Source of the DNA: Myxococcales bacterium
GTDB lineage: Bacteria; Myxococcota_A; Polyangia; Palsa-1104
Assembly (NCBI GenBank): GCA_003170275.1
Contig: PNAM01000081.1
Coordinates: 62,001-126,000 of the forward strand
DNA: 64,000 nucleotides
Direction: 5' to 3'
In this document: one piece after another, positions 1-64,000 of the stretch
How the letters are laid out: each line of letters begins with the position of its first letter
Position numbering within the stretch: position 1 is the stretch's first letter
The notes under the pieces: model-generated
Database searches by the model: none
Told to the model about the DNA's origin: nothing
Seen by the model: the letters and a program-made list of their open reading frames with translations, nothing else
Program-made: the position numbers and the translations under genes

Positions 1-66
1 CTCGGCCGGTTTGGCCCAGGCGCTGGTCGCGGTGAGGAGCACGGCGAAGATCGTTTTGCGGATCAT
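1..66 (-). CDS. N-terminus of a secreted protein, truncated by the window edge
   Basis: Reverse complement of 1-66 reads MIRKTIFAVLLTATSAWAKPAE, a signal-peptide-like start. Confidence 0.55.
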   Translation of the reverse strand, partial: MIRKTIFAVLLTATSAWAKPAE

Positions 67-101
67 GGCCACCGCTTAGCACACTGTGTAATGATCGCGC
101 C

Positions 102-599
102 ATGGGCGCTATTGGAAGGGCACGGACGATCTTGCTCGCGGTCGCGGTCGCGGGCACGGCGCAGGCCGGCGAGTCGAAGGCGCCGCCCGCGGCCAAGGAA
201 ATGTCGCTGGCGCTCGAGGCGGTGAACAAGTCGCTCGGTCTCGAGAGCATGCCCAAGCCGCATTGCCTGAAGTGGGGCTATGGGCACCAGATCACCGCCG
301 CCGAGGTGCGCGCGTGCGTGGATCAGGCGATCAAGGGCGCGACCCTACCCGAGCTCGGCAAGGGCTACGTGCTGGCGGTCCTGATGGGCGGCGTCGGCCC
401 GCAGACCGTGATCGCGCTGGCGCTCGGCGCGCCCGGCTGGGCGGTGCTGTCGTGCGATCCGGGCAAGCCGTGCCCCGCGCGCCACGCCGGCACCGACAAG
501 ATGGGCAAGCGCGTCGTCGATCGGACCGAGCGCGCCTGCGACGGCCCCGAAACCATCTGGGTCCCCGAAAAAAAATCCGAAGTCTGCCCCACCCACTAA
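102..599 (+). CDS. hypothetical secreted protein
   Basis: 165-aa ORF with signal-peptide-like N-terminus (ARTILLAVAVAGTAQA). Confidence 0.6.
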   Translation: MGAIGRARTILLAVAVAGTAQAGESKAPPAAKEMSLALEAVNKSLGLESMPKPHCLKWGYGHQITAAEVRACVDQAIKGATLPELGKGYVLAVLMGGVGPQTVIALALGAPGWAVLSCDPGKPCPARHAGTDKMGKRVVDRTERACDGPETIWVPEKKSEVCPTH

Positions 600-1819
600 C
601 CCCCGGCGCCATCTTCCCGGGCAGCGCTCTCGCCGGCTGCGATCAGGCGCTTGCGGCGCGCTCCCGCGATCGCCAGGTGCAACAGCGCGGTGATGCTGCC
701 GACCACCAGACAACCGTTCCACAGGGTGTGCGCGCCGAAACGGCCGAGCACCCACGAGCCGAGCGCGGGCGCGACAAACGCCGAGACGCCCCACGCTAAC
801 TGGTAGGTGCCCTGGTATCCGCCGCGCACGCGGGTCGGCGCGAGATCGGCCACCACCGTCGGTCCGACCGCCGAGAAGAAGATCTCGCCGACCGTCCACA
901 CCACGATCGTCAGCGCGTAGAGCGGCACGCTGGTCATGAGCCCGGTCATCCAGAAGCCCACGCCGGTGAGCAGCGCGCCGAGCGCCAGGACCGTCCCGCG
1001 ACGAAAGCGCTGCGCCGCGCGGATGCCGATCGGCTGGAACAGCACGATCAGCACGCCGTTGATCGCGATCAGCATGCCGTACATGCGCGGGGCCACGCCG
1101 TGCGCGCGCAGATCGAGCGGCAGCGCCACCGAGCCCTGGTGGAACACCACCGCGAGCAGGAACTGCAGGGCCACGAACGACATGAAGATCCCGTCGCGGA
1201 ACGGCACCAGCAGCGCGCCCAGATCACTGTGGCGCGCGCTCGGCTCGGGGTGGGTCTCGGGCACGCGTAGATACACGATCACGCCGAACAGCAACGTGGT
1301 CGCCGCGTCGACGATGAACAACAGCGTGAAGTTCCTGTTGGCCATCAAGCCGGCGATCACCGCCGCGCCCGCGAAGCCGAGGTTGATCGCCCAGTACAAG
1401 TAGCCGTAGGCGCGCGTGCGATCTTCCGCCGGCACCAGATCGGCGACGGTCGCCTGCACCGCGGGCCGGTACAGATCGCCGAAGAAGCCGAGCGCCAGCG
1501 TCGACAGCGCGATGTGCGTCGGCGTGCGCGCGAAGCCGAGCTGCAACATGGCGGCCGCGCCGAGCGTCATCGACAGCAACATCGTGGCGCGCCGGCCGAT
1601 GCGATCGGCCAGTAGCCCGCCGACCGGACCCGAGCCCATCGATCCGGCGCCGTAGAGCGCCACCACCATGCCGGCGCGCTCCACCGAGTAGCCGCGCACT
1701 TGCGTGAGGTACAGCGCGAGGAACGTGAACACGAACCCGCCGAGCCGATTCACCAACGCGCCCGCCCACAAGTACCAATAGGTCCGAGGCAGCCCGCGCA
1801 TCGCGCCCTCTTCTACCAC
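596..1819 (-). CDS. MFS transporter
   Basis: 407 aa, about 12 hydrophobic segments, MFS signature-like GPVGGLLADRIGRR. Confidence 0.85.
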   Translation of the reverse strand: MVEEGAMRGLPRTYWYLWAGALVNRLGGFVFTFLALYLTQVRGYSVERAGMVVALYGAGSMGSGPVGGLLADRIGRRATMLLSMTLGAAAMLQLGFARTPTHIALSTLALGFFGDLYRPAVQATVADLVPAEDRTRAYGYLYWAINLGFAGAAVIAGLMANRNFTLLFIVDAATTLLFGVIVYLRVPETHPEPSARHSDLGALLVPFRDGIFMSFVALQFLLAVVFHQGSVALPLDLRAHGVAPRMYGMLIAINGVLIVLFQPIGIRAAQRFRRGTVLALGALLTGVGFWMTGLMTSVPLYALTIVVWTVGEIFFSAVGPTVVADLAPTRVRGGYQGTYQLAWGVSAFVAPALGSWVLGRFGAHTLWNGCLVVGSITALLHLAIAGARRKRLIAAGESAAREDGAGG

Positions 1820-1860
1820 GTCCTTTCCTTTGCACCCGGAAGCGGTGCTACCCTGCGCTC

Positions 1861-4140
1861 ATGAGCTCGAAGACCCCGGCGTCGGGGCTGCGTACGCTCT
1901 TCGGATACGCGCTGATGATCGGATGCACGGTCGTCGCCTACTGGTTCATCCGTGCGGCCGGATCGAGTCGCAGCGCGCCGCCGGCGGAGGCGGGCGCCGC
2001 GACCTTCGGTGCGACCGGCGCGGTGGCCAACGCGGACGCGCTGCTGCACGTGCTGATCGCGCTGGTGGTGGTGATCGTGGTCGCGCGCGCGCTCGGCTCG
2101 CTGTTCAAGTACCTCGAGCAGCCGCCGGTGGTCGGCGAGATCCTGGCGGGCATCCTGCTCGGTCCGTCGCTGCTCGGCCGCGTCGCGCCGGCGATCTCCG
2201 GCTTTCTGTTGCCCAAGACCGTCGCGCCGTTCCTCGGCATCCTCTCGCAGGTCGGCGTGATCCTGTACATGTTCCTGGTCGGCGTGGAGCTCGACCCGGG
2301 CCTGTTGCGCAAGCGCGGCCACTCGACGGTGGCCATCTCGCACGCCAGCATCATCGCGCCGTTCCTGCTCGGCTCGGTGCTGTCGCTGTTCCTCTACACG
2401 CGCATGTCGACGCAGGACGTGCCGTTCACCGTGTTCTCGCTGTTCATGGGCGTGTCCATGTCGGTGACCGCGTTCCCGGTGCTGGCGCGTATCCTCACCG
2501 ACCGCAAGATCCACACCACGCGCATGGGCGTGATCACGCTGACCTGCGCCGCGGTCGACGACGTGACCGCGTGGTGCCTGTTGGCGTTCGTGGTGAGCGT
2601 GGTGCAGGCGCGCATGTCGGGCGCGCTGTTCACCGCCGGCCTGACGATCGGCTACATCGCGTTCATGGCGTTCGTGATCCGCCCGGGCATGGTGCGGCTC
2701 ACGCGGTTGTACGGCAGCCGCGGACGGCTCACGCAGGGCGTGATGGCGCTGGTGTTCGTCGCGCTGTTGCTGTCGTCGCTGGCCACCGACCTGATCGGCA
2801 TCCACGCGGTGTTCGGCGCGTTCGCGCTCGGCGCGGTCATCCCGCACGACAGCGGGCTGGCGCGCGAGCTCACCGATCGGCTCGAAGATCTGGTGGTGGT
2901 GCTGCTCCTGCCCGCGTTCTTCGCGTTCACCGGCATGCGCACCCAGATCGGCCTGGTGAGCGGGCTGGAGAACTGGCTGATCTGCGGCCTGATCGTGCTG
3001 GTCGCGTCGGTGGGCAAGTTCGGCGGCAGCATGATCGCGGCGCGGCTCACCGGGCTCGGCTGGCGCGACTCGGCGGCGCTCGGCGTGCTCATGAACACGC
3101 GCGGGCTGATGGAGCTGATCGTGCTCAACATCGGCCTCGAGCTGAAGGTGATCTCGCCGACGCTGTTCGCCATGTTGGTGTTCATGGCGGTGGTGACCAC
3201 GTTTGCGACCACGCCGATTCTGCACCTCATCACCCGCAACCAGAAGCCGAGCGAGGAGCCCAGCCAGCCGATCGAGGTGCACTCGGGGCCGCTCAGGGCG
3301 GTGCACTCCGGCGGCGTGCTGGCGCCGATCTCCAATCCGGAAGGCGTGGCGGCGATCGTCGATCTGGCGGTGGCGGCGACGCGCGCCCACGATCCGCCCG
3401 CGCGGGTGATCGCGCTGGTGCGGCGGCCGGGCGGTGGCGTGCGCTCCGGGCTGCGCGAGATGGAGAGCAAGGAGCGCCCGCGCGCGCCGATCCTGCTCGA
3501 GGCCGCCGATCATGCGCGCGCGATCGGCGCGACCATCGATGCGCAGGCGCTGTGGACCGACGATCCCGCGAGCGACATCCTGGCCATGGCGGGCGAGCCG
3601 CAGATCCGCTGGCTGCTGGTCGGCTTTCACCGGCCGGTGTTCGGCGCCGATCTGCTCGGCGGCGTGGTCAAGGAGCTGCTCGAGCGCGCGGCCAAGACCG
3701 AGCTCGACGTGGGCGTGATCGTGCACGGCCACGAGCGCGCCATCGACAAGGTGATCGCGGTGGTGGACGCCACGCCCAACGGACGCGCCACGCTCGATCT
3801 GGCGTCGCGCATCGCGCAGAACAAGTCGTGCGGTCTGCACGCGGTGCTGGTGCCCAAGGACGGCGCCGAGCCCGAGCCCGAGCTGCAGGCGATGCTCAAG
3901 GATGCGGCCCGCACCGCCGGCAAGTGGATGCACACCGACGTGCTGGTCGAGCGCAACCCGGCGCAGCTCGCCTACAAGACGCAAGGGCAGCTGGTGATCA
4001 TCGGCGCCGGGCTGGCCGACGAGATGGGGCTGCCGCTCGACGAGGTGCCGGGCGGCCTGCGCTGTGTGGTGATCGTGCAGGGCGGCGTGGAGCGTGAGGC
4101 GGTCGCCGCGCCGCCTCCCGTCGAGCAGCACGTCGGCTGA
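1861..4140 (+). CDS. cation:proton antiporter (CPA2/Kef-type) with cytosolic C-terminal domain
   Basis: LEQPPVVGEILAGILLGPSLLG motif and many TM segments; soluble C-terminal half resembles a USP-like domain. Confidence 0.85.
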   Translation: MSSKTPASGLRTLFGYALMIGCTVVAYWFIRAAGSSRSAPPAEAGAATFGATGAVANADALLHVLIALVVVIVVARALGSLFKYLEQPPVVGEILAGILLGPSLLGRVAPAISGFLLPKTVAPFLGILSQVGVILYMFLVGVELDPGLLRKRGHSTVAISHASIIAPFLLGSVLSLFLYTRMSTQDVPFTVFSLFMGVSMSVTAFPVLARILTDRKIHTTRMGVITLTCAAVDDVTAWCLLAFVVSVVQARMSGALFTAGLTIGYIAFMAFVIRPGMVRLTRLYGSRGRLTQGVMALVFVALLLSSLATDLIGIHAVFGAFALGAVIPHDSGLARELTDRLEDLVVVLLLPAFFAFTGMRTQIGLVSGLENWLICGLIVLVASVGKFGGSMIAARLTGLGWRDSAALGVLMNTRGLMELIVLNIGLELKVISPTLFAMLVFMAVVTTFATTPILHLITRNQKPSEEPSQPIEVHSGPLRAVHSGGVLAPISNPEGVAAIVDLAVAATRAHDPPARVIALVRRPGGGVRSGLREMESKERPRAPILLEAADHARAIGATIDAQALWTDDPASDILAMAGEPQIRWLLVGFHRPVFGADLLGGVVKELLERAAKTELDVGVIVHGHERAIDKVIAVVDATPNGRATLDLASRIAQNKSCGLHAVLVPKDGAEPEPELQAMLKDAARTAGKWMHTDVLVERNPAQLAYKTQGQLVIIGAGLADEMGLPLDEVPGGLRCVVIVQGGVEREAVAAPPPVEQHVG

Positions 4141-4184
4141 GCAGTAGGGAAATACCCACATCCGTTAAAACGGACGGATTTCCG

Positions 4185-4213
4185 TTGACAGTCTTTCGCC
4201 CTCTCGGCATCTT
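4185..4213 (+). promoter_or_regulatory. sigma70-like promoter TTGACA-N17-CATCTT
   Basis: TTGACA at 4185-4190, 17-nt spacer, CATCTT at 4208-4213, ATG at 4220. Confidence 0.45.
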
Positions 4214-4219
4214 CGGGGA

Positions 4220-5833
4220 ATGGGTAGACACACTTATCTGGCGCTTCTCGGGTTGCTCGTCGCGGCGCCGGCGGCCGCGCAGGAGGATCCCGACGCGCGC
4301 TTCCGCGAGCTCCAACAGCGGCAGGGCGATCTCGAGCACAAGCTCAAGCTGCTGCAAGATCGCGAGAACGCGCGCGCCGCTCAGCCGCCGCAGCAGCAGC
4401 CGCCGCCGGTCGAAGCGGACGGCCAGATCCCCGACGCGCTGGCGCCGCTCGCCGGCTATTCGGAGAAAAACTTCTTCGTGCGCGATCGCGACAGCTGGTT
4501 CGTGCTCATCCCCAAGGGACGGATCAACGTCGACTGGTACAACTTCCTCAACCGGCCCTCGAACCCGCCGGCCGGCGTGGTCTCCAACAGCGCCGCTGAT
4601 CCCCGCTCGTCGCTGCGCGACACGGTGTTTCTGCGGCGGGCGCGCCTCGGGTTTTCCGGAACCTTCGCGCGTCACGTCGACTTTCGCATCGAGGCCGAGT
4701 TCGCCAGCCTGGCGACGCCCGGCCAGTACGCCACCCTCACCGACGCGTCGATCGTGCTCAACTGGTGGTCGTTTCTCAAGGTGGAAGCGGGACAGTTCTA
4801 CGCGCCGTTCACCATCGAGAACATGACCTCGGAGAACTACAGCGACTTCATGGAGCGCTCGTCGGCGGTGCGCTTCGCCGTGCCCAACACGCGAGAAGTG
4901 GGCGGCATGCTATTCGGCGAGCTGCCGCGCAAGGCCGCCCGCTATTGGGTCGGCGTGTTCAACGGCGACGGGCAGAACAACAAGAACCTCGACAACCGCC
5001 CGGCGGTGATCGGTCGCGCGTACTTCGCGCCGCTCGCGCTGTTGCCACACCCCGCGCGCTGGCTCGAGGAGATCTGGGTGGGCGGCTCCTTCTGGTGGCA
5101 ACAGAGCACCAACGTGGGCGGAGGCTCCGCGCCGTCGACCACCGGCGTGGCGGCGGGAGATCTCGGCGGGGTCACGACGCAGGGCGGCTTCGCGCTGTTC
5201 AGCTCCAACTATGGCAACGGCACCGATCTGCTCAAGAACCCGATCCGCACCCACCTGGCGCCCGACGGCACCACGCTCAAGTACGCCTTCGAGGCCAACC
5301 TGCCGCTGCCCCGGCGCCTCGGCCTGCGCGCGGAGTACACGCACCAATCGATCGACTTCCGCCAGTACCAGGACACCACGCTCGGTCGCACAGCCGGCGC
5401 CGCGGGCAACCTGACCGGCTACAGCGCCTACGTCGAGGCCTACGCGTGGATCGGCGGCGACGTCGGCGAGGACCATCCCGGCCTGTACCATCCGCCGCAC
5501 TGGAGCGGCTACCAGCCGTCGCGCAAGCCCACCTGGGCGCTGCAGCTGGCAGTGAAGTACGAGCACGTCGATCTCGACATCACCGGCCTGCCCGGCACCA
5601 CCAACGCGGGCGGCACCACCGTCGCCGATCCTGCCGCCGGCCACTACAGCCTCGACGTGTTCGAGGCCGGCGCCAGCCTGTACTTCACCCGCCACACGCG
5701 CCTGATCGCCAACTACGTGATCAACTACATCGGCCGGCAGGACGACAGCTCGGGCGCCGGGCTCGAGCGCAAGAACCTGTTCTGGCTGCGCGCCGAGCAC
5801 GAGCTGCTGTTCCGCCTGGCGGTGGCCCTGTAA
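4220..5833 (+). CDS. porin (phosphate-selective O/P-like) outer membrane protein
   Basis: Signal peptide, coiled-coil start (RELQQRQGDLEHKLKLLQDRE), beta-barrel-like body with FRIEAEFAS...ASIVLNWWSFLKVEAGQFYAPFT. Confidence 0.75.
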   Translation: MGRHTYLALLGLLVAAPAAAQEDPDARFRELQQRQGDLEHKLKLLQDRENARAAQPPQQQPPPVEADGQIPDALAPLAGYSEKNFFVRDRDSWFVLIPKGRINVDWYNFLNRPSNPPAGVVSNSAADPRSSLRDTVFLRRARLGFSGTFARHVDFRIEAEFASLATPGQYATLTDASIVLNWWSFLKVEAGQFYAPFTIENMTSENYSDFMERSSAVRFAVPNTREVGGMLFGELPRKAARYWVGVFNGDGQNNKNLDNRPAVIGRAYFAPLALLPHPARWLEEIWVGGSFWWQQSTNVGGGSAPSTTGVAAGDLGGVTTQGGFALFSSNYGNGTDLLKNPIRTHLAPDGTTLKYAFEANLPLPRRLGLRAEYTHQSIDFRQYQDTTLGRTAGAAGNLTGYSAYVEAYAWIGGDVGEDHPGLYHPPHWSGYQPSRKPTWALQLAVKYEHVDLDITGLPGTTNAGGTTVADPAAGHYSLDVFEAGASLYFTRHTRLIANYVINYIGRQDDSSGAGLERKNLFWLRAEHELLFRLAVAL

Positions 5834-5895
5834 CGGCCCGTACAGCTACGAATACGGGTTGATCGACCACCCCCGCCCGGTCACATAGTCCGCCC

Positions 5896-8610
5896 ATGTC
5901 CAAGCCCCTGGTTCTCGCGTTAGGCCTGCTCGCAGGCTCCGCCGTCCTCGCCGCACCGCCGAAAAAGTTGGTCTCGGTCGAGGGCATCACCGAGTACGCG
6001 CTCGACAACGGGATGCGCGTGCTGTTGTTCCCCGACGCGTCCAAGCCGACGGTGACGGTCAACGTCACCTACTTCGTCGGCTCGCGCCACGAAGGCTACG
6101 GCGAGTCGGGCATGGCGCACCTGCTCGAGCACATGCTGTTCAAGGGCACGCCCACGCACGACAAGGTGTGGGCCGAGTTCGAGAAGCACGGCGCGCGCTT
6201 CAACGGCTCCACCTGGGTCGATCGCACCAACTACTTCGAGACCATGCCGGCGACGGCGGAAAATCTCAAATTCGCGATCGAGCTCGAGGCCGATCGGATG
6301 GTCCACTCCAAGATCGCCAAGGAAGATCTGGCCAAGGAGTTCACCGTCGTGCGCAACGAGTTCGAGATGGGCGAGAACGCGCCGCCGCAGATCCTCGAGG
6401 AGCGCATGTATGCGAGCGCGTATCTCTGGCACAACTACGGCAAGTCGACGATCGGATCGCGCTCGGACATCGAGCGGGTGCCGATCGAAAACCTGCGCGC
6501 CTTCTACAAGCGCTTCTACCAGCCGGACAACGCGATGGTGGTGGTGGCCGGCAAGTTCGCGCCCAAGGACGCGCTCGAGCTGATCGGCGCGAGCTTCGGC
6601 AAGCTGGCGCGGCCGGCGCGCGTGCTCGATCCCACCTACACCGTCGAGCCGGTGCAGGACGGCGAGCGCGCGGTGGTGCTGCGCCGTACCGGCGACGTGC
6701 AGGTCGCGGGGCTCATGTATCACGGCGTCTCGGGCTCGCACGCAGACTTCGTCGCCGAGGAGGCGCTGGTCGATCTGCTCAGCAACAAGCCGTCGGGCCG
6801 GCTGTACAAGGCGCTGGTCGACAAGGGCCTGGCCGCGCGCTTGAGCGGCGACGCGTACACCTGGGCCGAGCCGGGGATGATCCAGCTGTTCGCCGACGTG
6901 CGCGGCGACAAGTCGGCCGAGGCGGTGCGCGACAAGATGATCGAGATCGCCGAGGCGGTCGGGCGCGGCAAGGTGGGCGACGACGAGGTGCAGCGCTGGA
7001 AGAGCCGCGTGCTCAAGGAGATCGAGCTGGCCATGACCGATCCCAACCGCATCGGCGTCGAGCTGAGCGAGTGGGCGGCGACCGGCGACTGGCGCATGAT
7101 GTTCGTGCACCGCGATCGCGTGGAGAAGCTGACCGCCGAGCGCGTGCAGAAGTTCGCCGCGCAGTACCTGCGGCCGTCCAACCGCACCGTCGGGCTGTTC
7201 CTGCCGCAGAAGGCGCCCGAGCGCAGCCCGCTGCCGGAGCCGGTGAACGTCTCCGCGCTGGTCAAGGACTACCAGGGCCGCGCGGCCATGGCCGAGGGCG
7301 AGGCGTTCGTCGCCACCGTCGAGAACATCGAGAAGCGCACGGTGCGTGCGACGCTGCCGGTGGGCATGAAGCTGGCGCTCTTGTCGAAGAAGACGCGCGG
7401 CGGCGCGGTCAAGCTGGCGCTGCGCGTCCACGCCGGCACCGAGAGCGAGCTGCGCGGCAAGGTGGCGCTGGCGCAGCTCATCCCGCAGATGCTCCTGCGC
7501 GGCACGACCAGGCACAGCTACCAGCAGCTCAAGGACGAGTTCGATCGGCTCAAGGCCGAGGTCAAGTTCGACGACATCATGCGCATCACCGATCCGTCGG
7601 CGGCGGCGGTGCGCGTGTCGACCACGCGCGAGAACCTGCCGGCGGTGCTGGCGCTGCTCGCCGAGGTGGTGCGTGAGCCGAGCTTCCCGGCGGCGGAGCT
7701 GGAGACGCTCAAGAAGGAGACGCTGGCGCGGCTCGAAGAGGTGCTGCAGGACCCGCAGATGCTCGCGTTCACGGAGCTGCAGCGCAAGGCCGAGCCGTGG
7801 CCGAAGGACGACGTGCGCTACGTGCCGACGGTCGCCGAGCAGATCGAGCGCGTGCGGGCGGTCAAGCTGCCGGAGCTGGCGCAGTTCTACAAGAGCTTCT
7901 GGGGCGGCAGCTTCGCCGAGCTGGCGATCGTCGGGGACTTCGACGCCGAGCCGACGCAGAAGACGCTCGACAAGCTATTCGCCGGCTGGAAGACCGCCAA
8001 GGCGTTTCAGCGCATCAAGCACGAGTTCAAGAGCGGTGTGGCCGGATCGGAGGAGCAGATCAAGACCCCCGACAAGCAGATGGCGTTCATCGGCGCGACG
8101 CACTCGATCGAGCTGCGCGACGACGACGCGGACTACCCGGCGATGCAGCTGGTGAACTTCGTGCTCGGCGGCGGCGCGCGCTCGCGCCTGATCGAGCGGC
8201 TGCGCCAGAAGGACGGCCTGTCGTACGGCGCGTTCTCGTTCGTGCAGGCCGACTCGCTCGACCGCAACGGCAAGTTCTTCGCCGGCGCGATCTGCGCCCC
8301 GCAGAACGCCGTCAAGGCGCTCACCGCGCTGCTCGAAGAGGTGGCGCTCCTGCAGAAGAACGGCGTGCCGGCCGACGAGCTGGCCGATGCCAAGAAGGCC
8401 TATCAGGCGTACTTCGACAACCAGCTCGCCAACGACGAGTTCGTCACCGCGCAGCTCACGCGCCTGCTCTACCTCGACCGCACGCTCGCCTACTACGGCA
8501 AGGTGAACGGCAAGATCCAGACGCTCTCGAAAGACGAGCTGGCGGCGGCCGCGCGCAAGTACGTCGCGCCCGAGCGGTTGGTCAAGGTGCTGGCCGGCGA
8601 TCTCAAGTAG
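5896..8610 (+). CDS. M16 family zinc peptidase (insulinase/pitrilysin type)
   Basis: 904 aa, HxxEH motif in GMAHLLEHMLFKGT, two M16-type halves. Confidence 0.92.
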   Translation: MSKPLVLALGLLAGSAVLAAPPKKLVSVEGITEYALDNGMRVLLFPDASKPTVTVNVTYFVGSRHEGYGESGMAHLLEHMLFKGTPTHDKVWAEFEKHGARFNGSTWVDRTNYFETMPATAENLKFAIELEADRMVHSKIAKEDLAKEFTVVRNEFEMGENAPPQILEERMYASAYLWHNYGKSTIGSRSDIERVPIENLRAFYKRFYQPDNAMVVVAGKFAPKDALELIGASFGKLARPARVLDPTYTVEPVQDGERAVVLRRTGDVQVAGLMYHGVSGSHADFVAEEALVDLLSNKPSGRLYKALVDKGLAARLSGDAYTWAEPGMIQLFADVRGDKSAEAVRDKMIEIAEAVGRGKVGDDEVQRWKSRVLKEIELAMTDPNRIGVELSEWAATGDWRMMFVHRDRVEKLTAERVQKFAAQYLRPSNRTVGLFLPQKAPERSPLPEPVNVSALVKDYQGRAAMAEGEAFVATVENIEKRTVRATLPVGMKLALLSKKTRGGAVKLALRVHAGTESELRGKVALAQLIPQMLLRGTTRHSYQQLKDEFDRLKAEVKFDDIMRITDPSAAAVRVSTTRENLPAVLALLAEVVREPSFPAAELETLKKETLARLEEVLQDPQMLAFTELQRKAEPWPKDDVRYVPTVAEQIERVRAVKLPELAQFYKSFWGGSFAELAIVGDFDAEPTQKTLDKLFAGWKTAKAFQRIKHEFKSGVAGSEEQIKTPDKQMAFIGATHSIELRDDDADYPAMQLVNFVLGGGARSRLIERLRQKDGLSYGAFSFVQADSLDRNGKFFAGAICAPQNAVKALTALLEEVALLQKNGVPADELADAKKAYQAYFDNQLANDEFVTAQLTRLLYLDRTLAYYGKVNGKIQTLSKDELAAAARKYVAPERLVKVLAGDLK

Positions 8611-8626
8611 GCCCCAATAACGCGCC

Positions 8627-8642
8627 TGCCAATATATTGGCA
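8627..8642. promoter_or_regulatory. perfect 16-bp palindrome TGCCAATATATTGGCA (candidate operator)
   Basis: Sequence equals its own reverse complement; lies upstream of the 8724 start. Confidence 0.5.
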
Positions 8643-8723
8643 AAATGACAATGCCGTGCGAAAGCGCGTGACGCAGCGCGCCGCCTGATGGATAAAGGCA
8701 CCAACTTCTTTCCTGGAGACGTC

Positions 8724-9569
8724 ATGGATCCGAACTCCGACCTCAATCAGTGGCTTCAGCTGGTCTTCCGCTGGCTGCACGTGATCGCCGGTGTGATGTG
8801 GATCGGACACCTGTGGTTCTTCAACTTCGTCAACGCGCAGGTCGCCAAGACCTACGACGCCGACTCGAAGAAGAAGGTGGTCCCCGAGCTCATGCCGCGC
8901 GCGCTGTACTGGTTCCGCTGGGGCGCGGCGTACACCTTCATCACCGGCATCCTGCTCCTCGGGCTGGTCTACTCCATGGGCGGCGCGCTGGTGCCGCCGA
9001 ACGACATGCCGGTCGCGGTGCGGCTCGGCGTCGGCGCGGCCACCGGGATCTCGCTCGCGTCGCTGGTGATCGGCTTCGCGATCTACGACATGATGTGGAA
9101 GGCGATGGCCAAGCAGGAGATGGCCGGCATGGTGGTCTCGCTGGTTCTCACCACCGGCTTCGCGTTCGGCCTCGCGCAGTTCTTGAGCGGGCGCGCGGTG
9201 TACATCCACATCGGCGCGCTGTTCGGCACCATCATGGCCGCCAACGTGTGGATGCGCATCTGGCCGAACCAGCGCAAGATCATCACCGCGATCAAGAACG
9301 GCACCGCGCCCGACGCGGCGCTGGTCGCCACCGCGGGCCTGCGCTCCAAGCACAACACCTATATGTCGATGCCACTCATGTTCTTCATGATCTCGAGCCA
9401 CTACGGAACCGTCTACGGCCACGAGTACTCGTGGGCGTTCGTCCCCGGCTTCGTCGCCGCCGGCTGGGTGATCGCGAAGCTGTGCTTCTCGAAGTCCGCC
9501 ACCAAGGCGCCCGCCGAGTTCGCCACCGGTGACGCCGCCGCCGCACCGCCCGCCAGCGCCGCCAAGTAG
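8724..9569 (+). CDS. urate hydroxylase PuuD-like membrane protein
   Basis: WLHVIAGVMWIGHLWFFNFVNAQVAK and multiple TM segments typical of the PuuD membrane domain. Confidence 0.7.
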   Translation: MDPNSDLNQWLQLVFRWLHVIAGVMWIGHLWFFNFVNAQVAKTYDADSKKKVVPELMPRALYWFRWGAAYTFITGILLLGLVYSMGGALVPPNDMPVAVRLGVGAATGISLASLVIGFAIYDMMWKAMAKQEMAGMVVSLVLTTGFAFGLAQFLSGRAVYIHIGALFGTIMAANVWMRIWPNQRKIITAIKNGTAPDAALVATAGLRSKHNTYMSMPLMFFMISSHYGTVYGHEYSWAFVPGFVAAGWVIAKLCFSKSATKAPAEFATGDAAAAPPASAAK

Positions 9570-9587
9570 CGCCCGACCCACTCCCGC

Positions 9588-11267
9588 TCAGTCTTGCAGG
9601 CAGTACAGGTGGTTGCCGTTCGCGGCAGTTCCATCGCAGCCGGTGCGCACCGTGAAGAACGGCGTGTCCATCACGCCAGCCGTGAACGTCGACTCGTAGG
9701 CCAGACAGGCGTGGCCGATCGCGCCGGTGGCCGCGGGCGCGGTGGTGAGGTTCATCGTCCAGTTCATGCACGTGTCGGTGGCGGCGCCGGCCATCGTCGC
9801 GTCGGTCGAGCCGGTCCACGCGTAGATGTCGTTGCCGCTGTCGCCGTAGTAGGTATTGCCGTCGGCGCTGACGTTGATCGGCGCGATCAGGTGCGGCATC
9901 GCCTGGCTGGTCATCAACAGCTCGCCGGCGGTGCGCGCCACCTCCACGCCGTCGGCGCGCACCCAGTTGCTGGGCGCGACCGAGAAGCGCGAGGCGGCCG
10001 ACGCGGTGGTGGTGGAGAGGAACGCCTTGAAGGTGCCGTCGAGCGTGGCGGCGGTCGCTTCGGCCGTGCACAGCGCGTCGGCGCCGGCGATGCCGTCCTT
10101 GGGATCGAACACGCCGGCGGTGATGAACGCGCGGCGCGCCGCGGTCTTGGGGATCACGAAGGTCGCGTCGTTGTCGGTGCCGAAGCAGTACAGCCGGAAC
10201 GGCATGTCGCAGGTGGCCACGCCGCGGAAGGTCCAGCAGCCGGTGCCGCCGCCCGACTCCCCCTTGGTGTAGCTCACTCCGGCACCAGCCTGCGACCAAT
10301 TGCCGCAGTCTCCGCTGGAGATTCCGTTGCCCGCGGTGGCCACGAGGTCGCCGTTGATCTGATTGCCGAACTCGTCGAGCACCAGCGGATACAGCACGTG
10401 CTTGTCGGTGAACAGCGAGGCACGCGAGAGCGCGAACGGCCGGCCGTCGGTGCGCACCCAGCCGTTGGCGGTGCCGAGCCGCGTGATCCCGTCGGCGCCC
10501 CCGCCCGACAGCCAGGCCACGTAGGTTCCCGGCAGCAACGCCGCGGTCGCGCGCGCCTTGCAGATCCCGTCCGCGCCGGCCAGCCCGCCCAGGTTGCCGC
10601 TCGGCTGCAGCGTCGAGGTGAGGAACGCGTAGTTGGCCTTGACGAAGCCGGCGGTGACGTTGCGCGCGACGCTCAGGGTCACCACGCACACCTGGTTGCC
10701 GACGCAGTCGCCGCTGAAGCCGGTGAACCCCGAGCCCTTGTCGGCCACCGGTGTGAGCGTGACCATGGTGTTGGCGTCGAAGCCCGCGCTGCAGGTCGGG
10801 CCGCAGTCGAGGCCCGGCGGCGACGAGGTGACGCGGCCGGTGCCGGTGCCGGACTTCATCACCGTCAGCACGACCGGCTGCGGCGGGCCCATCATGTCGA
10901 CCGGCATCATCGCCGCGCCGAGCGTGATCGGAATGGTCACGGTCTCCCCGGCGACCACGGTGCCGCTGTTGGAGCCGCGATCGAGCTCGCTCCCGTCGCC
11001 GGCGAGCGCCACCGCGACGATCTTCAAGAGGCCCGTGCCGTTGCGGATGCGCAGCGCGACCTCGGTGGGAAACCCGAGCTCGGCGTTGCCCGGGTCGGCG
11101 AGCGTCACCGGCGTGCCCGCCTGCCCCTCGAGCGTCGGCTCGATGCGCAACGAGACGATCCCGCCCGGCGTGGCCGCGCCCTTGGCTACCTGCACCAGCG
11201 CGAACGTGCCGTTCGACTTGCAGCCCGACGCGAGCAGCAGCGCCAGCAGCACGATCCTAGAACACAT
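9588..11267 (-). CDS. lipoprotein with divergent InlB-type repeat and repeated C-terminal domains
   Basis: Lipobox LLASGC; GTGTGRVTSSPPGLDCGPTCSAGFDANTMVTLTPVADKGSGFTGFSGDC is an InlB B-repeat-like motif. Confidence 0.7.
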   Translation of the reverse strand: MCSRIVLLALLLASGCKSNGTFALVQVAKGAATPGGIVSLRIEPTLEGQAGTPVTLADPGNAELGFPTEVALRIRNGTGLLKIVAVALAGDGSELDRGSNSGTVVAGETVTIPITLGAAMMPVDMMGPPQPVVLTVMKSGTGTGRVTSSPPGLDCGPTCSAGFDANTMVTLTPVADKGSGFTGFSGDCVGNQVCVVTLSVARNVTAGFVKANYAFLTSTLQPSGNLGGLAGADGICKARATAALLPGTYVAWLSGGGADGITRLGTANGWVRTDGRPFALSRASLFTDKHVLYPLVLDEFGNQINGDLVATAGNGISSGDCGNWSQAGAGVSYTKGESGGGTGCWTFRGVATCDMPFRLYCFGTDNDATFVIPKTAARRAFITAGVFDPKDGIAGADALCTAEATAATLDGTFKAFLSTTTASAASRFSVAPSNWVRADGVEVARTAGELLMTSQAMPHLIAPINVSADGNTYYGDSGNDIYAWTGSTDATMAGAATDTCMNWTMNLTTAPAATGAIGHACLAYESTFTAGVMDTPFFTVRTGCDGTAANGNHLYCLQD

Positions 11268-11829
11268 CGTGCACTCCGAAGTGCGCGCGCGGCGAATCTT
11301 CGCTCGAGAGCCCGAGCCCGAGCCCGACGCCCAGCGCCACGCCCGCTGCCACCACGCCGACGCCGGTCCACAACCACCACCGCTTGTAGATCGGGCGTCG
11401 CTCGTCACGCGTCGCGGGTGTCGCGGTCAACGTCGTCGTCATCGTCGAGGGGGACGCGACCACAGGCGTCACCGGCGGCGGCGCGGCGCGCTCCTTGTCC
11501 GCCTGTTCCTGCTCGAGCTTGCGGATGTGCTCCTCGACCTCCGCGCGGTTGCGCCCGTCCTCGGCGTTGCGCAGATACGATCGATAGAAGTAGATCGCCT
11601 GCTTGGGATCGTTGGCCAGCCGATACGACTGCGCGATGTTGAAGAGGAACGCCGGATCCGGCTTGAGCTTGTACGCCTCTTTGTACTCGACGATCGCCTG
11701 GTCGAACTCCGCCAGGCTGTAGTGCCGCCCGCCGGCCTCATAGTGGCGCCGCGCCTCGTCGGCCGTCTTGTCGGCGAGCGCCGGCGCTCCAAGGAGCAGC
11801 AGCAGGGCGATCCCCACGCGCGTGTGCAT
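11257..11829 (-). CDS. TPR-containing secreted/membrane protein
   Basis: Signal peptide, TPR-like LAEFDQAIVEYKEAYKLKPDPAFLFNIAQSYRL, C-terminal TM; overlaps the next gene start by 11 bp. Confidence 0.7.
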   Translation of the reverse strand: MHTRVGIALLLLLGAPALADKTADEARRHYEAGGRHYSLAEFDQAIVEYKEAYKLKPDPAFLFNIAQSYRLANDPKQAIYFYRSYLRNAEDGRNRAEVEEHIRKLEQEQADKERAAPPPVTPVVASPSTMTTTLTATPATRDERRPIYKRWWLWTGVGVVAAGVALGVGLGLGLSSEDSPRAHFGVHDVF

Positions 11830-11853
11830 CCGCGTATCGTAGCGCAACTGGAG

Positions 11854-11895
11854 AGCGGGCGATCGGGTTCGAACCGACGACAACCTGCTTGGGAA
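11854..11895 (-). other. tRNA-Gly(CCC) 3'-half remnant (candidate att site)
   Basis: Minus strand TTCCCAAGCAGGTTGTCGTCGGTTCGAACCCGATCGCCCGCT: anticodon-loop 3' side, anticodon-stem 3' strand, full T-arm (GTCGG-TTCGAAC-CCGAT), acceptor 3' strand CGCCCGC; no matching 5' half adjacent. Confidence 0.6.
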
Positions 11896-12304
11896 AACCG
11901 GTTTCTCGACGGTAAATTTTCTATTTCAACGGGACGACTCGGCAAGACTGCTGTGATCATGCGATGTTGGAGTGTCCTGACGAAATAAAGTACTGATGTT
12001 GCTCGGGTTTGTCTCGTCGACAAACGCGCCGAAGAGAAGCACGCCTTCGGGTCGCGCAGTGTTTATCAACCGACGCGATACGACCGTGAGTCCGGCGTCC
12101 TCGATGTCAGCTTCGCATCGGCGGCATATTGAGTGCTGCTCAGGCAATTCGCGACTGGAACGATGTCTGGACCGATTGAGCGTCCCTGCCAGAGATTCTG
12201 GGCGAGCCAAGGTTGCCGGCGCGCGATCGCGTGGTCGAGAGTGTGGTTGCGCGGGATGGGGTAGGCCGTGCTATCCTAGGACGCCATTTGCGGTTCAGAA
12301 ACAC

Positions 12305-13033
12305 GTGCTCGATCCCACCCGAACTCCTGACCTGATCGCGCTCATCTGCTGGTGGGCGACGGAGCGAGGGTCAGCGATCACGACGATTCAGGTCGTGAAG
12401 TTCCTCTACCTTGCCGACCTCTACGCCGCCCGCCGGAACAGCGGGCAGACGCTGACGGCTTGGCCGTGGGCGTTCGTGAACTTCGGGCCGTACTGCGCGC
12501 AGGCGATGGAAGCTATCGATCGCGCGGCGACCGCCGGAGTGATCGCGCGCGAGGCGCGCGAGTCGGCATTCCACGCCGACAAGGAATATTATCTTCACCG
12601 CGCGCTCGGTCATGAGCCCGCGCTTGCTGCCGAGCTGCCGATGCTCGTCCTAAGCCCGCTCCGCGCGGCGGTGAAGCGATGGGCGGATGACAGCCAAGGT
12701 CTGCTGGACCACGTGTACTTCGAGACCGAGCCCATGCGCGGCGTAAACCCGTTCGACCGGCTCGATTTCCGAAAGTGCAGCGTTCCGGTCGCTCCGAGCA
12801 AGCCCGTCGAGCCGGAGAAGTTGTCCGAGAAGAAGCTCCGTAAGGGGCGGGCGCTAATCGCCGCGTTGCGCGACCGCACGCTTAGCGCGGCGCAGACGAC
12901 GCCGGTCGATACCGGCCCCGTCGATGACAGCTATTATCAGGCGGTCGGCCACGACGCCGAGCCAATCGATGACGGCATTGAAGTGCGAGCTGGCGTCCTC
13001 GGGCTGGACTCACCCGACGGCGAGGGCGAATAG
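12305..13033 (+). CDS. Panacea (DUF4065/SocA-like) domain protein, candidate antitoxin
   Basis: LIALICWWATERGSAITTIQVVKFLYLADLYAAR...FVNFGPYCAQ resembles the Panacea-domain N-terminus; GTG start. Confidence 0.55.
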   Translation: MLDPTRTPDLIALICWWATERGSAITTIQVVKFLYLADLYAARRNSGQTLTAWPWAFVNFGPYCAQAMEAIDRAATAGVIAREARESAFHADKEYYLHRALGHEPALAAELPMLVLSPLRAAVKRWADDSQGLLDHVYFETEPMRGVNPFDRLDFRKCSVPVAPSKPVEPEKLSEKKLRKGRALIAALRDRTLSAAQTTPVDTGPVDDSYYQAVGHDAEPIDDGIEVRAGVLGLDSPDGEGE

Positions 13034-13036
13034 AAG

Positions 13037-13789
13037 ATGGGGCTGACCCAACTGATCCAGCCGTTCTATCGGAAGCTGGACGACTCGTTTCGCCGGCAGC
13101 CGGTCGTCGGCCAGTTGGGATGGACGGTCGTTCGCACCCACAACCCGGTGCCACAGATCCTCGACGTGAAGCGGGCCGACGACCGGAAGCACGATGCGAT
13201 CGAGGGCGAGATCCGGAACTTCAAGGACGGCGACTTCCGACGCAAGAACCGGCTCCCGATCTACAAGCTGCAGCTGCGTGACCACGAGGAGCTGTTCGTC
13301 GAGCGCGCGAAGCGCCGCCCGGCAATTGTCGTCTGGGAGGGCGGAACGACCTTCCCTGACGCGGACCGAGTTCTGCGCCAGGCCGGCAAGAAACACCTGC
13401 AGGAGCGGAATATCGTCGTGGCCCCGCTCTACCCTTGCGAGTGCCCCGAGCACCCCGCCGGTTTCCCGCCGATCATGCGGAACAGGATCGGCGCGCTCAT
13501 GTACTCGCAGTTCTTCCCGTGCGCCGGGTCGAGTGAGCCCTTCATGTACGACTCGGTCGCGCGGCTCGATCGGCTGCAGCCCATCGTGCCGCAAGCACCG
13601 ACGTGGGAACCAATGCCCGTCGCGCTAGCGGACGACGCACTCGCGGTTCTGCTGGCCCTGCTGCGGTTGCGCGCGGGCTCTCGCCTCGAGCAGGAGATCA
13701 GCGATCTGCGCGATCTGCTCCTCGAAACAGTGAAGCCCGAGTTCAAGGTGGCGTTGCCTCAGAGGCCGTCGGCCGGCGCGTCCGAGTAG
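13037..13789 (+). CDS. hypothetical protein paired with the Panacea gene
   Basis: 250-aa ORF 3 bp downstream of the 12305 gene, same strand; no recognised domain. Confidence 0.6.
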   Translation: MGLTQLIQPFYRKLDDSFRRQPVVGQLGWTVVRTHNPVPQILDVKRADDRKHDAIEGEIRNFKDGDFRRKNRLPIYKLQLRDHEELFVERAKRRPAIVVWEGGTTFPDADRVLRQAGKKHLQERNIVVAPLYPCECPEHPAGFPPIMRNRIGALMYSQFFPCAGSSEPFMYDSVARLDRLQPIVPQAPTWEPMPVALADDALAVLLALLRLRAGSRLEQEISDLRDLLLETVKPEFKVALPQRPSAGASE

Positions 13790-13804
13790 AGAAGGCGCGC
13801 AGGT

Positions 13805-14011
13805 TCACTTCTTCGGATGGCGCCGATCCAGCGCCTCCAGGACAAACATTCTAACGAGCTGGCCGCGGCTCAACGATAGGCCGAGGTGCATGGCCTTGAG
13901 CCGACCGCACTCGGCATCGATCGCTCGCGCGGTCGCCTCGTCGAGTCGAACACCAACGAGGACTGCCTTTGGCTGTGCGACGCGACCCCTTCCCACTCCC
14001 CGATCTTGCAT
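13805..14011 (-). CDS. small ribbon-helix-helix-like DNA-binding protein
   Basis: VLVGVRLDEATARAIDAECGRLKAM...SRGQLVRMFVLEALDR resembles RHH; ATG at 14011 directly abuts a TTGTTAACAA palindrome. Confidence 0.45.
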   Translation of the reverse strand: MQDRGVGRGRVAQPKAVLVGVRLDEATARAIDAECGRLKAMHLGLSLSRGQLVRMFVLEALDRRHPKK

Positions 14012-14218
14012 TGTTAACAAAAACGAACAAGCTGAACGGACGATACGATCATTTAATTTGTTAACAAATTGATCCCGTGTAGGTACAATCGCGGAACGTT
14101 CTCCACAGCGATCGCCGTCGCCCGTCGGTCAGCGGTGCCGACAACGGTGTGGACAAGCTGCGGAGAACTTGTTATCTGTTCATCTGTTCAGGTGTGAATA
14201 AAAAGAGGGTGTGGACAA
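14011..14218. promoter_or_regulatory. AT-rich intergenic region with palindromes and DnaA-box-like 9-mers
   Basis: TTGTTAACAA at 14011-14020; AATTTGTTAACAAATT perfect 16-bp palindrome at 14055-14070; TTCTCCACA 14099-14107; TGTGGACAA (=TTGTCCACA) at 14148-14156 and 14210-14218; tandem ATCTGTTC at 14174-14189. Confidence 0.55.
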
Positions 14219-14305
14219 AAAGCGCAATGTTTTCAAATAGAAGGCTTGACGCCACGCGCGCGGGCGTGAGATTCAAGCGCCCGGCGGGCGCAAAAGGAGG
14301 CTAGA

Positions 14306-14569
14306 ATGGAACGCACGATGTGGCTGCTGGTAGAAGTATCGGACGGCATGTTTCCCGGCGAGAAGGCGGTCAGCTTCCAAGGCGCCGGCGGGCTCGTGTC
14401 CATGTTCCTGCCGGCCGACAAGGTTCGCCACGAGCAGCAGACCGGGCGAGGGGCGATCAAGGTGGAAGTACTCGAGATGGACGACAACTACGGCCTCGTG
14501 GGTCTGCCGGTCCAGGCCGCCGAGGGAGCGAGCGTCGCGAAGGTGAAACGCGCCGAACTGAGTAGATGA
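14306..14569 (+). CDS. hypothetical small protein
   Basis: 87 aa; ATGA overlap with the dCTP deaminase gene. Confidence 0.55.
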   Translation: MERTMWLLVEVSDGMFPGEKAVSFQGAGGLVSMFLPADKVRHEQQTGRGAIKVEVLEMDDNYGLVGLPVQAAEGASVAKVKRAELSR

Positions 14570-15156
14570 TCCTCTCGAACGTCGCCATCCATCAAGCGAT
14601 CGACGCGGGTGACCTTGCGATCACGCCCGAGCCGCTTCCGCGGCAAAACTCCCTCGCGAACCCTGACGAGTCGCCGTACGCCACCACCTCCGTGAACTTG
14701 CGGCTCGACTCGGCGCTCAGCATTGGCGACGTGAAGAAGCCGTTCTGCATCGATCTTCGGACCAAAGGCATCGCGCAACTCCTTAGCCAAGCCTATCGCC
14801 CGCACGTCATGGACGAGCGGGGCGGCTTCAGCCTCGAACCCCACCTGTTCGTGTTGGGCAAGACCCTCGAGACGGTCACTCTTCCGATCAGGCCCGAGCG
14901 GCCGGTCTACGCGGCGCGCGTCGAAGGCCGCAGCTCCTTCGCCCGCTGCGGCCTGCTGATTCACTTTACGGCTCCGACGATCCACGCCGGCTGGGACGGC
15001 CCCATCACCTTCGAGATCATGAACCTCGGGCCGCACCCGATCATGCTTTTCCCGAAGATGCAGATCTGCCAGTTGATCTTCGAGACCGTCCAGGGAACGC
15101 CGCTCCGAGCCGACAGCCAGTTTCAGGGGCAGCGTACGCCCGCCGGAACGAAGTAG
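14566..15156 (+). CDS. dCTP deaminase/dUTPase-like protein
   Basis: Motif order GRSSFARCGLLIHFTAPTIHAGWDGPITFEIMNLGPHPIMLFPKMQICQLIFE is characteristic of dCTP deaminases. Confidence 0.85.
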   Translation: MILSNVAIHQAIDAGDLAITPEPLPRQNSLANPDESPYATTSVNLRLDSALSIGDVKKPFCIDLRTKGIAQLLSQAYRPHVMDERGGFSLEPHLFVLGKTLETVTLPIRPERPVYAARVEGRSSFARCGLLIHFTAPTIHAGWDGPITFEIMNLGPHPIMLFPKMQICQLIFETVQGTPLRADSQFQGQRTPAGTK

Positions 15157-15440
15157 AACTAAGCGGCCTGCGGCGCGCTTGGCCAGCTAGGCGGCGGCCG
15201 GACTATGGAGTGCCGCCTCGGACACGACTCGTGCAGTCGAGGCCGCCGCCGTGCTACTCAGCGGCGCGCTTGAGGAGCAGCACCGCAGTGGCGTCGCCGG
15301 CCGCCACGCCCACGGGCCCTAGAATCTGAGCCTGTCGAGCGCATTCGGCAGGTACTTGGCGGCGCCGAGCAGCACTAGACCGATCCCGACGAGGAGTTTT
15401 TCTTCACACCGAACCGCCGACTATACACGCCTGCGCGGCT

Positions 15441-15935
15441 TCAGCGCCTGCGCCACACCGTCGCCAGCCACGGCTGCTCATGGCGAGGCTTGCCCTCGGG
15501 CCGGTAGTAGTGCGCCAGTTCCAAGAAACCGGCGGCGGCGAGGCTACTGCGCCAGGTGGGCAAGTCGTAGAAGCAGGAGTATCTCCCCGCCGACCAGCCC
15601 TCCTCATTGTGGCCATGCGGGTTGGAGCTGAACAACACGCCGCGCGTTTTCAAGCTGCCGCGCAGCTCGCCCAAAACGCGGTGCAACTCCTGGCTTGGAA
15701 CGTGGAACAAAGAGGCGTTGGCGAAGATCCCGTCGTAACGCATTGGCTCGAGGGACAGGTTCAAGAAATCCTGGTGGAGCACCTCGCAGCCCGAATGCCG
15801 ACGCGCCATCTCGCAGAATCGAGCGCATCCGTCCAGGCCCACGGCCTCGTGGCCGATTGAGGAAAAGTAACTCAGGTCTCGCCCTGGACCGCAGCCGAGG
15901 TCGAGCAGCGAAAACGGCGGCGACCGCGACAGCGT
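15441..15935 (-). pseudogene. N-terminally truncated class I SAM-dependent methyltransferase
   Basis: SLLDLGCGPGRDLSYFSSIGHEAVGLDGCARFCEMA...FDLPTW...ELAHYYRPEGKPR; no credible methyltransferase N-terminus upstream in frame. Confidence 0.55.
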
Positions 15936-16602
15936 CCAGCGGGCGCGTTCCTCCCTGCTGCTGTACGATTCTGGCTGCGAGGAGAAACTCGACCGAGAGG
16001 CGGTCGAGGCCATAGAGCGACGCGACCCCCTCTCCCAAGACGCGATCCAGCCCATCGTCGAGAACCTTGTATGCGCCCTTCGCGGATGCGACGCCGGCCC
16101 GAGCGAGCCACGCGCGTATCGTACTGATGTTCTTCGACGTTGCCGACTCGCCAAGCTCTAGGGACAGGTCCTCCATGTCAGGGACCTCGCCGCGCAGCTC
16201 GTAGCGCTTGATCGCGTCGAGAAACCGCTGGCCCTTGCACATGGCGATGATGTGCCTGGCAAACAGAACGTCTCTCTCCACTCCAGCAGCTTCCCGAATC
16301 AGCTCGCCGGCCGCCGTGAGAGAGATGCCATCCGCTGCATCGATCGAGACCAGCTTGTAGGACCGCATCGCGTTGACGACGTGGGTCGCCATGTCGCGCC
16401 GATCCTTTTCATTCGCCACGTGACTCAAACACTCGCTCGCTACCTTGCGCTTGAACGCCGCCTGCGCTCCAGTAGACGCAGCTTGGAGCAGCCAGCCAAG
16501 AACGGCGTCCTCGCCGAGCTTCTTACCCAGAGTCGCAGGAGTGAAGTCCTGACCGAAGGGCATTCGGTCCTGTATGTCGGTGCTAGCGGGCTCGTCGCTC
16601 AA
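15930..16602 (-). pseudogene. 5' part of an unidentified gene, apparently truncated
   Basis: ORF 15604-16602 is plausible for its first ~230 aa (MSDEPAS...SVEFLLAARIVQQQGG), then turns into low-quality Arg-rich sequence overlapping the methyltransferase in another frame. Confidence 0.45.
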
Positions 16603-16870
16603 GAATCGCCTTCGGTTTCCCCTGGCTCATCCAGTTTCTCTGTGCCCTGTGGAGATCGATGCGGATGCCACAGCGTCGATCATCGAACGAGATGCCGACG
16701 CGAGCAAAAAAATGCAACGGTTGCTCGCGGGCGGAGCCCGATCGAGCTGCATCCCGCCAGCGCACTTAACGTTGAGACTGCCCTCGAGCAGGCCGTCGGG
16801 CACGCGTGATCCCGACCGAGATGGCACTGAAAAGCTGTACAGTAGACGCGCGGTTCGGTAAATTGCTTGG

Positions 16871-18091
16871 GTGATGGCGATGCCGAAGATCATCAGCCTC
16901 TATTCCGGTGCGGGTGGGCTCGACTATGGGTTCGAGGCGGCGGGCTTCGAGACTGCAGTTGCCGTCGAGCGGGACCATGACTGTTGCGAGACGCTGCGGC
17001 TGAACCGCAAATGGCACGTGATCGAGCGCGACATCCTCGACGTGCCCACCGAGGAGATGCTCAAGGCCGCGAAGGTGAAGCGCGGAGCGGTCGATCTCCT
17101 GATCGGTGGCCCACCGTGCCAGCCGTTCTCGAAGTCTGGCTACTGGGCACGAGGCGACGCGCTTCGACTCGATGACCCGCGCGCAAACACCTTGGGCGCA
17201 TATTTGCGCGTACTGGAGGAGGCGACGCCGAAGGCGTTCCTGTTGGAGAACGTCGAAGGGCTCGCCTACCAGGGCAAAGATGAGGGGCTGCGGCTCCTTC
17301 TCGACGCTATTGAACGGATCAATCGACGAACGAAGAGCAAGTACAAGCCGGTCGTCCAGGTGATGAACACCGCCGAGCACGGTGTCCCGCAGGTCCGCAA
17401 CCGCGTCATCATCATCGGGTCGCGCGACGGAACCGCGTTTAGGTTTCCGCAACCGACATTTGCAGAGCAGTCCGACCTCCGGCAGCCGCGTTTCAGAACG
17501 GCGTGGGATGCAATTGCCGATGTCGTGCCCGACGCCGACGAGGACCTCACGGCCCGCGGAAAGTGGGCTGACCTGCTTCCCTCGATTCCCGAGGGCAAGA
17601 ACTACCTGTTCCATACGGACCGAGACGAGGGTCTGCCTCTGTTCGGTTGGCGGCGGCGTTACTGGTCGTTCTTGCTGAAGCTGGCGAAACGGCTGCCGTC
17701 CTGGACGATCCAGGCTCAGCCGGGGCCCGCAATCGGGCCGTTCCACTGGAGCAACCGACGGCTGAGTCACCGTGAGCTGTGCCGCATCCAGACCTTTCCC
17801 GACGACGTGCGCATCGTCGGTGGACGGACATCGGTGCAGCGTCAGGTTGGAAATGCGGTTCCTTCGCTCCTGGGCGAAATTCTCGGCCGCGAGATTCGGG
17901 TTCAGCTTCTGGGCTGGCCGAAGGTGAAGGGGCAGCCTCGCCTCTTGCCGCCAGAACGCTCGCCGGCGCCGCCGCCCGAGCCCGTGGCGCGGGTGCCGCG
18001 ACGTTTTCACCATCTGCGCGGTGCGCACGCACCGCATCCGGGCACCGGCAGAGGAAACCAGGCCGCCCAACGCCTACGCCTCGACGCATAG
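16871..18091 (+). CDS. DNA (cytosine-5) methyltransferase
   Basis: SLYSGAGGLDYGFEAAGF, GGPPCQPFSKSG, ENVEG, QVRNRVIIIG, RQVGNAVP: the C5-MTase motif set. Confidence 0.95.
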   Translation: MMAMPKIISLYSGAGGLDYGFEAAGFETAVAVERDHDCCETLRLNRKWHVIERDILDVPTEEMLKAAKVKRGAVDLLIGGPPCQPFSKSGYWARGDALRLDDPRANTLGAYLRVLEEATPKAFLLENVEGLAYQGKDEGLRLLLDAIERINRRTKSKYKPVVQVMNTAEHGVPQVRNRVIIIGSRDGTAFRFPQPTFAEQSDLRQPRFRTAWDAIADVVPDADEDLTARGKWADLLPSIPEGKNYLFHTDRDEGLPLFGWRRRYWSFLLKLAKRLPSWTIQAQPGPAIGPFHWSNRRLSHRELCRIQTFPDDVRIVGGRTSVQRQVGNAVPSLLGEILGREIRVQLLGWPKVKGQPRLLPPERSPAPPPEPVARVPRRFHHLRGAHAPHPGTGRGNQAAQRLRLDA

Positions 18092-18096
18092 GGGAC

Positions 18097-18585
18097 GTGC
18101 GCGCCCCGAGCTACCGTGGGCTCAAGCCCGCCTCAACTCGCGCAAGCACGACGGCGCGAGCGGCTAGCAGGAAGCAGAACACCCGGTGCGAGCTGGTTCT
18201 GCGGCGCGCCATCTGGCGGCGCGGGCTGCGCTACAGAATCTCAGTTCGGGAGTTGCACGGATGTCCCGATGTCGTGTTCACGCGCGCTCGCGTGGCGGTG
18301 TTCTGCGACGGTGACTTCTGGCATGGGCGCAATCTCGACGCCCGCTTGCGCAAGCTCGAAGGCGGGCACAACGCGAAGTATTGGGTGGCGAAGATCAAGG
18401 CGAACGTTCACCGAGATGCGCGGAATGGTGTCGATCTTGAGCGTAACGGTTGGACCGTGCTTCGATTCTGGGAGAGCGACATACTGCGACGACCAGAAGC
18501 CATCGCCGAAGAGATCGCTCAAGTGGTGCGTCGCAAGCACCCCGAACTCCGGCAGCATCGCGCACCTTGTTCGCGGCAGTCGTAG
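18097..18585 (+). CDS. vsr: Vsr-type very short patch repair endonuclease
   Basis: LVLRRAIWRRGLRYRISVRELHGCPDVVFTRARVAVFCDGDFWHGR...NGWTVLRFWESDI. Confidence 0.85.
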   Translation: MRAPSYRGLKPASTRASTTARAASRKQNTRCELVLRRAIWRRGLRYRISVRELHGCPDVVFTRARVAVFCDGDFWHGRNLDARLRKLEGGHNAKYWVAKIKANVHRDARNGVDLERNGWTVLRFWESDILRRPEAIAEEIAQVVRRKHPELRQHRAPCSRQS

Positions 18586-18624
18586 CGGAACTGCCATGCT
18601 CGCGATGCGACGGTGCAGGCGCCT

Positions 18625-19761
18625 CTAACGTCCGCTCCCGGCGACGCCCGAGCCATCCCACCCTCCGCCCGCCGTCTTGAACACGACCCGTACGCCAGCA
18701 GATTCGAGGTACCGCTCCAGATCGGCGGCCGGCCTGCGGGGAAGCAGCACGACGAGGGTGGGCAGTTTTTCTTGGTAGAACCGACGATAGTCGAAGAGCT
18801 GCCCGACGGCCATGCGCAGCGCCTCGCGGGAAACGTCGCCCTTCGCCTCGAAGAGGCACCACTCGGTCTCGGTCGCGTCGAACAGGTCGCAAAACAGCGT
18901 TCGATTGTCGATCTCGTACTTGTGGCGAGCCACCTTGTGGCCGAGCGCTGCCAGGTGTGCCTTGTACTCCATGACCAGTTGCTGCTCGCGCCGCTGCGCC
19001 TCGACCGTCGTGGCAACCCGTTCCATGACGAAGTGCGCAGCGTTGAGCGCCTCGACGGCCGTCGTCGAGAAAGTCATTGCCGCCGCTGAACTCGCTTGCG
19101 CCCGCCATTCAACCCCGCTGCGGATGCGCTCGGCGGCTAGTCGAAGCGCATCCTCGTCGCCGGAGAATCGATCCCATATCTCGGCGTCGCGTCGGCCGCC
19201 TCGCGACATTCCCTTGCCCTGGTAGCTGGGGTCGAGGGCGGCGAAGTTCGCGAGCTTGAGGCCGACTCCGTTTGGATTTCGAAAGCGCGCAGCATCGGGA
19301 CGAGTTGTGTGGATGGGCAGCTTGTTCAGCAGTTCTGACAGTGCGACTGCCTTTGGGTGCTTGTCCCCGACCATGCCGTCGCTCAGGTACAGTTCGAGCG
19401 CGAGCACAAGCTCTTCCTCGGCCCACGTTGGATTCCGCTTTGCGCCGGGCTCAGACTCTGCCACCTCCGCTTTGCCTCTACCACCTCTGGCGATCCGAAA
19501 GCCGAGTCGCTCCAACAGGGGAGCTACTGTGCTGTCGCCGCCGGCGAACTCTTGCGCTGTCAACTGAGCGAATCCCGGACCCGAGAAGCCATGCGCGACG
19601 CCGACGATGGCTTTTGAGTCGTACAACTTGCCATCATGCTCGAGGAAATACTCGTGCGCGGGGCCGAACCCATACTTTTCGAGGAAGACCTCCCTCCCCA
19701 AGGTGTCGCAGTCGGCCATTGCTTTGAGCACCGCGTCTCGGGTGATGTCGCGCAATCCCAT
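18625..19761 (-). CDS. restriction endonuclease with ScoMcrA-like N-terminal head domain and PD-(D/E)XK-like C-terminus
   Basis: MGLRDITRDAVLKAMADCDTLGREVFLEKYGFGPAHEYFLEHDGKLYDSKAIVGVAHGF head; EIDNRTLFCDLFDATETEWCLFEAKGDVSREALRMAVGQLFDYRRFY nuclease-like C-terminus. Confidence 0.75.
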   Translation of the reverse strand: MGLRDITRDAVLKAMADCDTLGREVFLEKYGFGPAHEYFLEHDGKLYDSKAIVGVAHGFSGPGFAQLTAQEFAGGDSTVAPLLERLGFRIARGGRGKAEVAESEPGAKRNPTWAEEELVLALELYLSDGMVGDKHPKAVALSELLNKLPIHTTRPDAARFRNPNGVGLKLANFAALDPSYQGKGMSRGGRRDAEIWDRFSGDEDALRLAAERIRSGVEWRAQASSAAAMTFSTTAVEALNAAHFVMERVATTVEAQRREQQLVMEYKAHLAALGHKVARHKYEIDNRTLFCDLFDATETEWCLFEAKGDVSREALRMAVGQLFDYRRFYQEKLPTLVVLLPRRPAADLERYLESAGVRVVFKTAGGGWDGSGVAGSGR

Positions 19762-20066
19762 CAGACCCTCCAGCGCCAGCGTAGCACGCAGCTTCCGGCC
19801 GCCTGTTCACCAAGGTAGTGGTCGAGGTCTCGGCCCGGGGAGTCGGTCGTCCCCCAAGTATCGGATCAGCACCTTCCCGGTTTATCGCGCCCCCGACGGC
19901 GTGGTGAAGCGTACGAAGGACGGGCGGGTCTACGATGGCGACGGCGGAGATCCGCCTTCGCTCGATCCCACCGTCGAGACGTGCTCGCTTGATCGCGCGC
20001 CGCGCAGCCCGTGCACTTCAAGTCTCCTGTGCGCACTAATTCACGGCGCGGTAGCGCCGCCGAACA

Positions 20067-20573
20067 CTACGTATCGAGCCACTTATCGCGTGCCATCGCG
20101 AAATCGCGAATCGCGCGGACGTAGACGCTTGCCTGGTTTTGATATGCTTCAATGAGCTTGTCGGCCCGGTCCTTCGACATCGCGAGGTCGTGGTTCGTAA
20201 GGAACGAGTCGTCGCCGGCCCCGAGAACCTTGGCCTTCAGCGGCGTGAGATGCTCGGACTTGGGCGCGAGTTCTCGCAGCCAATACAGCCGCTTCGACGA
20301 GTTGGTGCGGAGATCATTAAGGCTTGTGAGCAGTACCGTCTTGCGTGCTAGATCCGGGATGGGCGTCGTGCACAACTGCACGAACAGGTCGCGATCCTCC
20401 TGCGCGTTCTTGATCTCCTCGGCGATGTAGGTCATCAACATCGAGTACCAAGGGTTCATCGCCGTCACGAGATTGTTTTTCTGAGCGACGGTGATTCTCC
20501 ACCACGCGAGAATCGGGCCGCAGATACCTACGGCCACCGCGACATACTTCAGCCATGTTGGAATGTCATTCAC
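20067..20573 (-). CDS. single-pass membrane-anchored helical protein
   Basis: N-terminal TM WLKYVAVAVGICGPILAWW then a helical soluble domain; third gene of a tight minus-strand unit. Confidence 0.65.
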   Translation of the reverse strand: MNDIPTWLKYVAVAVGICGPILAWWRITVAQKNNLVTAMNPWYSMLMTYIAEEIKNAQEDRDLFVQLCTTPIPDLARKTVLLTSLNDLRTNSSKRLYWLRELAPKSEHLTPLKAKVLGAGDDSFLTNHDLAMSKDRADKLIEAYQNQASVYVRAIRDFAMARDKWLDT

Positions 20574-20585
20574 TCGTGGGTCCCC

Positions 20586-20924
20586 CTACTTCCGCTTCCC
20601 CTTCTTCCGACGCTCTTCTGCCTCGTGCATCCAGACTTGGATCATTGGAACAAGGTAGCCGCGTCGAGCCGTATCAAACTTCAACTTCTGCTCTACTTCC
20701 GGGAGCCCGTGGTCTCTCACGAGGCCACCGAACGCCTCTTCGAAAAATGAGGCGGATAGATTCTTGAACGAGTCGAGAGAAACGACGACGAGATCGTTCT
20801 CTAGGTAGGCGGGATGCAAGAGGGTCCTGTAGAACAACTCGCCCGAAAAAGGGCCGAGGTTCTCGTATCGGGGGCCGAGCTTCTCGGAAAAGTCGCGGCC
20901 AATATCGATGTGCTTGACCGTCAC
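20586..20924 (-). CDS. STAS-like (DUF4325) domain protein
   Basis: RYENLGPFSGELFYRTLLHPAYLENDLVVVSLDSFKNLSASFFEEAFGGLV; GTG start overlaps the upstream stop (GTGA). Confidence 0.7.
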   Translation of the reverse strand: MTVKHIDIGRDFSEKLGPRYENLGPFSGELFYRTLLHPAYLENDLVVVSLDSFKNLSASFFEEAFGGLVRDHGLPEVEQKLKFDTARRGYLVPMIQVWMHEAEERRKKGKRK

Positions 20925-21991
20925 GGACTTGCTCCGGCCGTCTCCTGGATCTCCAAACACACGATCGTGCCGTCGAATTTCGGCAGGCTCCGCTTTATCG
21001 GGGAACAATCCTTCCTCCAAGTGATCATCCTTCCTGAAGACATGACATGAAAACTGCGGCCCGGGGATGTCACGGCGAACTCTCGAAGCGATCGAAGGCC
21101 CTTTCCGTGCTTGGGGTCGGTGCTCTGCGTCAGAATTCCGAGGGTCGCGTCCTCAAGCAAATCAGCGTCAGCCGAGAACAACTTTCCAAGGCGAGACATA
21201 TTGGTCGTCACGCTCTTCACAATTCCCACCCCTGTGTCCAAGATTGCAACGGAAGTAGTCTTGGTAGCCTCGTTGTAGAGCCCGACCACGAACCACGCCT
21301 TGGGCCCGCGTGTCCAAGGCCATCTCTCACCATAAGCATGACTTCCGACATTTTCAAGGCACTCAGCTACAGCGAGGCTGAGGTGGTCCGCCTCAACGGC
21401 GACGAGGGTCGGATTCCGTTTCTGAAGAAATTCCTGTATCTGCACGGACACATCGGGGTCGACCTCAATTATGTCCCCTTCGAAGTTGCCCTCAATCAGT
21501 TGGAGCTGTTGCCCTGCAGTGGGCTGGGCGTTCAGGCGACGGGTACCTGAAACGAAACCGTCGAAGTCCGCATCAGCGAGCGTCTGGCGTGCGCCGGCAT
21601 CGTTGGGGTAGGTCCCACTGATGCGAGCATTCATCCGTGCCAGACGACGAATTCGGGAGCAAAGGAACAAGACGGCGGGGGCGTCAATCCCTTCCACCTC
21701 ATTAAGGAGAATCCTGACGCGAGTACCCGGGACCGTCACGGGTAGTTCGGCGATCCTCATGAGCTGCCGAACCGAATCAGGATCGCTCGTCAACTCGAGT
21801 CGACCGCCAAGGTCAACGGTCTCCAGCGGAGTCGAGTACCCAAGCCTCTTCGTGGAACCGAAGTCGCGATTCTCGGCGACAATCCTTCTTCTGAACGGCT
21901 TGTTGTAGTCGAGTATTCTCAGCCTTCTTTTGACTTCGCGATCCGCGGCTCGCATGAGCCGCTGTCGAAGCTCGGGCGTCGGTCGCTTCAC
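20921..21991 (-). CDS. GHKL-type ATP-binding protein (HATPase)
   Basis: LAVAECLENVGSHAYG (N-box-like), VAILDTGVGIVKSV (G1-like), KHGKGLRSLREF (G2-like). Confidence 0.75.
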   Translation of the reverse strand: MKRPTPELRQRLMRAADREVKRRLRILDYNKPFRRRIVAENRDFGSTKRLGYSTPLETVDLGGRLELTSDPDSVRQLMRIAELPVTVPGTRVRILLNEVEGIDAPAVLFLCSRIRRLARMNARISGTYPNDAGARQTLADADFDGFVSGTRRLNAQPTAGQQLQLIEGNFEGDIIEVDPDVSVQIQEFLQKRNPTLVAVEADHLSLAVAECLENVGSHAYGERWPWTRGPKAWFVVGLYNEATKTTSVAILDTGVGIVKSVTTNMSRLGKLFSADADLLEDATLGILTQSTDPKHGKGLRSLREFAVTSPGRSFHVMSSGRMITWRKDCSPIKRSLPKFDGTIVCLEIQETAGASP

Positions 21992-22235
21992 TGACCGCGT
22001 ATCATATCAGGCGTCGGGGTGTCCGCCCTCGACACCGATGGCGTCATCGCCGACCTCGGGTATTGACGTCGCCGCAGCACACCGAGACCGGCTTCATCTC
22101 GGGTTTCCGCCGCACGCCTTCTCGCAGCCCGCAGTAGCAGCGCCACGTCGAGCGCCTCGTGGTCGGCCAGATGAACGCTGCACCACGCATCGTGCGGGCC
22201 TTCACGGACGCAGACGGGGCAGGGACAGTGCCGCG

Positions 22236-23003
22236 TCAAGAAGGTTCGCGGAGGAACCTGTGGATCTCGTGCGCTTGGACCACGTCCATGAGCAGCTTGT
22301 CCGGCTCCTCTGACCCCCACCTGCCCGCCTCGTCGAGCCCCTCCCGCTTGAGCAGCCTGAAGATCAGCATGGCGTCGTCAATCGAGTTGACCGGCAAATC
22401 TCCAAGGTCGTTGTTCTCTACGGCGCCCACTTGCGTCACATGCTCGCCCATGACGCGTCGGAGAACGGTGCGGTCACCCACGGGCACGACCTCCACGGAA
22501 ACCAGAGGCGGTCCATTTGTCCAATCGGCCGAGACGATCAAACCGAACAGCCTGCGGAACACTTCGAACATCGGCGCTGAGAGTTCCTTCAGCACGCGGC
22601 AGTAGGAGCGGAAGAAGATCGTGGGCCCGAGGTTCTTCGCGTAGAAGATCCCCAGCGCAGCGAGCGTAGGGACTACTGCCGGATCTTCGGCCTCGAGCAG
22701 CGCGTTGTAGTTGGCGACGATCGCCGCCGCTGCCCGCTCATTGGTCATCACCTTCTGATAGAAGACCTCCTTCGCGGCCCCGGGGTCGTCGCCGCACTCG
22801 GCGATCATCTTCTGCAGCCATGTATCGGTGCGCTTTTTCATCGCCAGCGCGATCACGGGGATCGCGAGCGCCACGATGCGCGGCAGCAATGTGGTGGCTG
22901 CAACTCCGATTCCGACTTCGATGTATTCGCGCGTCAGCATTGAGCCCGCCGCGCTCGCCGTTACAATGGCTTCGTTGCGGATTTTCCTGCGGTCGCCGGC
23001 CAT
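22236..23003 (-). CDS. hypothetical protein with hydrophobic N-terminal segment
   Basis: 255 aa; EYIEVGIGVAATTLLPRIVALAIPVIALAM predicted membrane segment. Confidence 0.6.
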   Translation of the reverse strand: MAGDRRKIRNEAIVTASAAGSMLTREYIEVGIGVAATTLLPRIVALAIPVIALAMKKRTDTWLQKMIAECGDDPGAAKEVFYQKVMTNERAAAAIVANYNALLEAEDPAVVPTLAALGIFYAKNLGPTIFFRSYCRVLKELSAPMFEVFRRLFGLIVSADWTNGPPLVSVEVVPVGDRTVLRRVMGEHVTQVGAVENNDLGDLPVNSIDDAMLIFRLLKREGLDEAGRWGSEEPDKLLMDVVQAHEIHRFLREPS

Positions 23004-23036
23004 ATTGCACCTCGCGTCCGAAGGCTAACACGCGCC

Positions 23037-23192
23037 GGCGATGCCCAGTCGTGGGCGTGTGCTGAGGTCGATCCGGTCCAAGACCTGCGCCCCGTGTGCC
23101 CGAACTGCCACGCTGTGCTGCACTCGCAGTCGCCTCGGTATCGGATCGAGGAGGTCATGACTCTCCTACAGAAGGCGAGCAGGCAGCCTTGA
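23037..23192 (+). pseudogene. C-terminal remnant of an HNH endonuclease
   Basis: In-frame GDAQSWACAEVDPVQDLRPVCPNCHAVLHSQSPRYRIEEVMTLLQKASRQP*, the HNH C-terminal half; no catalytic N-part upstream. Confidence 0.6.
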
Positions 23193-23197
23193 TGGTT

Positions 23198-24707
23198 TCA
23201 CGATCCCGACCTTGGCCGGGAACGTCTGAAACGTCTGCCCTCTGCCACAACACAGCGAAGCACGGACGCGCTGCTCCAAGCCGCGGCGTCGAGCGCCGAT
23301 CCTTTGGGGGTCTTGACCAACAACAGCGCCTGCACGATCTCGGCACTCATGACGCAGCGACCCTGGTCATCCCACGTCAGCACGATAGGCTTTCGAGCGC
23401 ACAGTTCACGGAGAGTCTCTCTCGCCGATGCGGGTGAGCGCTCCATTCGCTGCTCGAGTTCGGCAATGGCCCGAACCACCTGCTCTTGCGACCTGAAAGA
23501 TCCGAGTTCGGCGAATTGCTTCTCAGCCTGATCGCCGACTCCCGGTGCCGTCAGCATCTTCGTGATCTCCGCCATCAAGGAACGTTTCAGCACGCCCTCG
23601 CGAACGCCACGTTTGTTCTTGCAACGACCACGGCGCCCACCTGTGCAGGCGTAGTACCGGATCGCGCCACTACCGCCGTGAATGATCATCGGCGCCCCAC
23701 ACCCGCAATGGAGAAGCCCCGAGAGCGCGTGCGCGAAGCGCCGAGTCGGGAGCGCCTTGCCCTTGAGCGACCCGTCGGGGGCCAGTGTGAACCGTGCGCG
23801 AGTCTCTTCGATTCTCCTCTGCGATCGTTCCCAGGTGTCCTGGTCGACGAGCGCGAGGTGGGGCCTCTCGTAGGTGATGACCTCACTGGGGTCCTTCATC
23901 TGCGGGACGCGCTTGTTCGTGCCCGGCGCCTTGATCCAGCGGCGCTCGTTGAAACGCCACACGCCGCGGTACTTGTCGTTCGTGAGGATCACGCGGATGG
24001 AGGCCCCAGCCCACCCGCACTTGCGCTGGTGGCGCGTCCTGTCGCGGGGTGACGGGACGCCTGAGGCATTCAATTTGAAGGCGATCGCGTTCTGCGAATC
24101 GCCGTCCAAGTACATCGTGAAGATCTGGCGCACAGTCGCTGCGCCGTCCTCGTCGATCTCGATACGAAAGCCAGCCGGCGTCCTGGGGTCGGGACCTGGG
24201 ATCGGGACCGACCGGTAGCCGATCGGGAGCCCGCCGGTCGACAAGCCCGTGTGCGCGCGGCCTTCCATTCCCCGCAGCGTCTTGTCGCGCAAGTCCTCCA
24301 GGAAGATGTCGCTCATGAGCGCCTTCACGCTGTAGGCCAGCTTCGCCCCCTTGGTCATCGAGTCGATCCCGTCCGAGATCGCGACCAACTGCACGCCGAA
24401 GAACGCGAAGGTCTTGTAGAGGATCAGGGCGTCCGCGTTGTCGCGCGACAGGCGCGAGGTGTCCTCGACCAGGAGCGCGTCGATCTCGCGGCGGCGCACC
24501 TTCTCCATCAGCCTGTCGAACCCGGGCCGGGCGAGGCTGGCGCCGGAGATCGCGTGGTCGGTGAACGTTAGCGCTGGAGAAACCTGTCGGCCTCGTTTGG
24601 CTGCAAATTCCTGCAGTCTACGGAGTTGGTCCGCGACGCTCGATTCGCTCTGGCGGTCGCTTGAGTAGCGTGCGTACGCTGCTAGGTTGCTGCCCCTTAG
24701 TTCCATT
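23198..24707 (-). CDS. large serine recombinase
   Basis: AAYARYSSDRQSESSVADQLRRLQEFA; VEDTSRLSRDN; recombinase domain; zinc ribbon-like GLLHCGCGAPM...YYACTGGRRGRCKNKRG. The start inside the 24940 ORF is approximate. Confidence 0.92.
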
Positions 24708-24928
24708 CGATGACACCTCCATTGGGCCGCACTACATAGCTGGCCTGGGGATGACGGGCAAATTCTGAACGCTAACGCGCCCGTTTCTCTCGGTCCTGAT
24801 AGAGTCGCGACCATGCAGCCAGCCGACCTTCGCGCCAAGTGCTCTCGCTCACGCGGTCGTCGATGACAATTGCGCTGAAGTGCGCGATTCCTGCCTAAAG
24901 CCTCGCCCACCACCGCCGATGAACGGGC

Positions 24929-25111
24929 ATGCACCTGCATACCTGCCCCCGATGCCGCCGCGAGTTCAACGCGCCGATTCGTATCGACGGGATGCAGTGC
25001 CGTCCGTGCATCGAGAAGCGCGACCCGCTACCGCGCGCCGCGTTCGAGGACTCGACGCCGACCAGGCCCATGATCATCGTGCCGCTGCGGGTGCTCGCCG
25101 ATGCCTGGTAG
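24929..25111 (+). CDS. zinc-ribbon mini-protein
   Basis: CPRC...CRPC spacing. Confidence 0.4.
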   Translation: MHLHTCPRCRREFNAPIRIDGMQCRPCIEKRDPLPRAAFEDSTPTRPMIIVPLRVLADAW

Positions 25112-25206
25112 GCGATGGGACGCGCTTGTTGTCTTCGGCGCAGCGCTCGTTACTTTCAGCGGCCTCTCGCTGCTGATCATCACTCTGCTCTCGCACCTGT
25201 GACAGG

Positions 25207-25461
25207 ATGAAAGTCCAACTGATGTGCCCCTCCTGCCACCTGCCCGTGGAACTCGACATGATCGATAGCCGCGGTCGGATGTGGCACGCGAACTGTGTGC
25301 GGACAGCGCTCGCGGCGTTCAACCCCGAGGTGATCGGCGCCTGTCCAGAGTGTCTCGGGCTGGCGATGGAGACCGACCTGGTCATCTACGACTTCAGCCA
25401 CAGGCGGCGCTGGCACCTCGACTGCGTGCCGAAGGCGCTGGGAAAGCTCGCGTTGCAGTAG
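25207..25461 (+). CDS. zinc-ribbon mini-protein
   Basis: CPSC and CPEC pairs. Confidence 0.45.
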   Translation: MKVQLMCPSCHLPVELDMIDSRGRMWHANCVRTALAAFNPEVIGACPECLGLAMETDLVIYDFSHRRRWHLDCVPKALGKLALQ

Positions 25462-25540
25462 ACGCGCGTTCTCATGCTCGACGCGCTCGACCTAGAGTAG
25501 CTCCTCGACCAAGCGGGAATTGCGTTCCCTGCTCGAAAAC

Positions 25541-25759
25541 CTACCGCTTGCCCGCGAGCACCCAGGCAGGTACGGGAATCGAACCCATGGTCGCCATGGA
25601 GTCCGCGGCGTCGCCTGACTCGGCGCTGAGGCGCTTGGTGCAGCGTAAGCACTGCACGTCGACGGCGACGGTCGGCGCGATCTCCCGGCCGCATCGAATG
25701 ACCGTTTCGGAGCGGGTGAACTCACGATCGCAGCTCGGACAAATGCGGAGGTGGGGCAT
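25541..25759 (-). CDS. zinc-ribbon mini-protein
   Basis: CPSC and CLRC pairs. Confidence 0.35.
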   Translation of the reverse strand: MPHLRICPSCDREFTRSETVIRCGREIAPTVAVDVQCLRCTKRLSAESGDAADSMATMGSIPVPAWVLAGKR

Positions 25760-25968
25760 GACCGTTCATCGGCCGGCACAGCGGCGACTTGAGGGGCCGA
25801 GCGCCGAAGACCGCCTGCACAGGAATGCTCAAGAGCGCTGGTTTAACCTGTCCATTAACGCGCCTGCGACCCTATCTTCTCTTCATGCTTCAGTCGTTCG
25901 GTGGAAGGCGCGTTTGAAAACAAGAACTGGGACGGATCGGCGACCGGTCGGCACGGGCACTCCCGCGC

Positions 25969-26556
25969 GTGCTCAAGTGTCCGTTCCATCGGCGCAAGCG
26001 TATGATTGGGCCGATGCGCGCTCTGGCCTTGATCGCCTTGCTCGCCGCACCTGCACTGGCCGATACCGCGCCCCCGACGAGAGAAGAGGCTGGTCGCGCC
26101 GGCGACGTGCAGCGCGTCTACACCGCCGTCGTGATGCACGAACTGTCGAGCGGCAACGGCATCGTGATCGGCGACGTGACCAAGGAGATCCGCTTCGACG
26201 ACCGCAAGAGAATGCCGGCGGTCGCCAACGCCACCATCGCCGATTTCCGCCGCCAGCCGCCGCAGTCGGTTGCCAAGCGGTTCCTGCTCCTGCGCACGAT
26301 CCTCTTTGCCCCGCCGAAGACCGTGGAGGAGCTGTTCCGCACCAGTGGCGGCTGGGGGGAGTTCCACCGCCGCTTCCCTGACACCGACGGCTACCTGCGT
26401 TTCTCGCCGGTCGGCTTCAACGCCGCGCGCAAAGAGGCGCTGGTCGCCATCGACTATTCGTGCGGCGAGCTGTGCGGATTCGGGAGATGGATCAGCTTGG
26501 TCAAGAAGCACGGAGTCTGGCAGGTCAAAGAATCGATTATGGCGTGGATCTCCTGA
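25969..26556 (+). CDS. hypothetical secreted protein
   Basis: Signal-peptide-like MRALALIALLAAPALADTAP. Confidence 0.6.
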   Translation: MLKCPFHRRKRMIGPMRALALIALLAAPALADTAPPTREEAGRAGDVQRVYTAVVMHELSSGNGIVIGDVTKEIRFDDRKRMPAVANATIADFRRQPPQSVAKRFLLLRTILFAPPKTVEELFRTSGGWGEFHRRFPDTDGYLRFSPVGFNAARKEALVAIDYSCGELCGFGRWISLVKKHGVWQVKESIMAWIS

Positions 26557-26616
26557 TTCGCTCTCTCGCCCTGGCGCAGCGGTCGGTGGCGACGCCGTTC
26601 TCCGACGCGGTCGGGC

Positions 26617-26928
26617 TCACCCGCTAAAGCCCCCGTTCCCGGCGAACGCAACCAACTCGAGCGCCACCAGCTCGACGGCCGCCGCCTCGATCTGCCTCCG
26701 ATGATGCTCGACAGTAACTCGGATTATCGCCGCGGCCGACGCGAACCGTTCTTCGCACCACTTCACCACGTCCTCGCGCTCGGCGAGCCGCACCCGCGCG
26801 TCCTCGAGCGCCCAGGTGGCCGAAGCGATATGGGCGCGCCGCTGGTCGGGCGAGCCCGCCGCGCGAGCTAGGGCGAGATGCTTGAGCGCCTGGTCGAGTG
26901 GATCTGGAGGTGGCGGCCGGCGTGGCAT
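26617..26928 (-). CDS. hypothetical small helical protein
   Basis: 103-aa ORF, Ala/Arg-rich. Confidence 0.4.
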   Translation of the reverse strand: MPRRPPPPDPLDQALKHLALARAAGSPDQRRAHIASATWALEDARVRLAEREDVVKWCEERFASAAAIIRVTVEHHRRQIEAAAVELVALELVAFAGNGGFSG

Positions 26929-27068
26929 CGCCTATCGGTCGCCCGCCGGCTCCTCTACGAAGTTCAAGAAAGGCGCGAGCGAACAGTATTTGCCGTTGAC
27001 GAATGAGCTGCAGCCCAGCTTCGCGCCGGCGTTGACGTCCACAAAACGAGTCCCGGGGAGCACGGTGC

Positions 27069-29633
27069 TTACTGGCTCGAGTAGGTTATTCGTTTCACCT
27101 TCAAGGTCGGTGTGCGATTGAACTCCACCTCGAAACCTTCCATGTCATGGGCACCAGGAACCCTTAGCACGAAGCCCTTCTTTTTCATCATCTCATCCCG
27201 AGCGACTCCCGCCATCTTGCTCCCATCACCGCCCTGACAAGTGCGCACGGTGTTGTGGACCTCTCGGCAATATGCGGCCTCGCGTTTTGGCAGTGGCCCC
27301 TTGCAGTACGCTCCGAGGGCGTCCGTTAGGGGCTGCCATTCGGGAGCGCCGCAATGCACCGTGGCGGCTTCACCGGCTCGTTCTTCGGCAGACGGGGCTG
27401 CATAGTCTGGTATTGCCGCGCCGCCGGCAGCGAAGAAACCCCGCTCTCCGAGAATCTCGGGCGCACTCGAGCCGACTTCGGCGAACAACAATGTTGGGCG
27501 ATCGTATCCACCCGCTGTGGTGCTTCCGCGGAAAGCGCAAGCGATGGAGCCTCCCCGTCCCGTGCAATCCAAGTGGTTGATGGTGACGCCACTATGCCCC
27601 ACGGCCCCTCCCGAAAGCGAAGCTTGGGCCAGTGAGATCCTATCCGCACGCACGCCGCCAGAGACATTCGGAACAACGTTCAGTAGGTAAGCGTCAGGTG
27701 GATCAACGACGAGCCCGTATCCGACCCTCGATAAAGGATCGGGCACTGTCGACCAGCCGCCCGGCACCGCGCCGGTAGCGTCAATGCGTCCGTAGTGTAG
27801 CTTCTCGTCCGACCACCAGAGCGTCGGCTGACCTGTTTCGCAGCTTAGGCTGAAACGGCCGCCTGACGACGCGATGCGCGTCGTCGTGATAGTGGTCTGC
27901 CCCGCGTGGCTAAGGCGAAGCACCGCTGCTGCCCCCCCTCGGCCGGCCGATCCCCGCTCAGGCTCGGGCCAGGCGACGTACGTGTATTCTCCGCATAGTA
28001 GCGGTGTAGAGAAGAACCTCTCCCCCATTCCCACGCCCGTGTTCGAAAGGGTCCGCAGGTGAGTGAAGGCGCCTGTCGCCGTGCCGTCACTGTTGCTAGG
28101 CATCCAATCGATGTACCCCGGTTGAGCATAGTTGCCATCTTTGGATCTCACCTTCGATAAGCGGAGCGCGATGACCCCTACATGGTCTCCCGCCGGTACC
28201 AGCTCAACAGCGGCAGGAACAAATTCCGCGGCGCTAGCCACCACCTTGGGTGCGAATTGTCTCGAAGCATCGGGGGACCCACGAGCGAACGTGATCCGAC
28301 CATCCCGGAGTACACCCGCAACGAGAATGTCTCCATTGGTCAGAGGTACCGCGCTGTACCTGGAGCGGAAAGCCTCGTTCATCGTAAGTTGACCGACGAG
28401 CATGGCGTTGCTAATCCGTTTACCGGCGGGGTTGACAACTCGGGAGTGGATTCCATCCTTCTCGCTCCAGAAAATGAGCAGGAGGCCGCTCGACGTTCGC
28501 ACGATTCGAATGTCGTCGTTGGGGACGCCGTCTGGACCGAGCACGACGGGAGGCGTGTTCAAGAACGTCGACAGGATCGTGGCCCGCGCCGTCGCCTCCG
28601 CTTGGCTCTTGCGCTTTGCAGCAACCGCCGCGGTGCGCTCTTCGAGTTGCTTGATCTCGCCGCGCTCAGGCTCGCCCATCTCGTTTGTGAAAAACGCAAG
28701 CGAGGCAAGCTGCGACCGAGCGGCGTCGAGATCAGTGTCGATCGACTGCTTCGCCTGGCTGATTTGGTAGCGCGTCACCTCGTCGAAATTGTCGGCGCGC
28801 AGCTTCGTCAGCATAGCCGCCTTCCACGCTGACTTGATCTGTGCCTCTACCGCATCTCTCTGTTGCTGCTGCTCAAGGCCGGACCATGCGACCTTGATGA
28901 CCACGATGGCTTTTTTGCGATCGTTCTTGACGATGAAGATGTTCGCCGCGGCGCTCCCGGCGGCCAAGGATAACTTGATGCCGTTCGGCAGCTCAGTCCG
29001 CGTCGCTCCGGGATAGCTCTGCGCGTATCGTGACGCGACGTACGCGAGGTCAACATCACCTTCAACGGCGAACTTGCTCACGATGGCCAGCAGACGCCTC
29101 GTAGTCGTGGGGGTGGTTTCGATCGGTGCGGCTTGTGAAAAGAGCAGGTGAAACTTTTCGACGGTGTTGCCGGCCGAATCGTCAGCATCGATGCCAACGT
29201 GATGATACAAGACGGAGTCAAAGCAACTTGCCAGCGCTGCCTCCGTGCGCCCCGTGCCGCAGCCCGGGATAGACGGCAGTGGCTCGACGAGCACGCGCAG
29301 ACGGTTGGCCAGCACCGGGGAGTTGGCAAAAACTTGTGAGCGGATCGACGTATCCGACATGACATCGGCAAGGTCCTTCCATCGGGAAAAGCCACTCACA
29401 TCTGGCGTGGCGATGGAGGGCTTCGCGACGATCTCTGCCGGAGAAGCACCAGGACGTAGTTGTCCCTGAAGACACGCTCTCGAGAAGTCAGAACAAGCTG
29501 GCGCGCCGAATAGCGTCTCCCAGAACGCGCCTTCCTCTGTCGCCACTACCGGCTCGTCGGCATTGGCCGGGCTGACTTCGACCCCGCTCAGGCCGGCGTG
29601 ACAAATGAGCGTCAATAGGCAGAACCTTCTCAT
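27069..29633 (-). CDS. large hypothetical secreted protein
   Basis: 854-aa ORF with N-terminal signal-like sequence and DGxxAGADA-type repeated segments. Confidence 0.65.
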   Translation of the reverse strand: MRRFCLLTLICHAGLSGVEVSPANADEPVVATEEGAFWETLFGAPACSDFSRACLQGQLRPGASPAEIVAKPSIATPDVSGFSRWKDLADVMSDTSIRSQVFANSPVLANRLRVLVEPLPSIPGCGTGRTEAALASCFDSVLYHHVGIDADDSAGNTVEKFHLLFSQAAPIETTPTTTRRLLAIVSKFAVEGDVDLAYVASRYAQSYPGATRTELPNGIKLSLAAGSAAANIFIVKNDRKKAIVVIKVAWSGLEQQQQRDAVEAQIKSAWKAAMLTKLRADNFDEVTRYQISQAKQSIDTDLDAARSQLASLAFFTNEMGEPERGEIKQLEERTAAVAAKRKSQAEATARATILSTFLNTPPVVLGPDGVPNDDIRIVRTSSGLLLIFWSEKDGIHSRVVNPAGKRISNAMLVGQLTMNEAFRSRYSAVPLTNGDILVAGVLRDGRITFARGSPDASRQFAPKVVASAAEFVPAAVELVPAGDHVGVIALRLSKVRSKDGNYAQPGYIDWMPSNSDGTATGAFTHLRTLSNTGVGMGERFFSTPLLCGEYTYVAWPEPERGSAGRGGAAAVLRLSHAGQTTITTTRIASSGGRFSLSCETGQPTLWWSDEKLHYGRIDATGAVPGGWSTVPDPLSRVGYGLVVDPPDAYLLNVVPNVSGGVRADRISLAQASLSGGAVGHSGVTINHLDCTGRGGSIACAFRGSTTAGGYDRPTLLFAEVGSSAPEILGERGFFAAGGAAIPDYAAPSAEERAGEAATVHCGAPEWQPLTDALGAYCKGPLPKREAAYCREVHNTVRTCQGGDGSKMAGVARDEMMKKKGFVLRVPGAHDMEGFEVEFNRTPTLKVKRITYSSQ

Positions 29634-29733
29634 TCTCCCTCCTTAATGAATCTCAACGAGCCATGGCCGTGGACCGCGTAACTGACGCTCTATTCTTGGA
29701 TCAAGCAGACCGGGAGAACGTCCCGATGGCCGC

Positions 29734-30396
29734 CTAGGCACCCGAGGGCGCCGCGCGTAGGCGCTGGCAGTCATCTCTGTACTCCGACTGCAGATGCCGC
29801 AGCCGTTGATTGGCACCGGTCAGTTCTCGTGCCCACGTAGCGGTGTTTGTCTGGGGATTGAAAGGGTCGTAGCGGCCATAGCCCCTGCTCCCGTATCTCT
29901 CACTTTCACTCCGAGAACTGGAAAGCATCTTCTCCAACATCGAAACCTGTGCTTCCGCGGCCCGAAGTTGTTTTCGAAGCCGTGCGCACTTCTTGTCGTC
30001 GACGGGAACAGTTTCCGGGAGATTCCCATCTCGCCCCGGTTTGGATGTCTGCAGGCTCGCCGCAGGCACCTCATTCTGCCCCGGCGCGTCGCCAGCCCGT
30101 CCACTTGGTCGGCTGCAGCCCGAGAGCAAATAGACAAGTGCAGCGACCGCGCGCCATGTGGCAAGGTGTGCGGTGGCGATCGTAATACGTGATGACGCAG
30201 GGAAAGCCCACCGCAAGCGTCCGCATCCTACGGCGGCTGGCTTGGAGTTGCGCGCCCAACGCTCGTTGTCGGTCCTCACCATCTCACTCCTCTCGAATCT
30301 GCGTGTTCGCGTTCCTCTCTCAGTGAGGAACGGTTGAAGCCTTCCAATCGGCTGCTTCGTCCTTCTTCGTCTTGACTCGCTGCTGGTAGAGTGCAA
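29734..30396 (-). CDS. hypothetical lipoprotein, true start uncertain
   Basis: Lipobox-like LVYLLSGCSRPSG; true start probably internal to the ORF. Confidence 0.4.
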   Translation of the reverse strand: MHSTSSESRRRRTKQPIGRLQPFLTERGTRTRRFERSEMVRTDNERWARNSKPAAVGCGRLRWAFPASSRITIATAHLATWRAVAALVYLLSGCSRPSGRAGDAPGQNEVPAASLQTSKPGRDGNLPETVPVDDKKCARLRKQLRAAEAQVSMLEKMLSSSRSESERYGSRGYGRYDPFNPQTNTATWARELTGANQRLRHLQSEYRDDCQRLRAAPSGA

Positions 30397-31177
30397 ACAG
30401 CGACTCGGTGAGTCTGCTGCGTGCCACGACGTAGACGTTGACGACGCCCGTGTACGACGATGGGCGAAACCCTCCCGTCTGGTGGCTCACATTCCAGTTC
30501 GCAGCGACGAGGGCCTTCTCGTCGAATCGCGCTGCCGTGAACTCTTCGTAGTCCCAGCCGAAACCATGATCCTCACCGGGGATGCTGACCTCGTTGGCGA
30601 GGCTCGGCAGGTGGCGAAGCTGCTCCTGCCAGGCGGCTTTGACGACCGTCGGGTTGATAGACTGGACGTTCGTGACGCCGTTTCCGACGGAAGATGACGA
30701 CTTCTCGTACGCGATGGAATAGGTCGACGCCACGATCTCCTCGCCGTGCAGGAGGGTCGCAACCGTGCAGGTCGCGTATTCGGGGCACGCGGGATTCTCT
30801 GTCCAGTAGAGAGTGAATCTATCGTCCGGGTGCGCCGCCACCGTCGTCCCCGGCGTCACCGGTGTGCCGGCTCCAACGATCTGAACCACCAGCCCGGAGA
30901 GGGAGTGAAATCGATTCGTAGTGCCTGGCGAGGGGATGCCGTACGCTTGCCCGGCGGTCAGGTGAATCTGCTTCACCTCCCAGTCGCTGCGCCCGGATTT
31001 CAGTTTGCAAGGATACGTCTTGCACTCCCTCTTCGCGTCGGTGACGACGCTTGGCGGGAAGTAGGTCGTCTCGCGCATTTGGTCGACGGGACCCCTGCAG
31101 CCAACCAGACCCCCCATCGCCGCGCAGACGTTAGCGACCGGAAGAGCGATCGATAGCAGCAACGACCAAGCCTTCAT
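30320..31177 (-). CDS. hypothetical lipoprotein
   Basis: MKAWSLLLSIALPVANVCAAMGGLVGCRG signal/lipobox. Confidence 0.6.
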   Translation of the reverse strand: MKAWSLLLSIALPVANVCAAMGGLVGCRGPVDQMRETTYFPPSVVTDAKRECKTYPCKLKSGRSDWEVKQIHLTAGQAYGIPSPGTTNRFHSLSGLVVQIVGAGTPVTPGTTVAAHPDDRFTLYWTENPACPEYATCTVATLLHGEEIVASTYSIAYEKSSSSVGNGVTNVQSINPTVVKAAWQEQLRHLPSLANEVSIPGEDHGFGWDYEEFTAARFDEKALVAANWNVSHQTGGFRPSSYTGVVNVYVVARSRLTESLFALYQQRVKTKKDEAADWKASTVPH

Positions 31178-31387
31178 TGATTCTCCTCCATTTGCTTACC
31201 AACGATGAGGTCCAGCGCATTGTTGGCGACGACTTGGAATCCCGAAGCAGACAAGCTTCCCGAGAACATCCGCCCTCCCGTGGCTGATCGTAGCCTGATT
31301 ACCGCCTATCGCCATCCATAACGGCTGTTACGGATGTCTCTCGAAGGTGGTCTGTTGCCTGTTGCGATCCGACACTCACCGTCGGGC

Positions 31388-31717
31388 ATGGCGAAGAAGA
31401 CACCGTCCCTCCGAAAACGCTTCGGCGACCGCATCCGCGAGTTGCGTCGGCGCAAAGGCTTGTCGCTCGAGGCGCTCGGCGAGCAGGCCAAGCTCAACGA
31501 CAAGTTCATCCAGGCGGTCGAGACCGCGCGCCAGGCGCCAACCATCGATACCATCGAGAAGCTCGCCCGGGGACTCGATGTACCCCTTCGCGAGCTGCTT
31601 ACGTTCGAGGACGAGTCCCCCAAGGCGCTGCGGGCCCGAGCCAAGGAGTTGGTCGGCAAGGCGTCCGACCATGACCTAGCCCGCATCGTCCGGCTGCTCG
31701 AGGCCGCTCTTCATTAG
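31388..31717 (+). CDS. XRE-family HTH transcriptional regulator
   Basis: IRELRRRKGLSLEALGEQAKLNDKFIQAVETARQAPTIDTIEKLARGLDVP. Confidence 0.9.
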   Translation: MAKKTPSLRKRFGDRIRELRRRKGLSLEALGEQAKLNDKFIQAVETARQAPTIDTIEKLARGLDVPLRELLTFEDESPKALRARAKELVGKASDHDLARIVRLLEAALH

Positions 31718-31730
31718 AGGCCGTTCAGGG

Positions 31731-31765
31731 CAAAAAATCGACGAGGCCACGGGCTCCTCGTCGAT
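31731..31765 (-). terminator. Rho-independent terminator at the end of the minus-strand operon
   Basis: Perfect 10-bp stem ATCGACGAGG (31737-31746)/CCTCGTCGAT (31756-31765), followed on the minus strand by TTTTTT. Confidence 0.7.
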
Positions 31766-31785
31766 CGGCGCCGATGCGCCTTAAG

Positions 31786-32124
31786 CTAACGACGGCGACG
31801 CTGTTTCTTCGGCTGCTGCCATCGGGCCGCATCGGTCGGCACCAGCCGCCCGTAGCTGTTCGCGTGCGCGTCGCTGAGGTCCCGAAGAGCAGCGCGTAGC
31901 TCCGCGCCGTCAAGCCGGCGCGCGAGCAAGATAGCCTCCGGTGGTACTGCGACGAGGTATCGCTGCACGTCGGCGAAGCCAACTTCCAACTCGTGGCCGT
32001 AGTTGTAAAGCAAGTCGACGAACAACTTGTCGCCGACCCAGAAGAGCGGCGGGCGCGCGGCGGGAGTCTTGGCGGTGAACCGTTTCATGGCCCACCGCCC
32101 ACGCAGGCGTGGGCGACCTGACAT
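31786..32124 (-). CDS. hypothetical protein, last gene of the operon
   Basis: 112-aa ORF overlapping the end of the RecB-like gene. Confidence 0.5.
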   Translation of the reverse strand: MSGRPRLRGRWAMKRFTAKTPAARPPLFWVGDKLFVDLLYNYGHELEVGFADVQRYLVAVPPEAILLARRLDGAELRAALRDLSDAHANSYGRLVPTDAARWQQPKKQRRRR

Positions 32125-32867
32125 CCCTTACATTGCCAGCCGCGAATCGGATAGAACGCGCCAGCGTCGATGGCGCGCAGCACGCCGATGACCGTTCGCA
32201 GGAAGTCGTCTTCGGCGTGGTCGTCGCGCTCGATGTCCTCGACGTGAACCGTCGGTGACTTCGTCTTGGTGAGGATTTGCAGCCGGAGGCCGACGTCACC
32301 GAGGCCGAGCAACCGCGCCGCGAATCGGTATGCAGTCACCTGGAAATCGTAGCGAAGCTGGTCGTCGGTCCATTTCCGCGCCGCTGTTTTGTGTTCCACC
32401 ACGATCGCCCGCCCTGCTTCACGGACGACCAGGTCGAAAGCCCCGACCAGGCGCTCTTCGATCACCTCGCCCGAGTCGGGGTCGTGAAGCTCGACCGAGA
32501 ACGAGCGCTCGACGTCTTCGACCTCGACGTGCGCAGCCGGCGCTTGAGCGTGGAATGCTCGTAGCATCGCAACGCCGCGGTCGACGACGTCGGAGTCGGC
32601 GTCATCCTCGGCCTGCAGCGGCACGGGGCCAGCACTTGCGTTTGCCCATGCGTCGCGGAAGACCGTCACCAACTCCTCGAGCGACCGCGGCGAGCCGGCC
32701 TGGAGTGCGTGGTAGTGACTCGCGAGCGCGGCGTGGACCGCCGTGCCGAACGCGAGCGCGGCGGGCAGGAAGGCCGGCGCCACGCCGAGCACGTACTTGA
32801 GCTGATACTGACGCGGACACCTCAAGTAGCACTTCACTTGTGAGACGGAGACGTGCAGCCCGGCCAT
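32085..32867 (-). CDS. PD-(D/E)XK nuclease, RecB/Cas4-like
   Basis: SVSQVKCYLRCPRQYQLKYV, GTAVHAAL, GAFDLVVREAGRAIVVEHKT, C-terminal Cys cluster CKGCQVAHAC. Confidence 0.88.
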   Translation of the reverse strand: MAGLHVSVSQVKCYLRCPRQYQLKYVLGVAPAFLPAALAFGTAVHAALASHYHALQAGSPRSLEELVTVFRDAWANASAGPVPLQAEDDADSDVVDRGVAMLRAFHAQAPAAHVEVEDVERSFSVELHDPDSGEVIEERLVGAFDLVVREAGRAIVVEHKTAARKWTDDQLRYDFQVTAYRFAARLLGLGDVGLRLQILTKTKSPTVHVEDIERDDHAEDDFLRTVIGVLRAIDAGAFYPIRGWQCKGCQVAHACVGGGP

Positions 32868-32869
32868 GG

Positions 32870-33568
32870 CTACCCCTCCTCGCCGGGCCGGCGCTCCGCG
32901 TGGCCATTGGTGCGGTTGCCGAGCTTCTCAATGATTTGCGAAGCGAATGCCCGGCTCAAGTACGAGGCTTGCACCCCGAAGTTTTCGACGCAGTAGGACT
33001 GGAACTCGGCGTCGGAGTAGCCCTGGTTGCGGGCGATGGCCCAGATGGCGTTGAGCTGCTTCGACGTGAGACGGTTCCGCTCGGGCGGCGCAGCCGTGCG
33101 CAGCGGCGGCGAGGGGGCGACGGTCGTGCGCGGCGCGGAAGCCGTCGGGGCTGAACGCGCCGGCACCTGCGGCACGGCGACCTCATCGTCGTCGCCGGTG
33201 TAGACGAGGTGACCGCCAACGCCGAGTAGGCGGCAGCAGCGTTTGAGGGAATCGGCTTCGGCCCGCTTGTAGTCGTTGCTCAGGTCCACCATCTGGGCGT
33301 TGTCGCGGCGGCGGGTGACGGTCGCGCCGCCGAGGCCCGTCTTGACGACGCCCGCGGCGGTCAGCTTTCCCTCGATGAGGAGCTGGTCGTCGACCTGCTC
33401 CCGGTGCGTGACTTCGAAGGACCACGCGCCGTTGAAGGCCTCGTTCAGCTTCGAAACGTAATGAATCACCTCCACGTATATGAAGGTCTTTCCGCCCGCC
33501 CCCTGCCGCTGCTTGAGCAGCTCGGGCGGGAACGGACGCTCGAGGATCTTGCGGATGGAATCGTCCAT
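32870..33568 (-). CDS. Rad52/Rad22-like single-strand annealing protein
   Basis: LERPFPPELLKQRQG...GKTFIYVEVIHYVSKLNEAFNGAWSFEV...SNDYKRAEADSLKRCCRLLGVG. Confidence 0.82.
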   Translation of the reverse strand: MDDSIRKILERPFPPELLKQRQGAGGKTFIYVEVIHYVSKLNEAFNGAWSFEVTHREQVDDQLLIEGKLTAAGVVKTGLGGATVTRRRDNAQMVDLSNDYKRAEADSLKRCCRLLGVGGHLVYTGDDDEVAVPQVPARSAPTASAPRTTVAPSPPLRTAAPPERNRLTSKQLNAIWAIARNQGYSDAEFQSYCVENFGVQASYLSRAFASQIIEKLGNRTNGHAERRPGEEG

Positions 33569-33609
33569 GTGACTTCTCCCTCGGGCTCAATGAGCCCTGA
33601 AAATGCGAG

Positions 33610-33641
33610 AGCCCCGCCGGCATGACTTCACCGACGGGGCT
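33610..33641. other. intercistronic hairpin
   Basis: AGCCCCG-C-CGG ... CCG-A-CGGGGCT inverted repeat. Confidence 0.6.
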
Positions 33642-33828
33642 ACGCGGGTTGACTTGCTGCTACTTGCTTCTCGCTTTTCTTCTGTTGGAACCGATCGCCT
33701 CGACGAGAGCCGTCAGAATCAAAACAGCGATGTTGGCGGCGAGGGATGAACGGATAGCGCGGGTGAACCAGAACAAGATGAACCACCTCCCTTCCTGGAC
33801 TGGCTGTCCGAGGTGCAGAAGGAGGCGG

Positions 33829-35091
33829 TCAGCGGGCGAAGAGCTGCTCGGCCGCCTTGTCGTCGATGCGGTCGAGGTCGACGACCGCCTGGGCCTCATC
33901 GCACCAGGGCGCGAGCGCGCCCTGGTTGATGCCGATGCCGAACCCGAGAATCGTGACGCCGAGCGCCGCTGCTCTGGTTCTCAGCTCCGGCGCCCGGTCG
34001 ATTGCACTGCCTCCATCAGTGATCAGCACCAGATCGGCCTTTCGGAGCGCTCCGGGGTTCTGCTCGATCACGCTCAAGCCCCGGTCGATCACGTTGGCGA
34101 TGTCTGTGCCGCCGCCGCAGCTCAGGAACAGCTCGGCCGCGGGGAACCTCCCGCCAAGCTTCACGATCACCTCTTGCTTCACGATGTCGTCGAAGCCGAG
34201 AAGTGCGAACGGCCGACGCTGGCGCTGCGCGATGTCGAGCAGCGCCAACGCGACCGCGGTCGCCCAAATATCGGGCGGGCCGTCCATGCTGCCGCTCTTG
34301 TCCAAGCAAACCACGAGCGGACCCTTGCCCAACGTCTCGGTGCCGGTGAGGGCGTACTGGAGACACCGGCGCTCGGACAAGTCACGCAGCAGCGCCAGCC
34401 TCAGCTTCGGGTGGACCAGCTTGACCAGCTCGGCAGGCAGGAGCCGACCAAGGTCAGCCCCCTGCTCTACGTCGGTGATCTCGTCGGCGCCGTGCCTCAC
34501 CTTCTGACGCTGCTTCATTGCGGCGATGCGCTTGAACCGACCCGCCAAGAGAGCGATCCGTTTCAGGCGATGATCATCGCGGATGAGTCGAGCCAGCTCA
34601 CGCGCCGCCGAGCACGGGCGCATCTCGCCATTCACGGTTCCGGTGCCGGGGAGCCGGCCGAAGGTGACCTGCTCGAGGCCCTCGGCCGACTCCCGAAGCT
34701 CCTCGACGGCGGCCGATGCGTGTTCGCAGCCGGATCGGATCGTCCGGCGCAGCGCCGCGGTGTCGACCTCCTGCATATGCGGCTGCAGCTCGGCCATCAG
34801 GGTCTCGACTGCGGTCGCCGCGGCATCGGCATCACCGCGGCATTCCGTGGACAAACGTCCAAAGTCCGGTAGCTGATCGCACGCTGCGTGGACCTTCTCT
34901 GCCCAGGTGCGCAGCTCGGCGTCCTGGTCGTGCTCGGGCAGCCGTTCCAGTTCGCCGGCGTAGAGCCTCTCGAACAGCTCGTCTTGGAAACGAAGCTCGC
35001 GCGGGTCTGAACGGTCGACCTGGTCGAGGCCCCGAGCGGCCCTGTGCAGATAGATGCTCCACCGAGGCACATCATTAATGATGCGCTTCAT
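33829..35091 (-). CDS. VWA-domain protein (CoxE/ViaA-like)
   Basis: VVCLDKSGSMDG MIDAS motif, LVLITDGGS; ATGA overlap with the MoxR gene. Confidence 0.85.
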   Translation of the reverse strand: MKRIINDVPRWSIYLHRAARGLDQVDRSDPRELRFQDELFERLYAGELERLPEHDQDAELRTWAEKVHAACDQLPDFGRLSTECRGDADAAATAVETLMAELQPHMQEVDTAALRRTIRSGCEHASAAVEELRESAEGLEQVTFGRLPGTGTVNGEMRPCSAARELARLIRDDHRLKRIALLAGRFKRIAAMKQRQKVRHGADEITDVEQGADLGRLLPAELVKLVHPKLRLALLRDLSERRCLQYALTGTETLGKGPLVVCLDKSGSMDGPPDIWATAVALALLDIAQRQRRPFALLGFDDIVKQEVIVKLGGRFPAAELFLSCGGGTDIANVIDRGLSVIEQNPGALRKADLVLITDGGSAIDRAPELRTRAAALGVTILGFGIGINQGALAPWCDEAQAVVDLDRIDDKAAEQLFAR

Positions 35092-36224
35092 CGCAGCGCC
35101 CGCAGGCCAAGGCCCGCCGACACCGCCCTCGCCAGCTCAGCGTGCATCTGCTGAATCTCCGTCTGGGCGTCGGCGATGACCGTTTTCGCACGCCGCCCGC
35201 CAGACCGCGCCAGCTCGGTGAGCTTCTTCTGCATAGAGTCGAACTCGCCGATCGACTGGGCCGCCTGGGCGATGTAGCTCTTGCGGTCACCGCTGGCGAG
35301 GCCGGAGACCTTCTGGGCGGTCTCCCTCGCAGCGTCGAGGATCTCGGCGGCCTGGGCGCTGCTCGGATCACAGAGCTTGCCGACGAGGCGCGCAACCTTC
35401 GCGCGCTCCTTCGGTTCCCTCCACAGGGAGTCGACCAGGATGGCCAGGTCCTCGGGCGTGGTCTGCTTCTCGCCGGCCATGTACGCCCACGACTGGACGA
35501 TCTTCAGACTCTTCTTCCAGCGCCTGTCGCTGGCGATGATGCCCTCGGCACGGCAGGCGTCCCTGATGGAGATGAGCGCGTCGACCGTGTCGTCGGTGAC
35601 CTTGACCTTGGCGGCCTCGCCCTGCGCCTTCTTCAGGTCGGCCATGGTCAGCTTGACCGTCGTCACCGGATCCGGCGCCAACAGCACCGTGCGGAGGTTC
35701 GACGGCTGGAGCAGGTAGCCGATGTCGAACCGGAGCAGGAACCTGTCGAACAGCGCTTCCAGCTCTTTGCCCTCCGGCAGCTCGTTACTTGCACCGAAAA
35801 GTGAAATCAGCGGAGCCGGAGCGGGCGAGCCTCCGTTGTGGAAGATGCGCTCGTTGATGAGGGCGAGGAGGCTATTGAGCACGGCCGAGTTGCTCTTGAA
35901 CACCTCGTCCACGAATCCGAAATGGCACTCCGGTAGCCGCCCCGTCGTTATGCGGATGAACCGGTCCTGCTCCAGCGCCATCAGGCTGATGGGGCCGAAG
36001 ACCTCGTCGTTGGTCGTGAACTTGTTGAGCAGGATCTCCCAGTAGGAGCCGCCGAACGCCTGGGCGATGGCTCGCACGAGCGCGCTCTTCGCGGTGCCCG
36101 GCGGGCCAAGCAGAAGCACGTGCTCTGCGGCGAGCACGGCGCACAGGGCGCCACTGATCACGTCTTTCCGCTCGGGAAATCGCCCCGACAAATCCGCATG
36201 GAGAAGCTGAAGCTGCTGGTTCAT
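35088..36224 (-). CDS. MoxR/RavA-type AAA+ ATPase
   Basis: Walker A LLGPPGTAKSALVRAIA, Walker B-like FGFVDEVFKSN, sensor GASNELPEG. Confidence 0.9.
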   Translation of the reverse strand: MNQQLQLLHADLSGRFPERKDVISGALCAVLAAEHVLLLGPPGTAKSALVRAIAQAFGGSYWEILLNKFTTNDEVFGPISLMALEQDRFIRITTGRLPECHFGFVDEVFKSNSAVLNSLLALINERIFHNGGSPAPAPLISLFGASNELPEGKELEALFDRFLLRFDIGYLLQPSNLRTVLLAPDPVTTVKLTMADLKKAQGEAAKVKVTDDTVDALISIRDACRAEGIIASDRRWKKSLKIVQSWAYMAGEKQTTPEDLAILVDSLWREPKERAKVARLVGKLCDPSSAQAAEILDAARETAQKVSGLASGDRKSYIAQAAQSIGEFDSMQKKLTELARSGGRRAKTVIADAQTEIQQMHAELARAVSAGLGLRALR

Positions 36225-36242
36225 GGAACCTCCTGGAATGAA

Positions 36243-36279
36243 GAGAGGCGGCCAGGGACACGTTCCCCGACCGCCTCTC
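36243..36279. other. intercistronic hairpin
   Basis: Perfect 9-bp arms GAGAGGCGG (36243-36251)/CCGCCTCTC (36271-36279). Confidence 0.6.
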
Positions 36280-36295
36280 GATTGGTGGATAGCGG

Positions 36296-37171
36296 CTACG
36301 CCGCCGATTTCTGATTGAGCATTTCCTCGACGGTGGCCGAGAGACTGTCGAGCTGCCGATCGAGATCGGTGACCTCCACAGCGAGCACCTCTCGGTAGAG
36401 CCGCGCCCGCCCTCTGAGCGCCTCGAACGCGTCGAACCTCCGCACCAACGTGCTGGCGCGGTCGGGCGGCGCCTGCACGAAGGTGGCGATCTCACCCTTG
36501 AGCGCTTCCAACTCGGCTTCGATCGAGCCCTGCGCGATCTCACCCAGCGTGCGTTCCGCCTCGGCACTCTTGCTGACGGGCAAGAGGTAGACTCGCGAGC
36601 TGCCGATCTTCTCGATCGCCGACTGGAGCCGGCGGAGCTTTTCGGCGAACGGCGCGGGAACCCAATAGACCCCGCCGCCCTCCCTCAGCGTCACCGCCGC
36701 GAAGCTGTGAAGCGCTTTGACGAGCGCCCGCCGCACGTCATCGGGCGTTTGGGTCGTGCGTAGCGTGCGGAAGTTGGTCTCGACGGCGGCGACCAGGTCA
36801 TGCCTGGGTGCGTCGCTCGTTAGTCGCTCGCGCTGGCGATCGAGATGGATGCGCGCTTCCTGCTGGTAGGTCAGGTCGCCGTCTCCACCGCGGTGCTCGC
36901 GCACGACGGCGAAGACGATTTCGGACTCGTCTTCTTTGCCAAGACGGATGAGCCGATCACGCTGGCCCACCTGCGCCTCGCGGACGGCGAGCTTTAGCGC
37001 TTTTTCGGCGGTGGGCGGATCAGGCAGGAGTGCGGCGTCAAGCGCCGCGCCGGACCAGAGGGACTCGAGCGCGGCACGGTCGATGCGGGCATCCCCGAGC
37101 GACCAGAAGATGAGGTCGCCCAGGTGAGCGCCGCCGTTCTTGAGCGCGTTCTTGATGAGGTCGATGGACAT
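36296..37171 (-). CDS. hypothetical coiled-coil protein (possibly DUF6744-like)
   Basis: MSIDLIKNALKNGGAHLGDLIFWSLGDARID...; 292 aa. Confidence 0.5.
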   Translation of the reverse strand: MSIDLIKNALKNGGAHLGDLIFWSLGDARIDRAALESLWSGAALDAALLPDPPTAEKALKLAVREAQVGQRDRLIRLGKEDESEIVFAVVREHRGGDGDLTYQQEARIHLDRQRERLTSDAPRHDLVAAVETNFRTLRTTQTPDDVRRALVKALHSFAAVTLREGGGVYWVPAPFAEKLRRLQSAIEKIGSSRVYLLPVSKSAEAERTLGEIAQGSIEAELEALKGEIATFVQAPPDRASTLVRRFDAFEALRGRARLYREVLAVEVTDLDRQLDSLSATVEEMLNQKSAA

Positions 37172-37257
37172 TGGCACCTCCACCTGCTGGAAGCAGGGGC
37201 GAGTTGAAGGGTGGTGGATGCAGGTCCTGGCCGGCGATTGCCGACCGGCGGCGGTCA

Positions 37258-37485
37258 CTACTTCTTGCGCTTGGGCGTGTTCGGCACGCCCTTGTAGATG
37301 CGCTCCGCCCACGAGAACTTCTGGCAGCCGCAAAAGCGGGACTTCTTGCATCGGCCGTGGCCGAACGCCGCGCCGCGAAGTGCGCTCTGGTGCTCGCTGC
37401 GGAGATGGCCGCAGCGGCACTTTTCGTCGATGACGATGGTTCCGTCCGGCAGCGTCGCCGGGAACGGATTGTTCGGGTTTTGCAT
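37258..37485 (-). CDS. small Cys/His-rich protein
   Basis: CRCGHLRSEH...GRCKKSRFCGC. Confidence 0.5.
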   Translation of the reverse strand: MQNPNNPFPATLPDGTIVIDEKCRCGHLRSEHQSALRGAAFGHGRCKKSRFCGCQKFSWAERIYKGVPNTPKRKK

Positions 37486-37533
37486 GGCATGAACCTCCGG
37501 GTGCGGGCGCGAAGCGATCAACCGGCGATCAGG

Positions 37534-37953
37534 TCAATCGTTCGAGGAGAAGAGATCGAGCGGAAGCGACTCCGTGGTGACGCAGATGTCGACGTGCTTC
37601 GCAAGGCAGGTCCAGTACCCGCGATCGTCCCTCACCACCATCTTGAGGCACTCCACGGCCTGCCGCTGTTCTCCCTTGATGACGACGTCCTCGGGGAGCG
37701 GCACATAGCGGTCCTGGTCAAGCCCATCGAGCATGGGGCCCGAGAGATCGTCGTCGATGTTGGAGATGAAGTTCGGCGTGCCGTCCCAGAAGTAGCCCTC
37801 CAGAAACTCTGGGTCTTGCTCCTTCACTCCCGCGCACAACTTCACGCGGCTGAGTACGTTCTTGGTGAGCGCGGCGTCGACTTCGACGATGCAGAGGTCA
37901 CAGTCGGCGTTGAAGTGCTCGTCGCTGCTGCTGGTGTGGATGATGAGGCGCAC
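37534..37953 (-). CDS. hypothetical protein
   Basis: 139-aa ORF in the tight minus-strand operon. Confidence 0.55.
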   Translation of the reverse strand: MRLIIHTSSSDEHFNADCDLCIVEVDAALTKNVLSRVKLCAGVKEQDPEFLEGYFWDGTPNFISNIDDDLSGPMLDGLDQDRYVPLPEDVVIKGEQRQAVECLKMVVRDDRGYWTCLAKHVDICVTTESLPLDLFSSND

Positions 37954-37956
37954 GGG

Positions 37957-39060
37957 TCACAGCCTCATCGGCATGATCACGGCGACCTGTCCCTCCCCGA
38001 TGTCGATGCGGATGGGGCCGAACGCGTCGTTGAAGCGGGCGATGACAGCGTCGCTACAGCCACCGAGGGCGTCGGCAAGATAGCCGGCGTCGATGCCGAT
38101 CACGCTGTCGGGGCCGTCATGCGTGGTGCTGACGACCGGAACTGTTCTGGAGGTGGAGCCGTCGTCACCATCGCGCTCGAGCTTGATAGCTCCGTTGACG
38201 GTGATGCGCACGCCGCGGCTGCTGCCCTTGGGCTTCAGCATGCGGTTGATCGCGTGGAGCAGGATCTCGCGGTCGACCTCGGTCGAGAACGCCTCGGTGC
38301 CCTCGGCGGGTATGACTTGGCGAAAAGGCGGATAATGCAGATCGGTCATTGCCGCGGCCTCGATCTCCCACTGGACGTCGCCGGTGGCGCAGCGAAAGCG
38401 GACGAAGTCCTTCGCTCGCTCCGCCGATACCTCCCCAGACTTCGGCAGCACCCGGAGCAGCGTTGCGATGGCGCTGCCCGGCAGCAGCGCCGGTCCGCCG
38501 CTGATGCCCGGCATTTTGATGAGGTGAAGCCGGTGGCCATCGAGCCCCACGATCTCGTCGGGCGTGAACATGACGCCGGTCATCGCCGGCCGGGTCGTGT
38601 CGGTGCCGACGGCCATGGAGATCCACTTCAGTGCATCGGCGAGCTGCGGCGCGGACCAGGTGCCGGCGGCGAGCCAATCGCGGAGGGCGAGTTTGTCGCC
38701 AGGACGCAGCGGGAAACCTTCCGCCAAGGCGGAGGTCAGCGTGACCAACGCGCCGTCGTCGGCCACCACGACCTTGCCGTCCTCCACCGGCTGGAATTCG
38801 ATCGGTGACTTCTGGTCGGTCGCGTTCGATGGCTTCACAAAATCGAGCAGCGACTTGCCGGGGAGGAGACACGCCGCGAGCGTGCCGTCGCAGGGGACGG
38901 TGGCGCGCATGTACGTCGTGAGATCAGTGGCGTCGAGCACGAGCTGCTGCCCGTCGGCTTCCAGACGAACGTGGCCGAGCGCAGGGATTGAGGGCTGGTG
39001 GTCGATTACGCGGACGAGCGCTTTCAGCGCGCTGAAAAGCGCGCCCTTCTGGACGATCAT
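37957..39060 (-). CDS. dnaN-like: DNA polymerase III beta subunit (sliding clamp)-like
   Basis: Three-repeat clamp layout: LARVIDHQPSIPALGHVRLEADGQQLVLDATDLTTYMRATV; FTPDEIVGLDGHRLHLIKMP; C-terminal VAVIMPMRL. Confidence 0.85.
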   Translation of the reverse strand: MIVQKGALFSALKALVRVIDHQPSIPALGHVRLEADGQQLVLDATDLTTYMRATVPCDGTLAACLLPGKSLLDFVKPSNATDQKSPIEFQPVEDGKVVVADDGALVTLTSALAEGFPLRPGDKLALRDWLAAGTWSAPQLADALKWISMAVGTDTTRPAMTGVMFTPDEIVGLDGHRLHLIKMPGISGGPALLPGSAIATLLRVLPKSGEVSAERAKDFVRFRCATGDVQWEIEAAAMTDLHYPPFRQVIPAEGTEAFSTEVDREILLHAINRMLKPKGSSRGVRITVNGAIKLERDGDDGSTSRTVPVVSTTHDGPDSVIGIDAGYLADALGGCSDAVIARFNDAFGPIRIDIGEGQVAVIMPMRL

Positions 39061-39099
39061 GGTTGCCTCCGTGGTTGGTTTTAGGGGTCGAGGGTTCTG

Positions 39100-39417
39100 T
39101 CAGCGGTTCTTTGCGAGGCAGGACTTGCAGAGAAGACCGGCGGGGCCGGTCTTGCCGATCTGGTCGGGGGCGACGTCGTCGGCGCAGAAGTCGCAGGTGG
39201 GGCAGTCGACCTCGGTCAGGTGAGCAGCGAACGTGACGATGAACCAGCGTCCGTCGAGAGTCTGGAACTGCTCCTGGCCTGTGTGGTCGTGATGGTAGAG
39301 GTCGAGGTGCTCGAGGCTGCTGACCGCTTCGTCGAGGAGGTCGCCGAGCGTCACCCCGGGCTCGCCGAGGTTGACGACGGCCAGTTGCTCGCGGGGGTCG
39401 GGCTCGCCAGCGCTCAC
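39100..39417 (-). CDS. hypothetical protein with C-terminal Cys pairs
   Basis: CPTCDFC...LLCKSC zinc-binding-like end. Confidence 0.5.
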   Translation of the reverse strand: MSAGEPDPREQLAVVNLGEPGVTLGDLLDEAVSSLEHLDLYHHDHTGQEQFQTLDGRWFIVTFAAHLTEVDCPTCDFCADDVAPDQIGKTGPAGLLCKSCLAKNR

Positions 39418-39938
39418 GGCGCACCGTTGGTGATGACGAACGGTTCGAGCGGTGGGATCTCCGGCCCCATCACCTCGTCGAGCGCGGCCAGGGCGCCGCG
39501 AACCTTCTCGGGCGATCTCTCGGCTAGGGCCGCGCGCAGAAACTCGCGTATCCGCTCCAGCTCGGCGAGCCGGACGGTCGGGTCACCGTTCTGCGTGGCG
39601 GTGTGCTCAACCTCGCCCGTGCCAGAACGGAACGAAGCGGCCAAGCCATCGAACTCGTACCGGGCGTCAGATTGCCGGTCGAACGCGATGCTGTTCTTGA
39701 CCAGCCACTCTTCCAGGTCGGCGAACGCTCCGTAGAGCGCCTGTTCGTCGTATATGTGCAGGAGCTTGGTGTCGGGGTCGACTGCGCCGGTGAGATGGTC
39801 GACGGTTTCCGGAGTAAAGAGCGCACCGCCCCACTCGAGGGAGACGCCGGCGGCGGCGATGACCTCGTTGAGGGCCGGGACCAGAGCGCGAGGAACGGGA
39901 CCGCCGATTTGGATCGTGCCGGGGAAGTGGTCGGCCAT
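39414..39938 (-). CDS. hypothetical protein, first gene of the operon
   Basis: 174-aa ORF, stop overlaps the downstream start. Confidence 0.55.
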   Translation of the reverse strand: MADHFPGTIQIGGPVPRALVPALNEVIAAAGVSLEWGGALFTPETVDHLTGAVDPDTKLLHIYDEQALYGAFADLEEWLVKNSIAFDRQSDARYEFDGLAASFRSGTGEVEHTATQNGDPTVRLAELERIREFLRAALAERSPEKVRGALAALDEVMGPEIPPLEPFVITNGAP

Positions 39939-40253
39939 TTGAAATCTCCTGGTTGTTGGTTGGCGTGTCGCCGGTCGCGCCGGCTACGTGAAGAGCTGCT
40001 GATGGGGGCGCGACTATCGCGGGCCCGATAGACGGGCTACCGGGACAGCAGCAGTGGGTTCAAGGAGCAAACCGTGCCGGCGAGGCGGAAGTCAGGGCGC
40101 CAGTCTTCCCATATGGTCTTGTACCAAAATCAGTGGGCATTCCAAGACTCGCCACCAACGGTGATGTAGGACTGCAGGCGCCCGCGCTCACGAGCGGCGA
40201 GACGCGAAAGATCCCTCAGGCCGCGATGCGCTACTCTCACTGAAGAAGACGGG

Positions 40254-41045
40254 ATGGAGGGCGCGATGGGAGACATTGACATTCGCGAGGTGTATGAGGC
40301 GCTCAAGCCGAAGACGGCCGGGGCAGTTGCCACCATGCTGGCCAACGAGGGTCGGGCTTTCGACCAATGGCTGAGTGACTTGATCGGCGGAACCCGTGCC
40401 TTGCGGCTCCAGTACCCGGAGTTCGCCGTCTGGATGGCAGAGGCCCTGGCCTGGGCGCGTTTTGCCAACCGAAAGGCTCTCTTTTTCGACGCCGCACCGA
40501 ACTTCATTACAACGGGAGACGGTGGCCAACTCGCCGACGCGGTGTCATGCTCCGCCCTCTACGGGCCCGATCAGCTTCGGGCGGCACTCCTTGCCTTCAG
40601 GCAATGGTTCGAATCAATGAGCCCGAGCCTCTCCACTATCGAGGCGAACCCAATCGTCTGGAAGGCCCTACAGGAGGAATCGCTCAAGGTTGTGCAGCGA
40701 TTGAAAGCACAAGGGCGGTTCAGCGGCGTCGGGCTGTGGTTGTTTCCCGCGCCGTTCAAGATTATGGCGCTGGCGCACCCGAAGGTCTGGCGCGACGACT
40801 CGTTGGCTGCCGTACTGATGCCCACCGGGACGCAGGTGAATCGTGCGCTCCGAATGCTATCCGCAGATAGGATCATCAAGATCGAGGCGACGATCCTCGA
40901 CGGTGGCGTTGGAACATTCGCCGACGAATACACGAACTTGTGGGCGCTCCAACTTCCACAGCAACAGCTCGCAAAGCTTGCGGGCGTGCCTGCGCTGCAC
41001 ATCAACACCGCGCTCTACGAGCTGGGGCAGAAGCGAGAGAGCTAG
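40254..41045 (+). CDS. hypothetical protein
   Basis: 263-aa ORF with amphipathic helical content. Confidence 0.55.
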   Translation: MEGAMGDIDIREVYEALKPKTAGAVATMLANEGRAFDQWLSDLIGGTRALRLQYPEFAVWMAEALAWARFANRKALFFDAAPNFITTGDGGQLADAVSCSALYGPDQLRAALLAFRQWFESMSPSLSTIEANPIVWKALQEESLKVVQRLKAQGRFSGVGLWLFPAPFKIMALAHPKVWRDDSLAAVLMPTGTQVNRALRMLSADRIIKIEATILDGGVGTFADEYTNLWALQLPQQQLAKLAGVPALHINTALYELGQKRES

Positions 41046-41127
41046 GAACCGTGACCGGGATCAGCAGTTGATGATGATGGTGAACCCGGCAACGAAGAGC
41101 GAGTAGTCGCGCAAGCACGAGGCTGTC

Positions 41128-41532
41128 CTACGGCAGCCATGTACGCAGGCGGCGGCGAGCCCGCGCCACCGTGGACTGGCTCACGCCCACCGCCTCGGCG
41201 ATCTCGCGCGTGCTGGCGCGCGTGATCCGGCTTGCGATGGCGCGTCGGAGATCACCAGTGAGAGGTAGCCCTGATCTGGGTCGCCGCCCCTCGAGCAGAC
41301 CGTCGGGCCCCCCGGCGACGAAGCGCGCCCGCCACTTGCAGACCGTTGCGACGGAGACGCCCGCCCGCTTGGCGACCGTCGCATGCGACAGCCCCTTGAA
41401 GGACTCGAGCACGATCCGCGCCCGCACGGCGATCACGTCGCGCTCGGCGCGCGCCAACGCCGAGGTCTTGCCCACCCGGATAGACCGGCGCCACGCCAAG
41501 AGTAATGCGCGCTGCGCGTGCGTCAGGGGCAA
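41128..41532 (-). mobile_element. IS630-like transposase N-terminal HTH domain only
   Basis: ALARAERDVIAVRARIVLESFKGLSHATVAKRAGVSVATVCKWRARFVAGGPDGLLEGRRPRSG; no DDE catalytic domain follows. Confidence 0.7.
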
Positions 41533-42073
41533 GCGTGCCTTGGGTCGCCCTTTACGGATGGGCCCAAGGTAGGCTGGTCTCCTTATTTCTTCAATGGTGA
41601 CTCAGTAACGCCGAAAAATCACCCGCGAGCATCGACACTTGCGCCAGCTCCTCCGAAGTCGACGCGCCGCCTGTATTAGATCGTCCATGAAGAGTGAAGT
41701 TCGCCCCGGCACCGATTCCCCCGGCTACGTCACCTGCACGAAGTGCGGCCAGGCCGTCTTGATTTCGATCGGTGACACCGAAGCGCGCTGCTCAAACTGC
41801 CAGAGCTGGGTGCGCCGCTGATCGCCGCCGCGGCGCCCCCGATGGTGTGCCTGCTCTGCCCGATCGAGCTGGAGGGCTCCGTGGAGCCACTCTGCTGCAT
41901 CTGCCATCAAGACAACTACGTCGTGCTGGTCGCCGGCGTGTGGAACGTGTTTTCGAACGAGGGGAGGCTGCACGCCAGCTCCACCGGCGAGCTGAACGAC
42001 GCCGGGATAGTGTGCCTCGCCCGCGAACGTCGGCGCGTCATGCGCTTCCGGCGATGACGCTGCGAGTTTTCCG

Positions 42074-43324
42074 ATGAAGGTCCGCATCCACCGCGGCGCG
42101 GCCGAGATCGGCGGCAACTGTATCGAACTGGAGGCGCAGGGCACGCGCATCTTGCTCGACCTTGGGCGGCCCATCAGTGCTGCGCTCGATGAGAACGTGC
42201 CCCTGCCCAACGTGTCCGGCCTCGAGCGCGGCGGTGATCCGTCGCTCGCCGGCGTCGTGCTGTCACATCCGCACATAGATCACTACGGCCTCATCCCGCA
42301 GATGGCGCCGACGGTTCCCCTGTACATGGGTGAGGCCGGGTACCGAATCCTCAGCGAGGCGGCCTTCTTCACCGGCGCAGCGGTGCTGCCGAGGCCCATA
42401 GGCTTCTTGCGTCACCGCGAACCATTCGAGATCGGCCCCTTCCGCATCACGCCGTATCTCAACGACCACTCGGCATTCGACGCATATTCGCTGCTCGTCG
42501 AGTCCGACGGGCTCCGGCTGTTCTACACCGGCGACATCCGTGCGCACGGGCGCAAAGCGGGCATCTTCGAGGAGCTACTGCGCCGTCCACCCGAGAACGT
42601 CGACGTCCTTCTCATGGAGGGCACCCAGGTCCGGGCCAACTCCGACGGCACAGAGCGCGGCCCGTCGGAGCGCGACGTCGAGAATGACTGCGTCGGGACA
42701 TTCCGCGAGACAACCGGCGCGGTGCTGGCGCTGTTCTCACCCCAGAACATCGATCGGCTGGTCACGTTCTACCGCGCTGCGCTTCGGTCAGGTCGTGATC
42801 TGGTGATGGACCTATACTCGGCGACCATCGCGGCTGCGACGGGCTTGGCGACGATCCCGCAGGCCCAGTGGGATAGCGTACGCGTCTACCTGCCGCGGTC
42901 GCAGCGGTCACGGGTAATCCGTGAGCGCGCCTTCCATCACACCGACGCTGTCCGGGCGCGGCGCATCTACCCGGAGGAGCTGGCGGCACGCCGCGGTGAG
43001 CTGGTCCTGATGTTCCGCGAGAGCATGGCGCGCGAGTTTGAAGTCGCTGGCTGCCTCGACGGCGCGCACGCCATCTGGTCGATGTGGCCGGGCTACCTGC
43101 AGCAGCCGTCGGGTGAGCGGCTGCGAAGCACGCTCGATAGACTCGGCATCCCGCTGACCATCCACCACGCGTCCGGGCACGCGTTCGTGCCGGACCTTCA
43201 GCGGTTGGTGTCGGCGCTCGCACCGACAAGCGTAGTGCCGATCCACAGCTTTGCGGGCGACCGCTTTGGGGAGTTCTTCCCGCGCGTCGAGCGGCAGCCA
43301 GACGGGGCGTGGTGGCCGGTGTAG
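42074..43324 (+). CDS. MBL-fold metallo-hydrolase, RNase J/beta-CASP-like
   Basis: EIGGNCIELEAQGTRILLDLG, VVLSHPHIDHYGLIP, LNDHSAFDAYS, FYTGDIR, C-terminal HASGHA. Confidence 0.85.
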   Translation: MKVRIHRGAAEIGGNCIELEAQGTRILLDLGRPISAALDENVPLPNVSGLERGGDPSLAGVVLSHPHIDHYGLIPQMAPTVPLYMGEAGYRILSEAAFFTGAAVLPRPIGFLRHREPFEIGPFRITPYLNDHSAFDAYSLLVESDGLRLFYTGDIRAHGRKAGIFEELLRRPPENVDVLLMEGTQVRANSDGTERGPSERDVENDCVGTFRETTGAVLALFSPQNIDRLVTFYRAALRSGRDLVMDLYSATIAAATGLATIPQAQWDSVRVYLPRSQRSRVIRERAFHHTDAVRARRIYPEELAARRGELVLMFRESMAREFEVAGCLDGAHAIWSMWPGYLQQPSGERLRSTLDRLGIPLTIHHASGHAFVPDLQRLVSALAPTSVVPIHSFAGDRFGEFFPRVERQPDGAWWPV

Positions 43325-43344
43325 ACTCGCCCCTGGAGGTGCAA

Positions 43345-44517
43345 ATGGCGCTGAACGACCAGGGGGCCCCTTTCGAGTTCGCAGAGCAGCCGCGCAGCGT
43401 GGTCCAGCTACGCGACGACGACGGGGTACACTGGTATCACCTCAGCCACAGCAAGAAGACATGGAAGCTGCGCTCCTATGCAGACGGGAAGGAGACTGTC
43501 ACAACATACCCTCCCCAACTCGCCGACCTAGCCGAGGACGTGCGCGTGGTCCGGCAGTTGCCGTTTGCTGACGTGACGAAGTTGACCGGGATTGCCACAA
43601 ACGTTCCTTGCACCGACGCCGCCGCGTGGCAACGAATCTTGTCCGCGTTGCCCGATAATCCGCCTGTGGGAGGGGCGCCCGGCGGAGTGGAAAAACCAGC
43701 ACCGACTGGAAAGGGACCGCAACAACCGTTCCCGCGATCATTCGAGCTGTTCCACCTGTACAAGACGCTGAGACGTGCCTCGAGCGATCTCCAACAACGC
43801 GTTGGTGAACACTTCGCCGAGTATCCCCAGCGCCTCGCGCTGCTATTTCGCGACAGCGTCCGAAGTTTCGCAGCGTGCGGCAAGCGAGATGAGGGGTTCG
43901 TGTCGTCGAACCGTCTCGAGGAAGCACCGCTTCCCTGGAGAGGCTTCGTGGAAGGAACCAATGATCTTACCGCCGCACTCCAGCATGCCGAGGTTGGTAC
44001 GGTCACTGATGATCCGGCCCTGAATTTCCGACTGGTCCAGCGCGAGATCGTCCCAACGCGAGCACTACGAGCAGGTGCTCGGGGCGGCGGAGAGGTCGAC
44101 TGGCTCCTCGTCAACAACGCGAGCAAGCTTCCTGTCGTGGCCGAGGTCAAGATTCGCAACGACACGAATACATTCTTCGGACTCATCCAAGCGCTCATGT
44201 ACGGATCTACTCTTTCAACGGGCAGCCAGATGGAGCGCCTCAAGGCGGCCTACCCCGGACAGTTCGAGTTTCCGCTCGATCGCGAAGAGGGCGCGGAGGT
44301 TCCGACCGTGGAGCTGTACGTCGTGCTCCATGATACGAAGGGGGACGATCGGTTTAGCGAACTGGCGAAGCGCATCGCCGAGGGCCTGATGAAGAACTCG
44401 GCGGTGGCCGCGCACGTTCGACAGATCGCGTGCCTAGACACGGTCATCAACGATGGGCGACTTACCTTCAGGAAGCGATTTCTAGCGCAGAGGACCGAGG
44501 GGTTCATAGACGAGTAG
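43345..44517 (+). CDS. PD-(D/E)XK-type putative nuclease
   Basis: C-terminal GGEVDWLLVNNASKLPVVAEVKIRNDTNTFFGLIQALMY; SD-like GGAGG before ATG 43345. Confidence 0.6.
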   Translation: MALNDQGAPFEFAEQPRSVVQLRDDDGVHWYHLSHSKKTWKLRSYADGKETVTTYPPQLADLAEDVRVVRQLPFADVTKLTGIATNVPCTDAAAWQRILSALPDNPPVGGAPGGVEKPAPTGKGPQQPFPRSFELFHLYKTLRRASSDLQQRVGEHFAEYPQRLALLFRDSVRSFAACGKRDEGFVSSNRLEEAPLPWRGFVEGTNDLTAALQHAEVGTVTDDPALNFRLVQREIVPTRALRAGARGGGEVDWLLVNNASKLPVVAEVKIRNDTNTFFGLIQALMYGSTLSTGSQMERLKAAYPGQFEFPLDREEGAEVPTVELYVVLHDTKGDDRFSELAKRIAEGLMKNSAVAAHVRQIACLDTVINDGRLTFRKRFLAQRTEGFIDE

Positions 44518-44534
44518 ACGGCAACGGAGGCCAC

Positions 44535-45320
44535 ATGGAGACATTTACTTCTGAGATCGTCGAGCGCCTGAAGGCGTACGTCTATCGTATCGAGGACCCC
44601 AGGACCGGCCGCACCTTCTACGTCGGCAAGGGAAACGGAGACCGAGCCTTCGCCCATGCGCGACAGGCGCTCATCGGTGAAGACGGCCTGCGCTACGAAC
44701 GAATTCGCGAAATCGTCACCGCTGGACTCACACCACGCGTCATCATCCATCGCCACGGGCTCGACGACGCAGTGGCCCATGAGGTCGAATCTGCGCTGAT
44801 CGACGCCTATGCGCACGAGGACCTCTCCAACGAGGTTCGCGGTCACGATAGCGAGCGCGGCGTAATGACGCCTGGGCAAATCGTAGAACTCTACGGAGCC
44901 GCTCCAGCGCAAATCCCGGTGCCGGCGATCGTGATCAAGATCGAGCAGCAGTGGCACCAGGGCCTCTCCGCCGAGGAATTGTACGAGCGGACGCGCCGCT
45001 ACTGGGTCTGCAACCCCGAGAGTCGTCCAATCCCGCCCCAGATCGCGATAAGCGTCGCACGGGGAATCGTTCGGGAGGTCTTCGACATCGAGAAATGGGA
45101 GGTCTACCCGGACATGGCCGCGGAGGTGATCGATCCGACCCGTCTTCCTGCCAAGAAGAAGGGCAAGGCGATGGTTCGCCGGGGATTCCTCGGACGAGTG
45201 ACCGCCGACGCGGATCTGCGAGCGTCTCTCTTGGGCACGAGCGTCCGCGAGATCCCGTTCGGTAGCGGCAGCCCTTTCGCATACGCGGGGCCGACCGCGC
45301 GCAGCAACGCGGGGCGGTAA
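44535..45320 (+). CDS. GIY-YIG nuclease family protein (LEM-3-like)
   Basis: YVYRIEDPRTGRTFYVGKGNGDRAFAHAR...AHEVESALIDAY. Confidence 0.85.
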   Translation: METFTSEIVERLKAYVYRIEDPRTGRTFYVGKGNGDRAFAHARQALIGEDGLRYERIREIVTAGLTPRVIIHRHGLDDAVAHEVESALIDAYAHEDLSNEVRGHDSERGVMTPGQIVELYGAAPAQIPVPAIVIKIEQQWHQGLSAEELYERTRRYWVCNPESRPIPPQIAISVARGIVREVFDIEKWEVYPDMAAEVIDPTRLPAKKKGKAMVRRGFLGRVTADADLRASLLGTSVREIPFGSGSPFAYAGPTARSNAGR

Positions 45321-45379
45321 TCTCACTGGACGGTTCGAGCTTCTCGCCAACCCCGTTCGCTCGCGCGCTCACTGCGCAC

Positions 45380-46288
45380 ATGTGCGAATGGCGCCGCCGT
45401 CATGATGGGTCCAGGCACCCCATCTTCACGAATTGGTCCGACGGCATCTTCCCCGCCTTCCGCGACGACGCGGTGCTCGCCGTTGCAGAGGACGAGGTTC
45501 GCCTGCACAAGTACGCCGCGGCGGTCACCAGCTCGCAGGCGTTTGCCCTGAACTTGTTCATTCCGTGGCGGCGCGGGTCGCGGGCCGCGCTCGATGCTCG
45601 GCTGACCAACGCTCTCGGAGAGCCGATCACGATCGACCGGCTGACGTTCGAATGGGTTCCAGCGGGTGGCCTGCTCGGTGAGATCGACGCCGATCGCCCG
45701 CGGCCCGACGAGCCAGCTACGGCCGTGGATATTGTGCTCTGGGGAGGCGCCCGCGATGGCGCCCGTGTCGCACTGCTGCTCGAGGTCAAGCTCGGCGAAG
45801 GCGGGTTCACGACCTGCGGAGGCCGAGACAGTCCTTCAAACCGGCGCCCGGACGTGTGTGCCTCCGCCGACGTGTTTTTCCGTGACCCGAGTGCCTGTTA
45901 CCTACAGCATCCTCGGGGGAAGACTCGCGACCGGAGGTATTGGGACATCTTCGCCAGTTCCAGCGGCAGCGTGCGCTCGGCGTTCCCCGGCGCCAGCAAC
46001 GATGGACCTTGCCCCTTTGCCGGCCAGAACCAACAGCCAATGCGAAACCTCGCCATCTCCCACGCGCTCGTGCAGGAGAAGATCGTCGACCGCGCCTGGT
46101 TCGGATTGTGCGCGCACGACGACAACCCGGACGTTGCAGCCCAATGGGCGGCGTGGCGATCGCTGCTACCCAGCACGGACGCAGCCCCCGTCATACGCGC
46201 CTCCGAGATCCTCGCCGCTGGGTGCGACGCCGGCCACCAAGTATGGGCTCATTGGATGGCGGACCGATACCGCCTGTCGCTGCCATGA
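45380..46288 (+). CDS. putative restriction endonuclease (PGN_0703-like, PD-(D/E)XK)
   Basis: TAVDIVLW...VALLLEVKLGEGGFTTCGGRDSPSNRRPDVC; Cys-rich; ATGA overlap with the next gene. Confidence 0.55.
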   Translation: MCEWRRRHDGSRHPIFTNWSDGIFPAFRDDAVLAVAEDEVRLHKYAAAVTSSQAFALNLFIPWRRGSRAALDARLTNALGEPITIDRLTFEWVPAGGLLGEIDADRPRPDEPATAVDIVLWGGARDGARVALLLEVKLGEGGFTTCGGRDSPSNRRPDVCASADVFFRDPSACYLQHPRGKTRDRRYWDIFASSSGSVRSAFPGASNDGPCPFAGQNQQPMRNLAISHALVQEKIVDRAWFGLCAHDDNPDVAAQWAAWRSLLPSTDAAPVIRASEILAAGCDAGHQVWAHWMADRYRLSLP

Positions 46289-47211
46289 TCCGCTACGCTC
46301 GCGCTCCATCGCCGGCTTTCCTTGCGCTTCTTGCGCCCGGTGGTTTTCTGTCCACGCTGCTCACCCGTCGGGAGGTCGCCGGGGTCGCGCTCGATGTGCA
46401 ATTCCGCGAGCATGACCATCTCCACGTCTACTGCGGGCTGACCCGGCTCGTGAACGCTTCCCTTACCGGCGGCCGGCTCCGAGTCACGGCCCATAAGACG
46501 TACAGCGTGCAGCCGTGCGCGGCCGATCTGTTCCGCGTCTGGCCCATCGACGAGAGCGGTTTCGCCGCCGCAGTCGAGCGCTACTTTGCCGGGGTTCAGG
46601 TTAACCCGACTCATGTGCTCAGCGAAGGGGCCGTGCAGGCGGCGTGGGCGGCCGTCCGCCATCCTTGGACGCCGTTCGATCGCGAAGCCGTGCTCGGCTA
46701 CGTCAACACCGCGGCCCAGACCGCCGGTCGCGCTTTTCCCAGAGTTGTGGCCGCCCGCGCCGAGCTGGAACGCCTTCGGACGGCCGGGCGGTGGGCGCCG
46801 ATGCCCAAGGGCAAGGTCGGTGCGGAGTTGGACCAACTCGCCGTCGACCCGGAAGGTCGTCTCGTTCTGCTCGAGCTGAAAGACGCCGCTGCGTCGCCCT
46901 CCTCGGTCTACTACTCGCCGCTCCAACTGCTGCAGTACGTCCTCGAATGGGCTGTGGCGTTCGACGTCGTGCGTGATCAACTCCGCGCGCTGATCGAGGC
47001 CCGCAAGGCAGTTGGGCTCTCGCCAGTCGACATGCCCGATCTAGGCCGCGGCCTTCGCCCCGTCGTTGGATTCGGAGCGGATCTGCGCAGCGCGGAAGTG
47101 CGCGCTAGATTCGACGAGGTCCGCGATGTTGTGAACCGTCATCTCCCTGCGGGCGCCGCGCCGATGGAGGCCTGGGCGATGGAGCGCTCGACCCCGGTTC
47201 GGATCGGCTGA
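46285..47211 (+). CDS. PD-(D/E)XK-type partner protein
   Basis: GAELDQLAVDPEGRLVLLELKDAAASPSSVYYSPLQLLQYVLEW; translationally coupled to the upstream gene. Confidence 0.55.
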   Translation: MIRYARAPSPAFLALLAPGGFLSTLLTRREVAGVALDVQFREHDHLHVYCGLTRLVNASLTGGRLRVTAHKTYSVQPCAADLFRVWPIDESGFAAAVERYFAGVQVNPTHVLSEGAVQAAWAAVRHPWTPFDREAVLGYVNTAAQTAGRAFPRVVAARAELERLRTAGRWAPMPKGKVGAELDQLAVDPEGRLVLLELKDAAASPSSVYYSPLQLLQYVLEWAVAFDVVRDQLRALIEARKAVGLSPVDMPDLGRGLRPVVGFGADLRSAEVRARFDEVRDVVNRHLPAGAAPMEAWAMERSTPVRIG

Positions 47212-47392
47212 TACACAGAAGGCACACGCCATCTCGGACCGATGGATCTCGGCGCAGGGGCTACGGGCGCCTCGTCGCTCACACCTTGGGAAGGTGCCAG
47301 AGGAAAAACGCAGAACGGAGTTGAACTGGGATGAAGAACCAGTCGAGGAGGCGCGCACTCAGATAGGCCTGCCAGGAGACATCGGTTCGCTA

Positions 47393-48058
47393 TCAGTACG
47401 GTCCTTCGGGCATCTCCTTGTGGTTTGTCACAGCTAGGTCGCGGAGTTGGTCGGCGATCTTCCTGAAGTCCTGCATGTTGCGCATTCCTGCAAAGTCCGC
47501 TTCGAGCTGAAGGACCTGCTTCGGCTCTAGGTACGGCCGCAGAATTGTCACATCCTGTCGAAACTCCGCCGTGAGCCCGTGAGCATACATTCTCTGTTGC
47601 ACGTTCCAAATCCAGGCGACAAAGAGCGCGCCGAGGAGGAGCAGGCCGCCGTACAGAACTCTCTTCTGCGCCGCAGGTGTGCGGACGATAGGCTTCACGC
47701 GCGGTTTCGGAGGCCCGAGTACACTCCACTTCAAGAACAGCCAACCGATGATGGTTCCGTTCAATAGCAGGAAGACCGCCATATACAGCAAACTGTCGCT
47801 GGCTTCTTCATGTAGGCCGCGGGCGGCCTCCTGAATAAGCACGTTCTCCATCTTTTTCATGCCGAACGTGATGGCGGTCAGGAACCATCGACCACTCCAG
47901 CCCCGAGGCGGGGCGATTTCGCTCCAGACCGCATTGCCAGCGACCCCGAGGAAAATGCCCGTAATGATGAACAGGGCCGCTCGACCGGTCGCACTCCGTC
48001 TGGTCCACGGCTTCGTCTGCTCCGCATTCGTCTCTGGCTCGCTCGGAGGCGTGTCCAT
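47393..48058 (-). CDS. hypothetical three-TM membrane protein
   Basis: Three hydrophobic segments; start MDTPPSEPETNAEQ at 48058. Confidence 0.6.
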   Translation of the reverse strand: MDTPPSEPETNAEQTKPWTRRSATGRAALFIITGIFLGVAGNAVWSEIAPPRGWSGRWFLTAITFGMKKMENVLIQEAARGLHEEASDSLLYMAVFLLLNGTIIGWLFLKWSVLGPPKPRVKPIVRTPAAQKRVLYGGLLLLGALFVAWIWNVQQRMYAHGLTAEFRQDVTILRPYLEPKQVLQLEADFAGMRNMQDFRKIADQLRDLAVTNHKEMPEGPY

Positions 48059-48109
48059 TTCTGACCTTCTATCACACTGCTGCATCCGTGTTCGGATACG
48101 GGAGGCCCA

Positions 48110-48529
48110 ATGAAGAGCCATCGCAAGGAGTTGTGGTTCGAAACCAAGACGCGCATGGCGTTCGTGAACATCACGCTCGACGTGCAGGCGGCGCTCGCCG
48201 AGAGCGGCGTACGCGAGGGCCTCTGCTTGGTCAACGCCATGCACATCACCGCGTCGGTGTTCATCAACGACGACGAGCCCGGCCTGCACAAGGACTATGC
48301 GCGATGGCTCGAAGAGCTGGCGCCGAACGAGCCGACCTCGCGCTATCAGCACAACAACACCGGCGAGGACAACGGTGACGCGCACATCAAGCGGCAGGTG
48401 ATGGGCCGCGAGGTGGTGGTGGCCATCACCGAGGGCAAGCTCGACTTCGGCCCGTGGGAGCAGATTTTCTACGGCGAATTCGACGGCCGCCGGAAAAAGC
48501 GAGTGCTTGTAAAGATCATCGGCGAGTGA
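48110..48529 (+). CDS. YjbQ/UPF0047 family protein
   Basis: [36 protein letters not shown]...[52 protein letters not shown]. Confidence 0.92.
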
Positions 48530-48956
48530 CACTGGTCAGAGCAATTCTAACGTACGCGAAATCGAGTTCGCCCGCGAAGAATTTCTGTAAAGCGTCCTTG
48601 AAAACCTGATTGTCGGCTGTGACGCTGGCAAAGAGCGTCATCGAAGATCTGAACTTCAGGTCGTCGGGATAGCCGAAAATCTGGGTGATCGACTGGCTCT
48701 CGATGAGATTTACAAGCCGGGTGCACTCCGTGAGTCGCGGCCCGAGAATCGGATGGCCCAAATACGCCTCCGCTTCTTGTCGCGAAGAAATTCCGAACGC
48801 ACTTGCCATCGCACTCGAACCCAATCCTCGAAGCTGTGGAAAGATGAACCACATCCAGTGGCCGGATTTCCGCCCATCGCGCAATTCGGCGCAGACGCGC
48901 TCGAATACCGGGTTCTGCGCGTCCACGAAGCGTCGGAGATCAAACGGATCGTTCAA
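48516..48956 (-). CDS. DUF1810 family protein
   Basis: [52 protein letters not shown]. Confidence 0.88.
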
Positions 48957-48974
48957 GACTCAATGTGTAGCAGG

Positions 48975-50798
48975 TCAGAGACCGAAGCACAGGATATTCG
49001 GGCCGGCGGCTACCGCGATGTACTGATGACCGCCATAGGTAAAGGTTATGGGCGAGGCTTTCATGCGGACATTAGTCGGAAAGTGCCACAGCGTTTTACC
49101 GGTCCGCTGATCCACGGCCGAGAATCCGCCGTTGGGCTGGCCGTAAAAGATCAGACCTCCAGCGGTAGCCAGAACACCTGACCACGTTTTGGCGCGAGCC
49201 GGACCAGGCTGCGGTACCTCCCAAACGATCTCGGCAGTCTCAATGTTGACGGCTCGCAGGAATCGCTGGCCTGTCTGATCGGGGTAACCAGTGGGCTTCC
49301 CGACGCACTCTTCCAGCGCCATGAAATAGTACAAATGCGTATCGGGCGAAAAGGCGGTGGAATCCCAGTTGGCGGCATCGCTCGGGCAGCCGCGCGGATC
49401 GGTCACAACGGGTCTGCCATCGGGCCCGATGCTCGAAGCCCAGTCAACGCGCCGCAGGAAGGGTTTCGCCAGAAGCAGTTCGCCCGTTGTACGATCGAGC
49501 ACATAGAAAAAGCCGTTACGATCGGCGTGAAGCAGTAGCCTGGACAGTTTGCCTCGATAAACAGTGTCGACCAATACGTTAGGCTCAGTGGCGTCGCGAT
49601 CCTTTAGATCGTGTGGAGTGAATTGATAGTGCCATTTTAGATCCCCGGTCTTCGCGTTGAGCGCGAGCACGCAGTTGGTGTAGAGGTTATCCCCTGGTCT
49701 GTCACGGTCGTCGCCGTCAGGCCACGGATTGCAGGTCGCCCAGTACAGAGTATCGGACAACGGGTCGTAAGAGCCCGTAAGCCAGGTGGAACCGCCCCCT
49801 CCGATTGGTTCTTTTCCTCGCCAGGTTTCTATTCCACGCTCGCCCCGGCGCGGCACGGTCCAGTGTCTCCAGACGAGAGCGCCAGTATCCGCGCCATAGG
49901 CGGCGACGAAACCTCGCATTCCGTGATCGCCACCGGCAACACCCGCGATGACGGTATCGCCGACGATAAGAGGCGCCACGGTGCCGCCATATGGTTGATG
50001 CTCGTCGACCGGCATAGGAGTCTCCCAGAGGAGCTTGCCGTTGCTTCGATCCAGCGCCAACAGATGGGCGTTGTCGGTAACAAAAAAGACCTTATCGCGC
50101 AGAATCGCGACTCCACGGTTGGTGCCAAGTTTCGCATCGCCAACCAGACCGGGGCTGGGCGGACGCGAATAATGCCATAGCGCGTTGCCGGTGAGAGCGT
50201 CGAGAGTGAAGACCTCATTCGGGCCTGTGACGTAGATCGCTCCGTCCGCCGCCAGGGGTGTCGTCTCCAGGCCGAAGTATGACATGGGGAAAACCCATTT
50301 CAACTTCAGCGAGGCCACATTAACAGTGCTGATCTGTTTGAGCGGGCTGTAGCGATTCCCTGAAATATCTCCGTTGTAAGTCAGCCAGTCGCCAGGCTGG
50401 GGTGCGCCCCAGGTGATTTTGCGGGGCTCCACCGAAGTCACGGGTCCCGTGAAGTTGTCCTTATTGAGACGACGCACGAATTTCGCGAGAGACGTGAGAT
50501 CGCCGGCAGGCAGGTCGGAGAAGGAAGGCATGCCCGCGCCGGGATTGCCACGCTGAAGATAAGCGCGAAGTTGCTCCTCCGATTGTTCGGCCACGCGAGG
50601 ATTCATGACGAGGCCGGGCCCTTGCGCTGTGCCGCGAGCGTCTTCGCCGTGACAAGGGGCACAGTGGCGATTGAACAATTGCTGGGAGCGCAACGGCAGG
50701 GCGGACGGAAAGAGCAGGAGAGCAAATCCGATCATGATGCGGAGTGGGCGGAGAGGCATGGGAATCGACGAATCATTATAGTCCCCTGAGCATTCCAC
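48975..50798 (-). CDS. PQQ-dependent dehydrogenase with N-terminal cytochrome c domain
   Basis: CAPCHGEDARGTAQGPGL heme motif; beta-propeller repeats; HYQFTPHDLKDRDATEPN. Confidence 0.9.
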   Translation of the reverse strand: MECSGDYNDSSIPMPLRPLRIMIGFALLLFPSALPLRSQQLFNRHCAPCHGEDARGTAQGPGLVMNPRVAEQSEEQLRAYLQRGNPGAGMPSFSDLPAGDLTSLAKFVRRLNKDNFTGPVTSVEPRKITWGAPQPGDWLTYNGDISGNRYSPLKQISTVNVASLKLKWVFPMSYFGLETTPLAADGAIYVTGPNEVFTLDALTGNALWHYSRPPSPGLVGDAKLGTNRGVAILRDKVFFVTDNAHLLALDRSNGKLLWETPMPVDEHQPYGGTVAPLIVGDTVIAGVAGGDHGMRGFVAAYGADTGALVWRHWTVPRRGERGIETWRGKEPIGGGGSTWLTGSYDPLSDTLYWATCNPWPDGDDRDRPGDNLYTNCVLALNAKTGDLKWHYQFTPHDLKDRDATEPNVLVDTVYRGKLSRLLLHADRNGFFYVLDRTTGELLLAKPFLRRVDWASSIGPDGRPVVTDPRGCPSDAANWDSTAFSPDTHLYYFMALEECVGKPTGYPDQTGQRFLRAVNIETAEIVWEVPQPGPARAKTWSGVLATAGGLIFYGQPNGGFSAVDQRTGKTLWHFPTNVRMKASPITFTYGGHQYIAVAAGPNILCFGL

Positions 50799-50819
50799 AA
50801 TCTCTCTCGTGACACTTGC

Positions 50820-51980
50820 ATGTGTTATAGAAAAAGGATGCCCAGCTCAAACCGCCGCGGTTTTCTTCGAGCAGCCGCATCTGCAGCCGCGTTTCAGCGC
50901 GCCGCGTCAGCGCAGGCGCCGCCCGCCGCACTCTCTGAACACCGCGTGCTTCTGACGGGCGACGGCGTACACTTGTCGCCGCCGGAATATGCCCAGCTTC
51001 TGGCGAAACTCACCGCCGGCGTTTCGACGAGAACGGACTCCTACCTCAAAGGTGGTGCCGTTGAGGAACTCGAAGGGCGCTTCGCGAAACTGCTCGGCAA
51101 AGAGCGTGCTCTTTTCTTTCCAACCGGAACGTTGGCGAATCACATGGCGGTGCGGTTGCTCGCGGGTGAGCGGCGCCACGTGCTGGTGCAGGAAGAGAGC
51201 CATCTTTACCGTGACGAGGGCGACTGCGCCCAGGCCTTGAGTGGACTCAACCTGGTGCCGCTCGCTCCCGGCCGCGCCACCATCAAGGCATCCGAGATAG
51301 TCGAGGCAGTCGAGAAGGCCGGCGCCCCTCCTTATCCAGTTCCGGTCGGCGCGATCTCAATTGAATCTCCCGTTCGCCGCATGCTCGGCCAAGCCTTCGA
51401 TTTTGAAGAAATGAAAAAGATCTCCGCGTTCGCCCGTGAAAAAAAGATCGGCTTGCACCTCGACGGCGCACGCATGTATCTGGCGTCGGCCTACACCGGG
51501 ATCGCGCCGGCTGCGTATTCCGCATTGTTCGATACGGTCTACGTTTCGCTCTACAAATACTTCAACGCGCCCTTCGGAGCGATCCTGACCGGACCGGCTT
51601 CGCTGATCGAGGCCGCGACCGTGCTGCGCCATCAATTCGGCGGCGGCGTGCTCCATGCCTGGGAATCGGCGGCGGTTGCTTTGCATTACCTCGACGGTTT
51701 CGAGGATCGCTATCGGAAAGCCGTGCGCAGCGGCGAGCAACTCCTGAAGTTCCTCGAACAGAAAAAGATTCGGGTGCATCGATTGGAAGCCGGCACCAAC
51801 ATATTCCAGTTGGAATTTCCATCGCGTCCGGACGCTGGTTTTCAAAAACGCCTGGCCGATCAGGGCATCACGATCGGTGCGCCACCCGCGCAGGGGCCGA
51901 CGAACATTCAGGTGAATGAGACCATCCTGCGCCGGTCGGCGGAAGAGATCGGCGGGGCGTTGGTCAAAGCCTTGGCTTAG
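50820..51980 (+). CDS. threonine aldolase/beta-eliminating lyase-like enzyme with Tat-like signal
   Basis: NRRGFLRAAASAAAF twin-arginine start; LFFPTGTLANHMAVRLL, LHLDGARMYLASAYTG, VYVSLYKYFNAPFGAILTG. Confidence 0.85.
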   Translation: MCYRKRMPSSNRRGFLRAAASAAAFQRAASAQAPPAALSEHRVLLTGDGVHLSPPEYAQLLAKLTAGVSTRTDSYLKGGAVEELEGRFAKLLGKERALFFPTGTLANHMAVRLLAGERRHVLVQEESHLYRDEGDCAQALSGLNLVPLAPGRATIKASEIVEAVEKAGAPPYPVPVGAISIESPVRRMLGQAFDFEEMKKISAFAREKKIGLHLDGARMYLASAYTGIAPAAYSALFDTVYVSLYKYFNAPFGAILTGPASLIEAATVLRHQFGGGVLHAWESAAVALHYLDGFEDRYRKAVRSGEQLLKFLEQKKIRVHRLEAGTNIFQLEFPSRPDAGFQKRLADQGITIGAPPAQGPTNIQVNETILRRSAEEIGGALVKALA

Positions 51981-51997
51981 AGCGGTACGATGCAGAT

Positions 51998-53815
51998 GTG
52001 AAGTTTCCCCACCTGCTGCTCGCCTCCGTTTGCGTATTGAATGCCCAGACCGTCAGCGTGTGGCTCACCACGGATGACCAGAAGAGTCTGCTCCAACCGC
52101 AGGCAGCGGTTTCTTTTTCCACTGGCGGGTCCGCGAACATCGCCACCGTGTTCATAGACGAACTCAAACGCTACCAGACCATGGAAGGATTTGGGGCATC
52201 GTTCACCGATTCCTCAGCCTGGCTGATGAATAAAATCATTCCAGCGGCCTCGCTCCCCGGCGTGATGAACTCGCTGTTCGATCATAACGGCGGCATTGGC
52301 ATCAGCTTCGTGCGCAACCCCATGGGGGCTTCCGATCTGGCCCGGTCCCTTTATTCCTACGACGACATGCCCGCCGGCGCCACCGATCCGAATCTCAGCT
52401 CCTTCTCCATTGCCCACGACCAAGCCGACATAATCCCCCTGCTCCGCCAAGCGAAATCGATCAACCCGCGGCTAAAAATAATGGCGAATCCATGGAGCCC
52501 TCCCGGCTGGATGAAGACCTCTGGCTCCATGATCGGGGGATCTCTGCTCCCCGCGAGCTATACTTCCTTCGCGAATTATTTCGTCCGGTACCTGCAAGCC
52601 TACGCGGCCGCGGGCGTGCCGGTGGATTACGTCAGCTTGCAGAATGAGCCGCTCTATCTTCCGGATGCCTATCCCGGAATGTCGATGCCGGCCACTGACC
52701 AGCTCGTCATTCTGCGCGACTATGTTCTCCCGGCTCTGGCCGCCAGTCAGCTCGCCGCGAAGGTGCTGATCTACGATCACAACTGGGACCAGTCCCGGTA
52801 TCCGCAGACGATTCTGGCCGACTCCACTGTGGCGGCGTCAGCGCAGATTGGCGGCATCGCCTGGCACTGGTACGGTGGGACGCCAGGTGCCATGAGTCTT
52901 TTGCACAACCAGTATCCGAACCGCAACAACTACGTAACCGAGGCGTCGGGCGGCACCTGGATCGCCGATGAAGTGAAGACGGATTTCGAGACCATCACCC
53001 AGTCCATGCGGAACTGGAGCAGTTCTTATGTCAAATGGGGTCTGGCCCTGGATGAGAACAGGGGGCCGTTTATTAAAGGAGGCTGCGGCGATTGCACCCC
53101 TCTGATTACGGTGAATGAAGGCTCCGGCGCGGTGACTTACAACATCGATTACTATACGCTCGGACATTTCAGCAAGTTCGTGCTTCCGGGGGCGGTTCGG
53201 ATCTATTCGAGTAACGCTCCGCGTATCGTCAGCGCGGCGTTTATGAACCCACGAGGCACGGAAGTTCTGGTCGCCTACAACGACTCTTCTTCCAGCCAGA
53301 CGTTCCAGGTAACCTCACACGGCCGCTCCTTTGTTTACACGCTGCCCGCACTGGCGGGCGCCACGTTCATGTGGACGCCGGAGTCTGGAGCGCGTAACCG
53401 CATTTCCCCCTCTATAAGCGCCGTGTCACAACAGATTCAGGCATCGAGTTACAACGATATGTACGGTCTGCAGACTGAAACCACCTCCGACACCGACGGT
53501 GGTTACGATCTCGGCTACTCCGGCGACGGCAGTTGGGCCGAGTATCGGAACATCGACTTCGCCTCCGGCGTAAGCTCGGTCAGCATCAGAGTGGCCAGCG
53601 CGGGCAGCGGCGGTACGCTTGAGTTTCACCTGGATACGCTCAGCGGCCCGCTTGCCGGAACCGCGACGCTCCCCGTCACAGGCGGGTGGCAGACATGGAC
53701 CACTGTGACGACGCCTGTTTCCGGTGCCACCGCGATCAGAAATCTATTCGTCGTGTTCCGGAACGGCGGAGCGTCCGGCGGGATCGCAAACCTGAACTGG
53801 TTCCAGTTCCACTGA
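51998..53815 (+). CDS. GH30 glycoside hydrolase with C-terminal CBM6-like domain
   Basis: TMEGFGASFTDSSAWLMN, LKIMANPWSPPGWMKTSGSM, VSLQNEPLY, C-terminal beta-sandwich DGGYDLGYSGDGSWAEYRNIDF. Confidence 0.92.
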   Translation: MKFPHLLLASVCVLNAQTVSVWLTTDDQKSLLQPQAAVSFSTGGSANIATVFIDELKRYQTMEGFGASFTDSSAWLMNKIIPAASLPGVMNSLFDHNGGIGISFVRNPMGASDLARSLYSYDDMPAGATDPNLSSFSIAHDQADIIPLLRQAKSINPRLKIMANPWSPPGWMKTSGSMIGGSLLPASYTSFANYFVRYLQAYAAAGVPVDYVSLQNEPLYLPDAYPGMSMPATDQLVILRDYVLPALAASQLAAKVLIYDHNWDQSRYPQTILADSTVAASAQIGGIAWHWYGGTPGAMSLLHNQYPNRNNYVTEASGGTWIADEVKTDFETITQSMRNWSSSYVKWGLALDENRGPFIKGGCGDCTPLITVNEGSGAVTYNIDYYTLGHFSKFVLPGAVRIYSSNAPRIVSAAFMNPRGTEVLVAYNDSSSSQTFQVTSHGRSFVYTLPALAGATFMWTPESGARNRISPSISAVSQQIQASSYNDMYGLQTETTSDTDGGYDLGYSGDGSWAEYRNIDFASGVSSVSIRVASAGSGGTLEFHLDTLSGPLAGTATLPVTGGWQTWTTVTTPVSGATAIRNLFVVFRNGGASGGIANLNWFQFH

Positions 53816-53935
53816 TGAAAAAGCCTGCCCGTCAATTTTCATTGCTACGATATTATGGCAAGTGCCCGTCGGTCTCCAATTTCAATGACGACTTTTTGGT
53901 TTTCGAGAGTCCCGTCACCGGGACAGGAGGATGCA

Positions 53936-55342
53936 ATGAAAGACATCAAGCGAAAGTTCATGATTGCCGTCATGACGGCGTCATTCATCGGGACAAGTCC
54001 GGCGCAAATTTTCGATCCGGCTCTGAGGGCCAAAGCCAAAGACATTCACGAGCGTGTCCTCAAGCTCGACACGCACAACGATATCGATCCCGCGAACTTC
54101 ACGGCGGATTGCAACTACACCATGCGCCTCACCACGCAGGTCAATCTGCCGAAGATGGTCGAAGGCGGCATGGATGTCACGTTCATGATCGTTTACGTCG
54201 GCCAGGGACCGCTGACGCCGGAAGGGTACGACAACGCATACCGGCAGGCGGTCGCGAAGTTCGACGCCGTTCATCGCTTCACTGAAAAAATCGCACCCGA
54301 TAATATCGGCCTGGCGTTGACGCCTGCCGACGTCATTAAATTGCACAAAAAGCACCTTCGAATTGCCGTCATCGGCGTGGAGAACGGATACCCCATCGGC
54401 ACCGACATCAAAAAAGTGGAGGAGTTCTACAACCGGGGTGGGCGCTACATGTCTCTGGCCCACAACGGAAACAGCCAGCTCGCCGATTCGAATACGGGAG
54501 AAACTCAGGGCTACCTTTACAACAACGGACTGTCGCCGCTCGGCCGGGAAGTCATCGCCGAGATGAATCGTCTGGGGATGATGGTCGATCTGTCGCATCC
54601 CTCGAAAGGCGCAAACATGGAAGCCATGCGGCTTTCTCAGGCTCCGGTCATCGCGTCCCATTCCGGGGTGCGCGCGCTCGCCAACGTCAGCCGGAATATG
54701 GACGACGAGCAGTTGCTGGCTCTTAAGAAGAACGGCGGCGTGATTCAGATTGTGGGCTTCGCGTCTTATGTCAAAACGGATTCGAAAGAACGCGTCGATG
54801 CCCTCGCGAAGTTGCGGGAAGAGTTCGGGCTGACACAAGCCGGCGGACGTGGCGGCGGAGGCGGAGGTCGTGGACGCGGGGCCACCACTGGGAATGGGGC
54901 GGATTCGGTAAGGACATGTCCAGTAGAGAGCGCTGACGGGTCCGCCCAGCAGGGTCGTGGGGCACGTGGCGGCGGTGGCCGGGGGCGAGGAAATGCAGGT
55001 CTCGATGCCCTTTCGCCCGAAAGGCGCGCCGAATACGACAAGCGGTTGGCTGAGATTGACGCAAAGTTGCCGCCTGCGGGCCGAGCCAACGTGAAGGACT
55101 TCGTGAATCACATCGACTACGCGGTGAAGCTCATTGGAATCGATCACGTTGGAATTTCGTCGGACTTCGATGGTGGCGGCGGAATTGACGGCTGGAACAG
55201 CGCGGCGGAAGCTTTCAACGTCACACTGGAACTGGTTCGGCGCGGCTACACCGAAGAACAGATCGGAAAGCTGTGGAGTGGCAATCTGCTTCGAGTTTGG
55301 GGAGAAGTAGAGAAGGTCTCGCAAAAACTGCGGAAAAAATAG
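53936..55342 (+). CDS. membrane dipeptidase (renal dipeptidase, M19)
   Basis: LDTHNDIDPANF, DLSHPSKGANMEAM, PVIASHSGVRALANVSRNMDDEQLLAL, DHVGISSDFDGGGG. Confidence 0.92.
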   Translation: MKDIKRKFMIAVMTASFIGTSPAQIFDPALRAKAKDIHERVLKLDTHNDIDPANFTADCNYTMRLTTQVNLPKMVEGGMDVTFMIVYVGQGPLTPEGYDNAYRQAVAKFDAVHRFTEKIAPDNIGLALTPADVIKLHKKHLRIAVIGVENGYPIGTDIKKVEEFYNRGGRYMSLAHNGNSQLADSNTGETQGYLYNNGLSPLGREVIAEMNRLGMMVDLSHPSKGANMEAMRLSQAPVIASHSGVRALANVSRNMDDEQLLALKKNGGVIQIVGFASYVKTDSKERVDALAKLREEFGLTQAGGRGGGGGGRGRGATTGNGADSVRTCPVESADGSAQQGRGARGGGGRGRGNAGLDALSPERRAEYDKRLAEIDAKLPPAGRANVKDFVNHIDYAVKLIGIDHVGISSDFDGGGGIDGWNSAAEAFNVTLELVRRGYTEEQIGKLWSGNLLRVWGEVEKVSQKLRKK

Positions 55343-55428
55343 GGCTGCCACTTTTTGGCTTAGGTCTGGGACCTGCTAGGCCCCCGAGGGCCCACGCGTC
55401 CACCTGTGCCCCGCAACAGTCTGAGTGG

Positions 55429-55448
55429 GGCAGGCGGTTTCGCCTGCC
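55429..55448. repeat. REP-like perfect hairpin GGCAGGCG-GTTT-CGCCTGCC
   Basis: 8-bp perfect arms, 4-nt loop. Confidence 0.6.
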
Positions 55449-55459
55449 GACCGACCGCC

Positions 55460-55792
55460 ATGTACGGATCGTCGCTTCTCGCAATCGACGCGGTCACCGG
55501 CAAGATCAAGTGATATTTCCAGACGACTCATCATGATAACTGGGATTACGATCTGACGGCCGCTCCCATTCTGATAACCTCCAAACAGAATGGCAAGGAG
55601 ATTCCGGCCGTGGCGCAGATTACCAAACAAGGCTATTTGTTCATCTTCGACCGCCTGACCGGTAAACCTCTGTTCGATGTGCGGGAAGTTCCCGTCGAAA
55701 ATGCCGATCCGATACCGGGCGAAGGACTGGTCTCTCTGACGAACGTCCAACCGATGCGCATTGTTGAACTCGGACTTCGCTATCGTTTCTGA
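55460..55792 (+). pseudogene. PQQ-dehydrogenase fragment with in-frame stop, fused to an outer-membrane-receptor-like C-terminus
   Basis: YGSSLLAIDAVTGKIK*YFQTTHHDNWDYDLTAAPILITSKQNGKEIPAVAQITKQGYLFIFDRLTGKPLFDVREVPVENADPIPGEGLVSLTNVQPMRIVELGLRYRF*. Confidence 0.8.
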
Positions 55793-55805
55793 GCAGCCTT
55801 GAAGC

Positions 55806-55823
55806 CTGCTCAAAAGCAGGCTG
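55806..55823. repeat. hairpin GCCTGCT-CAAA-AGCAGGC
   Basis: 7-bp perfect arms just after the chimeric pseudogene. Confidence 0.5.
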
Positions 55824-55870
55824 CCGGCTAAATAGCCCGCCCCACAAGATCGGAACTTGAGGTTCTCATT

Positions 55871-56530
55871 TTACGCGGCGGCGTGGTCACAGGCTTCTTC
55901 TACTAGACGTTCGCGGTTGCGGGTTAGGATTGCGTGGTTGATTTGGGTTTGTGAAAAAACGAAGCCATCGTCGGAGGGGCGGTAGGTTTCTCCTTTGGCT
56001 TTGTACATATCGCTGATTTTGAGAAGGTTGTCCAGCTCGTGTTTTTCCTTGGTCAGACGGGTTTTCTGGAGCTCGCGGAGCTGGGCGACGGTCCGTTCGA
56101 ATTGACGCGACAGGCGCTGGCTGTGCATGCTCAGGTTCGCTAATGCTTTCGACTGGCCCTCGAGCGCGGCCACGACTGACATGGCGTTCTGGACATGTTG
56201 TGGGTCGATGGTGAAGGGCGTTGGGTGGGCGATGCAGAGCGTGAGGAGATTGGTTTCGAGGACGGCGACTCGGTTCAGGCGCCAGGAGGCGTCGGCCAGG
56301 GCTTGCACTAGATGGGCTTCGGTGGCGCCTTGGGGGTCGTACTCGTCGGTGAAGGAGGCGACGTGGCGCTTGTAGGCTTCGAAATCCTCGGTGGGCATGA
56401 CGATGAGTTGGCCGGTGAGTCCGTGGCGGAGGGCGTTGAGGGAGGTTCGGGCTTTGCCGGCTTGGGTTTTGGGGCCGGTGGAATGCTGCGAGTTGGCTCG
56501 GTTAATTTCGGTGCGGTTTGGTGTCGACAT
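55871..56530 (-). CDS. hypothetical protein of the RANSQHSTGPKT...LNALRHGLTG type
   Basis: INRANSQHSTGPKTQAGKARTSLNALRHGLTGQ recognised as a family recurrent in Acidobacteria. Confidence 0.65.
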   Translation of the reverse strand: MSTPNRTEINRANSQHSTGPKTQAGKARTSLNALRHGLTGQLIVMPTEDFEAYKRHVASFTDEYDPQGATEAHLVQALADASWRLNRVAVLETNLLTLCIAHPTPFTIDPQHVQNAMSVVAALEGQSKALANLSMHSQRLSRQFERTVAQLRELQKTRLTKEKHELDNLLKISDMYKAKGETYRPSDDGFVFSQTQINHAILTRNRERLVEEACDHAAA

Positions 56531-56742
56531 ATGTTTCCTTCGTACTGGTAATAGCATCGGGGGGATTGGGGAGTGAGTGAGTGAGAGCGGGAGGTGGTTG
56601 AAAAATCGGGAGTTGGAGTGGGTCCATTGTCGGTCGAAGAGGCCGACGAGGGCGTCGGCCGCGGGCCGGGGGGCCCGCCCCACCGCGACAGCTCCACCGC
56701 GACTATAGGCTCATGTGGAGATGCAGTGATAGAATTACGGCA

Positions 56743-57384
56743 ATGAGAACCATGCGACGCTTAACTTTGATCTTCGCGGTTGCCGCTGTACCGGTCGCGT
56801 TCGCGCAGGATGGATGGATATCCTTATTCAACGGGAAGGACTTCACTGACTGGAAAATCGGCGGAGATCAAGCATCATTTCAGATCATTGACCACGCCCT
56901 GGTGGCAAACGGTCCCGTGGCGCACGCGTTCTACGACGGACCGGTCCAGAACCACGATTTCAAAAACTTCGAGCTGATGGTCGACGTCAAGACCGCACCT
57001 AACTCGAACGGCGGCGTGTACTTTCATACCGAGTTTCAAGATCGCGGATTCCCGCGCAAAGGTTTCGAGGTGCAGGTGAACAACACCCATGGCGATCCAG
57101 TCAAGACCGGCAGCCTTTATCATGTGAAGGACATCGGGGCGGAAGATATCAAGGGAATCACACAAGACGATGAGTGGTTCACCGAGCATATCATCGTGCA
57201 GGACAAAACGGTCACAATCCGATTGAACGGCAAAGAAGTCGTGAAGTGGACGCAAACGCCGGATTGGAATGGAGGCCGGGAGGGCGCAGGACGGGTGATC
57301 GGCCACGGCACGATCGCTCTTCAGGGTCACGATCCGAAGAGCACCGTACATTATAAAAACATCCGCATCAAGCCCCTTCCGTGA
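56743..57384 (+). CDS. DUF1080 (3-keto-disaccharide hydrolase-like) protein
   Basis: DGWISLFNGKDFTDWKIGG, FELMVDVKTAPNSNGGVYFHTEF, GFEVQVNNTHGDP, GTIALQGHDPKSTVHYKNIRIKPL. Confidence 0.92.
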   Translation: MRTMRRLTLIFAVAAVPVAFAQDGWISLFNGKDFTDWKIGGDQASFQIIDHALVANGPVAHAFYDGPVQNHDFKNFELMVDVKTAPNSNGGVYFHTEFQDRGFPRKGFEVQVNNTHGDPVKTGSLYHVKDIGAEDIKGITQDDEWFTEHIIVQDKTVTIRLNGKEVVKWTQTPDWNGGREGAGRVIGHGTIALQGHDPKSTVHYKNIRIKPLP

Positions 57385-57430
57385 AGCCCCTGCCAGCGCG
57401 TATCGGTAAAAAATACCTCGAAAAACAGGG

Positions 57431-58378
57431 CTATGCGTTTCCGTAGACCGTATTGCGCAACATTCGAAAGCCCTTGATAAGTTCGGCGATACCCTGATCG
57501 AGGGAGTGCTCCGGCTGGTATCCTGTGCGCTCGATCTTTTCGTTGGAGACAATGTAGTCGCGCTTGTCGGGATCCTCGCCGACCGGCGCTTCTAGGAACG
57601 CGAATTTTGGCAACAGCCGGTGAATTCGCCGGCACAACTCCAGCTTGGACAAGTTCGCGTCGGAGAGACCGACGTTGTAGGGCTGATCCCGCATACGGTC
57701 GAAATTTTCGATCCCGTGCAGGAAAGCGCGCGCTACATCCTGTACGTGAATATAATTACGCTTAAAGTGCGCTTCAAACAGGACCAGGGCGCGATCGTTC
57801 ACCGCGCGATACACGAAATCGTTGACCAGGAGATCGATTCGCATGCGCGGCGACATGCCGAACACCGTGGCCAAACGGAAGCTGATGCTATTGCCGCGGT
57901 CGAGCACGGCGCGCTCCGCTTCAACTTTCGTGCGGCCGTAGAGGGTGATGGGGCGCAGAGGTGTTTCCTCGGTGCATAACTTTCCCGGCTCTCCGATTCC
58001 ATAGCCACTGTTGGTCACCGGCATCAGGATCCGCTGCTCTCGACTCGCCAAGCGCATCAGAGTCAGGATGGCATCGCGATTGATGGTCTCCGCGCCGATT
58101 TTGTCGTGGTTGCAAATGGGCGCACCCACGAGCGCAGCCAGGGGAATGATCACATCCGCGCGGCTGAGCAGCGGCTTTAGGACCTCTTCGTCACGGGCGT
58201 CGCCGCGGTATACGTCGAAATTAGCATCGGCGCACAACGGGTTCAAAGAAGACTGGCCGAACAGGAAGTTATCGAGGACGGTGACGCGGTGTCCGGCGGC
58301 GAGCAACGCCGGCACCAGCGTCGAGCCTAGATAACCGGCGCCACCCGTAACAAGAATTGAGCAAGGATTCACGAACAC
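57431..58378 (-). CDS. NAD-dependent epimerase/dehydratase (extended SDR)
   Basis: ILVTGGAGYLGSTLVPALLAAGHRVTVLD. Confidence 0.9.
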   Translation of the reverse strand: MFVNPCSILVTGGAGYLGSTLVPALLAAGHRVTVLDNFLFGQSSLNPLCADANFDVYRGDARDEEVLKPLLSRADVIIPLAALVGAPICNHDKIGAETINRDAILTLMRLASREQRILMPVTNSGYGIGEPGKLCTEETPLRPITLYGRTKVEAERAVLDRGNSISFRLATVFGMSPRMRIDLLVNDFVYRAVNDRALVLFEAHFKRNYIHVQDVARAFLHGIENFDRMRDQPYNVGLSDANLSKLELCRRIHRLLPKFAFLEAPVGEDPDKRDYIVSNEKIERTGYQPEHSLDQGIAELIKGFRMLRNTVYGNA

Positions 58379-59541
58379 ACCCGGTCCAAGACCTCGCGCA
58401 GCCGTGTGAGCTGCGGCGTCAGGTCAAAGGGAAAGTTTCCCACGAAGAAGCCGCGGTCATGAGCCAGCTCGGCGTTGGGAACGCCTCCATCGACGACATC
58501 ATAGTCGTAATACTTGATGACGTCGTGGCGCAGGAAACATCCACCGGTGATGATGCGGAATCCGATGTCGGCGTCCCGCAAGGCGGCGAAGACTCGATCG
58601 CGGTCGATGTTATGCGCGGGATTCAGGATGATGGTGAAAGAAAAGCATGAACTTTTGCCGTTTTCGCGCTGACAGATAAAGCGATCGTCGCCGGCGAACA
58701 GGCGTTGAAAGAGGGCCAGGTTGGTGCGGCGCCGCTGAGTCATTCCGGGCAGTTTCTTCAGTTGCTCGCGCCCGACGGCGCCAGCCATCTCGAGCGGCCG
58801 GACGTTGTAGCCGGGCAAGATGAAACGGTATGCCTCGAAGTGCTCTTCGCCACGGCGCTCGAAGAGAGGCGAGTCTGGCGGCAGATCCCGCGTCCAGCCG
58901 TGGGCGCGGAGCGACCGCAGGAGGTGATCGAGCTCCAGATCGTCGGTGAGCACGATGCCGCCTTCCATGGTCGAGATATGATGCGAAAAAAAGAAGCTGA
59001 ACGTGTTCAAGTGACCGAAGGTCCCCAATTTTCGACCGTTGAGCTCGCTGTCCATGGACTCGCAGTTATCCTCGATCAGGTACAGGCCATGATCGAGCGC
59101 GAACTTTTGAATCACGTCCAGCGCGGCCGGGTTGCCGAGGATGCTGACGGCCACGATGGCGCGCGTACCGGGCGTGAGAGCGCGTTCGAGTTTACGGTAG
59201 TCGAGGTTCAGAGTCTCCAGCTCGACATCGACAAAGCGGAGCTTGAGTCCGTATTGCTGCAGGGGATGATAGGTTGTGCTCCAGGAAATCGCGGGCACGA
59301 TCACTTCATCGCCCCGTTTTAGAGGCCGGTCCTTCTTATAGAAGAGCGCGGCTACAGCGACCAGGTTGGCGGAGGACCCGGAGTTGACCATCACTCCGTG
59401 CCGCATGCCAAAATAGGCCGCGAATTCTTTTTCGAAGGCGGACACTTGCTCGCCCATGGTGAAGCGGCCGAGTTCCAGTGTGCGCTGGATCGCTTCGGTC
59501 TCTTCGGGCCCCCAAGTGGAGGCAGATAGTTCGTAGAACAT
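58369..59541 (-). CDS. DegT/DnrJ/EryC1/StrS-family PLP aminotransferase
   Basis: FEKEFAAYFGMRHGVMVNSGSSANLVAVAAL, DEVIVPAISWSTTYHPL, LIEDNCESMDSELNGRKLGTFGHLNTFSFFFSHHISTMEGGIV. Confidence 0.92.
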   Translation of the reverse strand: MFYELSASTWGPEETEAIQRTLELGRFTMGEQVSAFEKEFAAYFGMRHGVMVNSGSSANLVAVAALFYKKDRPLKRGDEVIVPAISWSTTYHPLQQYGLKLRFVDVELETLNLDYRKLERALTPGTRAIVAVSILGNPAALDVIQKFALDHGLYLIEDNCESMDSELNGRKLGTFGHLNTFSFFFSHHISTMEGGIVLTDDLELDHLLRSLRAHGWTRDLPPDSPLFERRGEEHFEAYRFILPGYNVRPLEMAGAVGREQLKKLPGMTQRRRTNLALFQRLFAGDDRFICQRENGKSSCFSFTIILNPAHNIDRDRVFAALRDADIGFRIITGGCFLRHDVIKYYDYDVVDGGVPNAELAHDRGFFVGNFPFDLTPQLTRLREVLDRVCS

Positions 59542-59580
59542 GGATTCTCGTCGACTCTATTTCAAGACAGTATTATTCGG

Positions 59581-59650
59581 GACGGGGCAAATAGGGTACA
59601 GGCACGAAGTTTCGCAAAGCGGCGAAATTCGAGCCAGTCCCCTATTTGCG
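59581..59650. repeat. nested REP/BIME-like hairpin
   Basis: Outer arms GCAAATAGGG (59587-59596)/CCCTATTTGC (59640-59649); inner arms CGAAGTTTCGC (59605-59615)/GCGAAATTCG (59622-59631) with one bulge. Confidence 0.75.
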
Positions 59651-59668
59651 CACTGGAGACGCAGACCA

Positions 59669-60757
59669 CTAGAATGGACCCCGGAACTGCATCTGATACG
59701 TGAGTTTTGCCCGTTCCGGATCCGGGGCCCAATCGCTCCCTGGGCGAACCATCCGATGAATGCGGCTGGCGATGGTCGCCGGGTTGGGATAGAACTCGTG
59801 TTCGAGCGAGGGGCTGGGTGGACAAGTTGTGGGCGCGAAGCCCATGCGCGCGATTTGGATCGGCCGGCCGGCTTGCTCCGCTACACGCGCCACGATCTCC
59901 GCGCTGGCGCCGCAATTCAGCCAGGCATTATCCACTACCAGAAGTTTCCCGGTGCGACGCGCCGAAGCGGCGATGATTTCGCAATCGAGCGGCGACAGCC
60001 AGATTGGATCGATCACCTCGGCGCGAATTCCTTCGTCGGCCAGCATTTCCTGGGCCCGCAGACATTCCAGCACCATATTGGATATTCCGACCACGGTGAT
60101 ATCGTCGCCGTGAGTGAGGATCCGGCTACTCGCGGGAGGAACCGAATATGCTTGCTCCGGTACGAACGATTCGCTGTAGTACAGCAGCCGGTGTTCGACG
60201 AAGATGACGGGGTTGTCGTCGCGGATGGCGGCAATCATGCAACCTTTCGCGTCATGGGCGTTGGAGGGCGCCACCACCTTGAGACCGGGGATGTGCATGA
60301 ACAAAGAATGCAAGGCTTGGGAATGCTGCGCACCTTGCCCCCAGCTCTTACCGATCATGCAGCGAACCACCATGGGGACTTTCACCGCGCCGCCGTACAT
60401 GTAATGCGCCTTGGAGGCCATGTTCACGAGCTGGTTCATGCACAACATCAGAAAATCCATCCGGATGTGCACGTGAATGGGACGCAGGCCGGCCATGGCC
60501 GCACCGATCGCCACGCCAGTCATAGCATCTTCCGACAAGGGCGTGTTGAACACGCGTTCGGGTCCGAAATGCTCCTGCAAACCAACAGTGGAGCCCTGAA
60601 TACCTTTGTGATCGTCGACGTCCAGGCCAAAGAGGAAAACGCGCGGGTCGCGCTCCATCTCCTGTGCGACGCCTTCGCGCAGTGCGTCCACATACCGCAG
60701 GACGCGCTGCTGGGGCGGATCGATCACGCCGGCTGGCGAACGACTAAGCGTAGACAT
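59669..60757 (-). CDS. thiamine-dependent dehydrogenase E1 beta subunit-like protein
   Basis: RVFLFGLDVDDHKGIQGSTVGLQEHFGPERVFNTPLSEDAMTGVAIGAAMAGLRPIHVHIRMDFL. Confidence 0.88.
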   Translation of the reverse strand: MSTLSRSPAGVIDPPQQRVLRYVDALREGVAQEMERDPRVFLFGLDVDDHKGIQGSTVGLQEHFGPERVFNTPLSEDAMTGVAIGAAMAGLRPIHVHIRMDFLMLCMNQLVNMASKAHYMYGGAVKVPMVVRCMIGKSWGQGAQHSQALHSLFMHIPGLKVVAPSNAHDAKGCMIAAIRDDNPVIFVEHRLLYYSESFVPEQAYSVPPASSRILTHGDDITVVGISNMVLECLRAQEMLADEGIRAEVIDPIWLSPLDCEIIAASARRTGKLLVVDNAWLNCGASAEIVARVAEQAGRPIQIARMGFAPTTCPPSPSLEHEFYPNPATIASRIHRMVRPGSDWAPDPERAKLTYQMQFRGPF

Positions 60758-61763
60758 GAGTGGACAATTCCGCCGGGGCGGGGAACGGGCTGTTCTCAGC
60801 GAACTCGATAGCCGCAGCGATCTCGCGCTCAACCTCGCCATCGATGCGACCTTTGGCCGTCTTGTCGAGCAGTGCTCCGATAATGCGGACCTGATCGTTT
60901 TCGAGCCAGGGGCGAAGCTCCTCCCGCGTGCGGTATCCCGACTCGTAGTCCTCCCCGGGACCGACATGCTCCTTCCAGCGGTAGGTCATGCACTCAAGAA
61001 ATGCAGGACCACGGCCCTGACGGATTCCTACGCAGGCGTCAGATACCTTCTCCCATATGGTCAACACGTTGGAATCGGGGATTTGACAGGCCGGGATGCC
61101 GAAAGTTTCCACACGCTCGCATAGACGCGACGAGGCCCACCGTTTGCTGAGCGGCGTGTGGATGGCGTAGCCATTGTTTTCGCACACGAAAAGCACAGGG
61201 AGCTTTTGGAGAGAAGCGAAGTTCAGGCTTTCGTAAAACACGCCTTCTTCGACCGCACCGTCGCCAAAGAACGCCGCGATCATACGGCCCTTGTTCTTAG
61301 GCTGGCGGCCCTTGTTCTCGCGCTGGAGCGCCAGCGCATAACCGAGTGCGATGGGGATCGTCGTGCCAACCACCGCCGATGCTCCCAGGATGTGCCGATC
61401 CATGCCGACCAGGTGCATGGATCCACCTTTGCCGCGCGAACAGCCGGTGCTTTTGCCGTACAGCTCCGCGAACATCGCCGCGAGATTGCCGCCCTTGGCG
61501 AGATAAGCCGCATGGCCGCGATAGCTGGCCGACACGACGTCGTCAGGCCGCAGCGGATCGCAAACTCCGACGGCTACCGCTTCCTGTCCGATAGAGAGAT
61601 GAACCGGGCTCTTGATCTTGTCGGAGGGATAGATGCGCGCGATCTCCTCCTCGGCGCGCCGGATCAACTGAAGTTTGTAGTACATTCGCTGGAGGTCGGG
61701 ATCGGGGCGTCCGTTATTCGATGTCCGGATCGCCGAGCCGTGGTGGGGAGGGGTGGCGCTCAA
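60744..61763 (-). CDS. thiamine-dependent dehydrogenase E1 alpha subunit-like protein
   Basis: SIGQEAVAVGVCDPLRPDDVVSASYRGHAAYLAKGGNLAAMFAELYGKSTGCSRGKGGSMHL; FFGDGAVEEGVFYESLNFASLQKLPVLFVCENNGYAIHTP. Confidence 0.92.
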   Translation of the reverse strand: MSATPPHHGSAIRTSNNGRPDPDLQRMYYKLQLIRRAEEEIARIYPSDKIKSPVHLSIGQEAVAVGVCDPLRPDDVVSASYRGHAAYLAKGGNLAAMFAELYGKSTGCSRGKGGSMHLVGMDRHILGASAVVGTTIPIALGYALALQRENKGRQPKNKGRMIAAFFGDGAVEEGVFYESLNFASLQKLPVLFVCENNGYAIHTPLSKRWASSRLCERVETFGIPACQIPDSNVLTIWEKVSDACVGIRQGRGPAFLECMTYRWKEHVGPGEDYESGYRTREELRPWLENDQVRIIGALLDKTAKGRIDGEVEREIAAAIEFAENSPFPAPAELSTHVYA

Positions 61764-61888
61764 AATCCCTTCTCGCAGTCCCGATATGACATGATGGCAT
61801 TATACACGCCGGAATAAGCTGGCGGCTGACGAAATAAACGCAGATCGAGGTCCATTGCAGACGTCAGGATCACGATTCCGGGAATGCG

Positions 61889-63775
61889 ATGGAAAAAGAC
61901 CTCGGATCCAAACCAAACGATGCGGAAGAGTGCGAGAATATGACGGTGGTCGAACCCGATGCAGTGGAAACGCGCTTAGCGCAATTGGAGCGCCGGCTGA
62001 GGACGCTCGAGCGCGCGCAGCGCACTTTGGATGTTCACATCGCTACGCTCGAAAGCAGCATCGTGTTCCGCTTGCTCCGTCGTATTGGACGCCCGTTTCT
62101 GGACGCCAGGGCGAAGCTTGAGGATTGGCCGCCGGCCGCCGGGATCCTGCGTTGGATCCCGGGGCTTGGCCGTACTCGAACAACTCCGTATTCCTCCTGG
62201 ATTGAGCAGGAGGGTAGCGAGGAATTACCGCCCGCCAGTTCCCTTCGGTTCAGCATCCTGATGTCTTTGGCAAAGGCGCGACGCGACAGGCTGGAGGAGG
62301 CGGTTGCTTCGGTGCTTTCGCAGATTCATCCTCACTGGGAATTGCACCTGTGCCACGCCGATACGCCGGTGCCCTGGCTTGCGGAGTTTGTGGACTCCAT
62401 AGCGGATCCGCGCATAAGAATCAGTGGATGCGAGCGGAATGGTACGCCGGTACTTGTCTCCCACGTGCTGAATGAGGCGGCGAACGACGCTACCGGCGAC
62501 TATTTAATCCTGTTGCCGCCGGACGGCCGCATGGCACCCGCCGCGCTACAATGCCTCGCGCACGCAGGACCCGCCGATCTGCTCTACACCGACGAAGATC
62601 ACCTTGATAGAGAAGGTCGCCGGATTGACCCGATCTTCAAGCCGGACTGGTCGCCAGACCTGCTGCTGTCCTCCCACTACTTCGGCCGTCTGACGGCCAT
62701 TTCGCGTGACGCTTGGATGCGCGCCGGCGGCGTTCGCGGCGAGTTCGAACCACTATCCGACTATGACCTGGCGCTGCGCCTTACGGATGGTCCCGCTTGC
62801 GTGCGGCATGTTCCGCGCGTTTTGTATCACGGCCGCCGGCCAGCGTCGAGTTCCACGAACGGCTTCCACGAAACCGGGTCGAGGGCTCTCAAAGATGCGC
62901 TGCGCCGCCGCGGCGCGAAGGCTGAGGTCGAGGATAGCCCGCGGCCCGACGTCTACCAGGTGCGGTGGAAGCCACGAGGAACATCGCTCGCCAGCCTGAT
63001 CATTTGCTCGCGATCCCCTCGTCTGCTGGAACAATGTCTCAAGTCTGTCGACGTCTGCACCCGCTACCCGCACCGGGAGGTGATCGTGGTCCAGCACTTG
63101 GGAGGGAAGGATGAAGCCTTGCGCCGCGTCATCGAGAAATATAAAGCGCGGCGAATCCCTCACGCGGGTCCATTCCATTTCTCCCTTCTGAACAACCTTG
63201 GCGCACGGGCCGCGAAGGGCGAGGTGCTGGTGTTCCTGAACGACGATGTCGGGGCCCTGGAACCATCGTGGTTGGAACGCATGGTCGCTCAGCTGGAGCG
63301 TCCCGACGTGGGCGTCGTGGGCGCGCGGCTGGTCTATCCGTCCGGTACTCTGCAACACGCCGGGGTAGCCGTCGGCGTCGGAGACGGATGCGCACACATT
63401 GGACGCGGCGCGCCGGCCTTTGCGCATTGGCCCTGGGTGCACCAAACTCGCGATGTCGCCGCGGTGACCGGCGCGTGTCTGGCGATTCGGGCGGGCTTGT
63501 TCCGGGAGTTGGGCGGCTTTGACGACGCCTTCCCGCTGAACTTCAACGACACGGACTTGTGCTTGCGGGTTCGCGGCAGCGGTCTTCGAGTGATCTACGA
63601 CGCCGGCGTATTGCTGCGCCACTCCGAAGGCCAGACGCGGCCTGCTGGCGTTACATTGAAAGAACGGGTGTCCTGGCTAGACCGCTGGCTGGAGGTAATC
63701 GACGCCGGAGATCCGTTCTACAGTCCACATTTGACACGCGACCGGGAGGACCTGTCGCTGCGCGTTCGTCCATGA
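61889..63775 (+). CDS. glycosyltransferase family 2 protein
   Basis: Two GT2-like regions: SILMSLAKARRDRLEEAVASVLSQ and EVLVFLNDDVGALEPSWLERMVAQLERPDVGVVGARLVYPSGTLQHAGV. Confidence 0.9.
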   Translation: MEKDLGSKPNDAEECENMTVVEPDAVETRLAQLERRLRTLERAQRTLDVHIATLESSIVFRLLRRIGRPFLDARAKLEDWPPAAGILRWIPGLGRTRTTPYSSWIEQEGSEELPPASSLRFSILMSLAKARRDRLEEAVASVLSQIHPHWELHLCHADTPVPWLAEFVDSIADPRIRISGCERNGTPVLVSHVLNEAANDATGDYLILLPPDGRMAPAALQCLAHAGPADLLYTDEDHLDREGRRIDPIFKPDWSPDLLLSSHYFGRLTAISRDAWMRAGGVRGEFEPLSDYDLALRLTDGPACVRHVPRVLYHGRRPASSSTNGFHETGSRALKDALRRRGAKAEVEDSPRPDVYQVRWKPRGTSLASLIICSRSPRLLEQCLKSVDVCTRYPHREVIVVQHLGGKDEALRRVIEKYKARRIPHAGPFHFSLLNNLGARAAKGEVLVFLNDDVGALEPSWLERMVAQLERPDVGVVGARLVYPSGTLQHAGVAVGVGDGCAHIGRGAPAFAHWPWVHQTRDVAAVTGACLAIRAGLFRELGGFDDAFPLNFNDTDLCLRVRGSGLRVIYDAGVLLRHSEGQTRPAGVTLKERVSWLDRWLEVIDAGDPFYSPHLTRDREDLSLRVRP

Positions 63776-64000
63776 TCCGGTTTTCTATCATCGTCCCCAC
63801 GCGCGGCCGGCCCGCCTTGCTCGGGCGCCTGCTCTCGAGCCTGCGTGAAACCGCCCGGAATCCAGACAGTCTTGAAGTGATCACAATCGTCGATGCGGAC
63901 GATCCGGAGTCGCTCGAAGTCTCCTGCGAAGGAGTTCGGATAGAGCGCGTGCTGGTTCCACCCGGCCTGACCATGGGTGAGCTCAACCTTGCGGGCTATC
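63772..64000 (+). CDS. glycosyltransferase, truncated by the window edge
   Basis: MIRFSIIVPTRGRPALLGRLLSSLRETA; ATGA overlap with the previous gene. Confidence 0.75.
   Translation, partial: MIRFSIIVPTRGRPALLGRLLSSLRETARNPDSLEVITIVDADDPESLEVSCEGVRIERVLVPPGLTMGELNLAGY

Follow-up and report, generated by a model that had tools for sequence, protein, structure and literature searches.

The locus raises the question of whether five adjacent genes for nuclease-like proteins, here called g1 to g5, make up a single defence or DNA-processing system, as an earlier note on the window (the whole 64,000-nucleotide stretch of DNA that was analysed) had proposed. ORF coordinates bear out its description of five open genes in head-to-tail order on one strand, the forward one: g1 (42074..43324), g2 (43345..44517, with an alternative GTG start possible at 43309), g3 (44535..45320), g4 (45380..46288) and g5 (46285..47211). 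The spacings of 20, 17 and 59 bp and the 4-nt ATGA overlap at 46285 match that description exactly, and every catalytic-type motif that it quoted was found in g1-g5. The designation of all five products as nuclease-like enzymes held for g1, g3 and g4 by Pfam, while g2 and g5 are recognizable as PD-(D/E)XK proteins by motif only. The order of the genes and their small gaps favor a single system, but all five genes together were found in no other locus examined. The "five-gene run" is one of adjacency only; the five genes do not travel together.

The GIY-YIG nuclease gene g3 matched the PADLOC profile PD-T4-3 (7.4e-42, residues 2-239 of 261), the PDB entries 9u75 (7.5e-29) and 9u7u (2.4e-26, residues 3-224) and the Pfam family LEM-3_GIY-YIG (2.9e-9). 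Its GIYxY-YIG nuclease core (KAYVYR...TFYVGKG) aligns with 9u75 and 9u7u, and the PADLOC and 9u7u matches extend, by sequence similarity, over a C-terminal modification-sensing domain. PD-T4-3/CMoRE enzymes, for which the GIYxY-YIG motif has been described, are stand-alone, single-component systems (PMC12923530). Sharing with them a near full-length profile match, PDB homologues, the Y-x-Y...YVG core and the single-gene format, g3 is, as judged from its sequence, a known defence gene of the PD-T4-3/CMoRE family, predicted to encode a stand-alone type IV restriction enzyme. However, its identity to plasmid-borne relatives from E. coli does not exceed roughly 37%, and its loop matching the inhibitory acidic loop consists of GEDG only, a shorter run than the acidic loop of the E. 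coli protein.

A second copy of g3, 95% identical, lies at G000:C58:127942. It belongs to a paralogous element of this genome that lacks g1, g2, g4 and g5. Blastn and a base-by-base view delimited an 884-bp block (44536..45419, forward strand) that is 93% identical to the contig C58 element and runs from the g3 start codon to 13 codons inside g4. From this alignment, the block is evidently the unit by which g3 moves, with the start and first residues of g4 apparently coming from its 3′ end, and its termination inside g4 looks like a recombination scar. The mosaic mobile element that had been suggested as the setting is likewise supported, as the cargo differs between the two paralogous elements of the genome. 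They have in common a backbone (26657..39960, reverse strand; 78-91% by blastn in blocks) in which Pfam identified genes for a Rad52-like annealing protein, a PDDEXK_1 exonuclease, VWA, MoxR and DUF6744 proteins and a DNA polymerase beta clamp. The right flank of the cargo slot is a UPF0047 gene (48098..48525, forward strand; Pfam, and 88-91% by blastn), which is also present in the paralogous element but interrupted there. The g1-g2 and g4-g5 modules lie outside this common backbone as swapped cargo. A five-component system is further contradicted by the different cargo that accompanies g3 in the paralogous element, by the single-component nature of its relatives elsewhere (PMC12923530), by the g3 block stopping within g4, and by g1 and g4 homologues that accompany their own partners in different genomes. 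We consider it highly improbable and have rejected it: g3 is separable, and the conservation of gene order that was found concerns only the pairs of g1 with its partner and of g4 with its partner.

The product of g1, the core of module 1, is a 416-aa RNase J-like beta-CASP metallo-beta-lactamase according to Pfam (Lactamase_B_2, 5.8e-11; RMMBL, 1.7e-4), PDB matches (2az4 and RNase J) and alignment. The metal ligands H65, H67, D69, H70, H132, D154 and H369 are invariant across 15 relatives and H391 is nearly so, and the HxHxDH, H, D, H ligand set of RNase J is present in the alignment. In addition to these ligands, g1 has in common with RNase J and beta-CASP ribonucleases such as EF2904 (PDB 2az4) the SGHA and VPIH motifs and an insertion of beta-CASP length. 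It differs from RNase J in scoring far under the curated threshold (TIGR00649, 47.3 bits vs. a cut-off of 400), in being shorter than the full length of about 550 aa, and in its surroundings: canonical RNase J loci are without a PD-(D/E)XK partner, whereas the g1 family adjoins such partners. Cas14, the beta-CASP effector of type VII CRISPR, belongs to the same nuclease superfamily, but its similarity to g1 is weak and partial (36.8 bits vs. a cut-off of 800), and no CRISPR locus was noticed.

A PD-(D/E)XK-type gene directly adjoins the g1-family gene, often via a 4-nt overlap, in 18 of 24 loci and lies within the near neighborhood in four more (22/24), by a curated count that was made after the pattern had been noticed and that includes near relatives. 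A strict automatic motif test returned 13 of the 24 g1-family loci; it returned none of the 8 loci with canonical RNase J, and 4 hits among 204 other genes. Two g1-family loci, L055 and L061, had no PD-(D/E)XK-type neighbor. The partners are highly divergent, falling into several families without mutual phmmer similarity, and one partner family recurs across separate clades of the g1 tree. The position of g2, 20 bp 3′ of g1, matches that of the partner gene at other g1-family loci, and g1-g2 is one instance of this pattern.

In module 2, the core is g4, which scored above the Pfam cut-offs for REase-ARP (PF22558, 3.3e-15, 56.9 bits vs. a gathering threshold of 27) and PDDEXK_13 (PF20796, 2.2e-14) and is thus a member of these PGN_0703-like restriction endonuclease families. 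Alignment revealed conserved catalytic-type residues (D117 and E135-V-K137) and invariant cysteines (C146, C160, C173, and C211). A PD-(D/E)XK-type partner was found directly downstream of close-clade g4 genes in nine of nine genomes; this partner is confined to the close clade, whereas distant members of the families mostly occur alone. The g4-g5 pair itself recurs in another genome, at locus L104, with 45% and 49% identity and the identical ATGA overlap. The name of PF22558 records an association with "ARP", but g5 and the partner family found at several of the other loci (partner B) are probably not ARP, because neither matches any Pfam model. A search of open-licence PubMed Central with PGN_0703, PDDEXK_13, and REase-ARP returned no paper text.

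For g2, g5 and the other partners, the PD-(D/E)XK-type assignment is a prediction from motifs. g2 contains D252...E267-V-K269...QxxxY, a regular-expression match to the extended motif D-ExK-(Q/E)xxxY, and direct reading and alignment identified D183...E197-L-K199...Q214xxxY218 in g5, which is invariant when aligned with L075 and also present in L104. The extended motif occurs in 22 of 31 partner proteins, compared with 3 of 261 background rows (one gene being counted twice among the three) and 0.7% of shuffled sequences. Neither g2 nor g5 matched a Pfam family, nor did the other partners tested; g2 had no PDB match, and profile searches of the PDB that started from g5, from partner B or from the g4 alignment gave no hits. 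Structure prediction, which had been proposed as a check, did not confirm the fold for g2 and g5: the AlphaFold model of g2, built without relatives, was unusable (pLDDT 38), and that of g5, built with one relative, reached a pLDDT of 59 and gave only noise in Foldseek against the PDB. The sole relative found for g2 is weak and has no ExK motif. In PADLOC, g1, g2 and g4 had no match, and g5 matched PDC-S11 weakly (E 0.0055), across 32 residues only rather than most of the protein. When the g5 alignment and partner B were compared as profiles, the probability was 14%; because this is weak, we do not claim their homology.

The two module types are linked by their components. Partner B sits with metallo-beta-lactamase cores (L066, L068, and L069) as well as with g4 cores (similarity 1.6e-43), and a small accessory gene (L063 and L104, 1e-11) and a membrane-type accessory gene (L060 and L009, 4e-55) are common to both. 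Because this partner family and both accessory genes occur in the two module types, g1-type and g4-type modules look like variations on a single plan: the core nuclease is constant and its PD-(D/E)XK partner is exchanged. Both g1-g2 and g4-g5 belong to this recurrent genomic pattern of a core nuclease (beta-CASP metallo-beta-lactamase or PGN_0703/REase-ARP-type protein) beside an exchangeable PD-(D/E)XK-type partner. Cargo slots do gather genes, and unrelated nuclease genes could have piled up in the island by chance without functional pairing, but the pairings recur far above background across genomes, plasmids, and viral contigs, which makes such an accumulation very unlikely.

We next consider what the pairs may do. 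At L103, genes for Vsr, a GHKL ATPase and a C5-methylase lie upstream of g4 on the same strand, with g4 and partner B directly downstream; at L073, methylase, ATPase and Z1 genes together with PDC-S41 stand beside g4 and partner B; and L051 has methylases and an IIG enzyme. Restriction systems of this kind thus adjoin relatives of the pairs, but the window pairs themselves have no adjacent methylase: none was found in 40-49 kb of the window, as a classical type II restriction-modification system would have for g4-g5, and the genome yielded a single C5-methylase, about 24 kb away at 16871-18091 of the window. Modules were also found on plasmids and viral contigs; plasmid searches with g4, g5 and partner B and viral-contig searches with g2, g4, g5 and partner B found nothing. 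These settings would also suit pairs that serve mobile elements through DNA or RNA processing, repair or plasmid upkeep; beta-CASP enzymes include DNA-repair nucleases, and the pair at L050 adjoins UvrD and PD-(D/E)XK helicase-nuclease genes. The restriction-gene neighbors, the sporadic distribution of the modules and their place in swapped cargo outside the backbone argue against such a role, which we regard as unlikely. Somewhat less doubtful is a toxin-antitoxin or abortive-infection system, in which a nuclease toxin would act on host RNA or DNA, the partner would restrain it, and the infected cell would be killed. The overlapping two-gene format, the plasmid and mobile-element setting and the RNase J-like core fit this, but catalytic motifs are kept in both members of a pair, because of which neither looks like a plain antitoxin, and the methylase association fits self/non-self restriction.

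A restriction-like defence role of the pairs is the best explanation that we infer, in line with the earlier suggestion of a defence role, which is supported as likely. We put at roughly 55% the probability that the locus holds three independent defence units, two restriction-like nuclease pairs and CMoRE, stacked at the site where an integrative element carries its variable cargo. The partner would use its variable N-terminal region to bind the target and would cut DNA, the core nuclease would form a complex with it and supply a second cutting activity, and the two would jointly destroy invading nucleic acid. By analogy with studied relatives, CMoRE (g3) would act independently and cut hydroxymethylcytosine-bearing phage DNA. 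What began as a five-gene observation now breaks down into separate modules that can each be tested directly, and one of them is already understood.

The claim that no named system has this gene set stands for at least two apparently undescribed pairings but not for g3, which was already known. In the defence libraries and the literature searched (open-licence PubMed Central), the pairing is undescribed, and the nearest match is the trypsin-MBL module of Hachiman, AVAST, Lamassu, and DRT, which combines a ComEC-like metallo-beta-lactamase nuclease with a protease (PMC12799240). There, too, such a nuclease is repeatedly paired with a second enzyme in defence, but g1 resembles RNase J and has a PD-(D/E)XK-type protein as its partner, and no protease gene was present among its scanned neighbors. 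Tentatively, g1-g2 and g4-g5 may both branch from a single class of bacterial immune system, widespread but so far undescribed, whose constant nuclease core accepts interchangeable PD-(D/E)XK partners. Should the pairs prove functional, they would make up a family of two-nuclease systems missed by current defence libraries, partner exchange between two unrelated core nucleases would be a route to new targets, and searching beside the constant core would be a simple rule for finding many more. In its modularity the proposed class would resemble the swapping of partners among toxin-antitoxin systems, except that both members of a pair would be nucleases.

Gene calling recovered the five open genes of the forward strand with the spacing that the earlier note had described: gaps of 20, 17 and 59 bp, and one ATGA overlap, at position 46285. 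Family and PDB matches identified g1 (42074-43324), as claimed, as a metallo-beta-lactamase (MBL) protein of the RNase J/beta-CASP type, and Pfam placed g4 (45380-46288), proposed to be a cysteine-rich PGN_0703-like protein, among PGN_0703/REase-ARP-type PD-(D/E)XK proteins; four cysteines are invariant in its alignment with relatives. The assignment of g2 (43345-44517) and g5 (46285-47211) to PD-(D/E)XK nucleases held for the superfamily motif, but not for the fold: Pfam gave zero family matches for either, their AlphaFold models had pLDDT values of 38 and 59, respectively, and PDB comparison found nothing. Directly upstream of g1, two short cysteine-rich, zinc-ribbon-like frames occupy 41688-42058 on the same strand.

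Four of the genes form two core-partner modules, g1 with g2 and g4 with g5. Among g1 relatives sampled from same-phylum genomes, plasmids and viral contigs, 18 of 24 loci (window included) carry an adjacent same-strand gene with the PD-(D/E)XK motif, a curated count made after the pattern had been seen and taking in near relatives (L064/L065, L067/L077 and L068/L069). A strict automatic motif test detected such a gene in 13 of 24 g1-family loci, versus none of the 8 loci with canonical RNase J and 4 of 204 other genes. Core and partner overlap by 4 nt in many loci. The partner in L068, of a known type, is interrupted by the contig end, those in L050 and L062 lie one gene away from the MBL gene, and that in L081 is convergent with it; no PD-(D/E)XK partner was found near the MBL genes of L055 and L061. 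The L054 partner, counted with caution, is an unannotated frame at 6983-8215 on a plasmid of Sphingomonas sp. NIC1; it runs into the start of the MBL gene and is probably a missed or frameshifted gene. Partners fall into several families without phmmer similarity to one another, and the same type occurs in separate clades of the g1 tree, in which several deep forks are weak. On three alphaproteobacterial plasmids, a small conserved protein starting with GIFW is encoded beside the MBL gene (L050 7582-7950, L051 7609-7989 and L054 9268-9621).

The partner of the second module lies directly downstream of close g4 homologues in all nine genomes that carry them (the window's, G105, G088, G132, G030, G258, G349, G253 and G309), with one copy in G105 interrupted by the contig end. 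It belongs to a PD-(D/E)XK-type family, here called partner B, in seven of the nine, and to the g5 type in the window and G253, where g4 and g5 are 45% and 49% identical to the window's and the 4-nt overlap is kept (L104). More distant g4 relatives mostly stand alone; on two MAG contigs (L075/L078 and L079), a g5-type gene follows a more distant g4-like gene (28%). L074/L080 retain a degraded remnant of both genes on a contig that the genome set places with the window's phylum and whose label, Klebsiella pneumoniae MAG, is probably wrong. A distant g4-like gene (L008 1267-2298, reversed) lies between type I restriction subunits resembling HsdS and HsdR.

Across both modules, the stricter motif D-ExK-(Q/E)xxxY occurs in 22 of 31 partner proteins, compared with 3 of 261 background rows (one gene appearing twice) and 0.7% of shuffles; g5 and its relatives escaped the regular expression solely by having Q directly after D. 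Partner B lies beside MBL cores in L066, L068 and L069 and beside g4 cores elsewhere, and the L069 partner matches a g4 partner at 1.6e-43. A small protein is encoded upstream of the MBL gene in L063 and of g4 in L104 (30%, 1e-11), and a membrane-type protein after the MBL pair in L060 and before a distant g4-like gene in L009 (46%, 4e-55). These common components suggest that the beta-CASP enzyme and the PGN_0703-type protein take equivalent positions next to an exchangeable partner; homology was not demonstrable when g5 was compared with partner B.

Pairing, conserved catalytic residues, mobility and exchange of partners are demonstrated. Each pair may constitute a two-subunit nuclease that acts against phages or plasmids and whose partner would set the target. 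The main rival explanation is that the RNase J-like core has an abortive-infection or toxin role. A restriction-like role of the pairs is supported, though not proven, by their restriction-type neighbors. C5-methylase and GHKL ATPase genes accompany the g4 pair in both L103 and L073. In L103 they lie upstream of the pair on the same strand, together with a Vsr gene, and PADLOC assigns the ATPase to a type II restriction family; in L073 a Z1 protein and PDC-S41 are also encoded beside the pair. MBL pairs have methylases and a IIG enzyme (L051), a protein annotated as McrC (L056) or a PDC-S02 nuclease (L062) nearby, and DUF262 proteins lie near the partnerless MBL gene of L055. In the window, the only C5-methylase gene found in the 8.2-Mb host genome (16871-18091) is followed by an overlapping Vsr endonuclease gene and a convergent gene for a 378-residue protein with a PD-(D/E)XK motif (18625-19761), together forming a second restriction-like cluster (16871-19761).

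Defense modules pairing MBL nucleases with trypsin-like proteases are known (PMC12799240), but those nucleases are ComEC-like, whereas g1 is RNase J-like. The Pfam family of g4 is also known, and its name records an association with "ARP"; g5 and partner B, which lack any Pfam match, are therefore unlikely to be ARP. PADLOC has no model for g1, g2 or g4, and the open-access literature, to which our search was confined, yielded no description of MBL or PGN_0703 cores with PD-(D/E)XK partners; the pairing thus appears to be a new form of nuclease-based defense, with a fair chance of being a new class. PADLOC model PDC-S11 gave a weak partial match to g5.

By contrast, g3 (44535-45320), correctly read as a GIY-YIG nuclease, is an already known defense gene. 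It matches PADLOC model PD-T4-3 (7.4e-42, residues 2-239) and crystal structures 9u75 and 9u7u, described in 2026 as CMoRE, a type IV enzyme that is encoded by a single gene and degrades DNA containing 5-hydroxymethylcytosine or its glucosylated form (PMC12923530). The Y-x-Y...Y core of CMoRE is present in g3, but the acidic loop is shorter. Comparison by blastn with a second element of the same genome, on contig C58, revealed the same backbone (78-91% identity in blocks; Rad52-like protein, exonuclease, VWA, MoxR, DUF6744 and beta clamp) and a common right flank. Between backbone and flank, g3 is the only gene common to the two elements, so it appears to move on its own; g1, g2, g4 and g5 are absent from the C58 element, and the only other sequence common to this interval of the two elements is a 50-bp stretch (41058-41107). 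The g3 block (884 bp, 93% identity) begins at the start codon of g3 and extends 13 codons into g4, whose start now lies inside it; because g4 homologues have a different N-terminus, the initial residues of g4 are probably the scar of a recombination event. A third, truncated g3 copy lies on contig C106 (L059, about 9815-9937). The C58 cargo encodes a 515-residue protein (L058 10457-12004), matched by neither Pfam nor PADLOC, with an RNEHSHG motif resembling HEPN nucleases. The window's gene for a paralogue of the DNA polymerase III beta clamp (37957-39060) shares the backbone with MoxR, VWA, DUF6744, Rad52-like and PDDEXK_1 genes, and a large serine recombinase is encoded at 23198-24940.
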